64,000 nucleotides of DNA from Terriglobia bacterium. GTDB lineage: Bacteria; Acidobacteriota; UBA6911. The notes under the pieces were generated by a model. The model made no database searches and was not told where the DNA came from. It was given only the letters and a program-made list of their open reading frames with translations. The stretch's first letter is position 1. Each line of letters begins with the position of its first letter. Positions 1 through 64,000 of this stretch are shown here, piece by piece. A program made the translations under genes and the position numbers. The stretch is from NCBI GenBank assembly GCA_020072565.1, contig JAIQGI010000004.1, positions 62,001 through 126,000 on the forward strand, read 5' to 3'.

Positions 1-608
1 TCGGCACTGCCATAAGTGTTGACGCCGTCGCTCAACAGCAGCAGCACCTGCCGGCGGTTGTGAGCGTTCTGAGACTGCTTTAAGCCCAGCAGGATCGCAT
101 CGTAGAGCGCCGTAGACCCGTTACCTTCCAGTCGACGGATCGAGCGCCTGATCCTGTCCAGATCCTGGGTGAAACCCTGAATCACGAGCGGGCGGGAGTT
201 GAACGTCATCAACATCGCTTCGTCGCCGGGATTGAGACGAGTCAGGAACTGAATGAGGGATTTCTTGGCGTTATCGAGTTTCTTGCCGGACATGCTGCTG
301 CTGGTATCGAGAAGAATCACTATGCTCAGCGGCATATACTCCCGGCTGAACTGACTGATGGGCTGTCGTGCGTCATTGTCATAAATAATGAAGTCGTCCT
401 GGTTCAGGCCGGTGACCACCTTGCCTCTCCGGTCATGAACAGTGGCGAACAGGCTGACCAGTTCGACCTTGACCCCGACGCGGTAGTCCTGGATCTGCGG
501 CGCAGCGTCCTCGCGTGGCGATTGACCTGCCCGGAAAGCGCCGGACGGGAATGCCGCCAGGCAGAAGAATACAAGAAGATGGAAAGTCGAAGCCAATCCG
601 GATCTCAT
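1..608 (-). CDS. VWA-domain protein, cut by window edge
   Basis: The first 202 residues are visible; the 3' end lies outside the window. An N-terminal hydrophobic segment (residues 7-25, LLVFFCLAAF) looks like a signal peptide, so the product is probably exported. The region VSLFATVHDRRGKVVTGL then DFIIYDNDARQPI is typical of the acidobacterial VWFA-related family. The A-domain follows, with an intact MIDAS motif DTSSS (DxSxS) after a beta strand IVILL, and GSTALYDA, which is the usual second metal-binding loop. Function is unknown; the family is thought to bind ligands or proteins through the metal site. The start is the ATG at 608. Nothing ties it to the flagellar genes next to it. Confidence 0.85.
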   Translation of the reverse strand, partial: MRSGLASTFHLLVFFCLAAFPSGAFRAGQSPREDAAPQIQDYRVGVKVELVSLFATVHDRRGKVVTGLNQDDFIIYDNDARQPISQFSREYMPLSIVILLDTSSSMSGKKLDNAKKSLIQFLTRLNPGDEAMLMTFNSRPLVIQGFTQDLDRIRRSIRRLEGNGSTALYDAILLGLKQSQNAHNRRQVLLLLSDGVNTYGSA

Positions 609-781
609 TTGCCGTCCCGCAACAGTCCCCTCTCATAATAGGATAGACCTGAGCAGGCGTCCGTCGAAGCCTAATTTGGTGCGGGATCGGCAACCAAAAC
701 ATTGACCTCGAAAGATAATAAACATGCGCGAATCTTTTCGTATACTTCGTCCCTTTCCTGGGTTGAAACGGGTTGCGGAAC

Positions 782-2188
782 TCAATTCACGAGATCGGAT
801 TCGGGGCCCATGCGCTTGAGCTTCTCCACGAAGGTCGTGCGCTTGAGTTGAAGGAGAGAAGCCGCGCGCTTTTTGTTTCCGCCGGTCACCCGAAGGCTCT
901 GCAGAATGAGTCGCCGCTCGAGTTCAGAGATCAGGGTGTTGAAGTTTACCCCATCCTCCGGAATGTCGATGTTGCGGAAGATCTCGTCCTCGCCCGGTAT
1001 TCGGGACACGACCGGGAAGTCGGTCACCTCCAGAAGCTCGCGGTCTCCGGAAAGCGCGACGGCCATTTCCACTGCGTTTTCCAGCTGGCGGACATTTCCA
1101 GGCCACTCGAAGGCTATCAAGTATTTGATGGCTTCATGGGAGACCCTCTTGACCGGGACCTGCTGCTCCGCGCAGAACTTCTTTACGAAGTGGGAGACCA
1201 GAGGGGGCAAGTCCTCGCGCCGCTGACGAAGCGGCAGGATATGGATGGGAATCACGTTCAGGCGATAATAAAGGTCTTCACGAAATTCGCCGCCGCGCAC
1301 CTTATCCATCAGATCCTCGTTGGTGGCAGCGATGATCCGCACATCCACCTTGACGGCCGTCGTTCCCCCGACCTTCTGGAATTCGCGCTCCTGCAGAACC
1401 CGAAGCAGCTTGACCTGAAGGTCCAGGGGCATGCTCCCGACTTCGTCAAGAAACAGGGTGCCGCGGTTCGCCTGCTCAAAGCGGCCCAGCCGGTGCTGAT
1501 GCGCTCCTGTGAACGCCCCCTTTACGTGGCCGAAGAGCTCATCTTCTAGGAGATTAGCGGGAATTGCCGCACAATTGACACAGACGAGTGGCTGGTCTCT
1601 GCGGGGTCCGTTGTAATGGATGGCGCGCGCAACGACCTCCTTTCCCGTCCCGGTTTCTCCGGAGATCAGGATCGTGCTGGTCTTCTGCGCCACCATCGCC
1701 ACCATACGGTAGACCTGCTGCATCGCGGGGCTGCTGCCGATCAGGTTGGTGAATTGGAACTTATCCTGCAACTCGGATCGAAGCAGGGAGTTCTCCGATT
1801 TGAGGCGCCTGTCCTGCAGCCCCTTCTCAACCCGCATCACCATCTCTTCGAGCTGAAAAGGCTTGGGCAGGTAGTCGTAAGCTCCCACGCGGATGGCCTC
1901 CACGGCTGTCTGAATGTTTCCATAGCCCGTCATGATGATCACAATCGTTTCGGGGAAAATGGTCAGAGCTTCCTGAAGCAGTTTTTCACCCTGCACGCTC
2001 GGGAGCCGCAGGTCGGTGATGATCACATCATAAGGATACCTGCGCATCATTTCCAGGGCTGCGGCGCCGTCAGACGCCTCCTCTACCATGAATCCTGCCC
2101 CCTCAAGAGCCTGACGCACGATCTCGCGCATGTAGGCTTCATCGTCGACAACCAGAATTTTGACATCCTCCAGTCCGAGTTTGCGCAT
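782..2188 (-). CDS. Sigma54-dependent response regulator (NtrC/FlbD-like)
   Basis: This 468-residue protein has the full NtrC architecture: receiver (about 10-125, acidic pair DDE, phosphoacceptor Asp59 in IITDLRLPS, Lys in LPKPF), AAA+ domain with Walker A GETGTGKE, the sigma54-contacting GAFTGA loop, Walker B LFLDEV, and a Fis-type helix-turn-helix near the C-terminus (TGGNKKRAASLLQLKRTTF). It should use ATP hydrolysis to open sigma54 promoters. ATG 2188 is preferred because GGAGG lies 5 nt upstream; an upstream in-frame start at 2218 has no such site. It diverges from a kinase/regulator pair and sits beside flgB, so a role as flagellar activator is likely by context. It has no adjacent kinase on its own strand. 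Confidence 0.9.
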   Translation of the reverse strand: MRKLGLEDVKILVVDDEAYMREIVRQALEGAGFMVEEASDGAAALEMMRRYPYDVIITDLRLPSVQGEKLLQEALTIFPETIVIIMTGYGNIQTAVEAIRVGAYDYLPKPFQLEEMVMRVEKGLQDRRLKSENSLLRSELQDKFQFTNLIGSSPAMQQVYRMVAMVAQKTSTILISGETGTGKEVVARAIHYNGPRRDQPLVCVNCAAIPANLLEDELFGHVKGAFTGAHQHRLGRFEQANRGTLFLDEVGSMPLDLQVKLLRVLQEREFQKVGGTTAVKVDVRIIAATNEDLMDKVRGGEFREDLYYRLNVIPIHILPLRQRREDLPPLVSHFVKKFCAEQQVPVKRVSHEAIKYLIAFEWPGNVRQLENAVEMAVALSGDRELLEVTDFPVVSRIPGEDEIFRNIDIPEDGVNFNTLISELERRLILQSLRVTGGNKKRAASLLQLKRTTFVEKLKRMGPESDLVN

Positions 2189-2682
2189 TCCAGCCTCCAA
2201 TATTGAACAGACAACCAAAAAATGACACTTAAGGCGCGGAAATTCGTCACGGCATACGGATCAATTTTTCTGAGCGTCAAAAGCAAGACTGTGTGAATCA
2301 CTGCGATTCAACATCTGAAGCGGATTTCTTATATCTCACATTTTTCACATTTGTCAATATTTTCATATAACAAAAAAATGACATGAAAGAGGTGGTGGCA
2401 AGTTGCTATTCCAAGAGTGGGACCATTCAATCACTGTACGTCAACCGTTCGGGCTCATAGCTGTCAACAAATTGACTAATTCTCCCTATCAGCCATCTCA
2501 CATTCGGATGAATTGAGATCCGATAGATTCTCTAAGCCAAAACTTTCCAACATTTACAGGAATTGATCGCGTATTTTGCCACGGCGACCGCCACTGGCAT
2601 GCGGCTTGCGATACGGGGCTCGGGATATTGTGATGCAGAAGCACTGAGCCGGGCGGGCCGGTGCTTCACGGGAGCTGCACCG
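2189..2682. promoter_or_regulatory. AT-rich divergent regulatory region
   Basis: This 494-nt gap separates the minus-strand regulator (start 2188) from the plus-strand kinase (start 2683). It is much richer in A and T than its surroundings. It carries a direct repeat AAAAAATGACA at 2217-2227 and 2373-2383, and a short dyad GGCAA-G-TTGC at 2397-2406, which resembles the GGCAA-N3-TTGCC sites near the flgB and flgD promoters but with a 1-nt centre. I see no sigma54 promoter with correct spacing. Vegetative promoters for both divergent transcripts probably lie here, but I cannot place them with confidence. Confidence 0.45.
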
Positions 2683-3993
2683 ATGGGAACGAGTCCGAAC
2701 GGGACGATTTGCCAATTCGACCGGCAGTCGATCAACCTGGAAGCGATTCCGCAGAATAAGGAAGCCGGGGAGGCAAATCTGCTGCTGGAAGCCTTCCAGA
2801 TGTTCACCCAGGCCTCCACATCTTTGGAGACCGCGTTTCAGAAACTGCAGGCACGAACTCGCCGCCTTTCCAACGAACTGGCTGCCAAAAACCGCGAGTT
2901 AAAGAAGAGTCTTCGAGAGAAAGAGGAGGTCCAGAACTACCTGACGAGAATTTTGGAAAGCCTCCCATGCGGCGTTCTGGTCCTGGACGGGGCCGGCAAA
3001 GTCACCCTCTGCAATCCGGTAGCGGCCCAGATCCTCGGCCAGTCTCCGGCCTCCAAAGGGAAGAGGTCCGGGCGCTGGTCTGCAGCAATTCGCAAGTATC
3101 TTGATGCTTTCGAGGCCCGGGAAACCGGCGATAAAGAAGTCGAAATCCCCTTTGTCTCACGCGGGAAAATGAGGATGCTTGCCACGGCCGGCACGCCGCT
3201 CAAGAGCGCTTCGGGAGCCAAGGCCGGCACGCTTCATATCATCCGGGACATCACGGAAATGAAGGCCATGGAAGTGCGCAACAAGCGCGGTGAGCGGCTG
3301 GCCGCCATGGGTGAGATGGCAGTGGAACTGGCCCACGAAATCCGCAATCCGCTGGGGAGCATCGAGCTGTTTGCCTCGCTTCTCGAGAAGGAACTGCCGC
3401 GGCAAAGCGATCCCGGCCGTTGGGCGGAGAATATCCGCATCGGCAGCCGGTCGCTCAACAACATCGTTTCCAACATGCTCCACTTCGCCAATCCCCTCGC
3501 GCCCCAGTTCCAGGACGTAGATCTGCACGTTCTGATTCGTGAAATTCTGAGCTTTGCCGAACCGATTCTGAAGCAGCGCGAGGTGTGGGTTGAAACCCGG
3601 CTGGCGGCGCATGCATGCGGGGTTTCCGGCGACCGCGAGCTGCTCAAACAGATGATCCTGAACCTCGTCCTGAACTCTCTCCAAGCCATGCCCGCCAAGG
3701 GCTCACTGACGGTCGGGACGCGCGATGTCAGCACGCTTCCCGGTGGTTCTCTGTGCGCGGGGGTTGAATTGACAGTGCGGGACACCGGATTGGGGATTCC
3801 ACCCGAGAATCTCGGGCGCATCTTCGACCCGTTCTTTACCACCAACAAGAATGGAACTGGTCTCGGGCTGTCGGTAGTGCACCAGATTATAGAACAGCAT
3901 TCGGGCTTCATTCATGTGGAGAGCGCAGTGAACATGGGCACCACCTTTACCATAGTTCTGCCGGGGGCGGATCTGGTCTCCGGCGCCGCGTAG
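2683..3993 (+). CDS. PAS-domain sensor histidine kinase (FleS-like)
   Basis: This 436-residue kinase has no membrane segment, so it should be cytoplasmic. After a coiled-coil (about residues 35-85, KLQARTRRL onward) come a PAS-like domain (ILESLPCGVLVLDGAG), a HisKA domain with H-box ELAHEIRNPLGS (His218), an N-box (LNLVLNSLQAM) and G-boxes DTGLGIP, FDPFFTT and GTGLGLSVV. ATG 2683 has GGAG 8 nt upstream; the frame stays open back to a TTG at 2563, but that stretch does not look like protein. The gene ends 11 nt before a sigma54 response regulator, an arrangement like fleSR of Pseudomonas, so it most likely phosphorylates that regulator (inference). Confidence 0.88.
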   Translation: MGTSPNGTICQFDRQSINLEAIPQNKEAGEANLLLEAFQMFTQASTSLETAFQKLQARTRRLSNELAAKNRELKKSLREKEEVQNYLTRILESLPCGVLVLDGAGKVTLCNPVAAQILGQSPASKGKRSGRWSAAIRKYLDAFEARETGDKEVEIPFVSRGKMRMLATAGTPLKSASGAKAGTLHIIRDITEMKAMEVRNKRGERLAAMGEMAVELAHEIRNPLGSIELFASLLEKELPRQSDPGRWAENIRIGSRSLNNIVSNMLHFANPLAPQFQDVDLHVLIREILSFAEPILKQREVWVETRLAAHACGVSGDRELLKQMILNLVLNSLQAMPAKGSLTVGTRDVSTLPGGSLCAGVELTVRDTGLGIPPENLGRIFDPFFTTNKNGTGLGLSVVHQIIEQHSGFIHVESAVNMGTTFTIVLPGADLVSGAA

Positions 3994-4004
3994 CGAGGGT
4001 CTGC

Positions 4005-5351
4005 ATGCAGGAAGAAGTCCTGGTGGTGGACGACGAACCACAGATGCTGATTGCGATCAACGAAACTCTGCGCCGCGAGGGTTATTCGATCACGACCGCC
4101 GGCAGTGCCAGGGAGGCGCTGTGCCGCCTCAGGGAGAGGTACTACCACCTGGTGATCACCGATGTGCGCATGCCTGAAATGAACGGCTTCGACCTCCTGA
4201 AGAAGGTCAAAGCGTCGACGCCGCAAACTCCCGTCGTGCTCCTGACGGCGTACGGAACGGTCCAGAATGCGGTCGATGCCATGAAGCAGGGCGCATTCGA
4301 TTATCTGCTCAAGCCTTTCTCTTCGGAGTCGCTCGAGACGGTAGTGCGCCGGGCGCTGGACAGCGCGCCGGAGCGGGGAGCGGCCCCGAGCTACGACATT
4401 GTCACCCAGGACCCGACCTTTTCGGTGGTGCTGGAACGGGCGCGGCAAGCTGCGGCGAGCACGGCGACGGTCCTGGTGGAAGCGGAGAGCGGGACGGGGA
4501 AAGAACTGCTGGCGCGCATGATTCATCAGGAAAGCCCGCGCGCTTCCGGACCGTTTGTGGCCGTCAATTGTGCTGCTTTGCCCGAGAACCTGCTGGAAAG
4601 CGAGTTGTTTGGCTTTGAGCGGGGTGCATTCACCGGCGCCTCGGCTTCGAAACCGGGCAAATTCGAACTGGCCCACCGCGGCACCCTCCTGCTGGATGAG
4701 GTTGGAGAGATGGCTCCAATCCTCCAGGCGAAGCTGTTGCGGGTGCTGCAGGAGCATGAAGTGGACCGCATCGGCGGAAAGGAGCCGGTGCGGATCGACG
4801 TGCGCGTGATTGCCACAACGAACCGCGACCTGGCATTGCTGGTGCGCGGCGGAGGTTTTCGCGAGGACCTCTACTATCGGCTGAACGTGATACGCCTCAA
4901 CATTCCGCCGCTGCGGCAGCGCAGCGGGGATATCCCGCTGCTCGTGGATTTCTTCTGCCGGAGGTATGCAAAGGCCTTCGGCAAGGCGGGCGTGAGGTGC
5001 AGCACCGCCGCCCTGGAAAACCTGGCCCGGCAGCAGTGGCCCGGCAACGTGCGCGAACTGGAGAATGCCATCCAGCGGGCGGTGGCGCTGTTGACGGGGA
5101 CGATCATCGAGACCGCAGACCTGCTCGCGGCAGGTCCCTCCGCGCCGGCAGATGCGGCGCCGGCGGTAGGCACGACCGTTCGGGACATGGAGCGACAGCT
5201 GATCCAGAAGACGCTGGAAAACACCGGCGGCAACCGCACTCATGCCGCCCGCCTGCTCGGCATCAGCCTGCGCACGCTGCGCAACAAGTTGAACGAGTTC
5301 GGCCTGCAGGACAGGCAGGCAAAAGTTGCCCAGGCCCGGGCATCGTTGTGA
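4005..5351 (+). CDS. Sigma54-dependent response regulator (FleR-like)
   Basis: This 448-residue protein has a receiver (DDE at 9-11, phosphoacceptor Asp53 in VITDVRMPE, Lys in LLKPF), an AAA+ domain and a C-terminal Fis-type HTH (TGGNRTHAARLLGISLRTL). GAFTGA and LLLDEVGEM (Walker B) are intact. Its Walker A reads AESGTGKE, where the family norm is GESGTGKE, so the first P-loop glycine is alanine; the Lys is kept. It is co-transcribed with the kinase 11 nt upstream and is the last gene before the flagellar array. A GGCAA-N3-TTGCC dyad in its own 3' end (5318-5330) probably serves the flgB promoter downstream. It is likely the activator of the sigma54 flagellar promoters in this window, together with or instead of the regulator at 782-2188. 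Confidence 0.88.
   Translation: MQEEVLVVDDEPQMLIAINETLRREGYSITTAGSAREALCRLRERYYHLVITDVRMPEMNGFDLLKKVKASTPQTPVVLLTAYGTVQNAVDAMKQGAFDYLLKPFSSESLETVVRRALDSAPERGAAPSYDIVTQDPTFSVVLERARQAAASTATVLVEAESGTGKELLARMIHQESPRASGPFVAVNCAALPENLLESELFGFERGAFTGASASKPGKFELAHRGTLLLDEVGEMAPILQAKLLRVLQEHEVDRIGGKEPVRIDVRVIATTNRDLALLVRGGGFREDLYYRLNVIRLNIPPLRQRSGDIPLLVDFFCRRYAKAFGKAGVRCSTAALENLARQQWPGNVRELENAIQRAVALLTGTIIETADLLAAGPSAPADAAPAVGTTVRDMERQLIQKTLENTGGNRTHAARLLGISLRTLRNKLNEFGLQDRQAKVAQARASL
5318..5330. promoter_or_regulatory. Candidate enhancer dyad GGCAA-AAG-TTGCC
   Basis: This is a perfect 5+5 inverted repeat with a 3-nt centre. It lies inside the 3' end of the FleR-like gene, about 100 nt upstream of the -24 element of the flgB promoter, the usual distance for an NtrC-type activator site. 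A nearly identical dyad occurs at 14074-14085 upstream of the flgD promoter. Confidence 0.5.
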
Positions 5352-5416
5352 GCGCTTCCGGTCCTGTCGCAGCTGCACATCGCGGAAAAACGGCTGGTTT
5401 CTGAACCTTGCTGTTC

Positions 5417-5432
5417 TGGCAATGGGATTGCT
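5417..5432 (+). promoter_or_regulatory. Candidate sigma54 promoter for the flgB operon
   Basis: The sequence TGGCAATGGGATTGCT matches the -24/-12 consensus, with GG at 5418-5419 and GC at 5430-5431, exactly 12 nt apart. Transcription should start near 5443. That favours ATG 5471 as the flgB start, since the alternative TTG at 5453 would leave only about 10 nt of leader. Confidence 0.8.
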
Positions 5433-5470
5433 TGAAGCCATGAAGGGCCTCGTTGTATGAGGCAGGAAGG

Positions 5471-5890
5471 ATGGAGCAATTGAAGGTGGGACTCATTCAA
5501 GATGCGACCATCGAGGCGATGGGAAACTACATGACCCGTCTGTCGAGACGCCAGGAAGTGGTGGCGTCGAACATCGCCAACATCGACACCCCCGGCTACA
5601 AGACCCGTGACATTTCCTTCCACGCCACCATGGAAGAGCTGCTGTCCGGCCCCTCTTCAGGCTTGAGAGCTACGCGCCCCGAACACATAGAGGAATGGAC
5701 CTTTGCCCCTGAGCCGGAAGTCTTCGAAGTGCCGGGCCTCACGATGAGGCCGGACCAGAACAACGTGGACATCGACCGGGAGATGCTCAAGCTGGGGGAA
5801 ACGTCGTTTGGCTACAGCATGATGGCGATGCTGTTGCGCTCAAAGTTCAGGACCATTGCCAGCAGCATCAACGAAGGGAGGGTTAGCTGA
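5471..5890 (+). CDS. flgB: Flagellar basal-body rod protein FlgB
   Basis: This 139-residue protein is the proximal rod subunit, exported by the flagellar type III system. It carries the FlgB N-terminal signature RRQEVVASNIANIDTPGYK, part of the helix that rod proteins use in assembly, and ends with the expected amphipathic C-terminal helix. The start at 5471 has GAGG (5459-5462) 8 nt upstream; TTG 5453 in the same frame is the alternative. It is first of a tightly packed operon flgB-flgC-fliE-fliF-fliG and is preceded by a sigma54 promoter. Its TGA shares a base with the flgC ATG, so the two are probably translationally coupled. Confidence 0.95.
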   Translation: MEQLKVGLIQDATIEAMGNYMTRLSRRQEVVASNIANIDTPGYKTRDISFHATMEELLSGPSSGLRATRPEHIEEWTFAPEPEVFEVPGLTMRPDQNNVDIDREMLKLGETSFGYSMMAMLLRSKFRTIASSINEGRVS

Positions 5891-6324
5891 TGAGTCTGAT
5901 GACCGCAATGGAAGTAGGCGCTTCGGGCCTCTCAGCCCAGCGCAAGCGGCTCGAGGTACTGGTGAGCAACCTGGTGAACGCAAGCACCACCGGCCCCGCG
6001 GGAACGGAACCTTACCGGCGCAAGGATGTGGTCTTCACCGCGACCCCGCCGTCTTCCACTTTCGGCGGCGCGCTCGACGATGCCATGGGAGCTGTGAACG
6101 GAGTGGAGGTGACGGCGGTCGTCACCGATCAATCCGCGCCCATTCGCCGTTATGAGCCCGGCCATCCTCACGCGGACAAGGATGGCTATGTCACCTATCC
6201 CAATATCAACCCCATGGAAGAGCTGGTGAACATGCTCTCCGCCACACGTTCCTATGAAGCCAACCTCCAGGCGGTGAACACCACCAAGGATATGGCTCTG
6301 AAGACGCTGGATATCATCCGGTAA
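5890..6324 (+). CDS. flgC: Flagellar basal-body rod protein FlgC
   Basis: This 144-residue proximal rod protein starts with the rod-protein helix GASGLSAQRKRLEVLVSNLVNAST and ends with the conserved region MEELVNMLSATRSYEANLQAVNTTKDM. Both halves are typical of FlgC, and the length is normal. It overlaps flgB by one base (TGATG) and is followed after 10 nt by fliE, the standard flgB-flgC-fliE order. One deviation: the usual N-terminal SNIAN motif reads SNLVN here. It should polymerise above FlgB in the periplasmic rod. Confidence 0.95.
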   Translation: MSLMTAMEVGASGLSAQRKRLEVLVSNLVNASTTGPAGTEPYRRKDVVFTATPPSSTFGGALDDAMGAVNGVEVTAVVTDQSAPIRRYEPGHPHADKDGYVTYPNINPMEELVNMLSATRSYEANLQAVNTTKDMALKTLDIIR

Positions 6325-6334
6325 GAGGATTTTC

Positions 6335-6643
6335 ATGGCACAAAACCTGATTGGTCAAATTAATCCCAACCTGCAGTTGCCCGAGATCACCCGGCCGCGT
6401 GCCCCCGGCAAGACCGAGGAGGGTGCGAGCTTTGGTGACATGCTGAAGAGCGCCATCTCGACGGCGAACGAGTTGCAGAAGCAGTCCGATGTCGAAATTC
6501 AGAAGCTCATCACCGGCGAAACCCAGGACCTGCACACCACCATGATCGCCGTGCAGAAGGCCGACATCTCGTTCCAGATGATGATGCAGGTGCGCAACAA
6601 GATCGTGCAGGCATACCAGGAAATCATGCGCATGCAGGTCTAG
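6335..6643 (+). CDS. fliE: Flagellar hook-basal body complex protein FliE
   Basis: This 102-residue protein is the junction between the MS ring and the rod. The FliE core is clear: FGDMLKSAISTANELQKQSDVE in the middle, followed by HTTMIAVQKADISFQMMMQVRNKIVQAYQEIMRMQV, which matches the conserved C-terminus including the terminal MRMxV. It lies between flgC and fliF as in most flagellar operons and should be one of the first substrates of the export gate. Confidence 0.95.
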   Translation: MAQNLIGQINPNLQLPEITRPRAPGKTEEGASFGDMLKSAISTANELQKQSDVEIQKLITGETQDLHTTMIAVQKADISFQMMMQVRNKIVQAYQEIMRMQV

Positions 6644-6706
6644 CGCCTGGAACCGCGGTGGTGAGATTTTGCGAATGAAACTTCATTGCCCAGTGGAGAT
6701 TTCGAA

Positions 6707-8434
6707 GTGCCCGGCACACAACCAAGCTTGCAGAATCAGTTACTAGCCATCTGGTCTCGCCTCCAGGCCACCCAGCGCGCGACTCTCCTGCTCAGCACCG
6801 TCCTTGCGCTCGTCGGCCTCGGATCCCTCGTATTTTTCATGAACCGGGTCGAGTATGTCGCCCTCTATCGGGACCTGAATCCCGAAGACGCCCAAGCGAT
6901 TGTTGGGAAACTCAAAGAGCTCAAAAAGGATTACCAGGTCTCTGCCGATCAATCGACGATCGAAGTAGCCGGCTCCGAAGCGGATCTCAACAAGCTGCGG
7001 ATGGACATCGAGGGCGCCGGCTTGAGGCACAGCGGCAGAATCGGCTACGAGATCTTTGACAAGAGCCAGTTCGGCATGACCGATTTCACCGAACAGGTGA
7101 ACTACAAGCGTGCCCTCGAGGGCGAGTTGGGCCGCACCATCAACAGTCTGGCAGAAATCACCGAAGCCCGTGTTCATCTGGTCCTGCCGAAGGACTCCCT
7201 TTTCGAAGAGAAGAAGGAGGAAGCCAAGGCGAGCGTGTTCGTGCGCCTGAGAAAGGGCAAAGAACTGCCCAAGAGCAGTATCTCCGGCATCGTGAACCTG
7301 GTCGCAGGAGCGGTGCAGGGGTTGCCGACCTATAACGTGTCGGTTGTGGATTCCGAGGGGCGAGTGCTGTCGCGCCTGCCGTCGGGCGAAGGGACACGTT
7401 CGGAATATGAGTCCGGCGTCCAGGCCCAGATTGAGAAGGATATGGTCGCGAAGGTAACCTCGATGCTTGAGCCCGTCGTTGGGAAAGGGAAGGTGCACGC
7501 CAACGCCTCGGTCGATGTCGACTTCAACAGCTCCGAACAGACCGAGGAAACCTTCAGCCCGACTCCACCGCCGGTAATCCTCAGCCACCAAAAGAGCGAA
7601 GAGAAAGTCGGAAGCGCCAACACGCCCGCAGGAGTTCCCGGGACACGCTCCAACCAGGGGGGTGTGGCTGCTGTGGTTGTGCCGGGGGCGCCCGACCGGT
7701 CGCGCCAGAGCGAAGTGACAAACTATGAAGTCAGCAAGCTCGTGCGCCACACCGTGCAGCCCAAGGGCTCCATTCAACGGGTATCGCTCGCAGTTCTCCT
7801 CGACTACAAGACCGTTTACAGCAAGGCGGCAGACGGGAAGCAGGCCGCTACCTTTGCACCGCACACCAAGGAGGAACTCGATACGTATCGCAAGCTGGTA
7901 CTGGCGACAATCGGGTACAACGATAAGCGCGGCGACACGGTAACCCTGGAGAACATGCCTTTCTTCACCGAGCCCGCCCTAGAAGAGGATGGGAAACCCC
8001 TCCCGCTGTATATCCGGTATCAGTATTACCTGATCCCCGCCATGAAGTATGCGGCTTATCTCGTGCTTTTCCTGCTCGCTTATCTGCTTTTGGTCCGGCC
8101 GGTGCGCAAGCGGATTTTCCAGGGCATAGCATCTGCCGCACCGGCATTGACGCCGGGACAACCCAGGCAATTGGGAGAAAGCGGCGGCAAAGCCCAGGCT
8201 CTTCCCGCCGGGGCCCCGTTGAATGCCGCTGCGGCCCTGCCTGGTCAGATTCCGACGGCCACCGCAGGCTCACTCGAGGCCGACATCGAACAGGAGCTTT
8301 TGAAGGAAACCGAGGCGGCCGGGGCGGATTTCCGCAAGTATGACGTCTTGAAGAAGAGAGTTGTAGAACATGCCAACAAAGATCCGGAACAGGTGTCGCA
8401 GTTGGTTCGCGCCTGGATCCACGAGAAATCATAA
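6707..8434 (+). CDS. fliF: Flagellar MS-ring protein FliF
   Basis: FliF builds the MS ring in the inner membrane, the base on which rod, C ring and export gate assemble. The 575-residue product has a first membrane segment near residues 22-44 (LLLSTVLALVGLGSLVFFM), the ring-building motifs YRDLNPEDAQAIVGKLKE and VNYKRALEGELGRTI, a variable loop, a second membrane segment (YAAYLVLFLLAYLLLV) and a cytoplasmic tail ending QVSQLVRAWIHEK, the FliG-binding part. I chose GTG 6707 because GGAG lies 8 nt upstream; an in-frame TTG at 6686 would add 7 residues. The next gene, fliG, encodes its partner. Confidence 0.95.
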   Translation: MPGTQPSLQNQLLAIWSRLQATQRATLLLSTVLALVGLGSLVFFMNRVEYVALYRDLNPEDAQAIVGKLKELKKDYQVSADQSTIEVAGSEADLNKLRMDIEGAGLRHSGRIGYEIFDKSQFGMTDFTEQVNYKRALEGELGRTINSLAEITEARVHLVLPKDSLFEEKKEEAKASVFVRLRKGKELPKSSISGIVNLVAGAVQGLPTYNVSVVDSEGRVLSRLPSGEGTRSEYESGVQAQIEKDMVAKVTSMLEPVVGKGKVHANASVDVDFNSSEQTEETFSPTPPPVILSHQKSEEKVGSANTPAGVPGTRSNQGGVAAVVVPGAPDRSRQSEVTNYEVSKLVRHTVQPKGSIQRVSLAVLLDYKTVYSKAADGKQAATFAPHTKEELDTYRKLVLATIGYNDKRGDTVTLENMPFFTEPALEEDGKPLPLYIRYQYYLIPAMKYAAYLVLFLLAYLLLVRPVRKRIFQGIASAAPALTPGQPRQLGESGGKAQALPAGAPLNAAAALPGQIPTATAGSLEADIEQELLKETEAAGADFRKYDVLKKRVVEHANKDPEQVSQLVRAWIHEKS

Positions 8435-8440
8435 TTGAAT

Positions 8441-9451
8441 ATGGAAGAACAGATATCCGGCATTAAGAAAGCAGCCATCCTGATGGTGCTCCTCGGAGAC
8501 GAAATCAGTGCCAGTCTCTTCCGGTATCTCCAGGAGGATGAAATCCAGGAGATCACCAAGGAAATTTCACGGCTGGGCCGAATTGATCCCGAAATGGCCG
8601 ACGGAGTGCTGGACGACTACTACAAGATGACTCTGGCGCGTTCCTATCTCATGCAAGGCGGAGCCGACTACGCCAGGAAGCTTCTCGTCAAGGCATTCGG
8701 GGCAGACACGTCCAGGAAGCTTCTGGACCGCGTCACTCTGGCACTGCAGAGCGCAAGCGTGGGGATCGACAGCCTCGAGAAAGCGGACCCAGCCCAGCTC
8801 TCGAAGTTCATCCAGAATGAACATCCCCAGACGATTGCCCTGGTGCTGGCCCATCTAAAGACCCCGCAGGCAGCCGCCCTTTTGAACTCCTTGCCCGCCG
8901 AACTGCGTGCCGATGTCGTGATGCGCATGGCCAACCTCGAGCAGATCTCACCCGAGATTGTCACCAAGATCACCAGCGTCCTGTCCCAGAGGCTTCAGTC
9001 TCTGGGGGACTTCAGTCGCGAGTCTTACGGCGGCGTCCGGGCAGTGGCCGAATTGATCAACCGCCTCGATTCGAACACTTCCGTCGCCATCCTCGAAAAG
9101 ATCGAGAACGACAACCCCAACATGGCCCTGAGCATTCGCAACCTCATGTTCGTCTTCGATGACATTCTGCTCATCGATGATGCCGGCATGCGGGAGATTA
9201 TCCAGCGGGTGGACAAGAAGACTCTTACTGTCGCCCTCAAGGGCACGAGTGAGGAACTGAAGGGCCGGTTCTACCATCACATGTCCCAGCGCGCCGTCGA
9301 GATGTTGAAGGAGGATATGGAGGTCCTCGGACCCGTGAAAATCAAGGATGTCGAGGCCGCCCAGCAGGAGATCGTTGCCGTGATTCGAAAGCTGGATCAA
9401 GACGGGGTGATCAGCCTCAGGGGAGGCGGAGGGGACGAATACGTGAACTAA
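8441..9451 (+). CDS. fliG: Flagellar motor switch protein FliG
   Basis: FliG couples the C ring to the stator and carries torque. The 336-residue product contains the middle-domain EHPQ motif (IQNEHPQTIALVLAHL), the hydrophobic MFVF hinge (NLMFVFDDILLIDD) and a C-terminal armadillo domain with charged residues (DKKTLTVALKGTSEELKGRF) that face MotA. It begins 6 nt after the fliF stop; an in-frame TTG at 8435 would add two residues. Length and domain order are normal. Confidence 0.95.
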   Translation: MEEQISGIKKAAILMVLLGDEISASLFRYLQEDEIQEITKEISRLGRIDPEMADGVLDDYYKMTLARSYLMQGGADYARKLLVKAFGADTSRKLLDRVTLALQSASVGIDSLEKADPAQLSKFIQNEHPQTIALVLAHLKTPQAAALLNSLPAELRADVVMRMANLEQISPEIVTKITSVLSQRLQSLGDFSRESYGGVRAVAELINRLDSNTSVAILEKIENDNPNMALSIRNLMFVFDDILLIDDAGMREIIQRVDKKTLTVALKGTSEELKGRFYHHMSQRAVEMLKEDMEVLGPVKIKDVEAAQQEIVAVIRKLDQDGVISLRGGGGDEYVN

Positions 9452-9490
9452 TCCGGTCCCCCCAATTTCTGACATTTTCGGACGAATGCC

Positions 9491-10153
9491 GTGAGACTCA
9501 TCAAAAAACAGGATCTGGCCGACACCCGACTCACAAAACTCTCCTTAACCGAGGAGCAGGAATCTGCCCCCACGAAGGCCATCCCGGCCTGGATGGAAGC
9601 GGCCGGAGCCAGGAGAAGGCTTGAGGGGCCGCAGTCTGCTGCCGACCCTGCCCACATGGAGAAAGCCGCTTATGAAAGCGGCTTTCTCCAAGGGGAGAAG
9701 GCGGGACTGGAAACTGCGGATAAAAAAACTGAAGTGATGATGAGGCGCTACGCCGACACCATCCTCGAGTTGGGCAGGCTCAAGCCCACGCTTTTTGCGC
9801 AAGTGGAGCAGGGCGTGGTGAAGCTGGCGCTGGAGGTGGCGAAAAAAATCGTCCACCGTGAAGTGCAGGTCGATCGTGAGATCGTTCAGACACTGATCAG
9901 AGTCGCCCTGAGCCATGTGGCCGTAAAATCAGCGGTGACTATTCATCTCCACCCGGAAGATTACAACTTTGTGGTCGCGCAGCGCGCGGCTTCCATGCGG
10001 CCTGCCGAAAATGAGCGGGAAATGGTTTTGCTGGCCGACAAATCCATGGAACGCGGCGGATGCCTCATCGAGACCGATTGCGGCGATATCGACGCCCGTA
10101 TCGAAGAGGAGTTCCGTGAAGTCGAACGCGCGTTTTTCAGCGGCGGGGAATAG
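9491..10153 (+). CDS. fliH: Flagellar export ATPase regulator FliH
   Basis: FliH is the peripheral stalk that holds the FliI ATPase at the export gate. The 220-residue product has a variable N-terminus, a helical region with the small-residue pattern YESGFLQGEKAGLE typical of FliH (GxxxG-like), and a conserved C-terminal domain (ALEVAKKIVHREVQ, LHPEDYNFV, GGCLIETDCGDIDARI). GTG 9491 is the start; an ATG at 9486 is out of frame and stops at once. fliI follows 6 nt downstream. The gene contains a perfect 13-bp inverted repeat (9658-9689), listed separately. Confidence 0.9.
   Translation: MRLIKKQDLADTRLTKLSLTEEQESAPTKAIPAWMEAAGARRRLEGPQSAADPAHMEKAAYESGFLQGEKAGLETADKKTEVMMRRYADTILELGRLKPTLFAQVEQGVVKLALEVAKKIVHREVQVDREIVQTLIRVALSHVAVKSAVTIHLHPEDYNFVVAQRAASMRPAENEREMVLLADKSMERGGCLIETDCGDIDARIEEEFREVERAFFSGGE
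9658..9689. repeat. Perfect 13-bp inverted repeat inside fliH
   Basis: The arms GGAGAAAGCCGCT (9658-9670) and its exact reverse complement (9677-9689) flank a 6-nt loop. In mRNA this would be a very stable hairpin in the middle of a coding region. It encodes the FliH residues around KAAYESGFLQ. No U-tract follows, so it is not a normal intrinsic terminator. Confidence 0.8.
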
Positions 10154-10159
10154 CACACC

Positions 10160-11488
10160 GTGACCGAGGAATCCCTCAACCTGGATCAGTATTGCCAAAG
10201 GCTCCGTTCCATGAGCCCGATCAAGACCGTTGGTTCGGTGAAGCGGGCTGTCGGACTGGTAGTGGAATCTCAGGGGCCGCCGGCATCTGTCGGAGAGTTG
10301 TGTGAAATCGTCGGTCAGGGACGCACCGATCCGATCCCGGCGGAGGTCATCGGGTTCCGCGACAATTACGTGCTCTCGATGCCGCTGTTCAAGGTGCACG
10401 GCGTCAAATTGGGGGACAAGATCATCTGCAGGAAGAAACAGGCAACCGTGCCGGTATCTCCCGCTCTTCTCGGCAGGATCATAGACGGAATGGGACAGCC
10501 GATCGATACTCTCGGCCCGATCACGGCAGGCTCGGAGTATCCGCTGCAACCGAACGGTACCAATCCGCTGCAACGCAAGAACATCGAGAGCATTTTGGGG
10601 ACCGGCGTTCGGGCGATCGATGGTCTGCTCACCTGCGGGAAAGGCCAGCGCATCGGAATTTTCGGAGGCAGCGGTGTCGGCAAAAGCACGCTGCTGGGGA
10701 TGATGGCCCGGTACACATCCGCCGATGTCAATGTGATCAGCCTCGTGGGCGAGCGTGGCAGGGAAGTCCGCGGGTTCATCGAGAAAGATCTGGGAGAGGA
10801 GGGGCTGCGCCGCTCGGTCGTCGTTGTCTCCACCTCGGATCAGCCCCCGTTATTGCGGATTCGTGCCGCCCTGATGGCAGCCACACTAGCCGAGTATTTC
10901 CGCGACCAGGGTAAGCACGTGCTGCTCATGATGGATTCGATCACGCGCTTCGCCATGGCCCAGCGGGAAGTGGGTCTGGCAGCCGGCGAGCCTCCATCCT
11001 CAAAAGGCTATACCCCGTCTGTGTTCGCGCTCCTGCCCAGACTGGTCGAGCGTGCCGGCAACTTCCTCTCCGGCGGCAGCATCACCGGTTTCTACACCGT
11101 CCTCGTCGAGGGGGATGACATGAACGATCCCGTGGCGGATGCCATGCGCTCGCTTCTCGACGGCCACGTCGTGCTGTCGCGGGAGCTCGCCTGGCGTAAC
11201 CACTACCCTTGCATCGACGTCCTCGCCAGCGTCAGCCGATTGATGCCCGACCTCGTCCCGGCACCTTACAACGAGAAAACCGGCAAAATCCGGGAGCTGA
11301 TCTCAACCTATCAGAAGGCTGAGGACATGATTAACATCGGCGCCTATGTGAAAGGCAGCAACCCCAAAATCGATATCGCGCTCAAAAAGATTGATCATGT
11401 CAACGCCTTTCTCAAGCAGCGCTACGACGAGCACGCGAGCGCAGAGAGTGCCATGTCCAGGGTTATCGAGATCACGCAGGACTGCTGA
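10160..11488 (+). CDS. fliI: Flagellar export ATPase FliI
   Basis: FliI is the F1-beta-like ATPase that prepares export substrates in the cytoplasm. The 442-residue product has Walker A GGSGVGKSTLL (about residues 169-179), the following catalytic region VSLVGERGREVRGF, Walker B LLMMDSITRFAMAQRE, and the conserved GYTPSVFALLPRLVERAG stretch of the T3SS ATPase family. GTG 10160 is the start, 6 nt after fliH. fliJ follows with one base between. Length is normal. Confidence 0.96.
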   Translation: MTEESLNLDQYCQRLRSMSPIKTVGSVKRAVGLVVESQGPPASVGELCEIVGQGRTDPIPAEVIGFRDNYVLSMPLFKVHGVKLGDKIICRKKQATVPVSPALLGRIIDGMGQPIDTLGPITAGSEYPLQPNGTNPLQRKNIESILGTGVRAIDGLLTCGKGQRIGIFGGSGVGKSTLLGMMARYTSADVNVISLVGERGREVRGFIEKDLGEEGLRRSVVVVSTSDQPPLLRIRAALMAATLAEYFRDQGKHVLLMMDSITRFAMAQREVGLAAGEPPSSKGYTPSVFALLPRLVERAGNFLSGGSITGFYTVLVEGDDMNDPVADAMRSLLDGHVVLSRELAWRNHYPCIDVLASVSRLMPDLVPAPYNEKTGKIRELISTYQKAEDMINIGAYVKGSNPKIDIALKKIDHVNAFLKQRYDEHASAESAMSRVIEITQDC

Positions 11489-11489
11489 C

Positions 11490-11933
11490 ATGAAGAAGTT
11501 CTTGTTCCGTCTCGAAACTCTGCTGCAGCACCGGCGCAACCTGGAGGAAAAGGAGCGCACTGCATTCTCAACCATCCGTGCCAAGCTCCGGGCAGAGCTC
11601 GATGGCCGGGAATCACTGTACCTGAGGCAGGCCCAGACGTTATCCGAGCTGGCACTGAAGAAGTTGGGGGATTGCGATTCCCGGGAGATCGCATGGTATT
11701 ACCGCTTTCTCGACCGCCTGGGGCAGGAGCTGGAACAGTCTGCGAAACGGATCGTGCAGCTCGAGAAACAGCTGGAGGCGCAGAAGCAGATCATGATCGA
11801 GGCGTCACGAGACAAAAAGATGATCGAGAACCTCAGGAACAAAAGGGAGAAAGAGTTTGTGGTTTCTCTGGAACGGGAAGAGCAGAAGGCGATCGATGAG
11901 ATCGTAGTAACCCGCTTCCCACTCAAACAATAA
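11490..11933 (+). CDS. fliJ: Flagellar export protein FliJ
   Basis: This 147-residue protein is almost entirely heptad-patterned coiled coil (FRLETLLQHRRNLEEKERTA at the N-terminus, then long charged helices), as expected for the FliJ stalk that inserts into the FliI hexamer and links it to FlhA. The start at 11490 is one base after the fliI stop. Sequence conservation in this family is low, so the call rests on the N-terminal signature (KKFLFRLETLLQHRR), length and position between fliI and fliK. Confidence 0.88.
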   Translation: MKKFLFRLETLLQHRRNLEEKERTAFSTIRAKLRAELDGRESLYLRQAQTLSELALKKLGDCDSREIAWYYRFLDRLGQELEQSAKRIVQLEKQLEAQKQIMIEASRDKKMIENLRNKREKEFVVSLEREEQKAIDEIVVTRFPLKQ

Positions 11934-11964
11934 TGTCCGCTGCGCGCGCACACGGAGTAGAAGC

Positions 11965-13839
11965 ATGAGAATCGACATCCTCCCGAACAACGCCGCACCC
12001 ATATCGGGCCGAGAGAGCCAGATGCCGGAAGCCGAGCAGGAGCATGGCGGCAGCACCTTCTTGGAGGTCATCGATCAATTGGCTGCTTCCGGCGGGCCAC
12101 AGAAACAGGCGGGAAAAGAAAATGCTTCCAGTGACGTGGAGAAGAAAAATGATCACCTGTGCGAAAGCTTAACGGCACCGCTGCTGCCGTCTCCCCTGGT
12201 GACTCCCGAACCTCAACAGGCTCCCATCCGTTGCGAATTCGAGCCGGCTCTCGCATCAGTCGACATCAAGATCGAGGATGCCGCGCAAGATCCCGGGACA
12301 GCAGGCTGGGCAGGCTCTGCCCCGCCGCCGGCTAAACTGACGGCTTCCGTCAGCACCCGTTCTGTCCCAGCCGTCGCCTTGCCGGATGCGACCGAGGACG
12401 ACCTGTATAGCACACTTCTTGTGCCGGCCACCGATGCCGATGTGCCGCTTGACTTGCCCGCTCCGCCTGCGACTGCCGCGCCCGCTGGCACCGTCACATC
12501 CAGATCGCAGGTTCCTGCACAGCCGGAAGCGGCGCCGGCGGAAGCGGCACCGCAGCCCGATCTCGTTTCGGCGTCTCCGGCTGTCACGGATGTCGCCGGC
12601 ATTCTTTCCATGACACCTTCCGAGACTGCAGCCGGTCCTGCAGCTCCTATCGACCCTCCCGCTGTCAATCCCACACCAGGCCGCCCTGGGACGCCCAGCC
12701 CACAGGCGCCTGCAAACGCGGCCGCAACAGGTGAGCTACAACCGCAGACCGGCGTCGCTCCGGTGGGTTCCTCCTCGGAAGAGACTGCGATTGCCGCCAA
12801 TACTCGGGCCGTGGCCTTCAGCCCGGATATCATGGCTCCCAGTCTTTGTGAGAACGGCAAGACCACTCTTGTCGGTTTCGAGAGTCGAGATAACGCGAGA
12901 GAAACCCGGCCCTCGCCGCGGCGCGGACAGGCAAATGAGCAGGCCGGGATTCTGACCCAAGCGCCCCAGCATCCGGCCGATCTTCGCCGCGCGGCAGTTC
13001 CAGCTCCGGCAGCGCCTGAGGTATTTGCCGATCCGCGGCAAGGCAAGAGCGAATCTGAAAGCTCGCATCGCGTTCCTCCCGATGCGCAGCCTGATGTTCC
13101 CCAAGCGGGCAAGGACAAATCGGGCGCGCGCCCATTGGCGACTCTCGATTCTGCCCAATCCGCGTTTGTGGATTCACAAGATGGCCAGCGTGCACTTTTT
13201 TGCAGCCAGCCGATACGCACGAGTGCATCCGAGACACAGGCCTATGTGGCATTCCGGCCCTTTCAACGCGGGGCAGCCATGACCGCAACGTCCTGGACTG
13301 CCGGAACCCAGGGGCCTCAGCAGGCGGCCGCAGCAGAACTCAAATCGCTCTCGGCGCTTCTGGCGCCGAGACAATCCGGGCCTTCTCAGGGACCTGATTT
13401 TCTCTCACAGCTCGCCGAGCGCATCCAGATGCAGCTGCGCGATGGCGAGAATATCATCAGAGTTCAGCTGAAACCGGGCACGCTCGGACGGATGGAGATC
13501 AGGGCGGAGACGTCCGGAGCCGGCGTCCTGGCTACCATCACTACTGAATCCGCGAGCGTGAGGGACTACCTGGAACACAATCTGCATCTGCTCCAGCAGA
13601 GCTTTCAGGATCAGGGGCTCAAAGTCGACCGCATAAACGTTGCGGTCCAGGAAGGATTCTGGCCCCAGCACACGTCGCCGGGGCATCAGGAGTCGCGCTC
13701 CGGCTCCGGACAGCAAGGTGAGTCCGGGCTCCCCGTCTGGCCGGGCGAGCCGCTGGAGATGCCGGGTGAGGAACTCATCGTGGATCCGCAGACTATTGCG
13801 GTTTTAAACCCTCACAGTACATTCCACACCATCGCTTGA
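11965..13839 (+). CDS. fliK: Flagellar hook-length control protein FliK
   Basis: FliK is a secreted ruler that sets hook length and switches export specificity through FlhB. The 624-residue product has a long low-complexity Ala/Pro/Ser-rich N-terminal part (about 1-460), followed by the Flg_hook domain: IQMQLRDGENIIRVQLKPG, LGRMEIRAE, then YLEHNLHLLQQSFQDQGLKV. The conserved LxPxxLGxxxV-type core reads LKPGTLGRMEI here. The 3' end of the operon follows with a 500-nt gap before flgD. The size is at the large end for FliK, due to the linker. Confidence 0.9.
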   Translation: MRIDILPNNAAPISGRESQMPEAEQEHGGSTFLEVIDQLAASGGPQKQAGKENASSDVEKKNDHLCESLTAPLLPSPLVTPEPQQAPIRCEFEPALASVDIKIEDAAQDPGTAGWAGSAPPPAKLTASVSTRSVPAVALPDATEDDLYSTLLVPATDADVPLDLPAPPATAAPAGTVTSRSQVPAQPEAAPAEAAPQPDLVSASPAVTDVAGILSMTPSETAAGPAAPIDPPAVNPTPGRPGTPSPQAPANAAATGELQPQTGVAPVGSSSEETAIAANTRAVAFSPDIMAPSLCENGKTTLVGFESRDNARETRPSPRRGQANEQAGILTQAPQHPADLRRAAVPAPAAPEVFADPRQGKSESESSHRVPPDAQPDVPQAGKDKSGARPLATLDSAQSAFVDSQDGQRALFCSQPIRTSASETQAYVAFRPFQRGAAMTATSWTAGTQGPQQAAAAELKSLSALLAPRQSGPSQGPDFLSQLAERIQMQLRDGENIIRVQLKPGTLGRMEIRAETSGAGVLATITTESASVRDYLEHNLHLLQQSFQDQGLKVDRINVAVQEGFWPQHTSPGHQESRSGSGQQGESGLPVWPGEPLEMPGEELIVDPQTIAVLNPHSTFHTIA

Positions 13840-14073
13840 TTCCGCCGTAACAGGCCGCCGACCCGGGTCGCCGAAATGCCGGGGCCCCGCTTTCGACCCA
13901 AACGTCACGAAGCCTTTACCGCCACATCCGTCAAGTCCCAGGAGATCTCAAGGTGTTCTTACATCTCTCCTCGATTATTTTCGATCGCAGCGCCCTGCGG
14001 GCGAAATGAGAATAGTCGTGAACAAATATGTGCGAGTCCTGCAGGGGGCATGTGATGCAGGGCTTTCCTACCC

Positions 14074-14085
14074 GGCAAAACTTGC
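14074..14085. promoter_or_regulatory. Candidate enhancer dyad GGCAA-AAC-TTGC
   Basis: The inverted half sites GGCAA and TTGC around a 3-nt AAC centre lie about 120 nt upstream of the -24 element at 14200. The site differs from the one at 5318-5330 only in the centre and last base. It lies in a gap without a gene, where selection on coding sequence cannot explain it. Confidence 0.45.
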
Positions 14086-14199
14086 TCACCCCACATGCGT
14101 GCGCCGGACGAGATACACCTGCGCCTCATCTCTTCCAACATGATGAAAACAATGGCAGATCTGTCGTCCGGAGCAGATGGCTCGCAGCGACAATAAGAC

Positions 14200-14215
14200 T
14201 GGCACGCGGCGTGCA
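14200..14215 (+). promoter_or_regulatory. Candidate sigma54 promoter for flgD-flgE
   Basis: TGGCACGCGGCGTGCA has the full -24 element and a -12 element with one deviation (GTGC instead of TTGC); GG and GC are 12 nt apart. Transcription should begin near 14226, leaving a leader of about 115 nt before flgD. The rest of the gap 13840-14342 shows no convincing gene. Confidence 0.72.
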
Positions 14216-14342
14216 CAGGGAGAGGGTGCGGGCGGCGATTCGCACCCGGAAAAATCGGACCTCGGTTTCTGATTCTCGGCACCAGAGGAACCGGTAGTCC
14301 CGGATCGCTGCATATATCGCAACGGAGCAACGGGAGGTCATG

Positions 14343-14651
14343 ATGAGCGTCGTATCCTCAAACAATGTGGGTTGGCCAATCGGATCGATGTCAGCCGCGA
14401 CTGGCCAAACGCAGGCAATAAGTACTGGCTCCGATCCGAATGTCAGCAAGGACGAATTTCTGCAACTTCTGGTAGCACAACTGAAGAACCAGGATCCAAT
14501 GGAGCCGGTCAAGAATGAAGACTTCCTGGCCCAACTGGCTACTTTTAGCTCGCTCGAGCAACTAATCGCCATCAAGGATGGAATCAACAAGCTGGCGGCG
14601 ATCACGACGGATGGAAAGACAAGCGGCACAGACCCTCAAACGAATTCTTAG
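14343..14651 (+). CDS. flgD: Flagellar hook assembly scaffold FlgD, short form
   Basis: FlgD caps the growing hook. The 102-residue product has the conserved N-terminal part ([40 protein letters not shown]), which is the secreted, assembly-active segment. It lacks the C-terminal Tudor/FnIII-like domains of the usual 220-230-residue FlgD. The stop is followed 17 nt later by flgE, so there is no hidden remainder downstream. GGGAGG 5 nt upstream supports ATG 14343; ATG 14340 directly before it is less well placed. Confidence 0.88.
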
Positions 14652-14668
14652 ACCAAAGGATAACTCGT

Positions 14669-15910
14669 ATGCTAACCTCGTTCTATACCGCTCTGAGCGG
14701 CCTCGGCGCGAATTCCCAGGCCATCAACGTCATCGGCAACAACCTGGCGAACATCAACACGACCGCCTTCAAGGGATCGAGAACCATGTTCGCGGAGTTA
14801 CTGGGAGGCATATCGTACTCGTCGGACGGCAACCCGATCCAGACAGGATTAGGCGCCATCAGCGCCGGGGTTTCACCCCTGTTCACACAGGGGTCCATAA
14901 TGAATACCGGGCGTTCCACCGACGCAGCCGTGAGCGGCAACGGGTTTTTCATTGTCAGCACGGGCACCGGCTATGCTTACACGCGTGCGGGAAACTTTTC
15001 AATCAACGGTATGGGCGAATTGGTCAGCGGCGAAGGTTTCAAAGTCGCCGGATATATGGCCACCGGCGGCGTCATCAGTCCAAGTGCACCCCTTGGACCT
15101 ATCACCATCCAGGGGAACCGAAGTCTCCCTCCCCAGGCTACCACCACCCTTGGCATCACCGCCAATCTGGACAGCCAGACAGCAGCAAACGCGACCTTTG
15201 CCACTGCGGTTCAGGTTTATGACTCGCTGGGATCGGCGCACACAGTGACATTTACCTTCACGAAGACCGGTCCCACAGACTGGTCATGGGATGCCACGAT
15301 CCCGGCAGTGGACACGGGCGGCCTGGCCACTGCCCCCCCTGTATCGATCGGTACTGGAAACCTCACTTTCAACAGCGCCGGCGTCCTGACCGCACCCGCC
15401 ACCAATCCCACCCTGGCGGTTGCCGGGCTTGCCAATGGCGCCTCCAATTTGAATATTACGTTCGGGGTGCTTGACCCGAGTGGTAATCCTCGTTTGACGG
15501 GGAACGCGGCAGCGTCCGCCGTATCCTCTGTGACACAGGATGGATATGCTCCGAGTTCTCTGCGGGACTTGGCCATCGACGCCGATGGCGTGATCCGCGG
15601 GATCTACGACAACGGCCAGGTGCATCCGCTGGCGCAGTTGGGCATCGCCAACTTCAACAATCCCGAAGGGCTGTTGAAGTTCACAGGAAACACGTTCGTC
15701 GAGGCGTTTTCATCCGGTGCCCCTTCCGTGGGTGTCGCGCGCACCGGCGGGCGAGGAACCGTGAACGGCAGTGCCCTGGAGCTTTCCAATGTGGACATCG
15801 CCGAGCAGTTTACCGGCATGATCATCTCCCAGCGCGGATATCAGGCGAACTCGCGCGTCATTACCACGACGGATGAGCTCTACCAGGAAGCCATCAACCT
15901 GAAGCGGTAG
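14669..15910 (+). CDS. flgE: Flagellar hook protein FlgE
   Basis: FlgE polymerises into the hook. The 413-residue product has the rod/hook N-terminal signature (YTALSGLGANSQAINVIGNNLANINTTAFKG, seen as a contiguous helix), the flg_bbr signature AVSGNGFFIV, a central domain rich in Thr, Gly and Ala, and the C-terminal helix LSNVDIAEQFTGMIISQRGYQANSRVI. It is co-transcribed with flgD. Length is in the common 390-430 range. Confidence 0.95.
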   Translation: MLTSFYTALSGLGANSQAINVIGNNLANINTTAFKGSRTMFAELLGGISYSSDGNPIQTGLGAISAGVSPLFTQGSIMNTGRSTDAAVSGNGFFIVSTGTGYAYTRAGNFSINGMGELVSGEGFKVAGYMATGGVISPSAPLGPITIQGNRSLPPQATTTLGITANLDSQTAANATFATAVQVYDSLGSAHTVTFTFTKTGPTDWSWDATIPAVDTGGLATAPPVSIGTGNLTFNSAGVLTAPATNPTLAVAGLANGASNLNITFGVLDPSGNPRLTGNAAASAVSSVTQDGYAPSSLRDLAIDADGVIRGIYDNGQVHPLAQLGIANFNNPEGLLKFTGNTFVEAFSSGAPSVGVARTGGRGTVNGSALELSNVDIAEQFTGMIISQRGYQANSRVITTTDELYQEAINLKR

Positions 15911-15938
15911 TCGGAATTGTCTAAATTATTGTGCCGAA

Positions 15939-15974
15939 CGGGCCGGGGGCGATAGCGTTTTCGCAGCCGGCCCG
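15939..15974 (+). terminator. Possible terminator hairpin after flgE
   Basis: Arms CGGGCCGG (15939-15946) and CCGGCCCG (15967-15974) enclose a second small stem GCG-TTTT-CGC. It lies 29 nt after the flgE stop, where transcription would be expected to end before the fliL promoter. No T-run follows, so it may be Rho-assisted or not a terminator. Confidence 0.35.
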
Positions 15975-16068
15975 CTGGTTGCGGGGTCAAGAATTTGTCA
16001 ACCCGATGAGACCGCTTTGACACCCTGGGCTTTCAGTGACTGAATGATCACCTCCGACATTGCCTGAC

Positions 16069-16080
16069 GCACTTAAGTGC
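16069..16080. promoter_or_regulatory. Perfect 12-bp palindrome GCACTTAAGTGC
   Basis: This palindrome lies in the gene-free stretch 15911-16249, centred about 110 nt upstream of the sigma54 promoter of fliL. The position fits an activator site, but the sequence is unlike the GGCAA dyads at the flgB and flgD promoters. Confidence 0.3.
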
Positions 16081-16183
16081 CTTCTCGGCATTATCTGCAA
16101 AGCCATTCCACGCCTGCCATTTAGTTGTTGCGCCCACGCCTGCGGGCGCACCGCCTCGCCGTCCCTCCGGTAACGGGTTCCTT

Positions 16184-16199
16184 TGGCATGGCCTTTGCT
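16184..16199 (+). promoter_or_regulatory. Candidate sigma54 promoter for the fliL operon
   Basis: TGGCATGGCCTTTGCT fits the -24/-12 consensus, with 12 nt between GG (16185) and GC (16197). The predicted start is near 16210, 40 nt before fliL. Confidence 0.8.
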
Positions 16200-16249
16200 T
16201 TAGCGCTTGGGGCAGTCAATCACATTATGCCGATGGGAGAATAGGGGAG

Positions 16250-16741
16250 ATGGCCGAAAGCGAAAACGCAGCAGTTCCGAAAGCCAAGAAAAAGAGCAAG
16301 CTGGGATTGTGGATCATCATTGGTGCCGTCGTTCTGCTTGCCGCCAGCGGTTTTCTGGCAACGAGATATTTCAAAGGCTCCGCCGGCAGGCAAGGCGAAG
16401 GTGAAGGCGGCAGCCCAACCGCCAGGATAAAGTCGATCATGAGCCTGGACTCCTTCCTCGTCAATCTTGCCGACGTGGACTCCACGCGCTTCGTCAAGGT
16501 CACGTTTCGCCTGGGGCTTGATGAGCCCAAGTCGGGAGAAGAGTATGCAAACGACCCTGTCATTCTCGCGGCAACGCGGGACAGGATCCTCTCGCTTCTC
16601 AGCACAAAGACCGCCGACGAAGTACTCACTCCCAAAGGAAAAGACCGGATTCGCAACGAAATCATGGTGAGCGTGAACCCGATCCTACCCAAGGGGAAGA
16701 TAGTGGAGGTCTTCATTTTGGATTTCGTTGTGCAGCTCTAA
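16250..16741 (+). CDS. fliL: Flagellar basal body-associated protein FliL
   Basis: FliL surrounds the stator and supports torque at high load. The 163-residue product has a short Lys-rich cytoplasmic N-terminus (KAKKKSK), one membrane segment (about 22-40, GLWIIIGAVVLLAASGFLA), and a periplasmic stomatin-like domain with MSLDSFLVNLADVDSTRFVK and the C-terminal KGKDRIRNEIMVSVN then IVEVFILDFVVQ. A GGGGAG motif precedes the ATG. It heads fliL-fliN-fliO-fliP-fliQ-fliR-flhB. Confidence 0.94.
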   Translation: MAESENAAVPKAKKKSKLGLWIIIGAVVLLAASGFLATRYFKGSAGRQGEGEGGSPTARIKSIMSLDSFLVNLADVDSTRFVKVTFRLGLDEPKSGEEYANDPVILAATRDRILSLLSTKTADEVLTPKGKDRIRNEIMVSVNPILPKGKIVEVFILDFVVQL

Positions 16742-16755
16742 GGAGGTACCACCCA

Positions 16756-17043
16756 ATGGCGGAAAGCCCGGTCCGTCCGGATGCCCGCACCACAGCAGGT
16801 GTACTGGAAGAGTTCTCCGAGGTTCTCGATGTTCCCATGCGCATCACCCTCGAGGTCGGGCGCCGAAGCATGAGAGTGCGCGAAATCCTGCTGCTCAAGC
16901 CGGAATCGATTGTGGAGGTGCCCAAATCGGCCGGCGAGAACATCGACGTCTATATCAACGGAAAGCTCGTCGCATTTGGCGAAATTCTCGACATCGAAAG
17001 CAAGACGGGAGTCCGGTTGACGGACTTCTTTGTGCAAACCTAG
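16756..17043 (+). CDS. fliN: Flagellar motor switch protein FliN
   Basis: FliN forms the lower C ring with FliM and helps dock FliH. The 95-residue product is essentially one SpoA domain: LDVPMRITLEVGRRSMRVREILLLKPESIVEV, then KSAGENIDVYINGKLVAFGEIL and GVRLTDFFV. It lacks the N-terminal extension of E. coli FliN. AGGAGG lies 9 nt upstream. A second, longer FliN-family protein is encoded at 27202-28113, so the C ring may contain two types. Confidence 0.94.
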   Translation: MAESPVRPDARTTAGVLEEFSEVLDVPMRITLEVGRRSMRVREILLLKPESIVEVPKSAGENIDVYINGKLVAFGEILDIESKTGVRLTDFFVQT

Positions 17044-17056
17044 GAGGAGAGAAGTC

Positions 17057-17977
17057 ATGCATGCAGGCGTAGTGGTCCGTTTCCCGAAGCGGTCTCCGAT
17101 CTATGCAAGTCTCGGGACGCTTATCGTGATTATCGGGATGCTCATCGGCTTTCCAGCGCTGGCACAGAAAACCAAGCCCCGACCCAAGACGCCGGCCCCG
17201 GCGTCCGATGCCGCGGCGCCGACGCCGGGCGCGCAGACTTCGGCGGAGCATCCTGCGGCTGTTCCGGCAGAGTCCACGGCATCAGCCCGGGGAGAACAGG
17301 CCGGGTCTACTTCCGAGGAGCCGGCTCCACCTCGTCCGGCTCAGCGGGCTAACGCATCCCGGCCAAAACCGGCTGTTCCCGCGGTGACCAAATCGGATGC
17401 CCCTGCTTCGTCAGAGCCGGCCGTTCCAGCCCCGACAGAGCAGCCCGCGCCCGCAACTCCGCCCCTCGCGCCCCCAGCGAACACTCAGGCCGAGCCTGTG
17501 GCAACGGCGGCCCTGGCTTCTATTCCGGGCTCAGGATGGGCAGAGCTGGTCAAGACTGTCGGGGGGGTGGGCCTGGTCATATGTCTGATTCTGGCAGGCT
17601 ACCTGCTATTCCGCAGATTTGCACCACAGTATGTCGTGAAGCGTCCCAACGAACGCCTCCTGCGGCTCATAGAGACGCTTCCCCTTGGAGATAAGAGGAG
17701 CATTGTGATGATGCAGGCTGGGGCCAAAAAGTTCCTTCTGGCCAGCACTCCCGGCCACATCACGCTGCTGACGTCGCTGCCGGATGCCGCCGTGCCCGAC
17801 TCCCTCAGCCCCTCGGGGCAGGCAGAGGCCGAAGTTCCTGCACACCAGGCCGGCAATTTCCGCAACCTCTATGAACTGGAAAAGAAATCTCCTCCTGCCC
17901 GCCCCGCTGTGCGGCAGGAGCTTCCCCCTGATATTCGCGGCAAAATGCAGCAACTGCGCAAGGCGCTGGAAGGCTGA
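17057..17977 (+). CDS. fliO: FliO-like flagellar biosynthesis protein
   Basis: FliO helps assemble the FliP ring of the export gate. The 306-residue product begins with a hydrophobic segment (about 15-35, LGTLIVIIGMLIGFPALAQ) that may be a signal sequence, then a Pro/Ala-rich linker of about 130 residues, a membrane segment (about 175-193, GGVGLVICLILAGYLLF) and the FliO cytoplasmic domain (RLLRLIETLPLGDKRSIVMMQAG, KKFLLASTPGHITLL). The start at 17057 has GGAGGAGAG upstream. The position between fliN and fliP is standard; the length is well above the usual 100-200 residues because of the linker. Confidence 0.87.
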   Translation: MHAGVVVRFPKRSPIYASLGTLIVIIGMLIGFPALAQKTKPRPKTPAPASDAAAPTPGAQTSAEHPAAVPAESTASARGEQAGSTSEEPAPPRPAQRANASRPKPAVPAVTKSDAPASSEPAVPAPTEQPAPATPPLAPPANTQAEPVATAALASIPGSGWAELVKTVGGVGLVICLILAGYLLFRRFAPQYVVKRPNERLLRLIETLPLGDKRSIVMMQAGAKKFLLASTPGHITLLTSLPDAAVPDSLSPSGQAEAEVPAHQAGNFRNLYELEKKSPPARPAVRQELPPDIRGKMQQLRKALEG

Positions 17978-18031
17978 CGCGAGAGCAGCTGCCGGCGAAC
18001 CGCCGGAATCTGCCTTGACCTGGACATTGCA

Positions 18032-18793
18032 ATGAAAACAAAGGTGGCGATCCTCGTGGTTTTGGTCCTGCTTGCGCTGGCTGCTGCCGCTCATGCCGCA
18101 CCCGCGGCCCAGGACAAGAACTTCTCCGGGATCGAGCTGCGCATCGGTGGAGGATCCAATGGAAATGGCCTCACGCTGCCCCTGCAGATACTGGCCCTCC
18201 TTACCATTCTGTCACTGGTTCCTGCCATTCTTGTCTCTGTAACTTCTTTCACGCGCATCGTCATCGTTTCCCACTTCTTACGCCAGGCGCTCGGTACCCA
18301 GACCATGCCGCCCAACCAGATCATCATCGGTCTGTCGTTGTTTCTGACCTTTTTTATCATGCAGCCCGTCGGCGAAAGGATAAATCGCGAAGCCCTCCAG
18401 CCGATGATTAAAGGCCAGCTTACCGAGATGCAGGCGCTCGACCAGGCTTGCGTGCCGCTGCGTGAGTTCATGCTGCGCTATACGCGGGAGAAGGATCTGC
18501 TCCTGTTTCTGAACATTGCCAAAGAGCCCCGCCCGCAGAGGAGCCAGGACATTCCCATGCGCGTGTTGATCCCGAGCTACATGATCTCGGAGCTCAAGAC
18601 CGCTTTCCAGATCGGTTTTGTGCTTTTCATTCCGTTTCTGGTCATTGATATGGTTGTGGCATCGGTCCTGCTTTCCATGGGCATGATGCAGCTGCCTCCG
18701 GCGATGATTTCCACCCCCTTCAAGATACTGCTGTTTGTGATGGTGGATGGGTGGAACCTCGTCATCGGATCTTTAGTGAAAAGCTTTTATTAG
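18032..18793 (+). CDS. fliP: Flagellar export gate protein FliP
   Basis: FliP forms the core of the export gate with FliQ and FliR. The 253-residue product has a cleavable-type signal peptide (residues 1-22), and the family signature LQILALLTILSLVPAILVS, SFTRIVIV, LRQALGTQTMPPNQIIIGLSLFLTFF, then PSYMISELKTAFQIGF and FKILLFVMVDGWNL. Four hydrophobic segments are evident. Length and motifs are normal. fliQ follows after 12 nt. Confidence 0.96.
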   Translation: MKTKVAILVVLVLLALAAAAHAAPAAQDKNFSGIELRIGGGSNGNGLTLPLQILALLTILSLVPAILVSVTSFTRIVIVSHFLRQALGTQTMPPNQIIIGLSLFLTFFIMQPVGERINREALQPMIKGQLTEMQALDQACVPLREFMLRYTREKDLLLFLNIAKEPRPQRSQDIPMRVLIPSYMISELKTAFQIGFVLFIPFLVIDMVVASVLLSMGMMQLPPAMISTPFKILLFVMVDGWNLVIGSLVKSFY

Positions 18794-18805
18794 CCGGGAA
18801 AAAAC

Positions 18806-19075
18806 ATGAGCCAGGATCTCGTTATGAAGTTGGCCAGGGACACGCTTCAGATCACACTGTTCGTGAGCGGACCGCTATTGCTGGTGTCGCTGGTTGTGGG
18901 AGTCGCGGTGAGCATTGTCCAGGTCGTTACTTCCATTCAGGACATGACGTTGTCGCTCATTCCCAGAATGCTGGCCGTGTTCCTGGTTTTTCTCCTCCTG
19001 CTTCCCTGGGTCATGCATCTCCTGATCAGTTTTTCCGTCCAACTTCTCGGACATCTGGAAAAATTCGCACTCTAA
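18806..19075 (+). CDS. fliQ: Flagellar export gate protein FliQ
   Basis: This 89-residue protein has two membrane hairpin helices and the conserved GPLLLVSLVVGVAVSIVQVVTSIQDMTLSLIPR stretch of FliQ, the subunit that packs around the FliP/FliR core. Family length is 88-90 residues. The gap to fliR (120 nt) is unusually long for this otherwise compact operon and contains inverted repeats. Confidence 0.95.
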   Translation: MSQDLVMKLARDTLQITLFVSGPLLLVSLVVGVAVSIVQVVTSIQDMTLSLIPRMLAVFLVFLLLLPWVMHLLISFSVQLLGHLEKFAL

Positions 19076-19079
19076 AGCT

Positions 19080-19160
19080 AGTGATGAGTCATGAGTGATG
19101 CGTATTGAATAGGGTGAAGGGGTGAGAAGACCTGATACTCTGCACTTGCCACTCATCACT
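19080..19160. repeat. Inverted repeat between fliQ and fliR
   Basis: AGTGATGAGT (19080-19089) is matched by ACTCATCACT (19151-19160), and ATGAGTG (19091-19097) by CACTCAT (19150-19156). The segment interrupts a compact operon and consists largely of GTGATGAG-type words on one side and the complement on the other, like a decayed intergenic repeat. Confidence 0.4.
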
Positions 19161-19198
19161 CACAACCCTTCAAGGATCACTGACACTCGGGATGCATG

Positions 19199-19978
19199 AT
19201 GTTTTCGATTTCGTTTTCCATTCCGCAGATCATGAGCTTTGTGATCGTGTTGTTTCGGGTCGCGGGGATCATGGTCTTTGCACCGTTTTACAGCAGCAGC
19301 GCATTCCCGGCGCAGATCAAAGTAATCCTCCCCCTGATCGTGGCGCTGACGCTGGCTCCAATGGTGCCTCAGTCTTTGATTCCTTCTGAATTCGGTATGG
19401 TGCAGGTAATTGCTGCTGCGCTTGGAGAGGCGCTGATCGGAATGGTGTTGGGGCTGACTGCCTCCTTCATATTCGGCGGGCTTCAGCTCGCGGGCCAGAT
19501 CATCGGCTTCCAGCTTGGATTTTCTCTCATCAATGTCATCGACCCGCAGAGTGCGGTCGAAACCTCGGTCATCTCCATCCTGAACAACTTCATCGGCCTG
19601 ACGCTGTTTCTGCTTGTCAACGGTCACCACTGGTTTTTCCAGGCCATCAGCGAGAGCCTGCAATACCTGCCCGCGGGTGGAGTGCAGTTGAAGGGCCCGC
19701 TGGTGGAGGAGGTCCTCAGGCTCAGCGGACAGATCTTTGTCTCCGGTCTGCGGATTGCAGGACCGGTGGTGGCCGTAACCGCAATTTCCGATGTCGTCAT
19801 CGGCATGATCGGACGGGCTGCGCCGCAGATCAACATTCTCATTGTCGGCATGCCGGTAAAAACTCTGGTCGGCCTGGCCGGCTTGAGCATTGCCTTCTAC
19901 TTTCTTCCCACCTTTCTGGGTGAATCGTTTTTCCAGCTGTCGCGCGACCTGATGGGCCTCGTGCACCACATGAGGTGA
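19199..19978 (+). CDS. fliR: Flagellar export gate protein FliR
   Basis: FliR completes the FliPQR export gate. The product (259 residues; an adjacent in-frame ATG at 19196 would add one) is very hydrophobic, with about six membrane segments, and shows family features: RVAGIMVFAPFYSSSAFPAQIK, IGMVLGLTASFIFGGLQLAGQIIGFQLGFSL and NNFIGLTLFLLVNGHHWFF. A GGGA lies 6 nt before 19199. flhB begins 8 nt after the stop. Confidence 0.94.
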   Translation: MFSISFSIPQIMSFVIVLFRVAGIMVFAPFYSSSAFPAQIKVILPLIVALTLAPMVPQSLIPSEFGMVQVIAAALGEALIGMVLGLTASFIFGGLQLAGQIIGFQLGFSLINVIDPQSAVETSVISILNNFIGLTLFLLVNGHHWFFQAISESLQYLPAGGVQLKGPLVEEVLRLSGQIFVSGLRIAGPVVAVTAISDVVIGMIGRAAPQINILIVGMPVKTLVGLAGLSIAFYFLPTFLGESFFQLSRDLMGLVHHMR

Positions 19979-19986
19979 TGTGACCC

Positions 19987-21051
19987 ATGGCTCAGAGAGA
20001 CGGCAGGACAGAGAAGCCCACAATCCGGCGTTTGCAAAAGGCGCGCGAGAAGGGCCAGACCGCGCGCAGCCGCGAGGTGCCTGCTGCGGTAATTCTCATG
20101 GGCGGACTCCTCTTCCTTTCATTCGCAGGCAATCGAATGCTCCAGGATCTGCAGGGGCAACTGAGCGAATTCCTGCGGATCACCCCGCCGCCGGATTTCT
20201 CCATCACCTATGTTCGTGCCCTCGCGCACGAAGCCTTGCTGAGGATGGGCTTGCTGGTCTTGCCGCTGATGATGGTTGTCGGCGTCCTCGGTGTGGCCGC
20301 GAACCTCGTGCAGAGCGGAACGACCTTTTCCTGGCACCAACTCGGATTTCACTTCGAAAAATTGATGCCCACCAACGGACTCTCACGTATCTTCTCCAAG
20401 AACGGGGCCATGGAGCTGGTCAAGAGCCTGGCGCTGGTGATTGTGATCACGTATCTCAGCTATCAGGTTATCATGCAGTACCTCCCCCTCTACCCGCGCC
20501 TGGTTTTGATGGACGTAAAGCAGCTTCTCTACTGGACCGGCCTGATCTGCTATCAGGTCTGCCTCAGGGTCGGCATCTTTCTCTTGCTCCTGGCCATAGC
20601 CGACTACGCCTTCCAGCGATATCAGTTCCTCGAGCAACTGAAGATGACGAAACAGGAAGTCAAGGACGAGTTCAAAGAGACGGAAGGCGATCCGTTTACC
20701 CGCGGGCGCATCCGGCGCATCCAGCGGGAGATGGCGCGCAAGCGCATGATGGCTGCCGTGCCCGACGCAGACGTGGTCATTACCAATCCTACACACTACG
20801 CCGTGGCGCTCTCCTATAAACTGGAGGAGATGGAGGCGCCGCAGGTGGTCGCCAAGGGTGTCGGATTTTTGGCGATCAAAATAAAAGAATTGGCACAAAA
20901 ACACGACATTCCCATGGTCGAGAACCGCACGCTGGCCCAGACGCTGTATAAAACCGTCGAGGTTGGTGCCTACATTCCCGTTTCCCTGTACAAAGCGGTC
21001 GCTGAGATTCTGGCCTATATCTATAAGACACGCAACAAATGGCGGGGATAG
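19987..21051 (+). CDS. flhB: Flagellar export switch protein FlhB
   Basis: FlhB controls the switch from hook to filament export. The 354-residue product starts with the family N-terminus (TEKPTIRRLQKAREKGQTARSREV), has four membrane segments, and a cytoplasmic domain with the autocleavage motif NPTH at 267-270 (VVITNPTHYAVAL). Cleavage between Asn and Pro is expected. The C-terminal part (KGVGFLAIKIKELAQKHDIPMVENRTLAQTLY) is fully conserved. It closes the fliL operon; flhA is driven by its own promoter 75 nt downstream. Confidence 0.96.
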   Translation: MAQRDGRTEKPTIRRLQKAREKGQTARSREVPAAVILMGGLLFLSFAGNRMLQDLQGQLSEFLRITPPPDFSITYVRALAHEALLRMGLLVLPLMMVVGVLGVAANLVQSGTTFSWHQLGFHFEKLMPTNGLSRIFSKNGAMELVKSLALVIVITYLSYQVIMQYLPLYPRLVLMDVKQLLYWTGLICYQVCLRVGIFLLLLAIADYAFQRYQFLEQLKMTKQEVKDEFKETEGDPFTRGRIRRIQREMARKRMMAAVPDADVVITNPTHYAVALSYKLEEMEAPQVVAKGVGFLAIKIKELAQKHDIPMVENRTLAQTLYKTVEVGAYIPVSLYKAVAEILAYIYKTRNKWRG

Positions 21052-21125
21052 TCTCACCTCCCTTTCCTGAGTCTCTCCACACTCGCTCCCGTTTCCTCTC
21101 AAACAACCGGTTGATGCGGAAACCG

Positions 21126-21141
21126 TGGCATGGAAGTTGCC
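21126..21141 (+). promoter_or_regulatory. Candidate sigma54 promoter for flhA-flhF-flhG
   Basis: TGGCATGGAAGTTGCC has a good -24 and -12 element with 12-nt GG-to-GC spacing (21127 and 21139). The predicted start near 21152 gives a 30-nt leader before flhA. Confidence 0.72.
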
Positions 21142-21181
21142 TGACCTGTATCAGACCAAAGGAGTTTGAGCCCGGAGGAAC

Positions 21182-23266
21182 GTGAAGGTGACGAGCATCG
21201 CGCAGAAGCAAGACATTCCCCAACTCCTGGGCAAAGTGCATCTGGTCATCCCGATTTCGGTGATGGGAATCCTGCTGCTGATGATCTTGCCTGTGCCGCG
21301 CCTGCTTCTGGACATGCTGATCAGCCTCAACATCACCGTGTCGATCATCGTCGTGCTGGTTTCAATGTATATACTCCAGCCGGTGAATTTTTCAGTTTTT
21401 CCCTCCCTGCTTTTGATCATCACTCTGTTCCGGCTCGCGCTGAACGTGGCATCGACCCGTCTCATACTGCTCCACGGCTCGGAAGGTGAGGATGCTGCGG
21501 GCCGGGTAATCCAGGCCTTCGGCCAGTTTGTTGTCGGCGGCAACTATCTGGTCGGCATCGTAGTCTTCCTGGTTCTCATAGGTATTCAATACATAGTGAT
21601 CAATCACGGCGCCGTGCGCATCTCCGAGGTTACGGCCAGATTCACACTCGATGCCATGCCGGGCAAGCAGATGAGCATCGACGCCGATTTGAACGCGGGG
21701 CTCATCGACGAGAGGGAAGCGCGCCTACGGCGGGAGCTGATCGCCGACGAGGCCGAGTTTTATGGGGCCATGGATGGCGCCATCCGGTTTACCAGCCGTG
21801 ACGCGATCGCAAGCGGGCTGATTCTCACCATTAACATCGTGGGTGGCCTGCTCATCGGAGTCTTTCAGTTCGACATGCCTTTGGCGGACGCGGCCAGGCG
21901 TTTCACCATTTTGACCATCGGCGACGGCCTGGTCACTGCCATCCCCTCGCTGCTCATATCGGTTGCTGGGGGCATTATCACCACGCGGGCGGCCGCAGAG
22001 TCGAACCTGGGCGAAGACGTGGTCCACCAGCTGTTCAAGAATCCCGTGCCCGTGGCCATCAGCTCCGGCTTCCTGTTTTTCTTCGGGCTGATCCCGGGAT
22101 TGCCGTCTTTTCCTTTCTTCCTCCTTTCGGGACTGGCGGGGTTCATGGCTTACCGGACCAAGAGGCTCCGCGACGGTGAGCAACTCATCTTCGACAAGGA
22201 GAAGGCGGAGAAGGCAGAAGCGGACAAGCCCAAGGAGCGCATCGAACGACTCCTCAAGGTCGATCCTCTTGGCCTTGAAGTCGGCTATGCTCTGATCCGC
22301 TATGTCGACGCCAACCAGGGCGGCGACTTCCTCAATCGCATCAAATCCATCCGCAGACAGATCGCACTTGACCTGGGAGTGGTAGTGCCGCCCATCCATA
22401 TTACCGACAACCTCCAGCTCGAACCGCGCGCCTACACGATCCTGCTCAAGGGGGTTGAGATTGCCCGCGGCGAATTGCTCCCGGAGCACTGTCTGGCGAT
22501 CAATCCCGGCACGGCGCATGAGGACATCGGCGGTACGGCCACTATGGAGCCTGCGTTCGGACTCGAAGCGCGCTGGATCAAGCCTGCGGAACGCGAACGG
22601 GCCCAGCTTGCCGGCTACACGGTGGTGGATCCCACGACGGTTCTCGCGACCCATCTCTCCGAGATTATCAAGTCGCATGCACATGAACTGCTCGGTCGGC
22701 AGGAAACGAAAACGCTCCTTGATGCGGTCGCTGAAACTCATCCCAAGGTCGTTGAAGAGCTGGTGCCCAAGGTGCTTTCGATCGGAGAAGTTCAGAAAGT
22801 CCTGCAGAACCTACTTAAGGAGCGCGTCTCGATACGTGATGCTGTGAGCATTTTCGAGACGCTTGCCGATTACGCCTCGATGACCAAGAACGTCAATATC
22901 CTGACAGAGTACTGCCGGCAGGCCCTGGCGCGCTCGATCTGCAGGCAGTACCAGAATGAACAGAACGATCTGATCGTCTTCACCGTGAGCCCGGAAATCG
23001 AGAAGAGCATTGCAGATGCGATTGTGCACACGGAACAGGGCTCATATCTGGCGCTGGAGCCGCGGCTGGCCAAGGACTTCATGCAGCGCATCCGACGCAC
23101 CGTGGAGTCGGTTGCCGGCAGCAAGAATCCCATTCTGTTGTGCTCGGCAAATGTCCGCATGTATGTCCGTCAGCTGATCGAGCGCTACCTGCCGGCTGCC
23201 ACGATTCTGTCACACAACGAGATCCCGCCCAATGTCCGCGTCACTTCGGTAGGAATGGTGAGCTAG
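21182..23266 (+). CDS. flhA: Flagellar export gate protein FlhA
   Basis: FlhA is the large export-gate ring that conducts protons and docks chaperone-substrate complexes. The 694-residue product has about eight membrane segments in the first 320 residues, the conserved cytoplasmic loop (ARFTLDAMPGKQMSIDADLNAGLIDEREARLRR, the FHIPEP region) and a four-subdomain cytoplasmic part to the end (DPLGLEVGYALI, HLSEIIKSHAHELLGRQE). GTG 21182 has GGAGGAA a few bases upstream. Length is normal. flhF starts 1 nt after the stop. Confidence 0.96.
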   Translation: MKVTSIAQKQDIPQLLGKVHLVIPISVMGILLLMILPVPRLLLDMLISLNITVSIIVVLVSMYILQPVNFSVFPSLLLIITLFRLALNVASTRLILLHGSEGEDAAGRVIQAFGQFVVGGNYLVGIVVFLVLIGIQYIVINHGAVRISEVTARFTLDAMPGKQMSIDADLNAGLIDEREARLRRELIADEAEFYGAMDGAIRFTSRDAIASGLILTINIVGGLLIGVFQFDMPLADAARRFTILTIGDGLVTAIPSLLISVAGGIITTRAAAESNLGEDVVHQLFKNPVPVAISSGFLFFFGLIPGLPSFPFFLLSGLAGFMAYRTKRLRDGEQLIFDKEKAEKAEADKPKERIERLLKVDPLGLEVGYALIRYVDANQGGDFLNRIKSIRRQIALDLGVVVPPIHITDNLQLEPRAYTILLKGVEIARGELLPEHCLAINPGTAHEDIGGTATMEPAFGLEARWIKPAERERAQLAGYTVVDPTTVLATHLSEIIKSHAHELLGRQETKTLLDAVAETHPKVVEELVPKVLSIGEVQKVLQNLLKERVSIRDAVSIFETLADYASMTKNVNILTEYCRQALARSICRQYQNEQNDLIVFTVSPEIEKSIADAIVHTEQGSYLALEPRLAKDFMQRIRRTVESVAGSKNPILLCSANVRMYVRQLIERYLPAATILSHNEIPPNVRVTSVGMVS

Positions 23267-23267
23267 G

Positions 23268-24401
23268 ATGAAGATAAAGACTTTCTATGCCAGGACAATG
23301 GCAGAGGCCCTCCGAAGCGTCAAGGAAGAGTTCGGCAGCGATGGGCTGATCCTGTCCACCAAAGAGGCCCCCGCCCGGTCCTCATCATGGTTCCGCGCAA
23401 AGCCGGGTGTCGAGGTTGTGGCTGCCATCGACACTGGAAGCGATTCTGATGCCGATCTGTTCGCCCCGACTCATCAGGATGCCGCCCAGGCAGGCGCCGC
23501 GGCGCTGGAGGCTCAGCACCGGCTACCAGGGCCGAAGGTTGACAAAGAATACAGTGAAATGCGCCGTGCCTTGTACTCACTGGCTCGACCGACGATCCCT
23601 TCCGCCTCTCTGTTCTCCGATGCGGCGGCTTATGAGCTCTACCAGGCGCTGGTGACAAATGAGGTCGACGAGTGGCTGGCCTACAAACTGCTCGACGAGG
23701 CCCAGCTGAATCTTGCCCCCGAGGAACGCGGTCAGAAACCTGCCCTTGCCAAGGCCGTGACCGATGTTGCCCGGGGGCTGATTCGTACGGATGCTGCGGG
23801 CGACGGGCTGCCGTCCAGGAAAGTGGTTGCTTTTGTGGGACCCACCGGTGTCGGCAAGACCACGGCGGCGGCAAAGCTGGCTGCATGCCTCGCGCTGGAA
23901 AAAAAGAAAAAAGTCGTCTTGCTGACCACAGACACCTACCGCATCGGCGCCGTCGAGCAACTGAAGACCTATGCAGGACTCACGGGCCTGCCGTTCCGTG
24001 TTGTGGCACAGACTTCCGACCTGCCGCAAGCGATCCGCGAGCACACCCAGCGCGATTTCATCCTCATTGATACCACCGGACGCAGCCAGCGCGACCTGGC
24101 GGCGGTGCAGGACCTGATGCAACTCCTGCAGCGGTCGACTGAGATCGAGCGCCACCTCGTGCTCAGTGCGACGACCAAGCCCCTCGACATGAGAGAGATC
24201 GTCGATCGCTTCGGAGTCTGTAATCCCGACTGTTTGCTTTTTACCAAGCTGGATGAAACGTCGACCTTCGGGCCGATTTTCAACGAACTGGTCCGCACGC
24301 AGAAGCCCCTGTCCTACATTGCGGACGGCCAGCGGGTCCCCGAAGATCTCCATGCCGTGCGCGGCGATCAGATCGTGGACATCGTTCTCAACGCCCATTG
24401 A
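23268..24401 (+). CDS. flhF: Flagellar SRP-like GTPase FlhF
   Basis: FlhF is an SRP-family GTPase that places and numbers flagella, with FlhG as its activator. The 377-residue product has an N-terminal B-domain (KIKTFYARTMAEALRSVKEEFG), an N-domain helical bundle, and a G-domain with P-loop GPTGVGKTTAAAKLA (about residue 190), TTDTYRIGAVEQLKTYA, DTTGRS (G3) and TKLDET (G4). All nucleotide-binding motifs are intact. Its presence with FlhG suggests a controlled, probably polar, flagellar pattern (inference). Confidence 0.95.
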   Translation: MKIKTFYARTMAEALRSVKEEFGSDGLILSTKEAPARSSSWFRAKPGVEVVAAIDTGSDSDADLFAPTHQDAAQAGAAALEAQHRLPGPKVDKEYSEMRRALYSLARPTIPSASLFSDAAAYELYQALVTNEVDEWLAYKLLDEAQLNLAPEERGQKPALAKAVTDVARGLIRTDAAGDGLPSRKVVAFVGPTGVGKTTAAAKLAACLALEKKKKVVLLTTDTYRIGAVEQLKTYAGLTGLPFRVVAQTSDLPQAIREHTQRDFILIDTTGRSQRDLAAVQDLMQLLQRSTEIERHLVLSATTKPLDMREIVDRFGVCNPDCLLFTKLDETSTFGPIFNELVRTQKPLSYIADGQRVPEDLHAVRGDQIVDIVLNAH

Positions 24402-24414
24402 TTCGGAGCATCAC

Positions 24415-25338
24415 TTGAAGAGCATGCGCAAGCTGAATTGTCCCAGCACTACCGTGAGCAGCGAGGCAGATAAACCCGCCGCCGTGCCCGACCTGTCCCG
24501 GGGCAGACCCGCTAACCGCAGCCGACGCCCGGGCTGCCAAACCAGGATTCTGGCCGTGACCAGCGGCAAGGGCGGGGTGGGGAAGACCAACGTGGTGGCG
24601 AACCTCGCGGCCGGCCTGACCGAGATGGGGAAGCGGGTTGTGGTTTTGGATGCCGATTTCGGGCTCGCCAACATCGATGTTCTGCTGGGTCTGAACCCTC
24701 GCTTCCACCTGGGCCATGTGTTGTACGGCAAAAAGACGCTGACGGAGATCATGGTCGAAGGCCCGAACGGCATTCGAGTCATCCCGGCCAGCTCCGGGCT
24801 GCAGTGTCTGTCGGAGCTGACGCTCGAACAGAGGAACTATCTGGTGCAGAGTTTCACCGAATTGGAAGGAGATGCGGATTACCTCCTCATCGACACGGCA
24901 GCCGGCATTTCGAGCAACGTTCTCCACTTCCTGTTGGCCGCGCCCGAGGTTTTGGTGGTCAGCTCACCGGAGCCGACTGCCATCGTGGATGCTTACGCTG
25001 TCATAAAGATCATCCTGGCGGAGGAACCGGGCAAGACGATCCGGGTTCTCATCAATTCGGTTTCCGACGAAGACGAATCGCGGGATGTATTTCGCCAGAT
25101 CAACTCCGTGGTCAGGAGATTCCTGAACCGCGAGGTGATCTATATGGGACATGTCGAGCGCGATCCGCACGTGGTGAAGGCGGTCCGCAGCCAGGTTCTG
25201 GTCACAGACTCCTACCCGAGCGCCCCGGCCAGCCGGTGCTTCCGAAAGCTTGCGCATGCGATTGCCCTGCAGAGTGAATCCGCCGGGGCGGCGCAGACGT
25301 TTGTGTGGGAAAAGCTTCTCAACCATTGGATCAACTGA
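24415..25338 (+). CDS. flhG: MinD-like ATPase FlhG (FleN/YlxH)
   Basis: FlhG is a MinD/ParA-type ATPase that limits flagellar number and stimulates FlhF. The 307-residue product has the deviant Walker A SGKGGVGKTN (about 49-58), switch I DADFGLANIDVLLG, Walker B DYLLIDTAAGIS and PEPTAIVDAYAVIK. TTG 24415 has GGAG 6 nt upstream and is the best start; ATG 24424 is an in-frame alternative. It follows flhF by 13 nt and precedes fliA. Confidence 0.92.
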   Translation: MKSMRKLNCPSTTVSSEADKPAAVPDLSRGRPANRSRRPGCQTRILAVTSGKGGVGKTNVVANLAAGLTEMGKRVVVLDADFGLANIDVLLGLNPRFHLGHVLYGKKTLTEIMVEGPNGIRVIPASSGLQCLSELTLEQRNYLVQSFTELEGDADYLLIDTAAGISSNVLHFLLAAPEVLVVSSPEPTAIVDAYAVIKIILAEEPGKTIRVLINSVSDEDESRDVFRQINSVVRRFLNREVIYMGHVERDPHVVKAVRSQVLVTDSYPSAPASRCFRKLAHAIALQSESAGAAQTFVWEKLLNHWIN

Positions 25339-25430
25339 AGTCTTCTCGAATGCGGATATACGTTTCTAAACCTTGAATAGCCTGCAAGGCGGCCGATGGC
25401 GGCAACGCCTTGCCCATCAGAGGAAATGCC

Positions 25431-26204
25431 ATGCATGAAGCAGCACGTCAGGTGAAAGCCTACGAGGCGGCAATCCGACACGATGCGAGCCGTGATGCGC
25501 TGATCCTGGAGCATCTGCCGCAGATCAAGTACATCGCGCACCGGATCTCAGCCAAACTCCCGTCCCATGTGGAACTCAACGATCTGGTAAGTGCGGGTGT
25601 CCTGGGCCTGCTCGACGCCGTCGAGAAGTTCGATCCCGGGCGTGGTGTAAAATTCAAGACCTATGCCGAACTGCGCGTCAAGGGGGCCATTCTCGACAGC
25701 TTGAGAAACCTCGACTGGGCGCCGCGGTCGCTGCGCAAGCGCAGCAAAGACCTTGAGAAAGTCTACAAAGAGCTCGAGCAGCGTCTTGGACGCCCCGCTT
25801 CGGACAAAGAAGTCTGCGACGAGTTGGGCATCACGCTGGAAGAATTCTTTGAACTCGTGGACCAGATCAAAGGACTCAACCTGGGGAGCTTTCATGAAAT
25901 GGCATCGCAGGAGGACGATCGCAACAGCGAGCCACTGATCAAGTACGTCCCCGACGCGCCGCAGTTGGACCCGTTCTTCGTCTTTCACAAATCGGAGATC
26001 CGCAATCTGCTTTCGGGTGCCATCGATGCCCTGCCGAAGAAGGAGAGACTCGTCGTGTCCCTCTACTACTACGACGAGCTCACGATGAAGGAGATCGGCA
26101 AGGTCCTGGGCGTCAACGAGTCGCGCGTCTCGCAGCTTCATACCAAGGCAATGCTTCGATTGCGGAACAAGCTGCGCAAAATCAAGCAGGACGACAACGC
26201 TTAG
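25431..26204 (+). CDS. fliA: Flagellar sigma factor sigma28 (FliA)
   Basis: FliA directs RNA polymerase to late flagellar promoters and is held by FlgM until hook completion. The 257-residue product has sigma region 2 (VELNDLVSAGVLGLLDAVEKFDPGRGVKFKTYAELRVKGAILDSLR), region 3 (LEQRLGRPASDKEVCDELGI) and region 4 (LPKKERLVVSLYYYDELTMKEIGKVLGVNESRVSQLHTKA). ATG 25431 has GAGGAAA upstream. Four promoters with a shared 16-nt spacer in this window (flgM, fliC, flaG, flbD) are its probable targets. Confidence 0.95.
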   Translation: MHEAARQVKAYEAAIRHDASRDALILEHLPQIKYIAHRISAKLPSHVELNDLVSAGVLGLLDAVEKFDPGRGVKFKTYAELRVKGAILDSLRNLDWAPRSLRKRSKDLEKVYKELEQRLGRPASDKEVCDELGITLEEFFELVDQIKGLNLGSFHEMASQEDDRNSEPLIKYVPDAPQLDPFFVFHKSEIRNLLSGAIDALPKKERLVVSLYYYDELTMKEIGKVLGVNESRVSQLHTKAMLRLRNKLRKIKQDDNA

Positions 26205-26214
26205 GGAGCCGCGC

Positions 26215-27192
26215 ATGGAGAAGATACTCTCTCAAGACGAAATCAACGCGCTGTTTTCGACCATGTCCTCGGAAGGGGCTGCGCTGGAGGATTCCACCGA
26301 CAAGGGGAGTGTAGTGGAGCGCAATGTCTCCAAATATGACTTTTGCCGGTCCGATCGCATTGCCAAAGATCAGATTCGCTCCATTCACCAGCTCCACACA
26401 AACTTCGCGCGCCAATACTCCTCCTCCCTCTCAGCCTACCTCCGTACCCTGGCAGAGGTCTCCCTGAACTCGGTCAACCAGATTTCCTACCTGGAATTCA
26501 TCAAGCTCGTGGCGGATCCCACCCTCCTGTGCGCGCTCTCGCTGCACCCGTTGCACGGCAACCTCGCCATGGAGCTCAGCCCTCCTCTGGTTTTCCCGAT
26601 CATCGACATGTTGTTGGGCGGGTCTGGGAAGCCGGCCGCGGAAAATCGAACCCTCACCGAAATCGAAACGCAGGTCGTTGAAGGAATCATCAAGCTGGCG
26701 CTCCGCGACCTGAAGGAAGCCTGGCGCCCGATTCTGGAGGTGAATCCGCAGCTGGCAGCGACGGAGACCAAACCGCAGATGCTGCAGCTCGTCGCTCCCG
26801 GCGAGGCGGTGGTCGCCATCGGTTTTGAAATCAAGGTGGGCGAGAACTCCGGGAGGCTCAACCTGTGCATACCTTCCGTGATACTGAAGAGCAACCGGGC
26901 GATTTTCGATCAGCAGCGGCGAACCCGTCGCCCTGACTCGGAGGGGAGCGAGACGGAGAGAATCAGCGAGATTCTGCGCAGCGCCCGCATAACTCTGGCC
27001 AGCGAGATCCATGATCATGCGCTCGTAGTCGAAGACCTCCTCAGCATGGGTGTAGGCGATGTCATCCAGCTCAATCATGCGGTGGGCGACCCGATCCAGC
27101 TCAACGTCGGCGGCGTGCCCAAGTTCTATGGACGGCTCGTCATGAGCCGAGGCAAGCGCGCATTTGAGATTTCCCACAGATATGTTTCCTGA
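26215..27192 (+). CDS. fliM: Flagellar motor switch protein FliM
   Basis: FliM is the C-ring component that binds CheY-P. The 325-residue product has the N-terminal CheY-binding motif EINALF (residues 9-14), a CheC-like middle domain with the conserved LGGSGKP stretch (IIDMLLGGSGKP) and a C-terminal SpoA domain (LLSMGVGDVIQLNHAVGDPIQLNVGGVPKFYGRLVMSRGKRAFEI). No chemotaxis genes occur in the window, but the intact EINALF shows the motor can be switched by CheY. It overlaps neither neighbour and precedes a FliY-like gene by 9 nt. Confidence 0.95.
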   Translation: MEKILSQDEINALFSTMSSEGAALEDSTDKGSVVERNVSKYDFCRSDRIAKDQIRSIHQLHTNFARQYSSSLSAYLRTLAEVSLNSVNQISYLEFIKLVADPTLLCALSLHPLHGNLAMELSPPLVFPIIDMLLGGSGKPAAENRTLTEIETQVVEGIIKLALRDLKEAWRPILEVNPQLAATETKPQMLQLVAPGEAVVAIGFEIKVGENSGRLNLCIPSVILKSNRAIFDQQRRTRRPDSEGSETERISEILRSARITLASEIHDHALVVEDLLSMGVGDVIQLNHAVGDPIQLNVGGVPKFYGRLVMSRGKRAFEISHRYVS

Positions 27193-27201
27193 GGTGTACT
27201 C

Positions 27202-28113
27202 GTGAATAACTCCAAGCTCTACAACCTGACCGATCAAGAGAAAGTTCTTGAGCCGCTGGCGCTCTCCCTGGCCGCGGGCTTTTCCGAGGCGGCCCGGAGC
27301 GCGTTGCATAGTTCGGCGATGGCGGCCTGCATCTCGATTGAGCCGACTCCCTTGCGAACGCTGTTAAAAGCCGCCGTGACCGGCATGGAGACCCGATTCG
27401 ACTCCGGTATCAGCGGCTGCGTACTGCTCGTCATGGTCCAGACAGATCTGGCCCGGCTCGGAGGGCTGCTTTCAGGCAGGGAGCGTACGGAGGACACGGC
27501 GATTGCGCCCGAGACCCTGGATGCCTGTCTGAAGTTTTTTGCCGGCGGTTTGGAAGCGGCCGGCAAGAGTTTTGCGCAGTCATGCGGTCTGGCGATCCAT
27601 GCCACTGCACCCACGCCCGTCCCTCCGGACGGACACAACGATGCGCTACTGACGCTGGCAGACTCTTACTCGAGTGCCATCGGCCTTACCCTTCAGCTGA
27701 GAGTGGAAAGCCACCCTGATTCCCAGATCCGGCTGCTTGTGCATAGCGACTTGCTGGCGTCTCTTAATGCTCAGCTCCCTCATTATGAGACATCGGCGGC
27801 GTCCGGTGTCCTGCCCGGAGGCGCCAATGGCTCCGGCAAGAAGCCGCAGGCCCGATGGAACATCGACCTGATTCTCGACGTGGAGCTCGAAGTTGCTGTT
27901 TCATTCGGCGAGACCCAGCTGCCACTGCGCGACATCCTCAAGCTTGGTGTCGGATCCGTAATTGAACTGGAAAAAGGGGTCAACGATCCTGTCACCGTCC
28001 TCGTCAACGAAAAGCCGATTGCGCGAGGCGAGGTGGTCATGGTCGACGGCAATTACGGGGTGAAAGTTCTTGAGGTGGAGAGCACTGCGGACCGGATCCG
28101 GTCGCTAGGGTAG
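27202..28113 (+). CDS. FliN-family motor switch protein with long N-terminal domain (FliY-like)
   Basis: The 303-residue product ends in a clear SpoA/FliN domain (about 220-298: LDVELEVAVSFGETQLPLRDILKLGVGSVIEL, then VTVLVNEKPIARGEVVMVDGNYGVKV). The first 200 residues form another domain that has the general look of a CheC-type fold but no recognisable CheC phosphatase motif (no D/SxxxExxN that I can see). It follows fliM as FliY does in Bacillus. Since a short FliN is encoded at 16756, this one is a second C-ring FliN homologue. Whether the N-terminal domain is a phosphatase or a structural part is not decided by sequence. Confidence 0.85.
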   Translation: MNNSKLYNLTDQEKVLEPLALSLAAGFSEAARSALHSSAMAACISIEPTPLRTLLKAAVTGMETRFDSGISGCVLLVMVQTDLARLGGLLSGRERTEDTAIAPETLDACLKFFAGGLEAAGKSFAQSCGLAIHATAPTPVPPDGHNDALLTLADSYSSAIGLTLQLRVESHPDSQIRLLVHSDLLASLNAQLPHYETSAASGVLPGGANGSGKKPQARWNIDLILDVELEVAVSFGETQLPLRDILKLGVGSVIELEKGVNDPVTVLVNEKPIARGEVVMVDGNYGVKVLEVESTADRIRSLG

Positions 28114-28125
28114 GAGGATGCCGCC

Positions 28126-28254
28126 ATGGTTCTCGCGATCATGGGAAACCCGTGCGGCGCGGGCGGGCTGCAGCCCGAGCCTGCCGGTGGAAAACCAATC
28201 CCATACCCTGAAGCCGGCGTGAGTAAAGCCGCCATCCCGGAATGGCTGGACTAA
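28126..28254 (+). CDS. Possible small protein, 42 residues
   Basis: An ATG at 28126 has GGAGG 8 nt upstream and opens a 42-residue frame rich in Gly and Pro (MVLAIMGNPCGAGG at the start, PEWLD at the end). It starts 12 nt after the fliY-like stop and ends 32 nt before the HDOD gene, so it fits the operon. There is no membrane segment or known motif. It may be a real small protein or simply a chance frame behind a good ribosome site. Confidence 0.35.
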   Translation: MVLAIMGNPCGAGGLQPEPAGGKPIPYPEAGVSKAAIPEWLD

Positions 28255-28286
28255 AGACCCTCCCATCACAGGGGCAGGAGTCGGGG

Positions 28287-29174
28287 ATGTCGTCAAAAAC
28301 CCAGAATTTCACCACACAAACATCGGTGCTGAATCTCCAGGAGATCGCCCGAAAGGCCGGCGATCTGCCTGCGTTTCCCGGCAATGCCATGACCGCCATG
28401 CAACTGATTGACAATCCCGATGTCAGCGTGCGGGCGCTCCAAGCGGTTATCGCCAAGGATCAGGCCTTGACGGCGCGCATTCTGAAGATCGTCAACTCTG
28501 CGATGTTCTGCTTCGAAAGGGAGGTTTCCACCCTCTCCCATGCGATTACGATCCTGGGATTGGATACGGTCCGCTCCGTCATTGTCGCCGCGTCGGTGCA
28601 GCAGATCTTTCATATGGGCCCGGCAGCAGCCCGGGACCTCACGACCAGATTGTTCTGGGAGCACTCCTGGGGGGCCGCGGTTGCTGCCAAAGCCATTGCT
28701 GCGCACACCGGGTATCCGGTGCTGGAAGAGGCTTTCACCTGCGGCTTGCTCCACGACATGGGGAAAATGGTGATGTTGAAGAACCAGAGCCATCTCTACC
28801 ATGAGATTCTGAACGATGTCTATCGTGGCCAGATCGACTTCTGCGAAGCGGAGCTCCAGGCCTTCGGATTCTCACATGCCGACCTCGGTGCACTGCTGGC
28901 GTTGAAATGGAATTTCCCTCCGCAGCTGGTCGAAGGCATCCTTTACCATCACGAATTCGCCAAGGCGCCCGGCTACTGCCGGCTGGCTGCCATCGCGTCG
29001 CTGGCCGACGCCATGATGGTGGCCCTCGAAGTGGGTTTCCGAAAAGACAAGTCGTTGATCCTGGAACACGAGTTGTCGGCTGCGTATTTGAAGCTGACGG
29101 CTCAGGCATTGAACAGAATGGCTGCGGAAGTGCAGACCATGATTCCTACGCTGCCCGGCCGCACGCCCGCATGA
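28287..29174 (+). CDS. HDOD domain protein
   Basis: The 295-residue product is a single HDOD domain (about 15-215) with the typical LPAFPGNAMTAMQLIDNPDVSVRALQAVIAKDQALTARILKIVNSA beginning and an ITILGLDTVRSVI stretch. Residues CGLLHDMGKMVM give an HD-like pair, but the full metal-binding HD set is not apparent, as usual for HDOD. Such proteins are non-enzymatic signalling adaptors, often linked with c-di-GMP or motility. ATG 28287 has AGGAG 6 nt upstream. Here it lies in the flagellar array between fliY-like and a small membrane protein, so a role in motility control is an inference from context. Confidence 0.85.
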   Translation: MSSKTQNFTTQTSVLNLQEIARKAGDLPAFPGNAMTAMQLIDNPDVSVRALQAVIAKDQALTARILKIVNSAMFCFEREVSTLSHAITILGLDTVRSVIVAASVQQIFHMGPAAARDLTTRLFWEHSWGAAVAAKAIAAHTGYPVLEEAFTCGLLHDMGKMVMLKNQSHLYHEILNDVYRGQIDFCEAELQAFGFSHADLGALLALKWNFPPQLVEGILYHHEFAKAPGYCRLAAIASLADAMMVALEVGFRKDKSLILEHELSAAYLKLTAQALNRMAAEVQTMIPTLPGRTPA

Positions 29175-29202
29175 GGCGCGCTACGGGCGGTCCGAGGTAT
29201 CT

Positions 29203-29640
29203 ATGAACTGGCTTGACGGTTTTCTTTGCCTGCTCAGTGCGGCAGCACTGCTCTCGGCAGGCGGGTACTACCTCCTGCAGCGCCACTGGCGGCGTCGCTT
29301 TCAAGCCCTCAGTGAAGAGGTGGCACGGGTTTCCGAGGATTTGGCCCAGGTGGTTGAATTGCAGGCGGATATCTATCGCAGGCTCTGCCGCGACCTCAAT
29401 GACGTCGAGGAAAAGGTGCTTGACCTGTCGGTGCCCTCGTCGGATGTGCCGCCTCCCTTGGAACGCAGGCATCAGGTTCTAACGCTCGCCCGCAAAGGCG
29501 TTGCCGTCGACGAGATCGCCCGCCGCCTTAATATGCCCCGGGGTGAGGCGGAGCTGATCTTGAGCCTGCGCAAGTATGTAGATGCCAAGACCCCGACGGA
29601 ACCGGCTCATGGCGTGCTCAGAGGATATGCGCGGGCATAG
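29203..29640 (+). CDS. Small membrane-anchored coiled-coil protein (DUF2802/DUF6115-like)
   Basis: The 145-residue product has one N-terminal membrane segment (about 5-24, GFLCLLSAAALLSAGGYYLL), a helical, heptad-like stretch (EEVARVSEDLAQVVELQADIYRRL) and a C-terminal helix-turn-helix-like segment (VLTLARKGVAVDEIARRLNMPRGEAELILSLRK). That last segment is the mark of small proteins encoded near motility operons in several phyla, classed as DUF2802 or DUF6115. Function is unknown. It ends the block that began with fliM. Confidence 0.7.
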   Translation: MNWLDGFLCLLSAAALLSAGGYYLLQRHWRRRFQALSEEVARVSEDLAQVVELQADIYRRLCRDLNDVEEKVLDLSVPSSDVPPPLERRHQVLTLARKGVAVDEIARRLNMPRGEAELILSLRKYVDAKTPTEPAHGVLRGYARA

Positions 29641-29710
29641 GACTGCCGGATCGGGACGTGAGCTACGGAGCGCGGCAGCCCTGACCGGATCTGCAGGCGA
29701 GCGTGCATAT

Positions 29711-29722
29711 TCCAAAGTTGCC
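29711..29722. promoter_or_regulatory. Weak enhancer-like half site AAAGTTGCC
   Basis: The stretch TCCAAAGTTGCC shares the centre and right half of the dyad at 5318-5330 but not its left half. It lies about 110 nt upstream of the flgF promoter, the same distance as the two better sites from theirs. The remainder of the gap 29641-29906 has no gene that I can support. Confidence 0.25.
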
Positions 29723-29829
29723 CAGCCGGGTAGGAAAATTCTGCCAGTTCCTGTCGGAACCTTGACGCTTTTCCGGCCCGGGCGATGGCGAATGGCAGTG
29801 AAAACAGGCGATTTCGGGATTCAGACCCA

Positions 29830-29845
29830 TGGCACGGAATTTGCT
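29830..29845 (+). promoter_or_regulatory. Strong sigma54 promoter for flgF-flgG and following genes
   Basis: TGGCACGGAATTTGCT is a perfect match to the TGGCACG-N4-TTGCW consensus, with GG at 29831 and GC at 29843. The predicted start is near 29857, 50 nt before flgF. It is the best promoter in the window. Confidence 0.88.
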
Positions 29846-29906
29846 ACTGCTCTGGTGGCGACACCGATAAGACGCGGCTTCCGGCGGGGAGCACAGGAGA
29901 TGAGAC

Positions 29907-30641
29907 GTGCATAGCGGCATATATATAGCCTACTCCGGACTAAAGGCTCAGATGGATACGCTGGACACGCTGGCGAACAACCTGGCCAACGTCAATACAA
30001 CCGGGTTCAAGGAACAGAAGTCCTTCTCTACCGCCTTGAACCTGGCGCTGGGATCGCCCGACGCACCGGCGCTCGATGCCGCCATCAACAATGCCGTCTT
30101 GACCGAGAGCGCAACGAATTTCAGCAGTGGTAATCTGGTCAAAACGGACCGGGACCTGGATCTGGCCCTCACGGGCAACGGCTTTCTGACTGTTGAGACG
30201 CCAGGCGGCCTGCGCTATACGCGCAACGGCAATCTGACCACCGACGCCAGATCGGTGCTGTGTACATCGGAGGGATTCCCCGTCCTCGGCGAGCGCGGGC
30301 GCATCGTACTCAGTCCCGGGAAAGTGAACATCAACGAGGACGGCGAGATCCTCGTCGACGGCACGCGCACCGACCGTCTCAAACTCGCATCCTTCGACAA
30401 TCCGGCCTCGCTTCTCAGCGAAGGCAGCTCGCTGTTCGTGCCTGCCCAACGCGACCTGGTTGCCAGGCCTGCGTCGGGAGTGACTGTCAGACAAGGGTAT
30501 CAGGAGCAGTCGAATGTCAATCCGGTGCTGGCTACCGTGCGCATGGTGGAGATTCTGCGCCATTTTGAGGCCATTCAGAAGAGCATCAGCCTGATGTTTA
30601 ACGATATGGACGCCAAGGCGATCGAAAGACTCTCACGCTAG
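29907..30641 (+). CDS. flgF: Flagellar basal-body rod protein FlgF
   Basis: FlgF is the proximal-rod protein that connects to the distal rod. The 244-residue product has the rod signature near the N-terminus (DTLDTLANNLANVNTTGFKEQ), the flg_bbr motif ALTGNGFLTVETPGGLRYTRNGNL, and the C-terminal helix VNPVLATVRMVEILRHFEAIQKSI. GTG 29907 is preceded by AGGAGATG. flgG follows 8 nt after the stop. Confidence 0.94.
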   Translation: MHSGIYIAYSGLKAQMDTLDTLANNLANVNTTGFKEQKSFSTALNLALGSPDAPALDAAINNAVLTESATNFSSGNLVKTDRDLDLALTGNGFLTVETPGGLRYTRNGNLTTDARSVLCTSEGFPVLGERGRIVLSPGKVNINEDGEILVDGTRTDRLKLASFDNPASLLSEGSSLFVPAQRDLVARPASGVTVRQGYQEQSNVNPVLATVRMVEILRHFEAIQKSISLMFNDMDAKAIERLSR

Positions 30642-30649
30642 GAGAACCT

Positions 30650-31438
30650 ATGTTACGTGCCCTGTACACCGCCGCGAGCGGAATGGAAGCGCAACAGCTC
30701 AACATCGACACAATTGCGCACAATCTTGCCAACGTCAATACCGGCGGCTTCAAGCAGCGCCGGACCCAGTTTCAGGACCTGCTGTATCAGGACGTCCGCA
30801 ACGCAGGCACGTCGAATACCGCCAGTACGGAGATTCCGGTCGGCTTGCAGATCGGGCTTGGAACCAAGCCGGTCGCCACGGAGATGATATTCACCCAGGG
30901 AGACTTTTCGTCTACCAACAACCCTCTCGATCTGGTCATCGAGGGACAGGGATTTTTCCAGGTGCGTCTGCCAAACGGCCAGCTGGCCTATACGCGCAAC
31001 GGCAATTTTCACATGAATCGAGAGGGTTCGCTCGTCACCTCCGATGGCGATCTGCTCGATCCCCAGATCACCATTCCGCAGGATCAGGTTGGCATCATGA
31101 TCGGGGCGGATGGCACCGTCTCCGTCGTCCAGGCGGGCCAGACGCAGCCGCAACAGGTCGGCAAGATCGAGATCGCACTTTTTCAGAATCCTGCCGGGCT
31201 CCAAAGCCTCGGCAAAAACCTTTTTACCCCGACCCAGGCATCGGGTGACGCCATCACGGGCACACCCGGCGAGGACGGGCTGGGGACACTGCTCTCCGGT
31301 TTCATTGAACAATCCAATGTGAGCGTCGTGCAAGAGATGGTCGCCATGATCGTGAGCCAGCGGGCTTACGAAGCGAACTCCAAGGTCATCCGGACCGCTG
31401 ATGAAATGTTCTCTCAAGCTAACAATGTCGTGAGGTAA
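30650..31438 (+). CDS. flgG: Flagellar distal rod protein FlgG
   Basis: FlgG builds the distal rod, and the 262-residue length is the family standard. It starts with LYTAASGMEAQQLNIDTIAHNLANVNTGGFKQRR, contains LDLVIEGQGFFQVRLPNGQLAYTRNGNFHMN and ends with SNVSVVQEMVAMIVSQRAYEANSKVIRTADEM, all close to consensus. It is followed by flgA, with the flgA start uncertain. Confidence 0.96.
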   Translation: MLRALYTAASGMEAQQLNIDTIAHNLANVNTGGFKQRRTQFQDLLYQDVRNAGTSNTASTEIPVGLQIGLGTKPVATEMIFTQGDFSSTNNPLDLVIEGQGFFQVRLPNGQLAYTRNGNFHMNREGSLVTSDGDLLDPQITIPQDQVGIMIGADGTVSVVQAGQTQPQQVGKIEIALFQNPAGLQSLGKNLFTPTQASGDAITGTPGEDGLGTLLSGFIEQSNVSVVQEMVAMIVSQRAYEANSKVIRTADEMFSQANNVVR

Positions 31439-31653
31439 AAGCCGGAACCATGCAAGCTCCGAACCCTCTCCTCGGACCACGCCCTGCCTGTTCTGCACTC
31501 CGACCATCGATTCGGACTGCCTCTGGCGCAAGCTGTGGCCGGAGAGATGGTCACTTCAACACTCTATTCCCATCGGGCCCGGGGAGCCCGTCGAGCGCGT
31601 CTCGGCGGCTTCCGGCTCGTCCCTTGCTGCCTGAAACTGTGTTCTGCCGTCCC

Positions 31654-32640
31654 GTGGTTGAGGGGAGAGTTCGAAGCTTGCTGGCCGCTGGCGCCGCTCT
31701 ATTTGCGCTCCTGGCCTGTGTTCGGATCGTTTCAGCAAATGCGCCTGCCGCGTCCTGCACCGTGCGATTGCGGCCGCAGGCGACGGTGAAGAGCACCGCG
31801 CTGGTCCTTGCCGACATCGCCGACCTGAGTGGGGCAGAGGAAACGCTCGTCACGCAGTTGGCCCGGATGCCGCTGGGCTCCATCAAGGATGTGCGTGTTT
31901 TGAGCCGCTTGGAAGTCCTTTCCCTGATCCGGAGTGAGATCCCGAATCCTGATGATGTTCTGATGACCGGGGCTGACTTCACCCGGGTCTCCATCGCGAC
32001 GCGCACGGCGGAGGCCGGGGAAATCGCCGCCGTCGTGAAGGCACATCTGGCCTCGGTAACTCCGTGGCGGGAGGATGAAATCGAGGTCCGCGCCATCGAC
32101 AACCTGAAGATGATCGCGCTGCCCCAGGTCGATATTCAGCTGCGTGTCGCCAGCCGGGGGACGCCCGCGAATTTCAGAAGCACGCTGCTGTCTGTCGAGG
32201 CGGTCTTCGATGGACAGCCCATCCGGACCTTTTGGGTCAAGGCGGATGTGCGCGTGCGCGCTCAGGTAGTCCAGGTGGCGAAACCGGTACCGTATCGAAG
32301 TGTGCTGAAGGCCGACGACCTCCGGGAAGTCATGTGCGAAATCGCGGACCCGCGCGCCGACTATATCCGCACCTTTGCCGAAGCGGTGGGTAAGACGGCC
32401 AAACGCGCGCTCGGGCCGGGAGAACTTCTCAGCCGGAACTGGGTGGATGAGGTCAGGCTTGTTCGCAGCGGAGAGACGGTGAGACTGCTGGTGCAGATCA
32501 ACGGCATCAGCGTCACGACTCTCGCACGCGCCCTCCAGAGCGGCAAGTTGGGAGACCGGGTCAAGGTCAGGAACATCGATTCCGATCGTGCGATTACGGC
32601 CGTGGTTACGGGCCAGGGCGAAGTGCGGGTCGCGAATTAG
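31654..32640 (+). CDS. flgA: Flagellar P-ring assembly chaperone FlgA
   Basis: FlgA is a periplasmic chaperone for FlgI. From GTG 31654 the product is 328 residues, with a signal peptide (SLLAAGAALFALLACVRIVSA), a middle domain and a C-terminal SAF-like domain (VQVAKPVPYRSVLKADDLREV, ALGPGELLSRNWV, GETVRLLVQINGISVT). The frame stays open to ATG 31450, but those 68 residues are Pro/Arg/Ser-rich with no family likeness and precede the signal peptide, so I exclude them. TTG 31678, 10 nt after GGGGAG, is a second plausible start. Confidence 0.85.
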   Translation: MVEGRVRSLLAAGAALFALLACVRIVSANAPAASCTVRLRPQATVKSTALVLADIADLSGAEETLVTQLARMPLGSIKDVRVLSRLEVLSLIRSEIPNPDDVLMTGADFTRVSIATRTAEAGEIAAVVKAHLASVTPWREDEIEVRAIDNLKMIALPQVDIQLRVASRGTPANFRSTLLSVEAVFDGQPIRTFWVKADVRVRAQVVQVAKPVPYRSVLKADDLREVMCEIADPRADYIRTFAEAVGKTAKRALGPGELLSRNWVDEVRLVRSGETVRLLVQINGISVTTLARALQSGKLGDRVKVRNIDSDRAITAVVTGQGEVRVAN

Positions 32641-32643
32641 GGG

Positions 32644-33357
32644 GTGAGCATGTATTCAGATTGTGGAAAGCTTCGTTGCCGGTTCTTGTCGGTTTTACTC
32701 CTTGCAATCCTGGCGGCAGCTTGTGGGCCGAAGACGGTGCGGACGACCGCTGCCGGCAGCCTGGGCAGCTACGTTGCCGAGGCGAACGCGGGGGCTCCGG
32801 CCCAACAGGCCGGCGATGGTTCATTGTGGCTGGGGCAGGGATCATACTCGAACCTGTTCCGCGACTTCAAGGCGCGCCAGGTGAACGATGTGGTGACCAT
32901 TGTCGTCTCCGAAGCCACTCAGGCCAACTCCGCCGCGGATGCGACGAGCAACAAAGACAGCTCTGCCCAGGTAGGATTCAGCAATCTGTTCGGCGCCGAA
33001 AAGAAGATCAAAGAACTCTCCAACGCCGTCAACGGCAAGAGCACCACGACTTTCAAAGGTGCGGGTTCGACCACACGCGCCACCACGCTCACGACCACGG
33101 TCACCGCCCGTGTTAAGGGAGTTTTGCCCAACGGTTATCTCCTGATCGAAGGGGTGCGGGAGGTTCGCCTCAACAACGAGAACCAGACCATCTACCTCAC
33201 CGGGATTGTCCGTCCCGAAGATATCAATGCCCGGAACGTAGTCTCCTCCGGCGCAATTGCCCAGATGGAAATCCGGGTACAGGGCCGAGGGATTGTGAGT
33301 CAACCCCTGAAACCGGGCTGGCTTTATCGAATATTGAATGGGGTTCTACCCTTCTAG
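32644..33357 (+). CDS. flgH: Flagellar L-ring lipoprotein FlgH
   Basis: FlgH forms the outer-membrane L ring. The 237-residue product starts with a lipoprotein signal, with lipobox LAAAC near residue 27 (from GTG 32644; ATG 32650 is an alternative start). The conserved FlgH core follows: SLWLGQGSYSNLFRDFKARQVNDVVTIVV, VTARVKGVLPNGYLLIEGVREVRLNNENQTIYLTG and VVSSGAIAQMEIRVQGRG. It begins 3 nt after flgA. Confidence 0.95.
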   Translation: MSMYSDCGKLRCRFLSVLLLAILAAACGPKTVRTTAAGSLGSYVAEANAGAPAQQAGDGSLWLGQGSYSNLFRDFKARQVNDVVTIVVSEATQANSAADATSNKDSSAQVGFSNLFGAEKKIKELSNAVNGKSTTTFKGAGSTTRATTLTTTVTARVKGVLPNGYLLIEGVREVRLNNENQTIYLTGIVRPEDINARNVVSSGAIAQMEIRVQGRGIVSQPLKPGWLYRILNGVLPF

Positions 33358-33369
33358 GACGAGGGCGAC

Positions 33370-34479
33370 ATGAAGCGTTTTTGTGCCACCGGCTTTCTGT
33401 TCGTGCTCCTTCTGTCTCCGGCCCTGTATTCCCAGGTGCCCGGCGCCAGCCGCATCAAAGACATCGCGTCATTTGAAGGAGTGCGTGACAACCAGCTTGT
33501 GGGTTACGGACTGGTTGTCGGCCTCAATGGCACCGGGGACCGGCGCCAGACGTTCTTTTCCACTCAGACGCTCACGAACATGCTCGAGCGAAGCGGCATC
33601 ACTGTCTTACCCGACCAGATCCGGGTCAAGAACATTGCGGCGGTGATGGTCACGGCGATCCTGCCCCCCTTTGTACGGAAGGGGAGCCGCATCGATGTCA
33701 CGGTCAGTTCGATCGGCGATGCCGAGAACATCCAGGGGGGCGTGCTCATCATGACGCCGCTCAAAGCGGTCAACAGCGACACCTACGTGGTAGCCCAGGG
33801 ACAGCTCGCCCTCGGCGGTTTCAGCGCGAGCGCCGGAGGAAGCCGGGTGCAGACCAACCATCCTACCGTCGGGAGGATTCCCAATGGCGGACTGGTCGAA
33901 AAAGAAGTGGAGGTTGACCTTGTCGGCAAAACCCAGCTGACGCTCGTGCTGCACGACAGCGACTTCACCAGCGCCAGCCGGGCCGAGCACGTAATCAACG
34001 ATTCGGTCGGAAGGCAGGTGGCTGCGGCTCGGGACGGCCGCACGATTTCGATCAAGGTTCCCGAGGAGTATACCAATCGTGTCGTGGAATTCATGGCCCT
34101 GGTAGAAAACGCCAGGATGGATGTGGATTCCCCCGCCCGTGTCGTGCTCAATGAACGCACCGGCACCATTGTCCTCGGCAAGGAAGTGAAGATTTCCTCG
34201 GTCTCGATCATTCACGGGAGCCTTTCCCTCCAGGTGGGTACCATCCTGGACGTTTCCCAGCCCGCCCCCCTGTCAGGGGGCAAGACGACCGTGGTTCCCC
34301 AGACGACGGTCGCAGCGCAGGAGGAGAAGGCCAAAGCGGTAGCCCTTCGGGATGGAGCCAGCGTCGAGGAGGTCGTGCGCGCGTTGAACTCGATCGGCGC
34401 TTCGCCGCGGGACATCATCGCAATCCTCCAGGCAATCAAGGCGTCGGGGGCACTTCAGGCGGAGCTGGAGATTATCTGA
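33370..34479 (+). CDS. flgI: Flagellar P-ring protein FlgI
   Basis: FlgI forms the periplasmic P ring around the rod. The 369-residue product has a signal peptide (residues 1-21), then the highly conserved SRIKDIASFEGVRDNQLVGYGLVVGLNGTGD, VKNIAAVMVTA, GSRIDVTVSSIGDAENIQGGVLIMTPL and the C-terminal VEEVVRALNSIGASPRDIIAILQAIKASGALQAELEII. Length and motifs are standard. The next gene codes for a FlgJ-peptidase fusion. Confidence 0.96.
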   Translation: MKRFCATGFLFVLLLSPALYSQVPGASRIKDIASFEGVRDNQLVGYGLVVGLNGTGDRRQTFFSTQTLTNMLERSGITVLPDQIRVKNIAAVMVTAILPPFVRKGSRIDVTVSSIGDAENIQGGVLIMTPLKAVNSDTYVVAQGQLALGGFSASAGGSRVQTNHPTVGRIPNGGLVEKEVEVDLVGKTQLTLVLHDSDFTSASRAEHVINDSVGRQVAAARDGRTISIKVPEEYTNRVVEFMALVENARMDVDSPARVVLNERTGTIVLGKEVKISSVSIIHGSLSLQVGTILDVSQPAPLSGGKTTVVPQTTVAAQEEKAKAVALRDGASVEEVVRALNSIGASPRDIIAILQAIKASGALQAELEII

Positions 34480-34528
34480 TGAACACGTGGTCTCTGACAT
34501 CGACACGACCGCGGAAAGGAGGCCGGGG

Positions 34529-35338
34529 ATGCAGGATGCGCTGGCTGCCCGCTTGTTGAACCACGCGGGCATGGATGCTCTTGACCGCTCGACCCTGTCG
34601 CCTGCGCAAAAGAAGGCAAGCGGGACCGGTGACGATGCCGCCCGGCTGCGGTCGGCGGCAAAGGAATTCGAGGCTCTGTTCCTTAACTATCTGCTGAATG
34701 TGATGCGCGAGACCATTGAGGATTCGGGCCTCAGCGAGAAAGGCCTGGGAGAGAGCACCTATACCGAGCTTTTTGATCAGGAGGTAGCCCGAAGTCTGGC
34801 TGCGAGGGGCGCTCTGGGTATTTCGGATATTCTGGTCCGCAAACTATCAGGACAGGCGCCGGCCGCGGGGCCGGGTACAGAACATGAGTCTGCTCCGAGG
34901 CTGTCGCCTGCCTCCGGGCCAGGCCTCCACAGCGGCGGGTTGGACGAGGTCCCTGATTTCCGCATGCCCGTTCAGGCGCATTTTTCCTCGTCCTTCGGCA
35001 TCCGCAAGGATCCCTTTACCCACGAGATGCGCATGCACCGGGGGGTGGACATCGCCGCTCCTGAAGGCTTGGAAGTGCGCGCTGCCTGCGCCGGGCAGGT
35101 GGTTTTTTCCGGATATGAGAAGGGTTACGGCAATACCGTTGTGGTCCAGCATCCAGGCGGATTCGAGACCCGCTATGCCCACCTCGGCAAGCTCCTGGTG
35201 AGCGCCGGGGATTTGCTGCAGACAGAGCAGGTTCTGGGCACTGTGGGCAACACCGGCCGGTCAACGGGGCCGCACCTCCATTTCGAGGTGAGCCGTTACG
35301 GGGATCGGATCGATCCGAAACCGTTGTTGCCTGAGTGA
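34529..35338 (+). CDS. flgJ: Rod-binding FlgJ domain fused to M23 peptidase
   Basis: The 269-residue product joins two domains. Residues about 35-115 form the FlgJ rod-binding domain (AAKEFEALFLNYLLNVMRETIEDSGL, then YTELFDQEVARSLAARGALGISDILVRKL). After a Pro/Ser-rich linker, residues about 150-269 are a LytM-type M23 peptidase with a full zinc set: His170 and Asp174 in HRGVD, and His249/His251 in HLHFE. In enterobacteria the FlgJ partner is a GH73 glucosidase; here a peptidase replaces it, presumably to open peptidoglycan for the rod. ATG 34529 has AGGAGG 6 nt upstream; GTG 34487 would add 14 residues. It follows flgI as flgJ usually does. Confidence 0.9.
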   Translation: MQDALAARLLNHAGMDALDRSTLSPAQKKASGTGDDAARLRSAAKEFEALFLNYLLNVMRETIEDSGLSEKGLGESTYTELFDQEVARSLAARGALGISDILVRKLSGQAPAAGPGTEHESAPRLSPASGPGLHSGGLDEVPDFRMPVQAHFSSSFGIRKDPFTHEMRMHRGVDIAAPEGLEVRAACAGQVVFSGYEKGYGNTVVVQHPGGFETRYAHLGKLLVSAGDLLQTEQVLGTVGNTGRSTGPHLHFEVSRYGDRIDPKPLLPE

Positions 35339-35456
35339 GGGAACAGGGGGCAGTCCAGTTTTCCGGGATCACCGCAATGAACGCAAAAGCGTGGTGAGGA
35401 AGGTCAGAATTTCCCCTTTTCCCGATTTGGGACTCGGAGGCTAAGTCAGGAAGCCC

Positions 35457-35484
35457 TAAAGTGTTACATTCAAGAGGACGATAT
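35457..35484 (+). promoter_or_regulatory. Candidate sigma28 (FliA) promoter for flgM
   Basis: -35 TAAAG at 35457-35461 and -10 GACGATAT at 35477-35484, with 16 nt between TAAA and the -10. The same spacer is found at the fliC, flaG and flbD promoters. The predicted start is near 35490. Confidence 0.6.
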
Positions 35485-35488
35485 AGCG

Positions 35489-35511
35489 CTCGAGAAGGGT
35501 ACACTCTTGAG
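35489..35511 (+). promoter_or_regulatory. Leader hairpin of flgM overlapping the ribosome site
   Basis: CTCGAGA (35489-35495) pairs with TCTTGAG (35505-35511) with one G-U pair and a 9-nt loop. The 3' arm contains most of the GAGG that serves flgM ATG 35518. It begins at the predicted transcription start, so it would cap the mRNA 5' end. Confidence 0.4.
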
Positions 35512-35517
35512 GACACT

Positions 35518-35832
35518 ATGGAAATTAACGGCAAATCCCCCCTGATCGACCTGGGAACAAGAACGAACAGGCTCGAACTCCAGGATCAGCAGGCACAGCG
35601 CCAGCAGAAAGTTGATCGTGGATCGGTTGCCGCCGATCCGGACCGGGTCGAACTTTCGGTTCGCAGTCGCGAGATTCAGCATATTGATGAATTGATCCGC
35701 TCCACACCGGATGTGCGAGAGGGTTTGGTTGAACGAGTTCGGCGTTCGATCGAAAACGGGACGTACAACGTGAAAGCCGAACAGGTTGCTGAAAAAATCT
35801 TGGGCGGTAGTTTGATCGACCAGATTTTCTAG
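35518..35832 (+). CDS. flgM: Anti-sigma28 factor FlgM
   Basis: FlgM binds FliA until the hook is finished, and is then exported. The 104-residue product has the disordered N-terminus and the conserved C-terminal segment that contacts sigma28 (VELSVRSREIQHIDELIRSTPDVREGLVERVRRSIENGTYNVKAEQVAEKIL). ATG 35518 follows GAGG by 5 nt. An in-frame start at 35461 would lie within the sigma28 promoter and is rejected. The gene starts a late operon with flgN, flgK and flgL. Confidence 0.93.
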   Translation: MEINGKSPLIDLGTRTNRLELQDQQAQRQQKVDRGSVAADPDRVELSVRSREIQHIDELIRSTPDVREGLVERVRRSIENGTYNVKAEQVAEKILGGSLIDQIF

Positions 35833-35854
35833 CTAGCCGCTCCTGGAGGTCGCC

Positions 35855-36058
35855 ATGGCTGACGACTTCGGAAGAGTTAATCCCGTTTCGCGCCACTTTC
35901 TGGATCGCGGTGCCCGGGAGGAGCCGTACCAGGGGCGACACTCCAAGAAGCACCAGGGGCACGTCGGGGACAGCGCCGACGTGGTCGCGGATGAAGTTGC
36001 GGAGGAATCGGCCGCGGATGCGCCCGCAGCCGGGAATCACATCGACCTCAGGATTTGA
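35855..36058 (+). CDS. Unknown 67-residue protein between flgM and flgN
   Basis: A short acidic protein with His-rich centre (GRHSKKHQGH) and Ala/Glu-rich tail, ending in HIDLRI. GGAGG lies 6 nt before ATG 35855, and the stop is 3 nt before flgN, so translation is likely. It lacks membrane segments and cysteines and looks disordered. Its place in the late operon suggests a flagellar secretion or assembly role, but that is inference only; I recognise no family. Confidence 0.7.
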   Translation: MADDFGRVNPVSRHFLDRGAREEPYQGRHSKKHQGHVGDSADVVADEVAEESAADAPAAGNHIDLRI

Positions 36059-36061
36059 GCG

Positions 36062-36553
36062 ATGGAAGAGCAAATCGCCGCTTTGATGAACATAGTCCGG
36101 GAAGAGATCGCGCTCTACCGTGATCTTATCGATCATGCGCGCAGGAAGACCGCGCTTCTGGTGCGCGGTCCCCTGGAAGCGATTCTGGAGAGCAACAAAA
36201 TCGATGAGACTTTCAATGTCAAGCTGCGGCTGTTGGAGAATGAAGTGGCGCGGCTCTGCCAGCAGTTGTGCCAGGCGCTTCACATCGCGCGCGAAGAGTT
36301 TACTCTGTTGAAACTTGCCGACGGTGTTGAACAATCTGTGGCTGCCGAGATCAGGTCGCAATCGACGCTGTTCAAGCACATGGTGGACCAGCTCAAGAGC
36401 GTCAACCAGCGGAACCGCAAGCTGGTCGAAAACTCGCTCCATTATTCCCACGGTCTCCTCGACTTCATCTCCAATGCCACCAGTTCCTATCAAAGCACGG
36501 GATTGTTCAAGCCCTACTCCGCCGTGGCCAACACGATCTCCGACAAGGCGTAG
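36062..36553 (+). CDS. flgN: FlgN-like chaperone for hook-associated proteins
   Basis: FlgN chaperones FlgK and FlgL to the export gate. The 163-residue product is all helical with heptads (EEQIAALMNIVREEIALYRDLIDHARRKTALLVRGPLEAILES, then LRLLENEVARLCQQLCQALHI) and has the length of FlgN. Primary sequence is weakly conserved in the family; the call rests on the start LMNIVREEIALYRDLIDHARRK, fold pattern, and position directly before flgK and flgL. Confidence 0.82.
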   Translation: MEEQIAALMNIVREEIALYRDLIDHARRKTALLVRGPLEAILESNKIDETFNVKLRLLENEVARLCQQLCQALHIAREEFTLLKLADGVEQSVAAEIRSQSTLFKHMVDQLKSVNQRNRKLVENSLHYSHGLLDFISNATSSYQSTGLFKPYSAVANTISDKA

Positions 36554-36649
36554 CCGCGGGATTTCGACAGGGTGAAGGGTTTCCTCTGCCCATCAGAGGC
36601 TGTTTCACCTTTCGGCCGTTCCTGTCGAGGAAGGCTGGAGATTTTCATC

Positions 36650-38050
36650 ATGTCTTCACTTTTCGGCAGCTTGGGAATTGCCCGCCAGGCCCTCCTTGCC
36701 CAGCAGATGGGCCTCGACGTCACCCAGAACAACATCGCCAACGTAAACACACCCGGCTACGCGCGCCAGCGGGCCGAGTTCGTGCCCGGCGCCGCGGTGC
36801 TGCAGTACACATACCAGAATGGTTCCGGTGTGCAGCTGGCCTCAATCCAATCCTACCGCTCGCGGCTTCTCGACCATCGCGTCAACGATGAGCTTCAGCA
36901 CCAGGGCGAGTATGATGCGTCCTCTTCAGCGTTGCAGCAGATCGAGGCTCTTTTCAACGAGAGCAGCGGTTCGGGGCTCCAATCGACAATTACCGGTTTC
37001 TTCAACAGTTTCAGCTCGCTGGCCAATGCGCCCGAGGATGCAACGCTGCGGCAACAGGTCCTGGCGCGCGGCGAACAGTTGGGCTCTCGGTTTCGTGATC
37101 TCTACGCGCAGGTGCAGGCGGTGCAGTCGCAGCAAGATCAGGCCATCTCGGCTACGGTTGCCGAGATCAACTCAGTTTCAGCGAATATCGCCAGGCTGAA
37201 CGTCGAGGTTGAAGCTGCCCGCGGTGCCCTGGCAAACGAAAATAACCTGGTTGATCAGCGACAGCAACTGGTGGACCGCCTGGCGGGGCTTGTCGACATA
37301 TCCTATTTCGAAAACGACTCCGGGAGTCTCACGATCACGACGCGCCAGGGAGCCCTCCTGGTCGCCGGGAACCAAAGCAATCCCTGGCAGGCCGTAACGT
37401 CTCCTGCCAGCAGTCTGCTTGAGATTCACGCCGGCGGCGCGGACATCACTGCCACAATTCAGTCCGGCAAGCTCGGCGGTCAGCTCAAAGTGCGTGATAC
37501 GAACTTGCCTTCCTACCTGACGGCACTCGATGACATGGCGGCTACCATCATCGGGAGCGTGAACCAGCAGCATGCGTTGGGATCCGATCTCAATGGTAAT
37601 GCCGGGGGCGATTTCTTTGTCCCATTTGTGCCGGTGACGCCGGGCTCCAATCTCGGGGCTGCGCGCGCCATCAATGTTGCGATCATCGATACCGACAAGA
37701 TTGCCGCCGCCGGCGCCGGTGGCGGGCCGGGGTCCAACACCAACGCGCAAAGCCTTGCAGACATCCAGAACCGATTGCTCTTGTCAGGAAACAGCGCGAC
37801 CGTGAGCCAGGCTTACTCCAACCTCATTTTCCAGATAGGAATAGATACGCAAAACAGCGTGGACGGACTTGCGACCCAGGATCATCTGGTTGCACAGCTG
37901 CAAAATCAGCGGGATGCCGCTTCCGGCGTCAGCCTGGATGAGGAGGCCATCAACCTGATGCGTTACCAGAAGGCCTTTGAGGCCAGCGCCCGATTCATCA
38001 GCCTCATCGACACTCTGACTGAAGACGTGATCAATATCCTTGGAGCATAA
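36650..38050 (+). CDS. flgK: Flagellar hook-associated protein 1 FlgK
   Basis: FlgK forms the first hook-filament junction ring. The 466-residue product has the rod/hook N-terminus (SLGIARQALLAQQMGLDVTQNNIANVNTPGYARQRAEF) and a matching C-terminus (SGVSLDEEAINLMRYQKAFEASARFISLIDTLTEDVINILGA). The start at 36650 has CTGGAG upstream; an in-frame extension to 36572 is not conserved and is dropped. flgL begins 2 nt after the stop. Confidence 0.95.
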   Translation: MSSLFGSLGIARQALLAQQMGLDVTQNNIANVNTPGYARQRAEFVPGAAVLQYTYQNGSGVQLASIQSYRSRLLDHRVNDELQHQGEYDASSSALQQIEALFNESSGSGLQSTITGFFNSFSSLANAPEDATLRQQVLARGEQLGSRFRDLYAQVQAVQSQQDQAISATVAEINSVSANIARLNVEVEAARGALANENNLVDQRQQLVDRLAGLVDISYFENDSGSLTITTRQGALLVAGNQSNPWQAVTSPASSLLEIHAGGADITATIQSGKLGGQLKVRDTNLPSYLTALDDMAATIIGSVNQQHALGSDLNGNAGGDFFVPFVPVTPGSNLGAARAINVAIIDTDKIAAAGAGGGPGSNTNAQSLADIQNRLLLSGNSATVSQAYSNLIFQIGIDTQNSVDGLATQDHLVAQLQNQRDAASGVSLDEEAINLMRYQKAFEASARFISLIDTLTEDVINILGA

Positions 38051-38052
38051 TC

Positions 38053-38928
38053 ATGCGTATTTCCGACTCGATCAGCTATCGTAGCCTCCTCGACAACCTG
38101 AACATGCTCAACGAAAGGGCGGAACAGGCGAATGAGGAAGTGTCTTCCGGAAAGAGGCTCAATCATCTGCACATCGCGCCGGCCGACAGTGCCGAGATGG
38201 TGAAGCTCAACGATCAACTGTCTCAGCTCGATCAGTACCAGACCAATGCCGACAACAGCGGCTTCTTTCTGCAAGTCAGCGAGTCGACTCTTAACTCCAT
38301 ATACAATCTGGTTACCTCTATTTTCACCCGCGGCAGCGCGGCTGCCAACGGTCCCAACGATGCCAACACCCTCGCCACGCTCGCGGCCGACATCCGATCC
38401 CAGCGCGATCAGATCTTTTCGCTGGCCAACACCCAGGTCAGAGGTCGATACATTTTTGCGGGCTCGAGTGTCACCACGCCCGCGTTTTCAATTACCGGTG
38501 ACACCGTCACCTACCTCGGTAATGCCGACGTCAACACGATCGACATCAGCAACGGCCTCAAGGTGAACCAAAACATTCCGGGTGCGGCCGTCCTCGCACC
38601 GGTGTTCAATACTGTCGAGACCTTGCTGACAGCAATCGGCAGCGGCAATCAAACTGCCATCCAATCCGCCCTCGCCGGATTCTCCGGCGCCCTCGCCACC
38701 TTGGGCCGGGTCCGCACGTCGCTGGGAGTGGATCTAAGCAAGCTGCAGGATGCTGCCCTGGCACGCCAGACGCAGGAAACAGACATCAAGACGCGCCAAT
38801 CGCATATCGGAGATGCCAACATGGCCGAGGCTATCTCCCGACTTTCCCAAACGCAGACTGCAATGCAAGCCGCACTCACTGCGGGATCGCTCATTCATCA
38901 GAAGAACCTGTTCGATTTTCTAGGGTGA
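38053..38928 (+). CDS. flgL: Flagellar hook-associated protein 3 FlgL
   Basis: FlgL is the second junction protein and resembles flagellin. The 291-residue product has a flagellin-type N-terminal helix (ISYRSLLDNLNMLNERAEQANEEVSSGKRLNHLHIAPADSAEMVKL) and C-terminal helix (QTQETDIKTRQSHIGDANMAEAISRLSQTQTAMQAALTAGSLIHQKNLFDFLG). It overlaps no neighbour and is the last gene of this transcript before fliW. Confidence 0.94.
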   Translation: MRISDSISYRSLLDNLNMLNERAEQANEEVSSGKRLNHLHIAPADSAEMVKLNDQLSQLDQYQTNADNSGFFLQVSESTLNSIYNLVTSIFTRGSAAANGPNDANTLATLAADIRSQRDQIFSLANTQVRGRYIFAGSSVTTPAFSITGDTVTYLGNADVNTIDISNGLKVNQNIPGAAVLAPVFNTVETLLTAIGSGNQTAIQSALAGFSGALATLGRVRTSLGVDLSKLQDAALARQTQETDIKTRQSHIGDANMAEAISRLSQTQTAMQAALTAGSLIHQKNLFDFLG

Positions 38929-39258
38929 CCTGGGGGAACGCTGTAATCGTATGCAGGAGGTGGCAATGTCTTACAGATCCGAGGCCGAAGGGAGAGCTTG
39001 GTGCGTTGCCAGACCCTTCGCTTCTGCCATACCATGAAGCGCCGCTCGCCGCGCCCGGCCGCAGACAACAGGGCCGGTGCTCTCCCCACTAAATTCGTAG
39101 ACAGCGCCCTCAGGGCAAATGTAGAATGTGCGAGGTTGCCGGCCTGGCTTTGGGTTCATAGGGGCTGAAAGTGATTTTCCGCGGCGTCGCGCCGCAAAAA
39201 GCCCGGTACTCCGACCTCGTTTTCATGCAATTGCAGTTATTCGTTTGATCGCGGTTCC
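38929..39258 (+). other. Gap between flgL and fliW
   Basis: This 330-nt region contains no gene I can support firmly. Near its start a 23-codon frame follows a very good ribosome site (listed separately). At 39181-39195 there is a GC-rich hairpin GCGGCG-TCG-CGCCGC followed by five A on the plus strand, which is not a terminator in either direction. A promoter for fliW-csrA may be near 39200-39258, but I see no sigma54 or sigma28 match. Confidence 0.4.
38966..39037 (+). CDS. Possible 23-residue peptide
   Basis: ATG 38966 has AGGAGG 5 nt upstream, a near-ideal ribosome site, and opens a 23-codon frame (MSYRSEAEGRAWC at the start). It follows flgL by 37 nt. No family is evident. It could be a leader peptide for fliW-csrA, a decayed gene, or chance. 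Confidence 0.22.
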   Translation: MSYRSEAEGRAWCVARPFASAIP

Positions 39259-39732
39259 ATGATGACTGAATCGAAAGCTTTGACCGTTCGGACAACCAAT
39301 TTCGGCGAAATTGAAGTTCCTGTCGCCAGCATCATCGGTTTTGACGAGGGCATTCCAGGATTTCCTCAGATCCACAAGTTTGCCATCCTGGAATTCGAGC
39401 ATCTGAAACCTTTCCAATACCTGCAGTCTCTTGACGATCCTCCCATCGCTCTTTTGGTGGTAAATCCCTTCCTGCTCCACCCCGCCTACGCATTTGAGCT
39501 GGGGGACGCGGATATGTGCGATTTGAAAACGGACAAGCCTGAGGAGGTGTCGGTATTCGCGGTGGCTACCATACCTGAGAACCCTTCGGAGGCGACGCTG
39601 AACCTGATGGCTCCGATCCTGATCAACCAGAAGAATCGGTGCGGCAAGCAGGTGATTCTCCTGGACAGCCAATATTCCGTGCGCCACCCGCTCTTCGGCT
39701 CCTCGGAGCGCCACAGTGCGGAAACGGTGTAG
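39259..39732 (+). CDS. fliW: Flagellar assembly factor FliW
   Basis: FliW binds both flagellin and CsrA and so ties fliC translation to export. The 157-residue product has the conserved TTNFGEIEVPVASIIGFDEGIPGFPQ, FAILEFEHLKPFQYLQSLDDPPIALLVVNPF, and the GKQVILLDSQYSVRHPL C-terminal motif. Its gene is followed by csrA, as in Bacillus, Campylobacter relatives and others with this circuit. The start at 39259 has a second ATG immediately after. Confidence 0.94.
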   Translation: MMTESKALTVRTTNFGEIEVPVASIIGFDEGIPGFPQIHKFAILEFEHLKPFQYLQSLDDPPIALLVVNPFLLHPAYAFELGDADMCDLKTDKPEEVSVFAVATIPENPSEATLNLMAPILINQKNRCGKQVILLDSQYSVRHPLFGSSERHSAETV

Positions 39733-39788
39733 GGCATGTCTCTGAGCGCCACAACATACGGGTGGAAGGACTTGAGTCGGAGACACCT

Positions 39789-40013
39789 GTGCTAGTATTC
39801 ACGCGGAAAAAGGGAGAAAGCCTGATCATCGGCAACGAAATCGAAGTCACTATCCTCAATATAGGAAGTAGCAGCGTCAAGGTAGGTATCAACGCGCCGC
39901 GCCACATTTCCGTGCACCGTCAGGAAGTCTACGAGGCAATCAAGCGGGAAAATGTGGCTGCGTCCAAATCTCAGCTCCCACCTCCTGACGTCCTCAAAAA
40001 GCTGCTTGAGTAG
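39789..40013 (+). CDS. csrA: Translational regulator CsrA
   Basis: CsrA is a small RNA-binding dimer that blocks ribosome sites with GGA in a hairpin loop. The 74-residue product is typical: LVFTRKKGESLIIGNEIEVTILNIGSSSVKVGINAPRHISVHRQEVYEAI, including the R residue in the GINAPRHI segment that contacts RNA. GTG 39789 has GGAG 6 nt upstream; the frame extends upstream into fliW but without likeness to CsrA. A candidate target is the fliC leader at 45927-45944. Confidence 0.95.
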   Translation: MLVFTRKKGESLIIGNEIEVTILNIGSSSVKVGINAPRHISVHRQEVYEAIKRENVAASKSQLPPPDVLKKLLE

Positions 40014-40176
40014 AGCCGAAGAATCACGCTGGGCGTGCAGCCACTGCCGGCGACCCCTGAGGACTCCCCTGGTTCATACGGCCATTTCTGACTGTTCTGT
40101 TTCGAAAATACTATTGAAAAGCAAAGGCTCAACGCAGGTGATGCGGTGGGCAACTGGGAGAGTTCGGGATTGCGGA

Positions 40177-42051
40177 TCAAAATGCTCCCCGTCCTGTGCA
40201 ACCCTTCACGGCTTCATTCAGCTTGCGAAGTGCATCATCGATCGTGGTACGCGCTCGAGCGACGGACTGGAAGTACTCAAGATAGGCTCCCCGGAGCTCT
40301 GAGATGCCGGCGGGACCGTGCAATCGGACTCCCAGCGCAGCGCGTCGTCTCAGGAACTGTGTATTGCCAAGCTGGTTGAAGGAGTCGATGATCGGTGCGA
40401 GCCGGCTCAAAGTATGCAGCGATTCATTGACCCGCTCCAACCGGGCGAGATCCTCTTGCCCTAAGGCCGGATTCCCGGCAGTGCACAGTTGAATTCCCTC
40501 TGCCAGGACGGCCTCCAACTGCCCAGACTCCTTTTCCAGCGCTGCCAGAATGACTGTGCCCCTAATGCTGCCGCTGCTCGCCGCTTTGGAGAACACACGT
40601 CGGATCCGGTCGCGCAAGTCGTGCTGTTTATCGCCGCACCGGTGCAAGGCTTCATGAAGACTCATGACCGCCAGATTGTCTCTGAGCATTCCTCCCTCAG
40701 TGGCGTTGATGAAATTGACTTCCGGATGTTTTTCGATCTCGGAACCGATCCAGTTCCAGTAGGCCATGAGCTTGTCGGTGGTTTCCACCGGCCGACCAAA
40801 GAGATCTTCCGTTACCACGATTCTGTTCGAGGCCCGGAGTTCTGCCCAGCGGCGCTGCCATGCATCCGGGCTGCCGACCTCATGGAACCACTGTTCCTCC
40901 CAGTGCAGGCCCGAACAGTAGGTGCGCCCGTCGCTGAAGGCGAGGTCCTGACCGACAAAAATGACAGGGTCACATCCCAACAGCAGGGCGAAATCCAGGC
41001 ACATGGTTGCAACGGAACCCCAGGCGCGCAGAGTCCCCTTGGAGGCAAGAAGCTCGGAAAGAGTCCGGAGCGACGAATTTTCGAACCTGCAGAGAATTGT
41101 ACGGCCGTTGAACGATGCAAGGGTTTCAGGGTACGCGGTGGCTTCGGCGACCAGATAGGTCTCCCGTGCAACGGCGTCCTTGAGATGGAGGTAGTTCTCA
41201 TAACCGGGATCGCCGCTTAAGACGAAATGGGGTTCGATGCCGGATGCGAGCAGCGGCTTCAGTGCCGTGTCGGCTGCCAGAACCAACACCTGGTTCTGGA
41301 ATGGGCGCAGTTCGTGAATGTTCCGATCCAGGGAGGGTCCTGCTGCGACCAGCACGGCGGGAACACCCGCGAACCTGCGTGCAAAAGCGCTGACGCCGGG
41401 CGACGAAGAAGCGCGGGAGAAGTTGGTTATGAAGTTGTCCAGGAACACGGGCGCTTTTCCCACGAGCGTGTTGATGTCGGTGAAGATCTGTAGTGTCTGG
41501 CTCTTTATGATTTCAGCAGCAGCTTTGAACAGGCCCGGTTTAAGTACGAGCGAAGGTGGATGACTGATGAATACGCTCTTGCGCGCCTGCACGGGATCAA
41601 AAAACTGTTTCCATTGCTGTGCCAGCTCATTTCCCCCTGCAGGCCAGGCGAAGTGGATGTTCGGCAGCGCCAGCCATGATGTCAGGTCACGCGCCGCAAG
41701 TGCCGCGAGCAGGATCTCCAGATCCGATTCGACCACGAAGATGTGCGCGGTCTCTGGCGCCACTCTTTCGAGCAGGGCATCCAGCCCGTATCCGAGCCCA
41801 AAACCCAGGAAGACAAAATAGTCCGCTTCAGCAAGGTCAAGGTCCTTCAGGGACTGACGTGCTTCCGGCATCGGATCATAACGGCTGTGGAGCGGCACGG
41901 GATCCCCGGCATCGCGGCGATAAAAAGCGGTGGGCGGGCCTTTGCGTGACGGGGAAAGCTGCAGGCGCGTGAGGTCGGTTCCGCTCAGGAGCCGGGCGAG
42001 TTCCGGCTGTCGGGGTGCGAGTGCTGCGAGATTGAGTTCGAGGCAATCCAA
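40177..42051 (-). CDS. Maf-type flagellin glycosyltransferase (DUF115, MptE-like)
   Basis: Motility accessory factors transfer nonulosonic acids to flagellin Ser/Thr. The 624-residue product has an N-terminal helical part, a Rossmann-like GLGYGLDALLERV segment, and the DUF115/MAF core: FAGVPAVLVAAGPSLDRNIHELR, VLAADTALKPLLASGIEPHFVLSGDP, then GCDPVIFVGQDLAFSDGRTYCSG. The likely start is TTG 42051; the frame runs open to 42351, but that part overlaps the FliT-like gene in another frame. It is the last gene behind flaG-fliD-fliS and fits with the sugar operon at 46388-53761. Confidence 0.88.
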   Translation of the reverse strand: MDCLELNLAALAPRQPELARLLSGTDLTRLQLSPSRKGPPTAFYRRDAGDPVPLHSRYDPMPEARQSLKDLDLAEADYFVFLGFGLGYGLDALLERVAPETAHIFVVESDLEILLAALAARDLTSWLALPNIHFAWPAGGNELAQQWKQFFDPVQARKSVFISHPPSLVLKPGLFKAAAEIIKSQTLQIFTDINTLVGKAPVFLDNFITNFSRASSSPGVSAFARRFAGVPAVLVAAGPSLDRNIHELRPFQNQVLVLAADTALKPLLASGIEPHFVLSGDPGYENYLHLKDAVARETYLVAEATAYPETLASFNGRTILCRFENSSLRTLSELLASKGTLRAWGSVATMCLDFALLLGCDPVIFVGQDLAFSDGRTYCSGLHWEEQWFHEVGSPDAWQRRWAELRASNRIVVTEDLFGRPVETTDKLMAYWNWIGSEIEKHPEVNFINATEGGMLRDNLAVMSLHEALHRCGDKQHDLRDRIRRVFSKAASSGSIRGTVILAALEKESGQLEAVLAEGIQLCTAGNPALGQEDLARLERVNESLHTLSRLAPIIDSFNQLGNTQFLRRRAALGVRLHGPAGISELRGAYLEYFQSVARARTTIDDALRKLNEAVKGCTGRGAF

Positions 42052-42113
42052 AATGCTACCCGTTAGGCGAAGGGAGCTTTTTGCTCCAGGGGAAATCTGT
42101 GCCGCCAGGGCGG

Positions 42114-42539
42114 CTACTGACGGGCATCTATAAACTTCGGCCGATTCTCCCTGTATCCTCGCACGCTCTGCAGGAACTGCTCTCCAAGCTTGAGCTCCTG
42201 GAGGGATTCCCGGGCCGTGCGCTGCAATGTGCCAAAGCCGGCGATATTTCTCTCGATCAGTTGCAGCAGTTGCCGGGCCCGCTCCGAGAGGTCGGATGCG
42301 CGGGATGCAACCTCGCTTCGGTTCCTGTTGGACGGCTTGGAGCTTTGCCAATCACGGGCGAGATGAACGAATCGCCGGCTGGCCTCCTCGGCACGCTGTA
42401 CCAGATCGGTCATCAGGCGCTCGCGGTCGGGATCCGCCGGCCGGTCTGTCTCCAGGTTACGATACTGTTGGTTGAGCCGGCATTCCAGTGCATCGTAGAG
42501 TCTTTCCAGGCCCTGCAATTCCGAGTCGATGGGATTCAT
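42114..42539 (-). CDS. FliT-like helical protein, putative export chaperone
   Basis: The 141-residue product is charged and all helical (IDSELQGLERLYDALECRLNQQYRNLE at the N-terminus, LQELKLGEQFLQSVRGYRENRPKFIDARQ at the C-terminus). It lies directly after fliS (2 nt between), the place of fliT in many species, and the C-terminal LGEQFLQSVRGYRENRP is in the style of FliT/FlgN family ends. Primary sequence is too divergent to call firmly. ATG 42539 is the start; an upstream extension would cover fliS in another frame. Confidence 0.6.
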   Translation of the reverse strand: MNPIDSELQGLERLYDALECRLNQQYRNLETDRPADPDRERLMTDLVQRAEEASRRFVHLARDWQSSKPSNRNRSEVASRASDLSERARQLLQLIERNIAGFGTLQRTARESLQELKLGEQFLQSVRGYRENRPKFIDARQ

Positions 42540-42541
42540 CT

Positions 42542-43033
42542 CTAGGCCGTGATGTTGAGGTTTGCCAGTGCGGAAGCAGCTGGCCCGGGGGTTGCCATGG
42601 ACAGAGCGGGAGCGGCAGGTGCGGTTGTGGCTGCCGCGGCGCCGTCGGGCCTGGCCTTGCCTTTTTCGGCCTGAGCCACCTCTGCCCAGGCGCTGCGCAG
42701 GCTGCACAGCAGCTTTACGCATTCCTTCAAGGGTGCTGTGTCCTGTTGCAGGTTCGCCCGAAAGACGAGGTCCTTCATGTAGCGATAAAGGCGCTCCAGG
42801 GAAGAGGCAATTCCCCCACCTGCTTCGAAATTGAGGTTTGCCTGCAGCTCGGTGAGGATCGATGTCACTTTGTTGAGGCAGCGGACGCGGCCGGCAATGT
42901 CATGGGCGGCGAGGCGCTCCTGCGCTTTCTGGAGACCAGCGATGGCGGCATCGTAGAGCAGGACCACGAGCTCAGTCGGACTTGCGGTCTTGATCTCGAC
43001 CTCCTGGTATCGATGAGCCTGGCTGTACGGCAT
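42542..43033 (-). CDS. fliS: Flagellin export chaperone FliS
   Basis: FliS binds the flagellin C-terminus and delivers it to the export gate. The 163-residue product has the FliS core: YRQ-like HRYQEVEIKTASPTELVVLLYDAAIAGLQKAQE, then NKVTSILTELQANLNFEAGGGIASSLERLYRYMKDLV. A tail of about 35 Ala/Pro-rich residues makes it longer than the usual 125-135. The start at 43033 keeps it clear of fliD. Confidence 0.92.
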   Translation of the reverse strand: MPYSQAHRYQEVEIKTASPTELVVLLYDAAIAGLQKAQERLAAHDIAGRVRCLNKVTSILTELQANLNFEAGGGIASSLERLYRYMKDLVFRANLQQDTAPLKECVKLLCSLRSAWAEVAQAEKGKARPDGAAAATTAPAAPALSMATPGPAASALANLNITA

Positions 43034-43053
43034 TCGATGCTCCCTTGCCGGCA

Positions 43054-44475
43054 TTATGCCAGCCCGCTGAGCGAGTTCAGCTGGCTGATCAGTGATGTTT
43101 GCAGCACCGACAGCTGCCTCAGGGCTTCGTCGGCCTTGGAGAATTGGGCAATCAAGAGCTCCCGCTGCACATCCAGCCGGGCGTTCATTTCGTCGATCTG
43201 GTCGTTGATCCGTCGGATGTTCTGCTGGATGGCGTCCGTGGCATGAAAGACCGGACCGTCGTACGAATCGGTGAGGCTTTTGAGCCGGCCCTGCAACATG
43301 GGGACCATGCTGATCGTATTGCCGCCTGCATCCGTGGCGTCGGCCAGCATCAGCTGCGCGGTCTCCCTGAAATTGGACGACAACTTGTCCCGAAGCTTTG
43401 TCTCGTCGATGCTCAGAGTCCCGTCGTTGCCGAGCTTGATTCCGATCTGGGAGAGCAGGCTGAGCGAAGAACCAGTGAAGTTTATGCTCTGTGACAGTGC
43501 CGAGCTGAGGTCGGCCTGGGTTTGCCTCACGGTGAAATCTCCGGCAAGAATTCCGGAGGTCTTTGTGGTCGCGTCGTATCGGGATTGCGATGAGATGTTA
43601 GATACGACGTCATTATATTTCGCGACGAAGTCCTTGAGGCCTGCCACGATCGAATCGATGTCACGCTCAACGGTGATGCTGGCGGTTCCCGACTCGGCTT
43701 TGAGGTCAAAGGTCACACCCTCGACGGCATTGGTGACTCTGTTGGAGCTGCTGGTGACGTTGACGCCGTTGATCTGGAATGCCGCGTCGTCAGCCGGCGT
43801 CGTCTCGCCGAGAGTCACAGCGCTCCCGGCCCCCTGGTTAAGGTTATTGGTTATGGTCAGGGCTCCCGCGGATCCTGAGTCGTTGCTGGTGATCGTGAGC
43901 CGGTACGGTGTGCTACTCCCGTCATTCAGGACACTGGCCGTGACTCCTGCGTTGGCGTTATTGATCGCGTTTTTAATTCCCTGAAGCGTGTTGTTCGTCG
44001 CGTCGACCGTGATCGTGACGGCCGCATCCGTGCCTTTCTGAATGACCAGGGTCCCGGTGGCAGTGTTCGTGGTGGTGTCGGACGCGAAGTTGTTCGATGC
44101 GAAGGAATTGAACTTAGCGAGCTTGCTGACCGTAACGGTAAAGTTGCCCGTCACTACGCCCTTGCCGGCGGTCGCAGTCACGACGGCATCGTCGGAGGAA
44201 GTCGCCTTCCTGAGAGCAAAGAGGCTCTTGCTGAAGCGATCTGCAAAAGCAGAAGGAATGTTTAACAAGACGTCCTCGCCTTTGAAAAGCAGATCCTCTA
44301 CGCTGGTTTTAAAGGCGAGAAGCTTGGCATTGAAAGTCTGGTAGGCGGTGATCTTGTCCTGATAGGTCTTGGTCTGCGCCTGCAGCCTTGTGATCGGTGC
44401 GCTTGCTACTGTGATGAGGTTGTCGACGATACCTTGAACGTCGAGGCCGCCATTGATCAGATTAATGGATGACAT
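43054..44475 (-). CDS. fliD: Filament cap protein FliD
   Basis: FliD caps the filament and promotes flagellin folding. The 473-residue product has the N-terminal signature INLINGGLDVQGIVDNLITVASAPITRLQAQTKTYQDKITAYQTFNAKLLAFKTSVEDL, a Thr/Asn-rich central part, and the C-terminal coiled coil (QQNIRRINDQIDEMNARLDVQRELLIAQFSKADEALRQLSVLQTSL). It is downstream of flaG and upstream of fliS. Confidence 0.95.
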   Translation of the reverse strand: MSSINLINGGLDVQGIVDNLITVASAPITRLQAQTKTYQDKITAYQTFNAKLLAFKTSVEDLLFKGEDVLLNIPSAFADRFSKSLFALRKATSSDDAVVTATAGKGVVTGNFTVTVSKLAKFNSFASNNFASDTTTNTATGTLVIQKGTDAAVTITVDATNNTLQGIKNAINNANAGVTASVLNDGSSTPYRLTITSNDSGSAGALTITNNLNQGAGSAVTLGETTPADDAAFQINGVNVTSSSNRVTNAVEGVTFDLKAESGTASITVERDIDSIVAGLKDFVAKYNDVVSNISSQSRYDATTKTSGILAGDFTVRQTQADLSSALSQSINFTGSSLSLLSQIGIKLGNDGTLSIDETKLRDKLSSNFRETAQLMLADATDAGGNTISMVPMLQGRLKSLTDSYDGPVFHATDAIQQNIRRINDQIDEMNARLDVQRELLIAQFSKADEALRQLSVLQTSLISQLNSLSGLA

Positions 44476-44494
44476 TGTCTCAGCTCGCTCCCGA

Positions 44495-44899
44495 TTAGAT
44501 TCGGACGTCCACCCGGTGAAGCTGCCGCAGATGAGAATCTACATTTTTGAGATAATTCTGGGGAATCCGATAGATTTCCTCACCCGTGCGCTTATCCTTG
44601 ACGTGAAGGTACATCTTGCCATCCTCGCTGTCACGCTCGAAGGAGAGCGTGGTGTTATCGGCCAATAATTCGCTCGGATCGCGTTCCAGTTTCGACTGGA
44701 GCAGCTTCTTATCTTCTGCCTGGCCGTCCTCCAAACCTTCGACGTCATTTTTCGGATGGAGCGCCGACGTATCGGGAGCGTCCTGTGCTCCGGGTGGAGC
44801 AACCGGGCGCTGAGAACCGGAGCGATTGGCAGACGCCGTAGCAGGGGACTGAAAGGCGTCCGCGAAAGCTCCCGTTATTATGCTGATTTCGCCTGCCAT
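44495..44899 (-). CDS. flaG: FlaG family protein
   Basis: The 134-residue product has the FlaG C-terminal domain (LSFERDSEDGKMYLHVKDKRTGEEIYRIPQNYLKNVDSHLRQLHRV), with the RIPxxYLK signature. FlaG influences filament length in several species. ATG 44899 is preceded by AAGGAG 7 nt upstream; the frame is open further but without support. It is the first gene of the flaG-fliD-fliS transcript, with a sigma28 promoter 85 nt upstream. Confidence 0.88.
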   Translation of the reverse strand: MAGEISIITGAFADAFQSPATASANRSGSQRPVAPPGAQDAPDTSALHPKNDVEGLEDGQAEDKKLLQSKLERDPSELLADNTTLSFERDSEDGKMYLHVKDKRTGEEIYRIPQNYLKNVDSHLRQLHRVDVRI

Positions 44900-44984
44900 G
44901 ACCATTCTCCTTACCGAGAAGGAGTGCCGCAATTCGCGGGTCAACAACTCTCCCGCCGGTGGCCGATATCAACCCCCCTTACTC

Positions 44985-45012
44985 ATATCGACGAAGCGGC
45001 AGCACGCAATTA
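44985..45012 (-). promoter_or_regulatory. Candidate sigma28 promoter for flaG-fliD-fliS
   Basis: On the minus strand -35 TAAT (45012-45009), a 16-nt spacer, and -10 GTCGATAT (44992-44985). The predicted start is near 44978. The -35 element sits at the end of the fliC terminator region. Confidence 0.55.
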
Positions 45013-45013
45013 G

Positions 45014-45060
45014 CCAAAAGCCGCGAAAGACGGCGCGTCGCCGCCGAACGGCGACGCGCC
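45014..45060 (-). terminator. Intrinsic terminator after fliC
   Basis: A perfect 12-bp stem (GGCGCGTCGCCG with its complement, 45060-45049 and 45043-45032 on the minus strand) with a 5-nt loop TTCGG lies 31 nt beyond the fliC stop, followed by two short T runs (GTCTTTCGCGGCTTTT). It separates fliC from the flaG promoter. Confidence 0.8.
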
Positions 45061-45091
45061 TGTAGCCTTCGCTGCAGCTTGCTGCTGCCTG

Positions 45092-45922
45092 CTATTTGAA
45101 CAGCGCCAACACAGACTGGCTGCTTGCGTTAGCCTGTGACAGGGCGGCGATGCCGGACTGCGCGAGGATCTGATACTTGGTCAGATTGGCGATTTCCTCC
45201 GCCATGTTGGCATCACGAATGGTGGATTCAGCCGCAGTGGTATTCTGTGACTGGCTCTGGAGCACCGCCACAGCGGACTGCAGCCGGTTCATGGAGGCAC
45301 CCAGGCCGGCCCGGTTGGTCGAAATGCCACCCAGAGCGGTCTTGAGATCAGTCATGGCAGACTGAGCATGAGCTTGGGTATCGAGAGCAGTGCTGGTGAG
45401 ATCCTGGCCACCCACGCTGGTGGCACTGACGGCGCCGACAGTCACCGCGATGGAGCTGGAGTTGTGAATGTCGCCGACGAAAATGTTCAGGCTGACACCG
45501 GCAGAGGTGAAGAGCGCCACGCCATTGAAGTTGGTCTGGGTTGCAATGCGTGTGATTTCACTCTTGATCGAGGTCAGCTCGGAGTTGAGAGCGGTTCTCC
45601 CTGCGGTATCGACCGTATCGGTAGCCGCTTCTTCCGCGAGCGAGAAGCCGCGGGTCAACAGGTTGGTAATTTCCTGCAGAGCGCCGTCGGCGATCTGGGC
45701 GACGGATATGCCGTCATTGGCGTTGCGGATCGCCTGATCCAGCGCGCGCACATTCGCGCGCAGGCTGTCCGCGATGCCCAGGCCGGCAGCATCGTCCGCA
45801 CCGGAATTGATGCGCTTGCCCGTGGAAAGGCGGAGCAATGTCCGGTTCAGGCTTACGTTGTTGAGGTTGAGAGAGTTCTGAGCGTTCAGCCCAGCGATGT
45901 TATTAAGGATGCTGAAAGACAT
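45092..45922 (-). CDS. fliC: Flagellin FliC
   Basis: FliC is the filament subunit. The 276-residue product consists nearly only of the D0/D1 domains: N-terminal SFSILNNIAGLNAQNSLNLNNVSLNRTLLRLSTGKRINSGADDAAGLGIADSLR and C-terminal MNRLQSAVAVLQSQSQNTTAAESTIRDANMAEEIANLTKYQILAQSGIAALSQANASSQSVLALFK. The short central part (ITRIATQTNFNGVALFTSAG and a Thr/Ser-rich stretch) leaves little D2/D3, so exposed Ser/Thr glycosylation sites would be few. It is monocistronic: sigma28 promoter upstream, terminator downstream. Its leader has a hairpin around the ribosome site (45927-45944). Confidence 0.96.
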   Translation of the reverse strand: MSFSILNNIAGLNAQNSLNLNNVSLNRTLLRLSTGKRINSGADDAAGLGIADSLRANVRALDQAIRNANDGISVAQIADGALQEITNLLTRGFSLAEEAATDTVDTAGRTALNSELTSIKSEITRIATQTNFNGVALFTSAGVSLNIFVGDIHNSSSIAVTVGAVSATSVGGQDLTSTALDTQAHAQSAMTDLKTALGGISTNRAGLGASMNRLQSAVAVLQSQSQNTTAAESTIRDANMAEEIANLTKYQILAQSGIAALSQANASSQSVLALFK

Positions 45923-45926
45923 TTTT

Positions 45927-45944
45927 GAATTCCTCCTTGAATTC
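45927..45944 (-). promoter_or_regulatory. Ribosome-site hairpin of fliC, candidate CsrA site
   Basis: On the minus strand GAATTC, a 6-nt loop AAGGAG and GAATTC again form a 6-bp stem with the Shine-Dalgarno in the loop, ending 4 nt before the fliC ATG. GGA in a hexaloop at the ribosome site is the classical CsrA target. A second ANGGA motif (ACGGA) lies upstream at 45963-45959. Confidence 0.65.
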
Positions 45945-46048
45945 GTTTTGGTTTGATATCCGTACCATTTCCCAGACAAGGCCCTCACAGACCCAGCCGG
46001 CCATCGGCCTGCTGGGCTGGAATTCCAGTCCGGATGCTATAGTGCGAC

Positions 46049-46076
46049 TTATCGGTCGGCCTGACAAAAAGCATTA
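46049..46076 (-). promoter_or_regulatory. Candidate sigma28 promoter for fliC
   Basis: On the minus strand -35 TAATG (46076-46072), a 16-nt gap after TAAT, and -10 ACCGATAA (46056-46049). The predicted start is near 46041, leaving a leader of about 119 nt that includes the ribosome-site hairpin. Confidence 0.7.
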
Positions 46077-46321
46077 GCGCAAAATCGCACACAAAGTGTG
46101 GCACCCGGATAGGGCGGTATCTGGGCCTCTTCCACTATCCGCGTACATCGGCTCTGCTGAGGATTGAAGTGGTTTTCATGCGCCCGGGTGCCCTCCGGGA
46201 AGGCGGGTTCGCCTGCAACGGTGAGCCCGCCTTTGTGGCTGCCCTTGCCTGTTGAGCGCCGCACGCTCTATCGACCCAAAGCCACATGAGGTTTAGCCGA
46301 AATCGCCCGCCGGCGGCAGTC

Positions 46322-46337
46322 TGGCCCGGAATTTGCG
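46322..46337 (+). promoter_or_regulatory. Candidate sigma54 promoter for the glycan operon
   Basis: TGGCCCGGAATTTGCG keeps GG (46323) and GC (46335) 12 nt apart and matches the flgF promoter in 14 of 16 bases. The predicted start is near 46348, 40 nt before the first gene. Confidence 0.75.
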
Positions 46338-46387
46338 TGAAACCTTGTCGGTCAGGCCGGCCGCTTGGATCCGTGGAAAGGAAAGCC

Positions 46388-47011
46388 ATGACACGTCTGT
46401 ATATCGACAAACAAGAAGTTGCGCCACTCCCTCCGGATATGATTTCGTTGGAACAAGTCCTCAAGCTTGTGGAAACCACGCACCTGTCTCCGAACATGAT
46501 CATTCGGCAAGTCCAAATTGACGGGCTTCCCCTATTCCAGGACGACCGGGCGGCCAGCCTGCCGGAACGCATCGACGACCGGGAGAAGATTGAGATTACT
46601 ACCTCGACACTGCGGGAAGTGGCACTCGATTCAGTCCGGGAAGCAATCACCTATCTTGAGCGCGTAGAGACGGCAACTGCCTCATTGGCTTCGAGTTTTC
46701 GTGCTCATTCCGGGCCGCCGGACTTTGAGAGTTTAAAGCAGTTTTATGAGGGGTTCTATTGGGTCAACCTGCTTCTGGACCGGTTGGAACAATCGTTTCA
46801 AATTTCATTTGAAACTCTGAGTGTTAGCGGCGGCAACGCGCGGGAGCACCACTTCAAGCTGGCCTCGCTGCTCAAGGATGTCATCGAGGCACATGAGAAG
46901 AGAGATTTCGGTCTGGTGGCAGATCTATTGGAGTATGAGGTCACGCCTCTGATTCCGACCTGCAAGGAGGTCTTCGCGTCTGTGCGCGCCCGGATTCTTG
47001 CTGGAACCTAG
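46388..47011 (+). CDS. Unknown 207-residue protein heading the glycan operon
   Basis: The first 65 residues have alternating hydrophobic pattern (TRLYIDKQEVAPL, then NMIIRQVQIDGLPL) that could be a small beta-grasp-like domain. The rest is helical (REVALDSVREAITYLERVETATASLASSFR, LLKDVIEAHEKRDFGLVADLLEYEVTPL). I do not recognise a family. No signal peptide or membrane segment is seen, so it is likely cytoplasmic. ATG 46388 has AAGGAAA upstream. It has its own sigma54 promoter, and the pseG-like gene follows 21 nt downstream, so it is expressed with hook-basal body genes. Confidence 0.8.
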   Translation: MTRLYIDKQEVAPLPPDMISLEQVLKLVETTHLSPNMIIRQVQIDGLPLFQDDRAASLPERIDDREKIEITTSTLREVALDSVREAITYLERVETATASLASSFRAHSGPPDFESLKQFYEGFYWVNLLLDRLEQSFQISFETLSVSGGNAREHHFKLASLLKDVIEAHEKRDFGLVADLLEYEVTPLIPTCKEVFASVRARILAGT

Positions 47012-47032
47012 GGGCAGTCAAAGGTACGTCAG

Positions 47033-48109
47033 ATGAACAATTCGAGCGCCAAAAGATTGACGCTTTCGTACGAAAAGAGGTCTCGCAAAACTCTGTTGGT
47101 AAGGACTGCCGCCGGGCCCACAATCGGCTTCGGTCATCTGAGAAGGGCATTGATCCTTGCCCGCCGGCTGCGCGGCGCCGTGCGGCCTATGTTTCTGCTT
47201 GATCCCGACGATCGCTGGTCCCAGGCGCACGTTAGACATTGTGGTTTTGACTACCGTCATTTTGATCCGCGCAGACCCTGGCCTGCGGCTGAGCCTGCGG
47301 CTGCTGTTCTCATCGATACACGGAAAAGGGTGGGCTTGCGCCGTCTGATCGCGGCCGCACGCCTGCGAGGGATTCCGGTCGCGAGCATCCACGATCTAGG
47401 GCTGGCGCCGGTTGCGTCCGATGTCGTTTTCGACGGCAGCATCCTGCCTGCAAAAGACAGGTTCCCACGGGACGACACCACCTTTTTCACCGGGACGGGC
47501 TATCTGGTCCTGGCGGATGGCTGCGAGCGCTTTCACCGAAACGACAAGCGGATCCGTCCCAGAATCCGCAAGGTAGTAGTCAACCTGGGAGGAGGAGACG
47601 GCCGCAGGCTTTTCGGGAGAGTTCTCCGAGGCCTGCGCTCCACCAACGCCAAGCTGGAGGTTGTCGGCCTTCCTGGATTTTGCTCATGGGGGCAGGGGGA
47701 GTTGACGCGCACCCGATGGAACCCTGTCCGCTTTCGCTGGCTCTCCCCGCAAGAGGATGCATTGAGGATCATGTTCGATGCGGATCTGGTTATTTCTGCG
47801 GGAGGCCTGGCTGCTTATGAAGCCCTGTGCCTGGGTGCTCCCCTGTGCGCTCTCTCCTGCGATCGCCACCAGGCAAGCACTGTCGAGGCTTTGGCCCGTG
47901 CCGGGGCCTGCCTGGACTTGGGTCGCGGGACGCTCCTGAAGAACTCTGACCTGATTTCCCGATTCCAGGAACTGAATGGGCATCCAGATCTCAGGCATCA
48001 ACTCTCGGCGCGGGGGCATGCTCTGGTCGACGGCGGCGGCACGCGCCGCGTAGCCCGAATCCTGCATGCCATGATGAAGGGCAGATCCCACTTGATGACG
48101 AATAGCTGA
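47033..48109 (+). CDS. PseG-like nucleotide-sugar hydrolase
   Basis: PseG removes UDP from a 2,4-diacetamido-2,4,6-trideoxy sugar before condensation to pseudaminic acid. The 358-residue product has the GT-B signature of that family: GFGHLRRALILARRL near residue 32, a first-domain strand VASIHDLG, and the second-domain LVISAGGLAAYEALCLGAPLCALS, which is the PseG-like nucleotide-binding part. About 30 extra N-terminal residues are present. It may hydrolyse a different NDP-sugar, since the adjacent nucleotidyltransferase could make a non-UDP donor. Confidence 0.78.
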   Translation: MNNSSAKRLTLSYEKRSRKTLLVRTAAGPTIGFGHLRRALILARRLRGAVRPMFLLDPDDRWSQAHVRHCGFDYRHFDPRRPWPAAEPAAAVLIDTRKRVGLRRLIAAARLRGIPVASIHDLGLAPVASDVVFDGSILPAKDRFPRDDTTFFTGTGYLVLADGCERFHRNDKRIRPRIRKVVVNLGGGDGRRLFGRVLRGLRSTNAKLEVVGLPGFCSWGQGELTRTRWNPVRFRWLSPQEDALRIMFDADLVISAGGLAAYEALCLGAPLCALSCDRHQASTVEALARAGACLDLGRGTLLKNSDLISRFQELNGHPDLRHQLSARGHALVDGGGTRRVARILHAMMKGRSHLMTNS

Positions 48110-48119
48110 CGGAGGACGA

Positions 48120-48869
48120 ATGACAACGGAGACAGCTACGAGCCTGTTTTTCAATGGCCGATCGTCCAGGCCAGGGGGTCCGATGCTGCGGGCTCTTGTT
48201 TTCGACCTGGACGACACGCTCTATTGCGAGCGCGATTTCCTTGCCAGCGGTTTCCGTGCCGTGGCGGAACACCTGTCGGCAACCTGTGGCCGGCCTCGCG
48301 ATGAAATCCATCAGATGATGATGGCCACGCTCGCTCGCGAGGGAAGGCGCAGCGTCATGCCGGCGGTGCTGGCACGTTTTCCGGACTCGGGATTTCAGGT
48401 GGCTGATCTGGTCAGCATCTACCGTTCGCATACTCCCCAGATCCGGTTGTTCACCGGGTATGACGGACTGCTGAAGGAGCTTCGCGCCCGCTATCGGCTT
48501 GGCATCGTGACCGACGGCGCTCCTGATGTGCAAAAAGCGAAGTGTGCGGCGCTCGGCCTGGAGGGGGCGGTGGACAGCATTATCTATACGTGGGAATACG
48601 GCCTGGAGAAAGAAAAGCCGCATCCGTTCCCCTTCCGTCTGATGTTGAGGTGCTTGCAGGCGCCCCCGGATGAGGCTCTTTTCATCGGGGACAGCCTCGA
48701 GAAGGATTGCAGGGGCGCGCGCGGCGTGGGGATGAAGTGCGTGCGCGTGCAGCAGCCACCTATCATATGGGGTGCCGAGAGCGGAGAGGAGGCGGACTTT
48801 GTCATCGAATCGCTGCTCCAACTCCCACTCGTGCTGAGACAGCTCGAGGGTCCAGATGAACCAGCATGA
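48120..48869 (+). CDS. HAD-superfamily hydrolase
   Basis: The 249-residue product has all HAD motifs: FDLDDTLY (motif I, Asp nucleophile, about residue 26-33), GIVTDGA (motif II), the Lys in EKEKPHPFPF (motif III) and FIGDSLEKDCRGARGVGMK (motif IV). The cap between motifs I and II is helical (type C1). It overlaps the neuB-like gene by 14 nt. In this operon it is likely a sugar phosphatase, perhaps acting on a phosphorylated intermediate. ATG 48120 follows GGAGG. Substrate cannot be read from sequence. Confidence 0.85.
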   Translation: MTTETATSLFFNGRSSRPGGPMLRALVFDLDDTLYCERDFLASGFRAVAEHLSATCGRPRDEIHQMMMATLAREGRRSVMPAVLARFPDSGFQVADLVSIYRSHTPQIRLFTGYDGLLKELRARYRLGIVTDGAPDVQKAKCAALGLEGAVDSIIYTWEYGLEKEKPHPFPFRLMLRCLQAPPDEALFIGDSLEKDCRGARGVGMKCVRVQQPPIIWGAESGEEADFVIESLLQLPLVLRQLEGPDEPA

Positions 48870-49980
48870 GTTCATGTTGGGAGGGAAGCCGATCGGTGCT
48901 TCCTCCAGGGTTCTTGTGATTGCCGAGATCGGCATCAACCATGATGGCAGCCTGGAGCAGGCGCTGAGGCTTATCGATGCTGCGGCTGGCTGTGGCGCCG
49001 ACGCGGTGAAGTTCCAGACTTTCCGGGCCGAGCGGCTGATGGTGGAATCCCGCGGCCGGTTTGCTCAGCAGGGCGAATGCGGTGAGTCGGCATATGAGAT
49101 GTTCAGGCGATTGGAGCTCTCCTGGGAGGGTCACGAGAGATTGAAGGCGCGAGCCGACAGCCGGGGTGTGCTCTTTCTCTCAACCCCCTTTGACGAGGAC
49201 AGTGCAGATTTTCTGGACGCTCTCGGCGTCCCCGCGTTCAAAATTGCGTCGTCCGACCTGACCCACCTGCCGCTGCTGCGTCACCTGGCCCGCAAACGCA
49301 AACCATTGCTGCTTTCGACAGGCATGTCCTACCTGCACGAGGTGGAGGAGGCCGTCTGCACGCTGCAATCGTGCGGGGCGCCGGACATTGCGCTGCTACA
49401 CTGCGTCTCGACTTACCCCGCTCCGCCGGACACGCTGAATCTGAGGACCATACAGACGCTGCACGAGCACTTCCATCTGCCCGCGGGATTTTCCGACCAT
49501 AGCGAGGGCATCTTTTTCTCCCTGCTTGCTGCAGCTCTGGGCGCGAGGGTGTTGGAGAAGCACTTCACCCTGGACCGGACGGGCGCGGGTCCCGATCACA
49601 AGGTCAGCATCGAGCCGAGGGAACTCCGCGAACTGGTCGCCCGTCTCGCAGTTGTGGATGCGAGCCTGGGGACAGGGCGCAAGCATCCCACCAAAGAGGA
49701 AGAGCAGAGCCGGATGCTGAGCCGGCGCAGCATCGTGGCTGCGACGGATATCGCCATTCATCAAACCGTTCAGCCTTGGATGCTCACGTGCAAACGCCCT
49801 GCCGGGGGCATCGACCCGCGTGAGGTTGACCGCGTGACGGGCATGCAGGCGCGCCGCAAAATCGCCAAAGACAGTATCCTGTACTGGGAGGATCTGGTAC
49901 CGGCGCACTGCGCGAAAGCGGCGGACAGGGAAACGGCATCGACGATGCCTCAGGGACAGCCAAGCGCCTCCACACCATGA
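48856..49980 (+). CDS. NeuB/PseI/LegI-family nonulosonic acid synthase
   Basis: This enzyme condenses a six-carbon sugar with phosphoenolpyruvate to a nine-carbon sialic-acid-like sugar. The 374-residue product has the TIM-barrel part with AEIGINHDGSL, AVKFQTF, STPFDEDSADFLDALGVPAFKIASSDL, LLLSTGMS, LLHCVSTYPAP and GFSDHSEG, followed by an antifreeze-like SAF domain (RRSIVAATDIAIHQTVQ, MLTCKRPAGGI). All are normal for the family. Whether it makes pseudaminate, legionaminate or another form is not decidable. Confidence 0.92.
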   Translation: MNQHEFMLGGKPIGASSRVLVIAEIGINHDGSLEQALRLIDAAAGCGADAVKFQTFRAERLMVESRGRFAQQGECGESAYEMFRRLELSWEGHERLKARADSRGVLFLSTPFDEDSADFLDALGVPAFKIASSDLTHLPLLRHLARKRKPLLLSTGMSYLHEVEEAVCTLQSCGAPDIALLHCVSTYPAPPDTLNLRTIQTLHEHFHLPAGFSDHSEGIFFSLLAAALGARVLEKHFTLDRTGAGPDHKVSIEPRELRELVARLAVVDASLGTGRKHPTKEEEQSRMLSRRSIVAATDIAIHQTVQPWMLTCKRPAGGIDPREVDRVTGMQARRKIAKDSILYWEDLVPAHCAKAADRETASTMPQGQPSASTP

Positions 49981-49991
49981 CAGGAGACAAC

Positions 49992-51065
49992 ATGCGCGAA
50001 ATCAACATTCTAATCACCGCGGCCAGCCGGCGCGTACCGCTGATCCAGGGTTTCGTGCAGGCGTTGAGGCGACTGGGCGTACGCGGCAATGTGGTCACCT
50101 CAGACATGAATGCGCTCAGCCCCGCCCTCTATTTCAGCGATCGCCATTACCTCGTCCCGCTTACTACCGACAAACAGTATCTACCTCTCATCAGGTCGAT
50201 CTGCTTCAAGGAACGGATCCACCTCCTCATCCCCACGATCGACGACGAGCTGCCGCTGTTCGGCGCTCATGCCGGCTCCTTTCTGGAGATGGGCGTACGC
50301 GTGGCGGTTTCAGGCCAAGAGACCGGAACCATCTGCAATGACAAGCTGCGGACGGTCCAGTTTCTGGCAGAGAAGGGCATCGCCACACCGCGCACATGGC
50401 TTCCCCACGAGCTGGACTTCGGGAGCCTCAGCTATCCGCTGTTTCTGAAGCCGCGGCAGGGCCGGGGCAGCGTAGGCGCCCACCCCATCAACAATGAAAA
50501 GGAACTGCGCTTCTTCTCGAGCTATGTGGCGGACCCGGTGATCCAGGAATACCTGCCCGGCCGCGAGTTCACGATCGACGTGCTGGCGGATTTCAATGGC
50601 GCCATCATCAGCGCCGTGCCCCGGGAGAGGCTGGTAGTTCGTTCCGGCGTAACCGACCGCGGGCAGACCTGGAATCACCCGGCGTTGATCGATCTGGGTG
50701 TTCGTGTGGCCGAGGCTCTGCAGATACGTGGCCCGGCCAACATACAACTCAAGTGGTACGCAGATCGGGGTACCGTCTTTGAAGTGAATCCGCGTTTCTC
50801 CGGAGGGATCAACCTCACCATTGCTGCCGGAGCCGACTTTCCCGCCTGGCTGATTGAAATGCGCCTCGGGCGCAGGGTGCGGCCTGCTTTGGGCAAGTTC
50901 ACCGACAGCCTGTTGATGACCTGTTATGAAACCGCGCTCTTCCTCTCCTCTAACGTGGCGGCAGTGGGCGGCATGAAGCAGGCCGATGCGCAGGTTCCTC
51001 CTGCCGGTCGCGGCCGGACGGCGCGCAGCAACGTCGTCGCTCAAGGCCCGTGGATGGAAGCATAG
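49992..51065 (+). CDS. ATP-grasp ligase of the glycan operon
   Basis: The 357-residue product has a pre-ATP-grasp Rossmann part (ILITAASRRVPLIQGFVQAL) and the ATP-grasp fold of the CarB/PylC type: CNDKLRTVQFLAEKGIATPRTWLP, PLFLKPRQGRGSVGAHPINNEKEL, VIQEYLPGREFTIDVLAD and the metal-binding FEVNPRFSGGINLTIAAGADF. Such enzymes join a carboxylate to an amine with ATP. No such step exists in the standard pseudaminate or legionaminate pathways, so it may add an amino acid or acyl group to the sugar. ATG 49992 has AGGAGA upstream; ATG 49977 overlaps neuB by 4 nt. Confidence 0.85.
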   Translation: MREINILITAASRRVPLIQGFVQALRRLGVRGNVVTSDMNALSPALYFSDRHYLVPLTTDKQYLPLIRSICFKERIHLLIPTIDDELPLFGAHAGSFLEMGVRVAVSGQETGTICNDKLRTVQFLAEKGIATPRTWLPHELDFGSLSYPLFLKPRQGRGSVGAHPINNEKELRFFSSYVADPVIQEYLPGREFTIDVLADFNGAIISAVPRERLVVRSGVTDRGQTWNHPALIDLGVRVAEALQIRGPANIQLKWYADRGTVFEVNPRFSGGINLTIAAGADFPAWLIEMRLGRRVRPALGKFTDSLLMTCYETALFLSSNVAAVGGMKQADAQVPPAGRGRTARSNVVAQGPWMEA

Positions 51066-51117
51066 AGGCGGCAACGGAAGCTGCGGAAACTCGACTTGCA
51101 GATGGAGGAGGACAGGC

Positions 51118-51831
51118 ATGAAGGCGGTGATACTCGCCGGAGGGAAGGGCGCCCGGCTCGCCCCTTACACGACTATCTTCCCCAAGCCGCTGGTGCCGAT
51201 TGGGGAGCGGCCGATTTTGGAGATTATCGTCCGCCAACTTGTGCGGCAGGGAATCTGTGACATTGTCTTGTCTGTCGGACACCTGGGCGAGCTGATCGAA
51301 GCGTACTTCCAGAATGGACACCGCAGCATCCCGGGGCTGAACTTGAGTTACGCACGCGAATCCCGGCCCCTTGGGACCGCAGGTCCACTCGCCCGCATCG
51401 CCGGACTCAATGACACGTTCCTGGTGATGAACGGGGACGTGCTCACCACGCTGGACTACCGGTCGCTGTGTGACTTCCACCGGTCGTCGGGGGCCGCACT
51501 CACCCTTGCCATGCATCGCAAGGAGGTGCGCATCGATCTGGGAGTGCTGGAGACCAACGAGAGCAACGAACTGGTCGCGTATCGCGAGAAGCCGCTTTAC
51601 ACCTTTGATGTCAGCATGGGTGTCTACGTCTATGAACCGCGTGTGCTCGGCTACCTCACGAAAGATGAATACCTCGACTTCCCGGATCTGGTGCTCCGGC
51701 TCCTGGGCTGCGGAGAAAAAGTGGTCGGGTTCCATTCCGAGGATTTCTGGTTCGATATCGGTCGCCGGGAGGATTATGAGCTTGCCCAGCAAGAATTTGA
51801 GGAGCGAGCCGACGCCTTCGCCCTCGCCTGA
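51118..51831 (+). CDS. Sugar-1-phosphate nucleotidyltransferase
   Basis: The 237-residue product is a RmlA/GlmU-N-like enzyme: AVILAGGKGARLAPYTTIFPKPLVPIG (nucleotide binding), FLVMNGDVLTTLDY (metal Asp) and DFWFDIGRREDYELAQQ near the C-terminus. In legionaminic acid synthesis of Campylobacter a comparable enzyme (PtmE) makes a GDP-sugar. ATG 51118 has GGAGGA 8 nt upstream. It overlaps the next gene, or ends just before it, depending on the start chosen there. Confidence 0.9.
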   Translation: MKAVILAGGKGARLAPYTTIFPKPLVPIGERPILEIIVRQLVRQGICDIVLSVGHLGELIEAYFQNGHRSIPGLNLSYARESRPLGTAGPLARIAGLNDTFLVMNGDVLTTLDYRSLCDFHRSSGAALTLAMHRKEVRIDLGVLETNESNELVAYREKPLYTFDVSMGVYVYEPRVLGYLTKDEYLDFPDLVLRLLGCGEKVVGFHSEDFWFDIGRREDYELAQQEFEERADAFALA

Positions 51832-52960
51832 GTGGCGCGTGCCCCTCTGTGCGCCCAGCTTTGCGGAGACGGAAGTCCGGGAAGCAGCTGCGGTGCTGCG
51901 CTCAGGATGGTGGACCTACGGACCGGTTGCGCGCAGCCTGGAGAGGGAGTTTGCCGATTTCATCGGCGTGTCACACGCCATTGCGGTCTCCAGCGGCACC
52001 GCGGCACTCCATCTTGCGTTTGCCGCCCTCGGGCTCGAGCGGGGCGATGAGGTTCTCACGCCTTCCTTGAACTTTGTGGCGGCCGCCAACTGCCTGTGGC
52101 ACGCAGGCGGCGTTCCGTGCTTCGTGGACGTGGATTCGCCCGAGCAGCCGTTGACTTCCCCCGAGAATCTATCGCGCGCAATTACTCCTCGCACCCGGGG
52201 CATCTGCGTGATGCACTACGGCGGCTACCCGTGCTCCATGGATGCTGTGATGAGCCTGGCACGGCGTCACGGTCTCTGGGTGGTGGAAGATGCGGCCCAT
52301 GCTCCCGGGGCAAGCTGGCGCGATACCCGCTGCGGTGCTTGGGGGGACGTGGGCTGCTTCAGTTTTTTTGGAAACAAGAATCTCACCTGTGGTGAGGGGG
52401 GGATGGTAACAACCGCAAGCGACCGGATGGCACAAAGGATCAAAGCGCTCCGCTCGCACGGCATGAGCTCTCTGACCTGGGATCGCCACCTCGGGCACCA
52501 GTTTTCCTATGACGTGTCGGAAGCGGGTTTCAACTTTCGCATGGACGATTTGCGCGCTGCGATTCTCAGGGTGCAACTGTCGGCGCTGCCAGAGCTGAAC
52601 CGCCGCAGGGAAATGCGTGTCGGGTGGTACCGTGAGCTGTTGGAGCAGGACTCGCGCTGGGTCATCCCCTTCACGAGCCACCCGGGAAAATCGTCCCATC
52701 ATCTGTTCACCATTGTGCTGGCCGAGGGCGTGGAACGCGCTCGAGTCATGGAAAGCCTCAGAGCCGGCGGAATTCAATCGAGCATTCACTATCCTCCCGT
52801 GCACCAGTTCAGCTTCTATCGCAAGCTTTCATTGTCCCGATCCGATTTGAGAGTTACCGAATCGCTGGGCCGGCGGCTCCTGAGCCTGCCGCTATATCCG
52901 GATATGACCAGGGAACAAGTCGAATGGGTCGTCGGGAGCCTGCGCGCGGCGGTAGGCTAG
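51782..52960 (+). CDS. DegT/DnrJ/EryC1 aminotransferase
   Basis: This PLP enzyme adds an amino group to a keto-sugar (PseC/LegC step). The 392-residue product has the family start VPLCAPSFAETEVREAAAVLRSGWWTYGP, the SSGTAALHLAFAAL motif, WVVEDAAHAPGA, and the PLP Lys in FFGNKNLTCGEGGM. The C-terminal part (SIHYPPVHQFSFY, LSLPLYPDMTREQVEWV) is standard. TTG 51782 has GGGAGG 9 nt upstream and overlaps the preceding gene by 50 nt; GTG 51839 would avoid overlap but lacks a clear ribosome site. Confidence 0.9.
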   Translation: MPSKNLRSEPTPSPSPEWRVPLCAPSFAETEVREAAAVLRSGWWTYGPVARSLEREFADFIGVSHAIAVSSGTAALHLAFAALGLERGDEVLTPSLNFVAAANCLWHAGGVPCFVDVDSPEQPLTSPENLSRAITPRTRGICVMHYGGYPCSMDAVMSLARRHGLWVVEDAAHAPGASWRDTRCGAWGDVGCFSFFGNKNLTCGEGGMVTTASDRMAQRIKALRSHGMSSLTWDRHLGHQFSYDVSEAGFNFRMDDLRAAILRVQLSALPELNRRREMRVGWYRELLEQDSRWVIPFTSHPGKSSHHLFTIVLAEGVERARVMESLRAGGIQSSIHYPPVHQFSFYRKLSLSRSDLRVTESLGRRLLSLPLYPDMTREQVEWVVGSLRAAVG

Positions 52961-53068
52961 GCTGAACCAAGGGGGACGGAATCATTCAACTTTTGATCTT
53001 GGATTGGGGATTTGAAGTCAAGCACGACCCCGCACTCCAGACTCAAAATCAAAAACCCAGAGTATCCT

Positions 53069-53761
53069 ATGACGCTCACTCTCGGCTTTCTTCAGGCTCG
53101 CATGGGCAGTATGCGTTTGCCCGGCAAAGTGCTGTTTCACATTGCAGGCAAATCCATCATGGAACGTGCGATCGAGAGGTTGCGCGCTGCCCGCTCGCTC
53201 GACGGCGTGGTGGTTCTCACCACGAACCGCGATGAAGACGAGGTTGTGGCTGAGGAAGCACACCGGCTGGGAGTGGAAAGCTATCGCGGGCCCGGTTTCG
53301 ACGTCCTGGCCCGGTTCCGGCAGGCTGCCGGCATTTTCCTTCCGGATGTCATCGTGCGCGCGACGTCAGACAACCCGCTGATCGACATCGGCTCGGTGAA
53401 CCGCATCGTCCGGATGCTTGTTGAGGAAGGTCTCGACTATTGCATGGAGAGGACCTTGCCGGTTGGTGCCGCGACCGAAGCCATCACGCGTCCCGCTCTC
53501 GAAGAAGTGGACCGGCTCGGTTGCATGCCCCATCACCGCGAGCATGTCACGACCTATGTCAAAGAGCATCTCGATCTCTTTCGGACGGCATTCCCGGACC
53601 CACCGGAGGCGTTGAGGCTACCGGATCTGCGCATTACTGTCGACACGCCGGCCGACTTCGTTTTCGTGGAAAGGCTCATCCGCGCCATTCCCGAAGGCGG
53701 CTCCCCGATTCCTCTGGAAACGTACATAATAGAGCTTACCGCCGGGATTACTGCGCGCTGA
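53069..53761 (+). CDS. SpsF/CMP-sugar cytidylyltransferase-like protein
   Basis: The 230-residue product has GFLQARMGSMRLPGKVL near the start, the family's nucleotide-binding loop, DVIVRATSDNPLIDI and DLRITVDTPADFVFVERLI. It belongs to the KdsB/SpsF/NeuA-like family and should activate the nonulosonic acid with CTP (PseF/LegF role, by context). ATG 53069 is the start; a possible upstream extension to 53012 runs through AT-rich non-conserved DNA. It is the last gene of the glycan operon. Confidence 0.85.
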   Translation: MTLTLGFLQARMGSMRLPGKVLFHIAGKSIMERAIERLRAARSLDGVVVLTTNRDEDEVVAEEAHRLGVESYRGPGFDVLARFRQAAGIFLPDVIVRATSDNPLIDIGSVNRIVRMLVEEGLDYCMERTLPVGAATEAITRPALEEVDRLGCMPHHREHVTTYVKEHLDLFRTAFPDPPEALRLPDLRITVDTPADFVFVERLIRAIPEGGSPIPLETYIIELTAGITAR

Positions 53762-53946
53762 CCCCTGCGGGGCGGCAAAAGCTCCTCCACATCGACAAGC
53801 GCAAAACCGTCTACATCCGTTTTTCAGCGTCCAGAGATGCATTTTCCCCATTCATTCACGAATAGTCCGGACCAAGGCTCCAAGATAGCTATAAAAAACT
53901 GTTTTGCTTGGAGTTCCAGTACACGATTCACAAATGTGCCGACGAA

Positions 53947-54018
53947 GCCCTTGGAATGCGGCAGCTTGCCTGCGCCTGGCCTTTCCAAAGGCGACAGCAA
54001 GCTGCCGCAATCCAAGGC
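53947..54018. repeat. Long imperfect inverted repeat (REP-like)
   Basis: Left arm 53947-53976 and right arm 53990-54018 are complementary over about 26 of 29 positions around the core GCGGCAGCTTGC / GCAAGCTGCCGC. The loop is 13 nt. It lies in the gap 53762-54194 between the glycan operon and flbD, which otherwise holds no gene; the hairpin may also end transcription. Confidence 0.75.
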
Positions 54019-54134
54019 GGCCGGAAAAACCTGTGCGCCTGATTGTGAACAAGAGTACTTGGAGACCTGGCGTCCCAAAAGTCTGATCGGTGTGTGAAAT
54101 CCATCGGCAGATGTCAATTTCCCGTCAGAGATGT

Positions 54135-54162
54135 TAAGGAATCTCGCATCCTGCGCCGATAT
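54135..54162 (+). promoter_or_regulatory. Candidate sigma28 promoter for flbD-motA-motB
   Basis: -35 TAAGG (54135-54139), 16 nt between TAAG and the -10 GCCGATAT (54155-54162). The -10 is close to the enterobacterial GCCGATAA. The predicted start is near 54169. Confidence 0.68.
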
Positions 54163-54194
54163 ATCCCACTGGTTCACCGGCCAAAGGGAAAGTC

Positions 54195-54416
54195 ATGATT
54201 CAGTTGACCAAAATCAACGGGCACCAGATTGTTTTAAACGCCGATCTGATTGAGTACATCGAAGAGACTCCGGACACGGTCATCACTCTGACCAACAACG
54301 ACAAGGTGATCGTGAAAGACCATATGTCGGAGATCATCGACAAGGTGGTCCGCTATCGCCGGACTCTGGCGGGACTGGTGGATGCGGAATATGCGCGCAG
54401 ATTGTCAAGGGTCTGA
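54195..54416 (+). CDS. flbD: Flagellar FlbD family protein
   Basis: The 73-residue product matches the small FlbD (SwrD) family: MIQLTKINGHQIVLNADLIEYIEETPDTVITLTNNDKVIVKD, then a helical end. In Bacillus the homologue SwrD increases motor power, and the gene is usually near motAB, as here. It is unrelated to the Caulobacter sigma54 activator of the same name. motA starts 25 nt downstream. Confidence 0.92.
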   Translation: MIQLTKINGHQIVLNADLIEYIEETPDTVITLTNNDKVIVKDHMSEIIDKVVRYRRTLAGLVDAEYARRLSRV

Positions 54417-54441
54417 AGGCGCGGCAGGCTAAAGGACAAAG

Positions 54442-55239
54442 ATGGATCTAGGCACAATCATAGGGCTGTTGCTGGCTTTTGGTGCGATCCTCGGGGGACA
54501 GGCTCTCGAAGGCGGGAGCGTCCGGTCCATCCTTCAGGAAACTGCTGCCATCATCGTCCTCGGCGGAACCTTTGGCGCCTGCCTGGTCCAGTTCCCGCTG
54601 AGCGTGTTTATTGCCAGCATGAAGTCAGTCGCCAAGGTCTTTTTTGCGCCGAAGGCCAACAACAAGGATGTGATTGCGGAGATCATCCGCTACGCCAACA
54701 AGGCACGACGTCAAGGAATCATCTCCCTGGAGTCGGACGTCGAGAGCATCAAGGATCCTTTCCTGAAGAAGGCGCTCAACATGGCAGTTGACGGCATCGA
54801 ACCCAAGACACTGCGCGAAACCATGGAAGTGGAGATGGCCAACATGGAAGAGGAAGGCGAACTCCCGATCAAGTTCTGGGAGGCGGCCGGAGGCTATTCG
54901 CCCACCATTGGGATCATCGGCGCGGTGCTCGGCCTGATCCACGTCATGGAAAATCTGACCGATCCGAGCAAGCTGGGAGGGGGGATCGCCGTGGCATTCG
55001 TGGCCACGGTCTATGGAGTCTCGCTGGCCAATGTGGTTTATTTCCCGATTGCCGGAAAGCTCAAGCTGCTGCACCGGAACCACATGGTGGCCAAGGAAAT
55101 CATCCTTGCAGGTGTTATCTCGATCCTCGAGGGTGAAAACCCGCGCCTGATTGAGGACAAGCTCAAGAGCTTCCTGAATCAGAATGACAAAAAACCCATA
55201 ACACAGGACGGGGCGGCCGCGCAAACCAAGGTTGCCTGA
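54442..55239 (+). CDS. motA: Flagellar stator protein MotA
   Basis: MotA is the stator ion-channel subunit that turns FliG. The 265-residue product has four membrane segments (about 1-22, 32-50, 150-170, 180-200), a cytoplasmic loop with charged residues (ADFR-like RQGIISLESDVESIKDPFLKKALNMAVDGIEPKTLRETMEVEM), and GGYSPTIGIIGAVLGLIHVMENL and GIAVAFVATVYGVSLANVVYFPIAGKL. Length resembles the MotA/PomA short form. The ion used (H+ or Na+) is not clear from sequence. Confidence 0.95.
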   Translation: MDLGTIIGLLLAFGAILGGQALEGGSVRSILQETAAIIVLGGTFGACLVQFPLSVFIASMKSVAKVFFAPKANNKDVIAEIIRYANKARRQGIISLESDVESIKDPFLKKALNMAVDGIEPKTLRETMEVEMANMEEEGELPIKFWEAAGGYSPTIGIIGAVLGLIHVMENLTDPSKLGGGIAVAFVATVYGVSLANVVYFPIAGKLKLLHRNHMVAKEIILAGVISILEGENPRLIEDKLKSFLNQNDKKPITQDGAAAQTKVA

Positions 55240-55256
55240 TCGGGAGATTCGACATC

Positions 55257-56087
55257 TTGCGCAAGAAGAAAGCCCCTGAGCACGCAAATCACGAACGTTG
55301 GCTGGTCTCCTACGCCGACTTTATCACGCTGCTGTTCGCATTCTTCACTACGATGTATGCTATTTCCACAGTGGACGCACAAAAGATGGGCCGGATGGTC
55401 ATGTCCATGAGGGCGTCCTTCGACAGTCCGGTTTTCACCCCCGGAAGTGACAGCCTGAGTCTGAGCAAGGGAGATGGAGCCAGCTCGGCTCTGGGCCGCG
55501 ACCTCGTGGAGCATGTTGAAACCCCGAAGGAGAAGGTGCTCAAGGAGAACACGGTTGCCAACATGAAGGAGCTCAAGACCAACTACGTGCCGAATTCCCT
55601 TCCCAAAGGTGAAGTCGTCGCGATGGGGCGGCTCCAGGAGACCATCGAGTCTTTGGTGAAAAAGCGGGGCATCGCAGGGAAGGTGCGGACGCGCCTTGAA
55701 ACGCGCGGCCTGGTGATCAGTCTGGACGGAACCTTTTTCGACTCGGGTTCGGATCAGATGCGACCTGAGGGACGCGAGCTGATGGATGCCATGGCCCAAG
55801 ACCTGCTGGTCATGAACAACCTGGTGCGCATCGAAGGGCACACCGACAACGTCCCCATACAGACCGCACGATTTCCCTCCAATTGGGAACTCTCATGCGC
55901 ACGCGCGACCTCGCTGGTCGCCTATCTGATCCGGCAGTTCGGTTTCACCCCTGACAAACTCTCCGGAGCGGGCTACGGGGAGTTTTGCCCTGTCGAAACC
56001 AACAACACACCGGAAGGGCGCGCGCGCAATCGACGGGTGGACATCGTCGTGCTGAATTCCACATACTCTCACACCGGCTCCCGATAG
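55257..56087 (+). CDS. motB: Flagellar stator protein MotB
   Basis: MotB anchors the stator to peptidoglycan. The 276-residue product has one membrane segment near the N-terminus with the ion-binding Asp21 (VSYADFITLLFAFFTTMYA), a plug and linker, and an OmpA-like C-terminal domain (RIEGHTDNVPIQTARFPSNWELSCARATSLVAYLI, RARNRRVDIVVL). TTG 55257 is the start, with GGGAGA 9 nt upstream. It follows motA by 17 nt. Confidence 0.94.
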   Translation: MRKKKAPEHANHERWLVSYADFITLLFAFFTTMYAISTVDAQKMGRMVMSMRASFDSPVFTPGSDSLSLSKGDGASSALGRDLVEHVETPKEKVLKENTVANMKELKTNYVPNSLPKGEVVAMGRLQETIESLVKKRGIAGKVRTRLETRGLVISLDGTFFDSGSDQMRPEGRELMDAMAQDLLVMNNLVRIEGHTDNVPIQTARFPSNWELSCARATSLVAYLIRQFGFTPDKLSGAGYGEFCPVETNNTPEGRARNRRVDIVVLNSTYSHTGSR

Positions 56088-56187
56088 ATCGACGTTAAAT
56101 CGCAAAGCGCAAACCCCCCCCGAGAATTCCCAAGAGAGGTCTTTGGAATATTTTGGAAAGGCTATGCCGCGCCGTGTATTTCGTGGT

Positions 56188-57129
56188 TCAAGTCTTGTCG
56201 CGCTGCCAGAGGTAGGCGCCGAAGTCGCGCCGGTTTTTGAACCCGAGCCGAAGGTACCATTCGTATGCACGCCGGTTCTGCCGGGTGACCGTAAGCCTGA
56301 CGGTTCGATACCCCGCGGATTTGAGCTGGTTCACTGCCTGGTGGATCAGAGCGGATCCCAGATTTCTTCCCTGATGCGCCGGATGAATTGATATCTGCGG
56401 AATCATGGCCGAGGCGGCCGAGAGACGGGATGTCAGGATGAATCCGCAAGGGGTGCCGCGGCTGTCCAGGCCCACGAAGGATGAATCGGGCTGGAATATG
56501 CCGCAGCCGGGATTTTCCACCAGGCTGCGCAGATAGGCCTCACAGTTCGCCTCGGAACCATAATCTTCGCAGATGACAGCATCGATTCCGTTCCGATAGC
56601 TCCGGTAGGCTGCTTCGGCCGCGGATAGCAGATGTCGGGGATGCCAGGGCACAATCGTCCCGCGATATTTCGGGTCGGGCCATGCGCAGGCGGCCAAGTC
56701 CAGCTCCAGGTAATGGCGGAGAAAGCACTGGAAGCCGTGCCGCGAAAAAATCGTGGTCAAGTCCAGGCCGTTAAGCGGGATGATCTGGGCCTCGATCCGG
56801 CGCAGGTTGCGCGTTTCTTTCAGGCTTTCAATCGCGCGCGAGAGGACCAGGTCGGCGGTGTGCTGAGCGTGCGGTGAGGCAACGAAGACGGTTCCGATCA
56901 TGCCTTTAGAACGGGAGATCAGGAAGTAAGTATACGCCAGCAGTTCCGTGCCGCTGATCGCGACAAAGCCCGGCAGCAGCCGCTGCTCGAGGAAACCGAA
57001 GAGGATCCGGCGGATGGGCGCGTAGTCCCAGTCGAGCTCGCGCAGCCAGGCTTGCTCTTCCTTGTTCATGAGCGCTGCCACGAGGTCGATTTCCGCCTGG
57101 CTGAGAGGCGCCAGCTCTATTTCAGACAT
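56188..57129 (-). CDS. Tandem GNAT acetyltransferase
   Basis: The 313-residue product has two GNAT-like halves. The second (about 170-313) shows the acetyl-CoA motif A, PQISIHPAHQGRNLGSALIHQAVNQL, and motif B NRRAYEWYLRLGFKNR. The first (about 1-150) has a similar fold pattern without the loop, so it may be a non-catalytic duplicate. ATG 57129 overlaps the response regulator upstream by 13 nt, so both are probably co-translated. The substrate is unknown; the operon contains no sugar gene, although the glycan operon nearby lacks its N-acetyltransferase. Confidence 0.8.
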   Translation of the reverse strand: MSEIELAPLSQAEIDLVAALMNKEEQAWLRELDWDYAPIRRILFGFLEQRLLPGFVAISGTELLAYTYFLISRSKGMIGTVFVASPHAQHTADLVLSRAIESLKETRNLRRIEAQIIPLNGLDLTTIFSRHGFQCFLRHYLELDLAACAWPDPKYRGTIVPWHPRHLLSAAEAAYRSYRNGIDAVICEDYGSEANCEAYLRSLVENPGCGIFQPDSSFVGLDSRGTPCGFILTSRLSAASAMIPQISIHPAHQGRNLGSALIHQAVNQLKSAGYRTVRLTVTRQNRRAYEWYLRLGFKNRRDFGAYLWQRDKT

Positions 57130-58223
57130 AAGACTTCGCTGGGCTCCTGGGCCCGGTGCCGGCGATTCACCAGGTCGTGAATGCTCTTCCACGTTTCGGG
57201 TGCGATGCTGAGGAACGCCTCGGTCACTTTAGGGTCAAACTGAGTGCCGCTGCAGCGTCGCACCTCTTCCCGCGCGGCTAGGAAAGACAGGGCCCTGCGG
57301 TACGGGCGGTTGCTGGTCATGGCATCCAACGTGTCCACCACGCCGAATATCCTGGCACCGAGCGGGATTTCAGTGCAGGCGAGCCCGTTCGGATAACCGG
57401 TGCCATCCCACCGCTCCTGGTGGGCCAGGACGATCTCGGCCGCCGGCGCCAGGAACCTCACGCCGCGCAGAATTTCATAGCCCACCAGCGGGTGGCGCTT
57501 CATCTGGATCCATTCGTCGGGCGTGAGCTTCCCCGGTTTCAGCAAGATGGAATCCGGAACCCCGATCTTGCCGACGTCATGCAACAGTGCGCCGCGCCCG
57601 ATGTCGATGAGGTCCTCGGTTTTCAGGCTCAGGCCCTGGGCGAGAGTAATGGCGTACTCACGTACCCGCTGGGAGTGGGCCTGGGTTTCGTGCTCCCGCG
57701 CATCCAGGGCTGCCGCCAGCGCTTCCAGTGTGAAACGGTAGCTTTCCTCGACCTCTCGGAGCGCTCCGTTCAGCTCGAAGGTGCGCTCCTGCACGAGTCG
57801 TTCCAGTTCGTGCTGGTAATAGCGATTCTCTAACATCAGGCGGTGCCGTTCCAGGGCTTTGCCCACCGCGCGCCGGACTGCGAGCAGGTCGAAGGGCTTG
57901 GTGATATAGTCGCATGCTCCCAGTTTGAGCGAGTCCACGGCCATTTTCAGATCCATCACCCCCGTGATCATGATAACGGACGTATCGGGATGGTGCTTCT
58001 TGATGGAGCGCAGCAGCTCGATTCCGGACATCCCCGGCATGCACACATCACTCATGACCAGGGAAAAGGTGTCATTCCTGATCTTGTTCAGGGCATCGAA
58101 GGCGTTGGATGCGGGGATGCACTCGCAGGAATCGTTCGAGAGGCTGCGCACAAGCAGCGAGCGGATCTCGGCCTCATCGTCGACAATGAGTACCTTGCTG
58201 GGAGGGGTGCCGTTTTCCATCAT
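57117..58223 (-). CDS. Response regulator with HD-GYP c-di-GMP phosphodiesterase domain
   Basis: The 368-residue product has a receiver (DDEAEIRSLLVRSL, phosphoacceptor Asp in VMSDVCMPGMSG, Lys in ITKPFD), a coiled linker, and an HD-GYP domain with HDVGKIGVPD, the HQERWDGTGYPNGL signature and GARIFGVVDTLDAMTSNRPYR. All metal residues seem present, so it should hydrolyse c-di-GMP. It overlaps the GNAT gene by 13 nt and lies directly after the ParA-like gene, as part of a minus-strand operon convergent with motAB. c-di-GMP lowering usually favours motility (established in other systems; not shown here). Confidence 0.92.
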   Translation of the reverse strand: MMENGTPPSKVLIVDDEAEIRSLLVRSLSNDSCECIPASNAFDALNKIRNDTFSLVMSDVCMPGMSGIELLRSIKKHHPDTSVIMITGVMDLKMAVDSLKLGACDYITKPFDLLAVRRAVGKALERHRLMLENRYYQHELERLVQERTFELNGALREVEESYRFTLEALAAALDAREHETQAHSQRVREYAITLAQGLSLKTEDLIDIGRGALLHDVGKIGVPDSILLKPGKLTPDEWIQMKRHPLVGYEILRGVRFLAPAAEIVLAHQERWDGTGYPNGLACTEIPLGARIFGVVDTLDAMTSNRPYRRALSFLAAREEVRRCSGTQFDPKVTEAFLSIAPETWKSIHDLVNRRHRAQEPSEVLCLK

Positions 58224-58228
58224 GAATA

Positions 58229-59452
58229 TCAAGCCACTGTTGGCTCAAGCCTCGTCTTCCGGCTCTCGATCTGGCGGATGACATTGAAATGCTGAGCGCG
58301 CATCAACTCAACCACCTGGCCATTGTGGTGGGGATCCCGCATTGTCGACGGGTATTCCGATTTCGTCGACAGTATAACACGGCCGTCACAGAACACCTGG
58401 GTGGTGATGCAGTTTCCGGCAGCGCCCATATCTTCTGTCTGGACGTGCAGGTCCCGGCCCATGAGTACCAGACTGTCATTCAGCCCCATGGCCGGCACGA
58501 GGGCGACACTGTCGTGCGGCTCTTCGCGCTCGGCGCCATCGCCAGGTGTGTCCCCGTCGGCCAGGTGCATCGCGACTTGCCGGACCTGATGCGCCAACTT
58601 GCAGTCGGGCTCGCCGGAATCCCGCGGGCTCATGCGCTGGGCGGCTCTGCGCGCGGCGTCGTCAAACTGGACCAGGCCGCAGAATCGCATGTCAATGCTC
58701 AGGAACTTTCTGGCCGATGACAGAATGATCTCCGCGATGCGCTGGTCCTGTTCTGAAACAGCCATGTTGACGAGCAGAAGGGGCCGCCAGGCATCCACCA
58801 TGGCTGCGATGCTTGCGGCTACTTCCGGCGCCGCCGGCCGCAGCAGGTCGAGGAAGTCCGTCATGGTTCGCGGTTTCGCGGCCCCTATGCCTTGATGCAT
58901 CTGCCGCAGTGCGGTGTCCACTTCCGCGTGGGAGCCGAACCTCTCCTGTATTCTGCGATATGTCGAATTCCTGATGAATCGGTAGGTGCATCGCATCGAA
59001 GCCGGGTCCGGCGAAGTCACCACAATCGGCTCGTGCGCCAGATTGAAGAAATCCAGTACGTTGAGGGATGCGCCGCTCCCCACGTCGATCAGGACGTAGT
59101 CCGCGTCCAGGTGCGAGAGAAGTTCGGCCATCTTGCGCTGCTCACCGGGGGCCAGGTCAGCCATGCCGAGTTCGTCACCGACGCAATTCAGGAAGCGCAT
59201 CCGTGGCTCGGGAGTCGGGATCAGTGCTTCGGGAAGAGTGGCGCGCCGCGTCAAAACGTCCCGCAGGGTCAAGCTGGGGGCCTTGATGCCGAGAGAGGCA
59301 TGCAAGTCGGGTGCCGCCAGGTTGGCATCGACGAGGATGACCGACTTGCCCGCCCGAGCCAGCGCAGCGCCCATAGCTGCAGCCAGGAAGCTCGTGCCCA
59401 CACCGCCTTTCCCGCTGCCGATAGTCCACAACCTGTTTCTGCACACACGCAT
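58229..59452 (-). CDS. ParA/CpaE-like P-loop ATPase with C-terminal extra domain
   Basis: The 407-residue product has the ParA-type deviant P-loop GSGKGGVGTSF (residues 12-22), DANLAAPDLHASLG, DYVLIDVGSGAS and VVTSPDPASMRCTYRFI. The usual KGGVGK[ST] reads KGGVGTS, as in the CpaE/TadZ group. The last 90 residues (MGRDLHVQTEDMG, ITTQVFCDGRVILSTKSEY) form a separate domain that I cannot assign to a named family. It begins an operon with the HD-GYP regulator and GNAT genes. A role in placing a cell-envelope structure is an inference. A start at 59473 would add 7 residues. Confidence 0.8.
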   Translation of the reverse strand: MRVCRNRLWTIGSGKGGVGTSFLAAAMGAALARAGKSVILVDANLAAPDLHASLGIKAPSLTLRDVLTRRATLPEALIPTPEPRMRFLNCVGDELGMADLAPGEQRKMAELLSHLDADYVLIDVGSGASLNVLDFFNLAHEPIVVTSPDPASMRCTYRFIRNSTYRRIQERFGSHAEVDTALRQMHQGIGAAKPRTMTDFLDLLRPAAPEVAASIAAMVDAWRPLLLVNMAVSEQDQRIAEIILSSARKFLSIDMRFCGLVQFDDAARRAAQRMSPRDSGEPDCKLAHQVRQVAMHLADGDTPGDGAEREEPHDSVALVPAMGLNDSLVLMGRDLHVQTEDMGAAGNCITTQVFCDGRVILSTKSEYPSTMRDPHHNGQVVELMRAQHFNVIRQIESRKTRLEPTVA

Positions 59453-59792
59453 ATCGATTCTCGCCGGGACCATGTCCCTTATCGACAGGACGCAAACCGA
59501 ACTTTATTCGCCTCCCGGCCGAACGTGCCCGCCGAAGAAGGACGTGAGGTGTGCCGGAGTCGCTCTTCTTGGCGATGCCGTTCGCCGACAGGCGCCAAAA
59601 TAGGAACTCTTGCGTGCCGACGACGCGGAGGGGTGTCGCCACGCTACCGTCCTGCCGAAGCGTCGGCTGCCTGCTGGCAGGCTACGGGGGTCACATACTC
59701 ATGCGACCTTCTGCCGGTCGCAGAGCAGCTCGACTACGATCGGTTTTCCGCGCATCCCCGCCGGGCGTCTTGCACGGGAAGAAAACGGCGGT
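59453..59792. other. Gap upstream of the ParA-like gene
   Basis: The 340 nt between the ParA-like start and the VWA gene stop hold no frame with protein-like composition. A small hairpin GCCTGC-TG-GCAGGC at 59669-59682 could end VWA transcription (minus strand) but has no T-run. A promoter for the ParA operon should be here, and I cannot place it. Confidence 0.35.
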
Positions 59793-60701
59793 TCACTGTA
59801 GATTGGGGACGACGGGATGAGCCATGACCTTCACGCCGGGACGGGTACATTCGATCCTCAGCGGCGCCGGCTGATCGGAAGCAGATTCCGATTGGAAGCC
59901 GATCGTGTAGAAGGTCCGGATCTGATTGGAAATCCTGCGGCCGAGACCCTCGATCCCTTCCATGGTTGAGAAATAGGCGCCACCGGCGGTGACCGCGGCG
60001 AGCTCACGCAATGACGCCTCACTCTGCGGCGGCGGCAGCCCCAAGCCGGCGTTGGTCCTGGATGCGAAGCTGGCGATGAAGAGTTCCACATTCGAGGCCG
60101 TCAACAGGTTCTTCAGCGGCTTAAGTCTGGCGCCCGTCCCCGTATCGAGAAAATCGAGGAAAACAATCAGCACACGGCGCTTTTCATTGCGCTGAACCAT
60201 CTTCTTGACGGCCTCAAGGAGGGTGCCATACAGGAAGGACTCCTCAGTGGAGCGCTGAGCGCGCAGTTGCTGGATGACATCTTTGATCCGGCCCGTATCC
60301 GGACTGAAATCGAGCGCGACCCGCATCTCCTTGTCGTAGGTGCCCACCCATCCGATCTGGTTTGCCAGCCCCTGATCGATTAACTGATAGGCCACATTGG
60401 TCGCTGCCATAGAGCTCGGAATTCCGACCTGGTCTCGCCGTGCATCATCGAAGGGCAGGGGCAGAATCGCGCGATCAAAAAGGAGACCGTAGGCCGTCGG
60501 GACTTCAGGTCCGGAAAAGAACTCCACTTCACGGGGCCGGCCGTTTTCGAAGATCCGGACCTCATCCCGGTTCAAGTCCTCGAGGAACATGCGGTTCTTG
60601 CCAAGGAAACTCGCGGTTGCGAAGACCGGCCTCTTTTGCACGGGGAGGTCGGGTACGGTCCAACAAAGCAGCGAAGCCAGCAACAAAACCAGCGCGGGCA
60701 T
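59793..60701 (-). CDS. VWFA-related protein with degenerate metal site
   Basis: The 302-residue product starts with a signal peptide (residues 1-20, ALVLLLASLLCWTVPDLP), then VFATASFLGKNRMFLEDLNRDEVRIFENGRPREVEFFSG, the beta-rich part that precedes the VWA domain in the acidobacterial family. The A-domain strand then reads YGLLFDRAILPLP, so the DxSxS of the MIDAS motif is missing. The later RRVLIVFLDFLDTG and TAGGAYFSTMEG are family-like. It was probably an exported protein that has lost metal binding. ATG 60701 follows GGGAGGAG. Confidence 0.85.
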   Translation of the reverse strand: MPALVLLLASLLCWTVPDLPVQKRPVFATASFLGKNRMFLEDLNRDEVRIFENGRPREVEFFSGPEVPTAYGLLFDRAILPLPFDDARRDQVGIPSSMAATNVAYQLIDQGLANQIGWVGTYDKEMRVALDFSPDTGRIKDVIQQLRAQRSTEESFLYGTLLEAVKKMVQRNEKRRVLIVFLDFLDTGTGARLKPLKNLLTASNVELFIASFASRTNAGLGLPPPQSEASLRELAAVTAGGAYFSTMEGIEGLGRRISNQIRTFYTIGFQSESASDQPAPLRIECTRPGVKVMAHPVVPNLQ

Positions 60702-60722
60702 GCGATCTCCTCCCAATGGGTC

Positions 60723-62069
60723 TCAGGCCCCGGAAAGACGCGGATCGCGGAAAAGCAGCGGATGCAGCAGCGTCGATTGCAGAAACCTCCATACGTAGCG
60801 CGGGCGCAGGTGGTAGGAGACGTAGGCAAACTCGCGCAGGCGATGGAGCTCCTCCGGCGAAATGGCCGGGTGCCGGTACACGCTGGTCCAGCCGTTGAAG
60901 TGCTCCCAGTCCCGGTCGAAGATCCGACCCTCGACGTTGCGGAAAAACTGCGTTCCCGGGTAGGGGGTCGTCACCGTGAACTGAATCGCGAAGGTGTTCA
61001 GTTTCTTGGCGTAGCGAATTGTGTCGCGCACGCCGCCGGCCGTGTCGCTGGGAAGGCCGAAGGTGTAATTGGCGATGACCCGGATGCCCAGCTTGTGACA
61101 GTGATCGATCACGCTCTCCTGGTGGGTTTTGGGGATCGCCTTGCGCAGGTTCGCGCGCAGCGTCCTTTCATTCGCAGATTCGATGCCCACTTCCACGCTG
61201 CGCAGTCCGGCCCGGTGCAACAGCGTGATCAATTCCGGATCGAGGCGGTCGGTGCGTGCTTCCATGCTCCAACGCACCTTGAGCCCGCGGCGCAATATCA
61301 GCTCGGCCAGTTCCGTGGCGCGCTCCCTGCCGTAGGTCAGATTGGGATCGCGAAAGGAGATGCCGTGTATGCCGTATTTGCCCACCAGGTTCTCGATTTC
61401 GTCCACGATATTTTCCGGGGTCCGGACGCGGAACTTCGAATTGACCAGGTAAGGACAGTAGTTGCAGGTATAAGGGCAGCCGCGGCTTCCCAGCATGGGC
61501 AACGTGATGCCGCGGTTGGTGATGATCTGGTAGCGGAAACGCCGGATGTCGAACTGATCCCAGTTGGGGTAGGGAAGTGAATCCAGATCCTCGACGAATC
61601 CTGCCGAGATCACTCCACTGGGGATTTCTCCGCACCCCAGCGCCGGGGCGATGTTCTCTATTTCTTCCTTCACGATAAAGTCGGCGGCTTCCTCGAAGAA
61701 TTCCGGGACGGTCGCTGCGAATGCGCCGAAGTAGCCGACTTTGCTGCCATAGCGGTGCCTGGCCTCCAGGCCGATCTCGCGCTCAAAGGTGCAGTCGACG
61801 ATCGACGAAGCGATCAGATACAGGTCGGCAGGCTCGAGCTGGTTCAGATGCCGGACCTCGAGGATGCGGACCTCCGCGCCACTCCTTTCGAGGATGGAGT
61901 CGAGATAGGCAAGCTTGATGTTGGGAATGGAAGCTACCCTGCGCTTGGCTGTCTCCAGCAGCCGGGCAAACGGCGAGCTGCCCACGGTAAAAACCGTGCC
62001 AAAGCCCCCGGCCACATCCTTGAGCGTGCAGTTCTTCTGCCGGCTTGCGCTCAGCACGACGATTTTCAT
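60723..62069 (-). CDS. B12-binding-type radical SAM protein
   Basis: The 448-residue product has an N-terminal Rossmann-like half (about 1-165, cobalamin-binding type but without an obvious DxHxxG) and a radical SAM half with the CxxxCxxC motif in SRGCPYTCNYCPY, IHGISFRDPNLTYG, VRWSMEARTDRLDPELI and SVEVGIESANERTLR. The C-terminal 80 residues (DRDWEHFNGWTSVYRHP and beyond) are typical of the B12-radical SAM group. The reaction is unknown. It is 21 nt upstream of the VWA gene on the same strand and probably co-transcribed with it. ATG 62069 is the start; an upstream extension lacks likeness to the family. Confidence 0.85.
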   Translation of the reverse strand: MKIVVLSASRQKNCTLKDVAGGFGTVFTVGSSPFARLLETAKRRVASIPNIKLAYLDSILERSGAEVRILEVRHLNQLEPADLYLIASSIVDCTFEREIGLEARHRYGSKVGYFGAFAATVPEFFEEAADFIVKEEIENIAPALGCGEIPSGVISAGFVEDLDSLPYPNWDQFDIRRFRYQIITNRGITLPMLGSRGCPYTCNYCPYLVNSKFRVRTPENIVDEIENLVGKYGIHGISFRDPNLTYGRERATELAELILRRGLKVRWSMEARTDRLDPELITLLHRAGLRSVEVGIESANERTLRANLRKAIPKTHQESVIDHCHKLGIRVIANYTFGLPSDTAGGVRDTIRYAKKLNTFAIQFTVTTPYPGTQFFRNVEGRIFDRDWEHFNGWTSVYRHPAISPEELHRLREFAYVSYHLRPRYVWRFLQSTLLHPLLFRDPRLSGA

Positions 62070-62477
62070 AAGAGCCTTCGAATCTCGAGGCGGACCCTGA
62101 ACGAGCGGGATTCGGAACCAGGCTTCAAATCCATGCTGCAAAAGGCCGCGCGCATGGCAAAATGCCTGGCGGACACGCCCTCCACCCTGAAACGACTGCC
62201 GGCGAGGGCTCAATCCCGGCCGAATGCCCACCTCCATCCGGGAAATGCGATTATATCAGCTAACCGGCCTATTACAACCCTGTGGCAACGCCGGGGCAAC
62301 TAGACGTTCGACACATGAGCCGGGCGACGCTGCACCGTCCGTGTCCGCATTCGATATTCTGTCACGGAGTTTCCGCGCGGCATAAATCAATTGTGTTTTT
62401 CGGGCGTCTCTGTTACTTTGCTTTGTTGATGTCATGAGCCGAGCCTCCCAAAGGAAGCACGGACGCCGATTATACAG
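62070..62477. other. Divergent gap between radical SAM gene and lepB
   Basis: This 408-nt region separates the minus-strand radical SAM gene from lepB and should carry promoters for both. I found no gene in it. A sigma54-like sequence at 62281-62296 has the right GG-to-GC spacing, but the -12 element is poor (GGGC), and it is 180 nt from lepB; I do not call it. Bases 62380-62430 are T-rich. Confidence 0.4.
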
Positions 62478-63068
62478 ATGGAACCAAAACTCGCCTCTCC
62501 GCCGGAAGTTCCGAATCCGCCTGAAGGGACAAACGCGCCGGTTTCAGGCACGAATCTCTTTTCCGAATTGAGATCGTGGTTTCGGGATGTCCTCTTCGCA
62601 ATTGCAACCGCAATCTTCATCGTCATTTTTGTAATCCAGCCCGTCAAAGTCGAAGGCACCAGCATGCAGCCGCGCCTGGTGGATCAGGAAAGGATCTTCG
62701 TCAACCGCTTCATCTACCGTTTTGAGGACATCCACCGGGGCGACATCGTGGTCTTCTGGTATCCCAGAGACACGAACAAGTCGTTCATCAAGAGGGTGGT
62801 GGCCGTTCCCGGCGACATGGTTGAGATCCTCAATGGCGTGGTGTTTGTAAATGGACATGAGGACAAGGAGCCGTACCTCAAACCTGAATTCCGGGATCAT
62901 GAGTCCTATTCCAAGACCGTCATCCCGCCGGAGCAGTACTTTGTACTCGGTGACCACCGGAATTCCAGCAACGACAGCCGCAACTGGGGATTTGTTCCCA
63001 GAAACCTGATATACGGCAAGGCGATTTTCCGTTACTGGCCCGTGTCGCGCCTGGGCCTGGTAGAATAA
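62478..63068 (+). CDS. lepB: Signal peptidase I LepB
   Basis: LepB removes signal peptides at the outer face of the inner membrane. The 196-residue product has a Pro-rich cytoplasmic N-terminus, one membrane segment (about 37-54, VLFAIATAIFIVIFVI), the catalytic Ser62 in EGTSMQP, the general base Lys105 in SFIKRVVAVPGD, and the C-terminal box VLGDHRNSSNDSRNWGFV. The single membrane span and short length are like the Gram-positive/short Gram-negative types. A short intergenic region precedes carA. Confidence 0.94.
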   Translation: MEPKLASPPEVPNPPEGTNAPVSGTNLFSELRSWFRDVLFAIATAIFIVIFVIQPVKVEGTSMQPRLVDQERIFVNRFIYRFEDIHRGDIVVFWYPRDTNKSFIKRVVAVPGDMVEILNGVVFVNGHEDKEPYLKPEFRDHESYSKTVIPPEQYFVLGDHRNSSNDSRNWGFVPRNLIYGKAIFRYWPVSRLGLVE

Positions 63069-63120
63069 TCCGGCAGCGCCGGCCTGACGGCGCCCGGGAT
63101 GCCTCTACTTCAAGTTCTGA

Positions 63121-64000
63121 ATGGCCCCAATGAAAGCAATACTGGCGCTTGAAGACGGCCGCACCTTCACGGGCTGTGCCTTTGGTGCCGAGGGGGAGGT
63201 CTGCGGAGAGGTGGTTTTCAATACCTCTCTTTCCGGCTATCAGGAGATCCTCACCGATCCGTCCTATGCCGGGCAGATCGTCGTCATGACCTATCCCCAT
63301 ATCGGCAACTATGGCATGAATCGCGAAGACGAGGAGTCGGGCAAGCCCTTCGTCCAGGGATTTGTCGCGCGCGAATTCAGTGCTTTTACCTCGAACTGGC
63401 GCGCCCTGGAATCGCTCGAGGAGTACCTCAAGCAGCATGGGATCGTGTCGATGTCGGAAGTGGACACCCGGGCGATCGTCCGGCACATTCGCAGCCGGGG
63501 AGCCATGCGCGGCATTGTCAGTTCGGTCGACCTGGACGGTCAGCGGCTCGCAGAGCGCGCCCGGCGGGAACCGGGAATGCTCGGCCAGGACCTGGCTTCC
63601 GCAGTCAGCTGCCAGGCGCCGTACGCGTGGCCGGATCCTCCCGGAGCCCCGCCCGATCGCTTCCGCGTCGTAGCCTACGACTTCGGCATCAAGAGGACGA
63701 TTCTGGCCAATCTGGCACGTTCCGGCTGCAGTGTCGTGGTCGTGCCCGCGCAGACGGGGGTGGATGAAACCCTATCATTGCGACCGGACGGGATTTTTCT
63801 CTCCAACGGTCCTGGTGACCCGGCCCCGCTCAGTTACGCTGCCGACACCGTGCGCGGGCTGCTGGGCAAGGTGCCGCTCTTCGGAATCTGTCTGGGCCAC
63901 CAGATTATGGGTCTGGCTTTAGGCGGGAAGACCTACAAGCTCAAATTCGGTCATCGCGGCGCCAATCAGCCGGTGAAGAATGCCAGGACGGGGCGCGTGG
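63121..64000 (+). CDS. carA: Carbamoyl-phosphate synthase small subunit, partial
   Basis: CarA supplies ammonia from glutamine for carbamoyl phosphate (pyrimidine and arginine synthesis). The 293 residues in the window show the N-terminal CarA domain ([57 protein letters not shown]) and part of the class I glutaminase domain ([22 protein letters not shown], and the Cys nucleophile in [17 protein letters not shown]). The 3' end with the His-Glu pair lies outside the window. ATG 63121 or ATG 63130 could start it. Confidence 0.95.

Follow-up and report, generated by a model that had tools for sequence, protein, structure and literature searches.

An eight-gene operon between fliC and motAB of a Terriglobia bacterium, found in a 64,000-nucleotide stretch of its genome (the window), probably directs the synthesis of a CMP-activated nonulosonic acid that Maf would place on flagellin, with ATP-dependent N-acylation replacing N-acetylation of the 4-amino sugar. 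The eight genes follow one another in the order of Table 1, and neighbours overlap or sit within about 110 bp. They are followed by motA-motB on the same strand, while flaG, fliD, fliS (PF02561, 114 bits) and fliC are encoded on the opposite strand. The Maf protein, with MptE-like and Maf N-terminal (Maf_flag10_N) domains, is encoded behind fliS, and in relatives its gene keeps its place between fliD and fliC. As the gene order of the operon is kept in related genomes of the same family, its arrangement is not due to chance, and related flagellar operons are found across the Acidobacteriota. A promoter scan gave no signal above chance. The sequence-only reading of this DNA had listed seven enzymes and a Maf glycosyltransferase, and domain searches found all of them where, and in the order that, it had placed them.

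Table 1. Features of the flagellar nonulosonate locus (positions in the window; family assignments are predictions from profile searches).
Feature	Position	Strand	Evidence
Maf flagellin glycosyltransferase	40177..42351	-	PF01973 (MptE-like) 127 bits, PF20157 29 bits, both above cut-off
fliC flagellin, presumed acceptor	45092..45988	-	PF00669 124 bits, PF00700 78 bits
orfX, 207 aa, first operon gene	46388..47011	+	no Pfam/NCBIfam match
PseG-like NDP-sugar hydrolase	47033..48109	+	TIGR03590 PseG 73 bits, below cut-off 153.6; GFGHLRR motif; syntenic in relatives
HAD-IA phosphatase	48120..48869	+	PF13419 75 bits; TIGR02253 113.6 bits, below cut-off 169.8
NeuB-type nonulosonate synthase, SAF domain	48856..49980	+	PF03102 298 bits
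ATP-grasp carboxylate-amine ligase (PRK12767/PylC-like)	49977..51065	+	PF15632, PF21360, PF02655 above cut-off
Sugar-1-phosphate nucleotidyltransferase	51118..51831	+	PF00483 114 bits
DegT-family sugar aminotransferase, GTG start	51839..52960	+	PF01041 374 bits
SpsF-type CMP-nonulosonate synthetase (cytidylyltransferase), predicted	53069..53761	+	PF02348 (CTP_transf_3) 85.6 bits

The PseG, NeuB, ATP-grasp and DegT proteins of the operon score under the curated equivalog cut-offs. The NeuB-type synthase reaches 378.7 bits against TIGR03569 (cut-off 399.7) and 295.9 bits against TIGR03586 PseI (cut-off 340.3), and its closest PDB match is SpsE of Bacillus subtilis (1vli, 1.6e-61). The DegT protein scores about 316 bits against TIGR03588 PseC (cut-off 423.5), and its top PDB match is an ArnB-type aminotransferase (8sng). 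For the ATP-grasp protein the top NCBIfam model is NF009405 (297 bits, under the cut-off of 390), the PRK12767 equivalogs all remain below cut-off, and the PDB match is 2pn1 (5e-42). Its ATP/Mg residues K158, E269, N271 and R273 are invariant across 26 homologues; an AlphaFold model built from two sequences had a pLDDT of 38.6 and was not used. The HAD protein carries DLDDT, TDG, KPH and GD motifs, and the SpsF-type enzyme matches the cytidylyltransferases found at the same position in relatives with 269 to 143 bits. At curated cut-offs the pseudaminate set is not recovered: the best PseB-type score is 153.7 bits (cut-off 407.8), the best PseH-type score in the whole genome is 22.9 bits (cut-off 93.1), and PseG, PseI and PseC are likewise below theirs.

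The sequence-only reading had described a dehydratase as absent, which is correct for the operon but not for the genome. The search elsewhere in the genome that it had proposed found a LegB-like gene at positions 8893-9777 of another contig (G000 C33), whose product scores 404.8 bits against TIGR04180 (curated cut-off 475; runner-up 180 bits). This protein is 49% identical to the LegB-like protein encoded inside the operon of one relative (L060), compared with 24-35% for the other short-chain dehydrogenases tested from its own genome. Among 15 related genomes, LegB-like orthologues (69-73% identity) occur in five of the seven that have NeuB and in none of the eight that do not; the two NeuB genomes without one are 81% and 76% complete. 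From this pattern we infer that the dehydratase step is supplied in trans. A PglF-like protein of 640 aa (C32) was the first dehydratase candidate and was set aside in favour of the LegB-like gene, whose product resembles the dehydratase encoded in the L060 operon and which accompanies NeuB in the genome counts above. Homologues of the operon nucleotidyltransferase adjoin LegB-like genes in two loci, L060 and L101 (61% and 46% identical), and we propose that it performs the LegX/PtmE-type step. Enzymes of the PtmE type supply legionaminate synthesis with its nucleotide-sugar precursor. LegX-type enzymes do the same (PMC13317340), so that the nucleotidyltransferase, absent from the list of known pathway enzymes in the sequence-only reading, would not be alien to those pathways.

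The LegB-like gene is surrounded by glycosyltransferase and methyltransferase genes, and its enzyme may serve another glycan. These surroundings could also suggest that the sugar made by the operon is destined for a surface polysaccharide rather than flagellin, and most NeuB loci that lack this ATP-grasp are not flagellar. We nevertheless consider this destination very unlikely: fliC, fliD, maf or motB is found near 19 of the 20 loci that combine NeuB with the ATP-grasp, the exception being a 3.1-kb contig, and Maf is encoded in the same cluster. The flagellar ATP-grasps fall on one side of a branch with 99/97 support and the polysaccharide ATP-grasps on the other. A NeuB-family synthase and a predicted CMP-nonulosonate synthetase together with a Maf near flagellin genes point to nonulosonate synthesis and transfer to flagellin.

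The acetyltransferase, also described as absent in the sequence-only reading, does look missing. The PseH-type search covered the whole genome and found nothing of note, whereas the PglD-type search covered genes within loci. PglD-type acetyltransferases were found in none of the 20 NeuB+ATP-grasp loci and in eight of 20 NeuB loci selected for lacking this ATP-grasp, four of these eight having been used to build the profile; because the two sets came from different searches, the contrast is one between non-random samples. Several of the ATP-grasp-negative loci are likewise without a recognised acetyltransferase. L146, the one flagellar locus among the 20 selected for lacking this ATP-grasp, encodes a PseB above cut-off, NeuB, Maf and a different ATP-grasp of the L-amino-acid-ligase type (LAL_C2). 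With the acetyl-adding enzyme missing and an ATP-grasp in its place, the sugar is probably acylated with an amino acid or a hydroxy acid rather than acetylated.

A survey of gene neighbourhoods, also suggested by the earlier reading, found the HAD gene in 17 of the 20 NeuB+ATP-grasp loci. Its absence from L029, L060 and L061 indicates that the HAD is not essential. The ATP-grasp/HAD pair also occurs without NeuB (L035, L075-L079 and five plasmid loci), in polysaccharide loci of three phyla. In L077 and L103 the pair is surrounded by DegT and Bac_transf genes, joined in L077 by a PglF-like gene, and no PglD is present among the genes seen, the plasmid gene table being incomplete. The HAD thus tracks the ATP-grasp rather than NeuB. 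It had been considered an extra enzyme, and while it is indeed present in the operon, a role alongside the ATP-grasp fits it better than a nonulosonate step of its own. Combined with NeuB, the HAD could instead suggest the phosphorylated kind of route known from KDN and animal sialic acid synthesis, in which hexose 6-phosphate is turned into nonulosonate 9-phosphate and then into nonulosonate, and N-acylneuraminate-9-phosphatases are among its PDB matches (45 bits). Such a route is highly improbable, given that the higher-scoring PDB matches are unassigned HADs, that PseG, DegT and the nucleotidyltransferase imply NDP-sugar intermediates, and that the HAD goes with the ATP-grasp in NeuB-less loci and is absent from three loci with NeuB. 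The core of the earlier idea, acylation by the ATP-grasp where acetylation would be expected, gains support from the comparative evidence of the PglD counts, L146 and the NeuB-less pairs; it would be modified by a dehydratase acting in trans and by a HAD that serves the ATP-grasp.

An acetyltransferase could also act in trans. The operon could then follow an ordinary di-N-acetyl legionaminate or pseudaminate pathway, with the ATP-grasp adding a later amide, for example on the finished nonulosonate. Enzymes acting in trans are real here, to judge by the dehydratase, and a GNAT gene (56188-57192) adjoins motB. Shewanella oneidensis sfmABCDE is likewise a flagellin nonulosonate cluster, in which an ATP-grasp accompanies a NeuB-like protein, and Shewanella flagellin carries a mono-N-acetyl nonulosonate plus a separate further moiety; the change in flagellin mass is slightly smaller when the ATP-grasp SfmE is lost than when sfmA-D are (PMC3765264). 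That cluster differs in its other genes, which include a methyltransferase and a reductase, and SfmE is a 412-aa protein of the ATP-grasp_4 type. The GNAT gene was set aside as the missing acetyltransferase because 13 of 15 related genomes carry it, including six of the eight without NeuB, a distribution that makes a role in nonulosonate synthesis less likely. The low PseH-type scores also count against such a pathway, as does the occurrence of the ATP-grasp and HAD as a pair next to DegT and PglF-like genes in loci with no visible NeuB, from which it follows that the pair can act without NeuB. We regard this explanation as unlikely and prefer N-acylation before NeuB.

In the pathway that we propose from protein families, the nucleotidyltransferase would make an NDP-HexNAc, with GDP as its nucleotide if it resembles LegX/PtmE, which the LegB-like 4,6-dehydratase would convert to a 4-keto-6-deoxy sugar and DegT would aminate at C4. 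The ATP-grasp ligase would join a small carboxylic acid, either an amino acid or a hydroxy acid, to the C4 amine. The HAD might work with it by dephosphorylating the acyl donor or the product, for example from phosphoglycerate to a glyceramido group, and this is the weakest step. PseG would then strip the nucleotide, NeuB would add PEP, the SpsF-type enzyme would form the CMP sugar, and Maf would move the activated sugar to FliC before export.

Among the closest known systems is the CMP-legionaminate pathway of Campylobacter jejuni, which uses GDP precursors (LegX/PtmE, LegB, LegC, LegH, LegG, LegI, LegF). The operon has in common with it a nucleotidyltransferase, a LegB-like dehydratase (here a candidate in trans), DegT, NeuB and a cytidylyltransferase, with Maf and flagellin nearby. 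They differ in that no LegH-type acetyltransferase was found in the locus, where an ATP-grasp and a HAD are present, and in that a PseG-like hydrolase stands in the operon at the place of the LegG/NeuC-type hydrolysing 2-epimerase, an enzyme found in the classic locus L140 (433 bits to TIGR03568). The B. subtilis sps genes (SpsM, SpsC, SpsD, SpsG, SpsE, SpsF) resemble the operon in their PseG-like hydrolase, SpsE-like NeuB and SpsF-type cytidylyltransferase, and the B. subtilis legionaminate genes are divided between two loci (PMC7439481). Unlike the operon, they include the acetyltransferase SpsD and a PglF/CapE-type UDP-GlcNAc dehydratase (SpsM) rather than a LegB-like one, and they serve the spore crust, not flagellin.

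Amide-substituted nonulosonates are already known, with Leg5GluNMe7Ac cited in PMC13317340, and so is the exchange of an acetyltransferase for an ATP-grasp. In Neisseria PglB2 (ATP-grasp/phosphoglycosyltransferase, GATDH), an ATP-grasp domain replaces the acetyltransferase on a 4-amino sugar made by a dehydratase and an aminotransferase (PMC11130364, PMC6959607). The likeness of PglB2 to the operon enzyme is one of proposed role and gene content: it makes a glyceramido sugar, but as a lipid-linked hexose for pilin and without NeuB. A figure legend of PMC6959607 places genes for a HAD and a formyltransferase at the pgl loci of some species. Loci of the window's type, L077 and L103 show the gene content of such an exchange, in which 4-amino-sugar genes accompany an ATP-grasp and no acetyltransferase is present among the genes seen. 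In Clostridium difficile type B flagellin, a mutant of CDR20291_0245, a carbamoyl-phosphate-synthetase-like ATP-grasp gene, is without the peptidylamido extension of the flagellin glycan (PMC5207246, PMC5207245); the resemblance is one of description, and that glycan (Fuc3N-Rha-Rha-GlcNAc) contains no nonulosonate.

More tentatively, Acidobacteriota flagellins may carry an undescribed nonulosonic acid with an acyl group on its 7-amino position derived from an amino acid or a hydroxy acid, glyceramido being one example; an ATP-grasp/HAD pair dedicated to this step would attach the group ahead of the NeuB reaction. This module, which polysaccharide pathways of other phyla would share, may have taken over from the N-acetyltransferase in the flagellar operons of many Acidobacteriota families. 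If so, ATP-dependent ligation would stand in for the acetyl-CoA reaction of model organisms in an entire branch of the flagellar nonulosonate operons, and annotation built around PseH or LegH would label such pathways incomplete. The pair would then be a portable unit for N-acylation, open to a clear-cut assay and recognisable by its mass-spectrometric signature.

The predicted fold of OrfX (pLDDT 81.5) gave no PDB match at E <= 0.001. Counterparts of orfX are found at the same position in five relatives (174-208 bits), with weak ones in three distant loci.

The window locus is a real, conserved flagellar nonulosonate operon, and the sequence-only reading had listed its genes correctly, as judged from ORFs and family scans of the window. 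The motA-motB genes follow the cytidylyltransferase gene, and fliC, flaG, fliD, fliS and Maf lie on the opposite strand. At family level, the order orfX-PseG-HAD-NeuB-ATP-grasp-nucleotidyltransferase-DegT-cytidylyltransferase-motA-motB is kept, except in locus L029, which lacks HAD; some contigs in this comparison stop before the operon end. More distant flagellar loci of the phylum have the order DegT-PseG-HAD-NeuB-ATP-grasp-cytidylyltransferase-motA-motB. Five distant flagellar loci (L062-L065, L069) carry a CapE/PglF-like dehydratase gene nearby and no nucleotidyltransferase gene; in L060 and L061 the nucleotidyltransferase is present and HAD absent. The first gene, orfX, also occurs at the operon start in relatives, and neither a family search nor a fold search gave a match for it.

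Coordinates of the operon genes in the window and of an ATP-grasp gene in compared locus L146
Feature	Position	Strand	Remarks
orfX	46388-47011	+	first operon gene; ORF and family scans
PseG-like hydrolase	47033-48109	+	ORF and family scans
HAD	48120-48869	+	ORF and family scans
NeuB	48856-49980	+	ORF and family scans
ATP-grasp	49977-51065	+	ORF and family scans
Sugar-1-phosphate nucleotidyltransferase	51118-51831	+	ORF and family scans
DegT	51839-52960	+	ORF and family scans
SpsF-type cytidylyltransferase	53069-53761	+	ORF and family scans
L-amino-acid-ligase-type ATP-grasp	L146 6634-8022	-	PseB/NeuB/Maf flagellar locus

Conserved residues in the ATP-grasp protein are those that catalytic activity would call for. 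Among solved structures the nearest is 2pn1, whose only designation is carbamoylphosphate synthase large subunit, and homology therefore does not give the substrate. Matches (E <= 1e-40) occur in 32 of 396 genomes sampled from the phylum, NeuB in 98 of 396. When 33 ATP-grasp proteins are placed in a tree, a 99/97 branch parts 20 flagellar from 10 polysaccharide proteins, with three rows outside both groups left uncounted and the long branch of L150 unsure in placement.

HAD and ATP-grasp, earlier described as extra to known pathways, are both present, and the neighbourhood survey pairs them with or without NeuB. HAD accompanies ATP-grasp in 17 of 20 NeuB loci (missing from L029, L060 and L061), and also in NeuB-less loci, six from the phylum (L035, L075-L079) and five on plasmids of Alphaproteobacteria and Bacillota; HAD thus goes with ATP-grasp. 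The orders in L103 from Priestia (aminotransferase, Bac_transf, ATP-grasp, HAD) and L077 (HAD, ATP-grasp, Bac_transf, DegT, PglF-like) look like bacillosamine-type pathways without PglD. In two plasmid polysaccharide loci, formyltransferase genes lie directly upstream of the pair (L102 6029-6940, L104 6063-6986).

Comparative gene content fits the earlier proposal that ATP-grasp could attach an amino acid or other acyl group in place of acetyl, and a swap of acetyltransferase for ATP-grasp is likely in this operon type. A PseH search of the own genome gave a single match of 22.9 bits. A PglD-type profile, built from four acetyltransferases (Pfam PglD_N + Hexapep) of NeuB loci without ATP-grasp, matched 0/20 loci with NeuB and window-type ATP-grasp and 8/20 NeuB loci from genomes without it (four being the profile's own members), a contrast of chosen sets, since the two came from different searches. 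A GNAT gene past motB (56188-57192, - strand) is found in 13 of 15 related genomes, NeuB present or absent, and its homologues lie close to fliS-fliD in distant loci. Flagellar genes (fliD, fliS, Maf) occur in just one of the 20 ATP-grasp-negative loci, L146; its PseB scores over the cut-off, and next to its PseG and NeuB lies another kind of ATP-grasp, whose C-terminal domain is of the L-amino-acid-ligase type and which is apparently an independent substitute for PseH. Locus L150 holds a distant ATP-grasp (138 bits). PIG-L type deacetylase genes, perhaps exchanging an N-acyl group, lie near ATP-grasp and DegT genes in L150 (4301-4993) and L075 (11574-12272).

Neisseria PglB2, an ATP-grasp/phosphoglycosyltransferase, yields a glyceramido instead of an acetyl group (PMC11130364, PMC6959607). 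Extending the glycan on type B flagellin of C. difficile to a peptidylamido sugar requires a carbamoyl-phosphate-synthetase-like ATP-grasp gene (PMC5207246, PMC5207245), and loss of the ATP-grasp SfmE alters flagellin mass in S. oneidensis (PMC3765264). Leg5GluNMe7Ac occurs in C. botulinum, as cited in PMC13317340. In the part of the literature searched, only the Shewanella paper mentions both ATP-grasp and nonulosonic acid, and the two papers naming nonulosonic acid together with Acidobacteria deal with other topics, to judge by their titles.

A search for the missing dehydratase elsewhere in the genome (draft, 7.46 Mb, 135 contigs) yielded a LegB-like candidate outside the operon, on contig C33 (8893-9777; 404.8 bits to the LegB model TIGR04180, runner-up 180). 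It shares 49% identity with the LegB-like protein encoded between ATP-grasp and nucleotidyltransferase in L060 (390.6 bits to TIGR04180, cut-off 475), against 24-35% for the other own SDRs tested. Among 15 genomes of the same order, orthologues (69-73% identity) occur in 5/7 with NeuB and 0/8 without (chance probability ~0.007, hypergeometric, ignoring relatedness of genomes); the two NeuB-positive exceptions, G009 and G013, are 81% and 76% complete. Because its neighbours are glycosyltransferase and methyltransferase genes, the candidate may serve another glycan as well. In genome G010, a second LegB-like gene adjoins a nucleotidyltransferase related to the window's (L101). A pathway divided between loci has a parallel in B. 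subtilis, whose sps genes occupy two loci, with the dehydratase SpsM acting first (PMC7439481). The mixed set of LegB-like dehydratase and PseG-like hydrolase likewise resembles B. subtilis, where legionaminate needs SpsG (PMC7439481). Judged from families and neighbourhoods, the simplest pathway would run through nucleotidyltransferase, LegB-like dehydratase, DegT, ATP-grasp with HAD, PseG, NeuB and the SpsF-type enzyme.

A MinD-like ATPase (58229-59473, - strand) ends in a RomY N-terminal-type domain (NF053858, 58.5 bits, cut-off 50); relatives have at this position only a 96-118 aa protein matching its C-terminal part.
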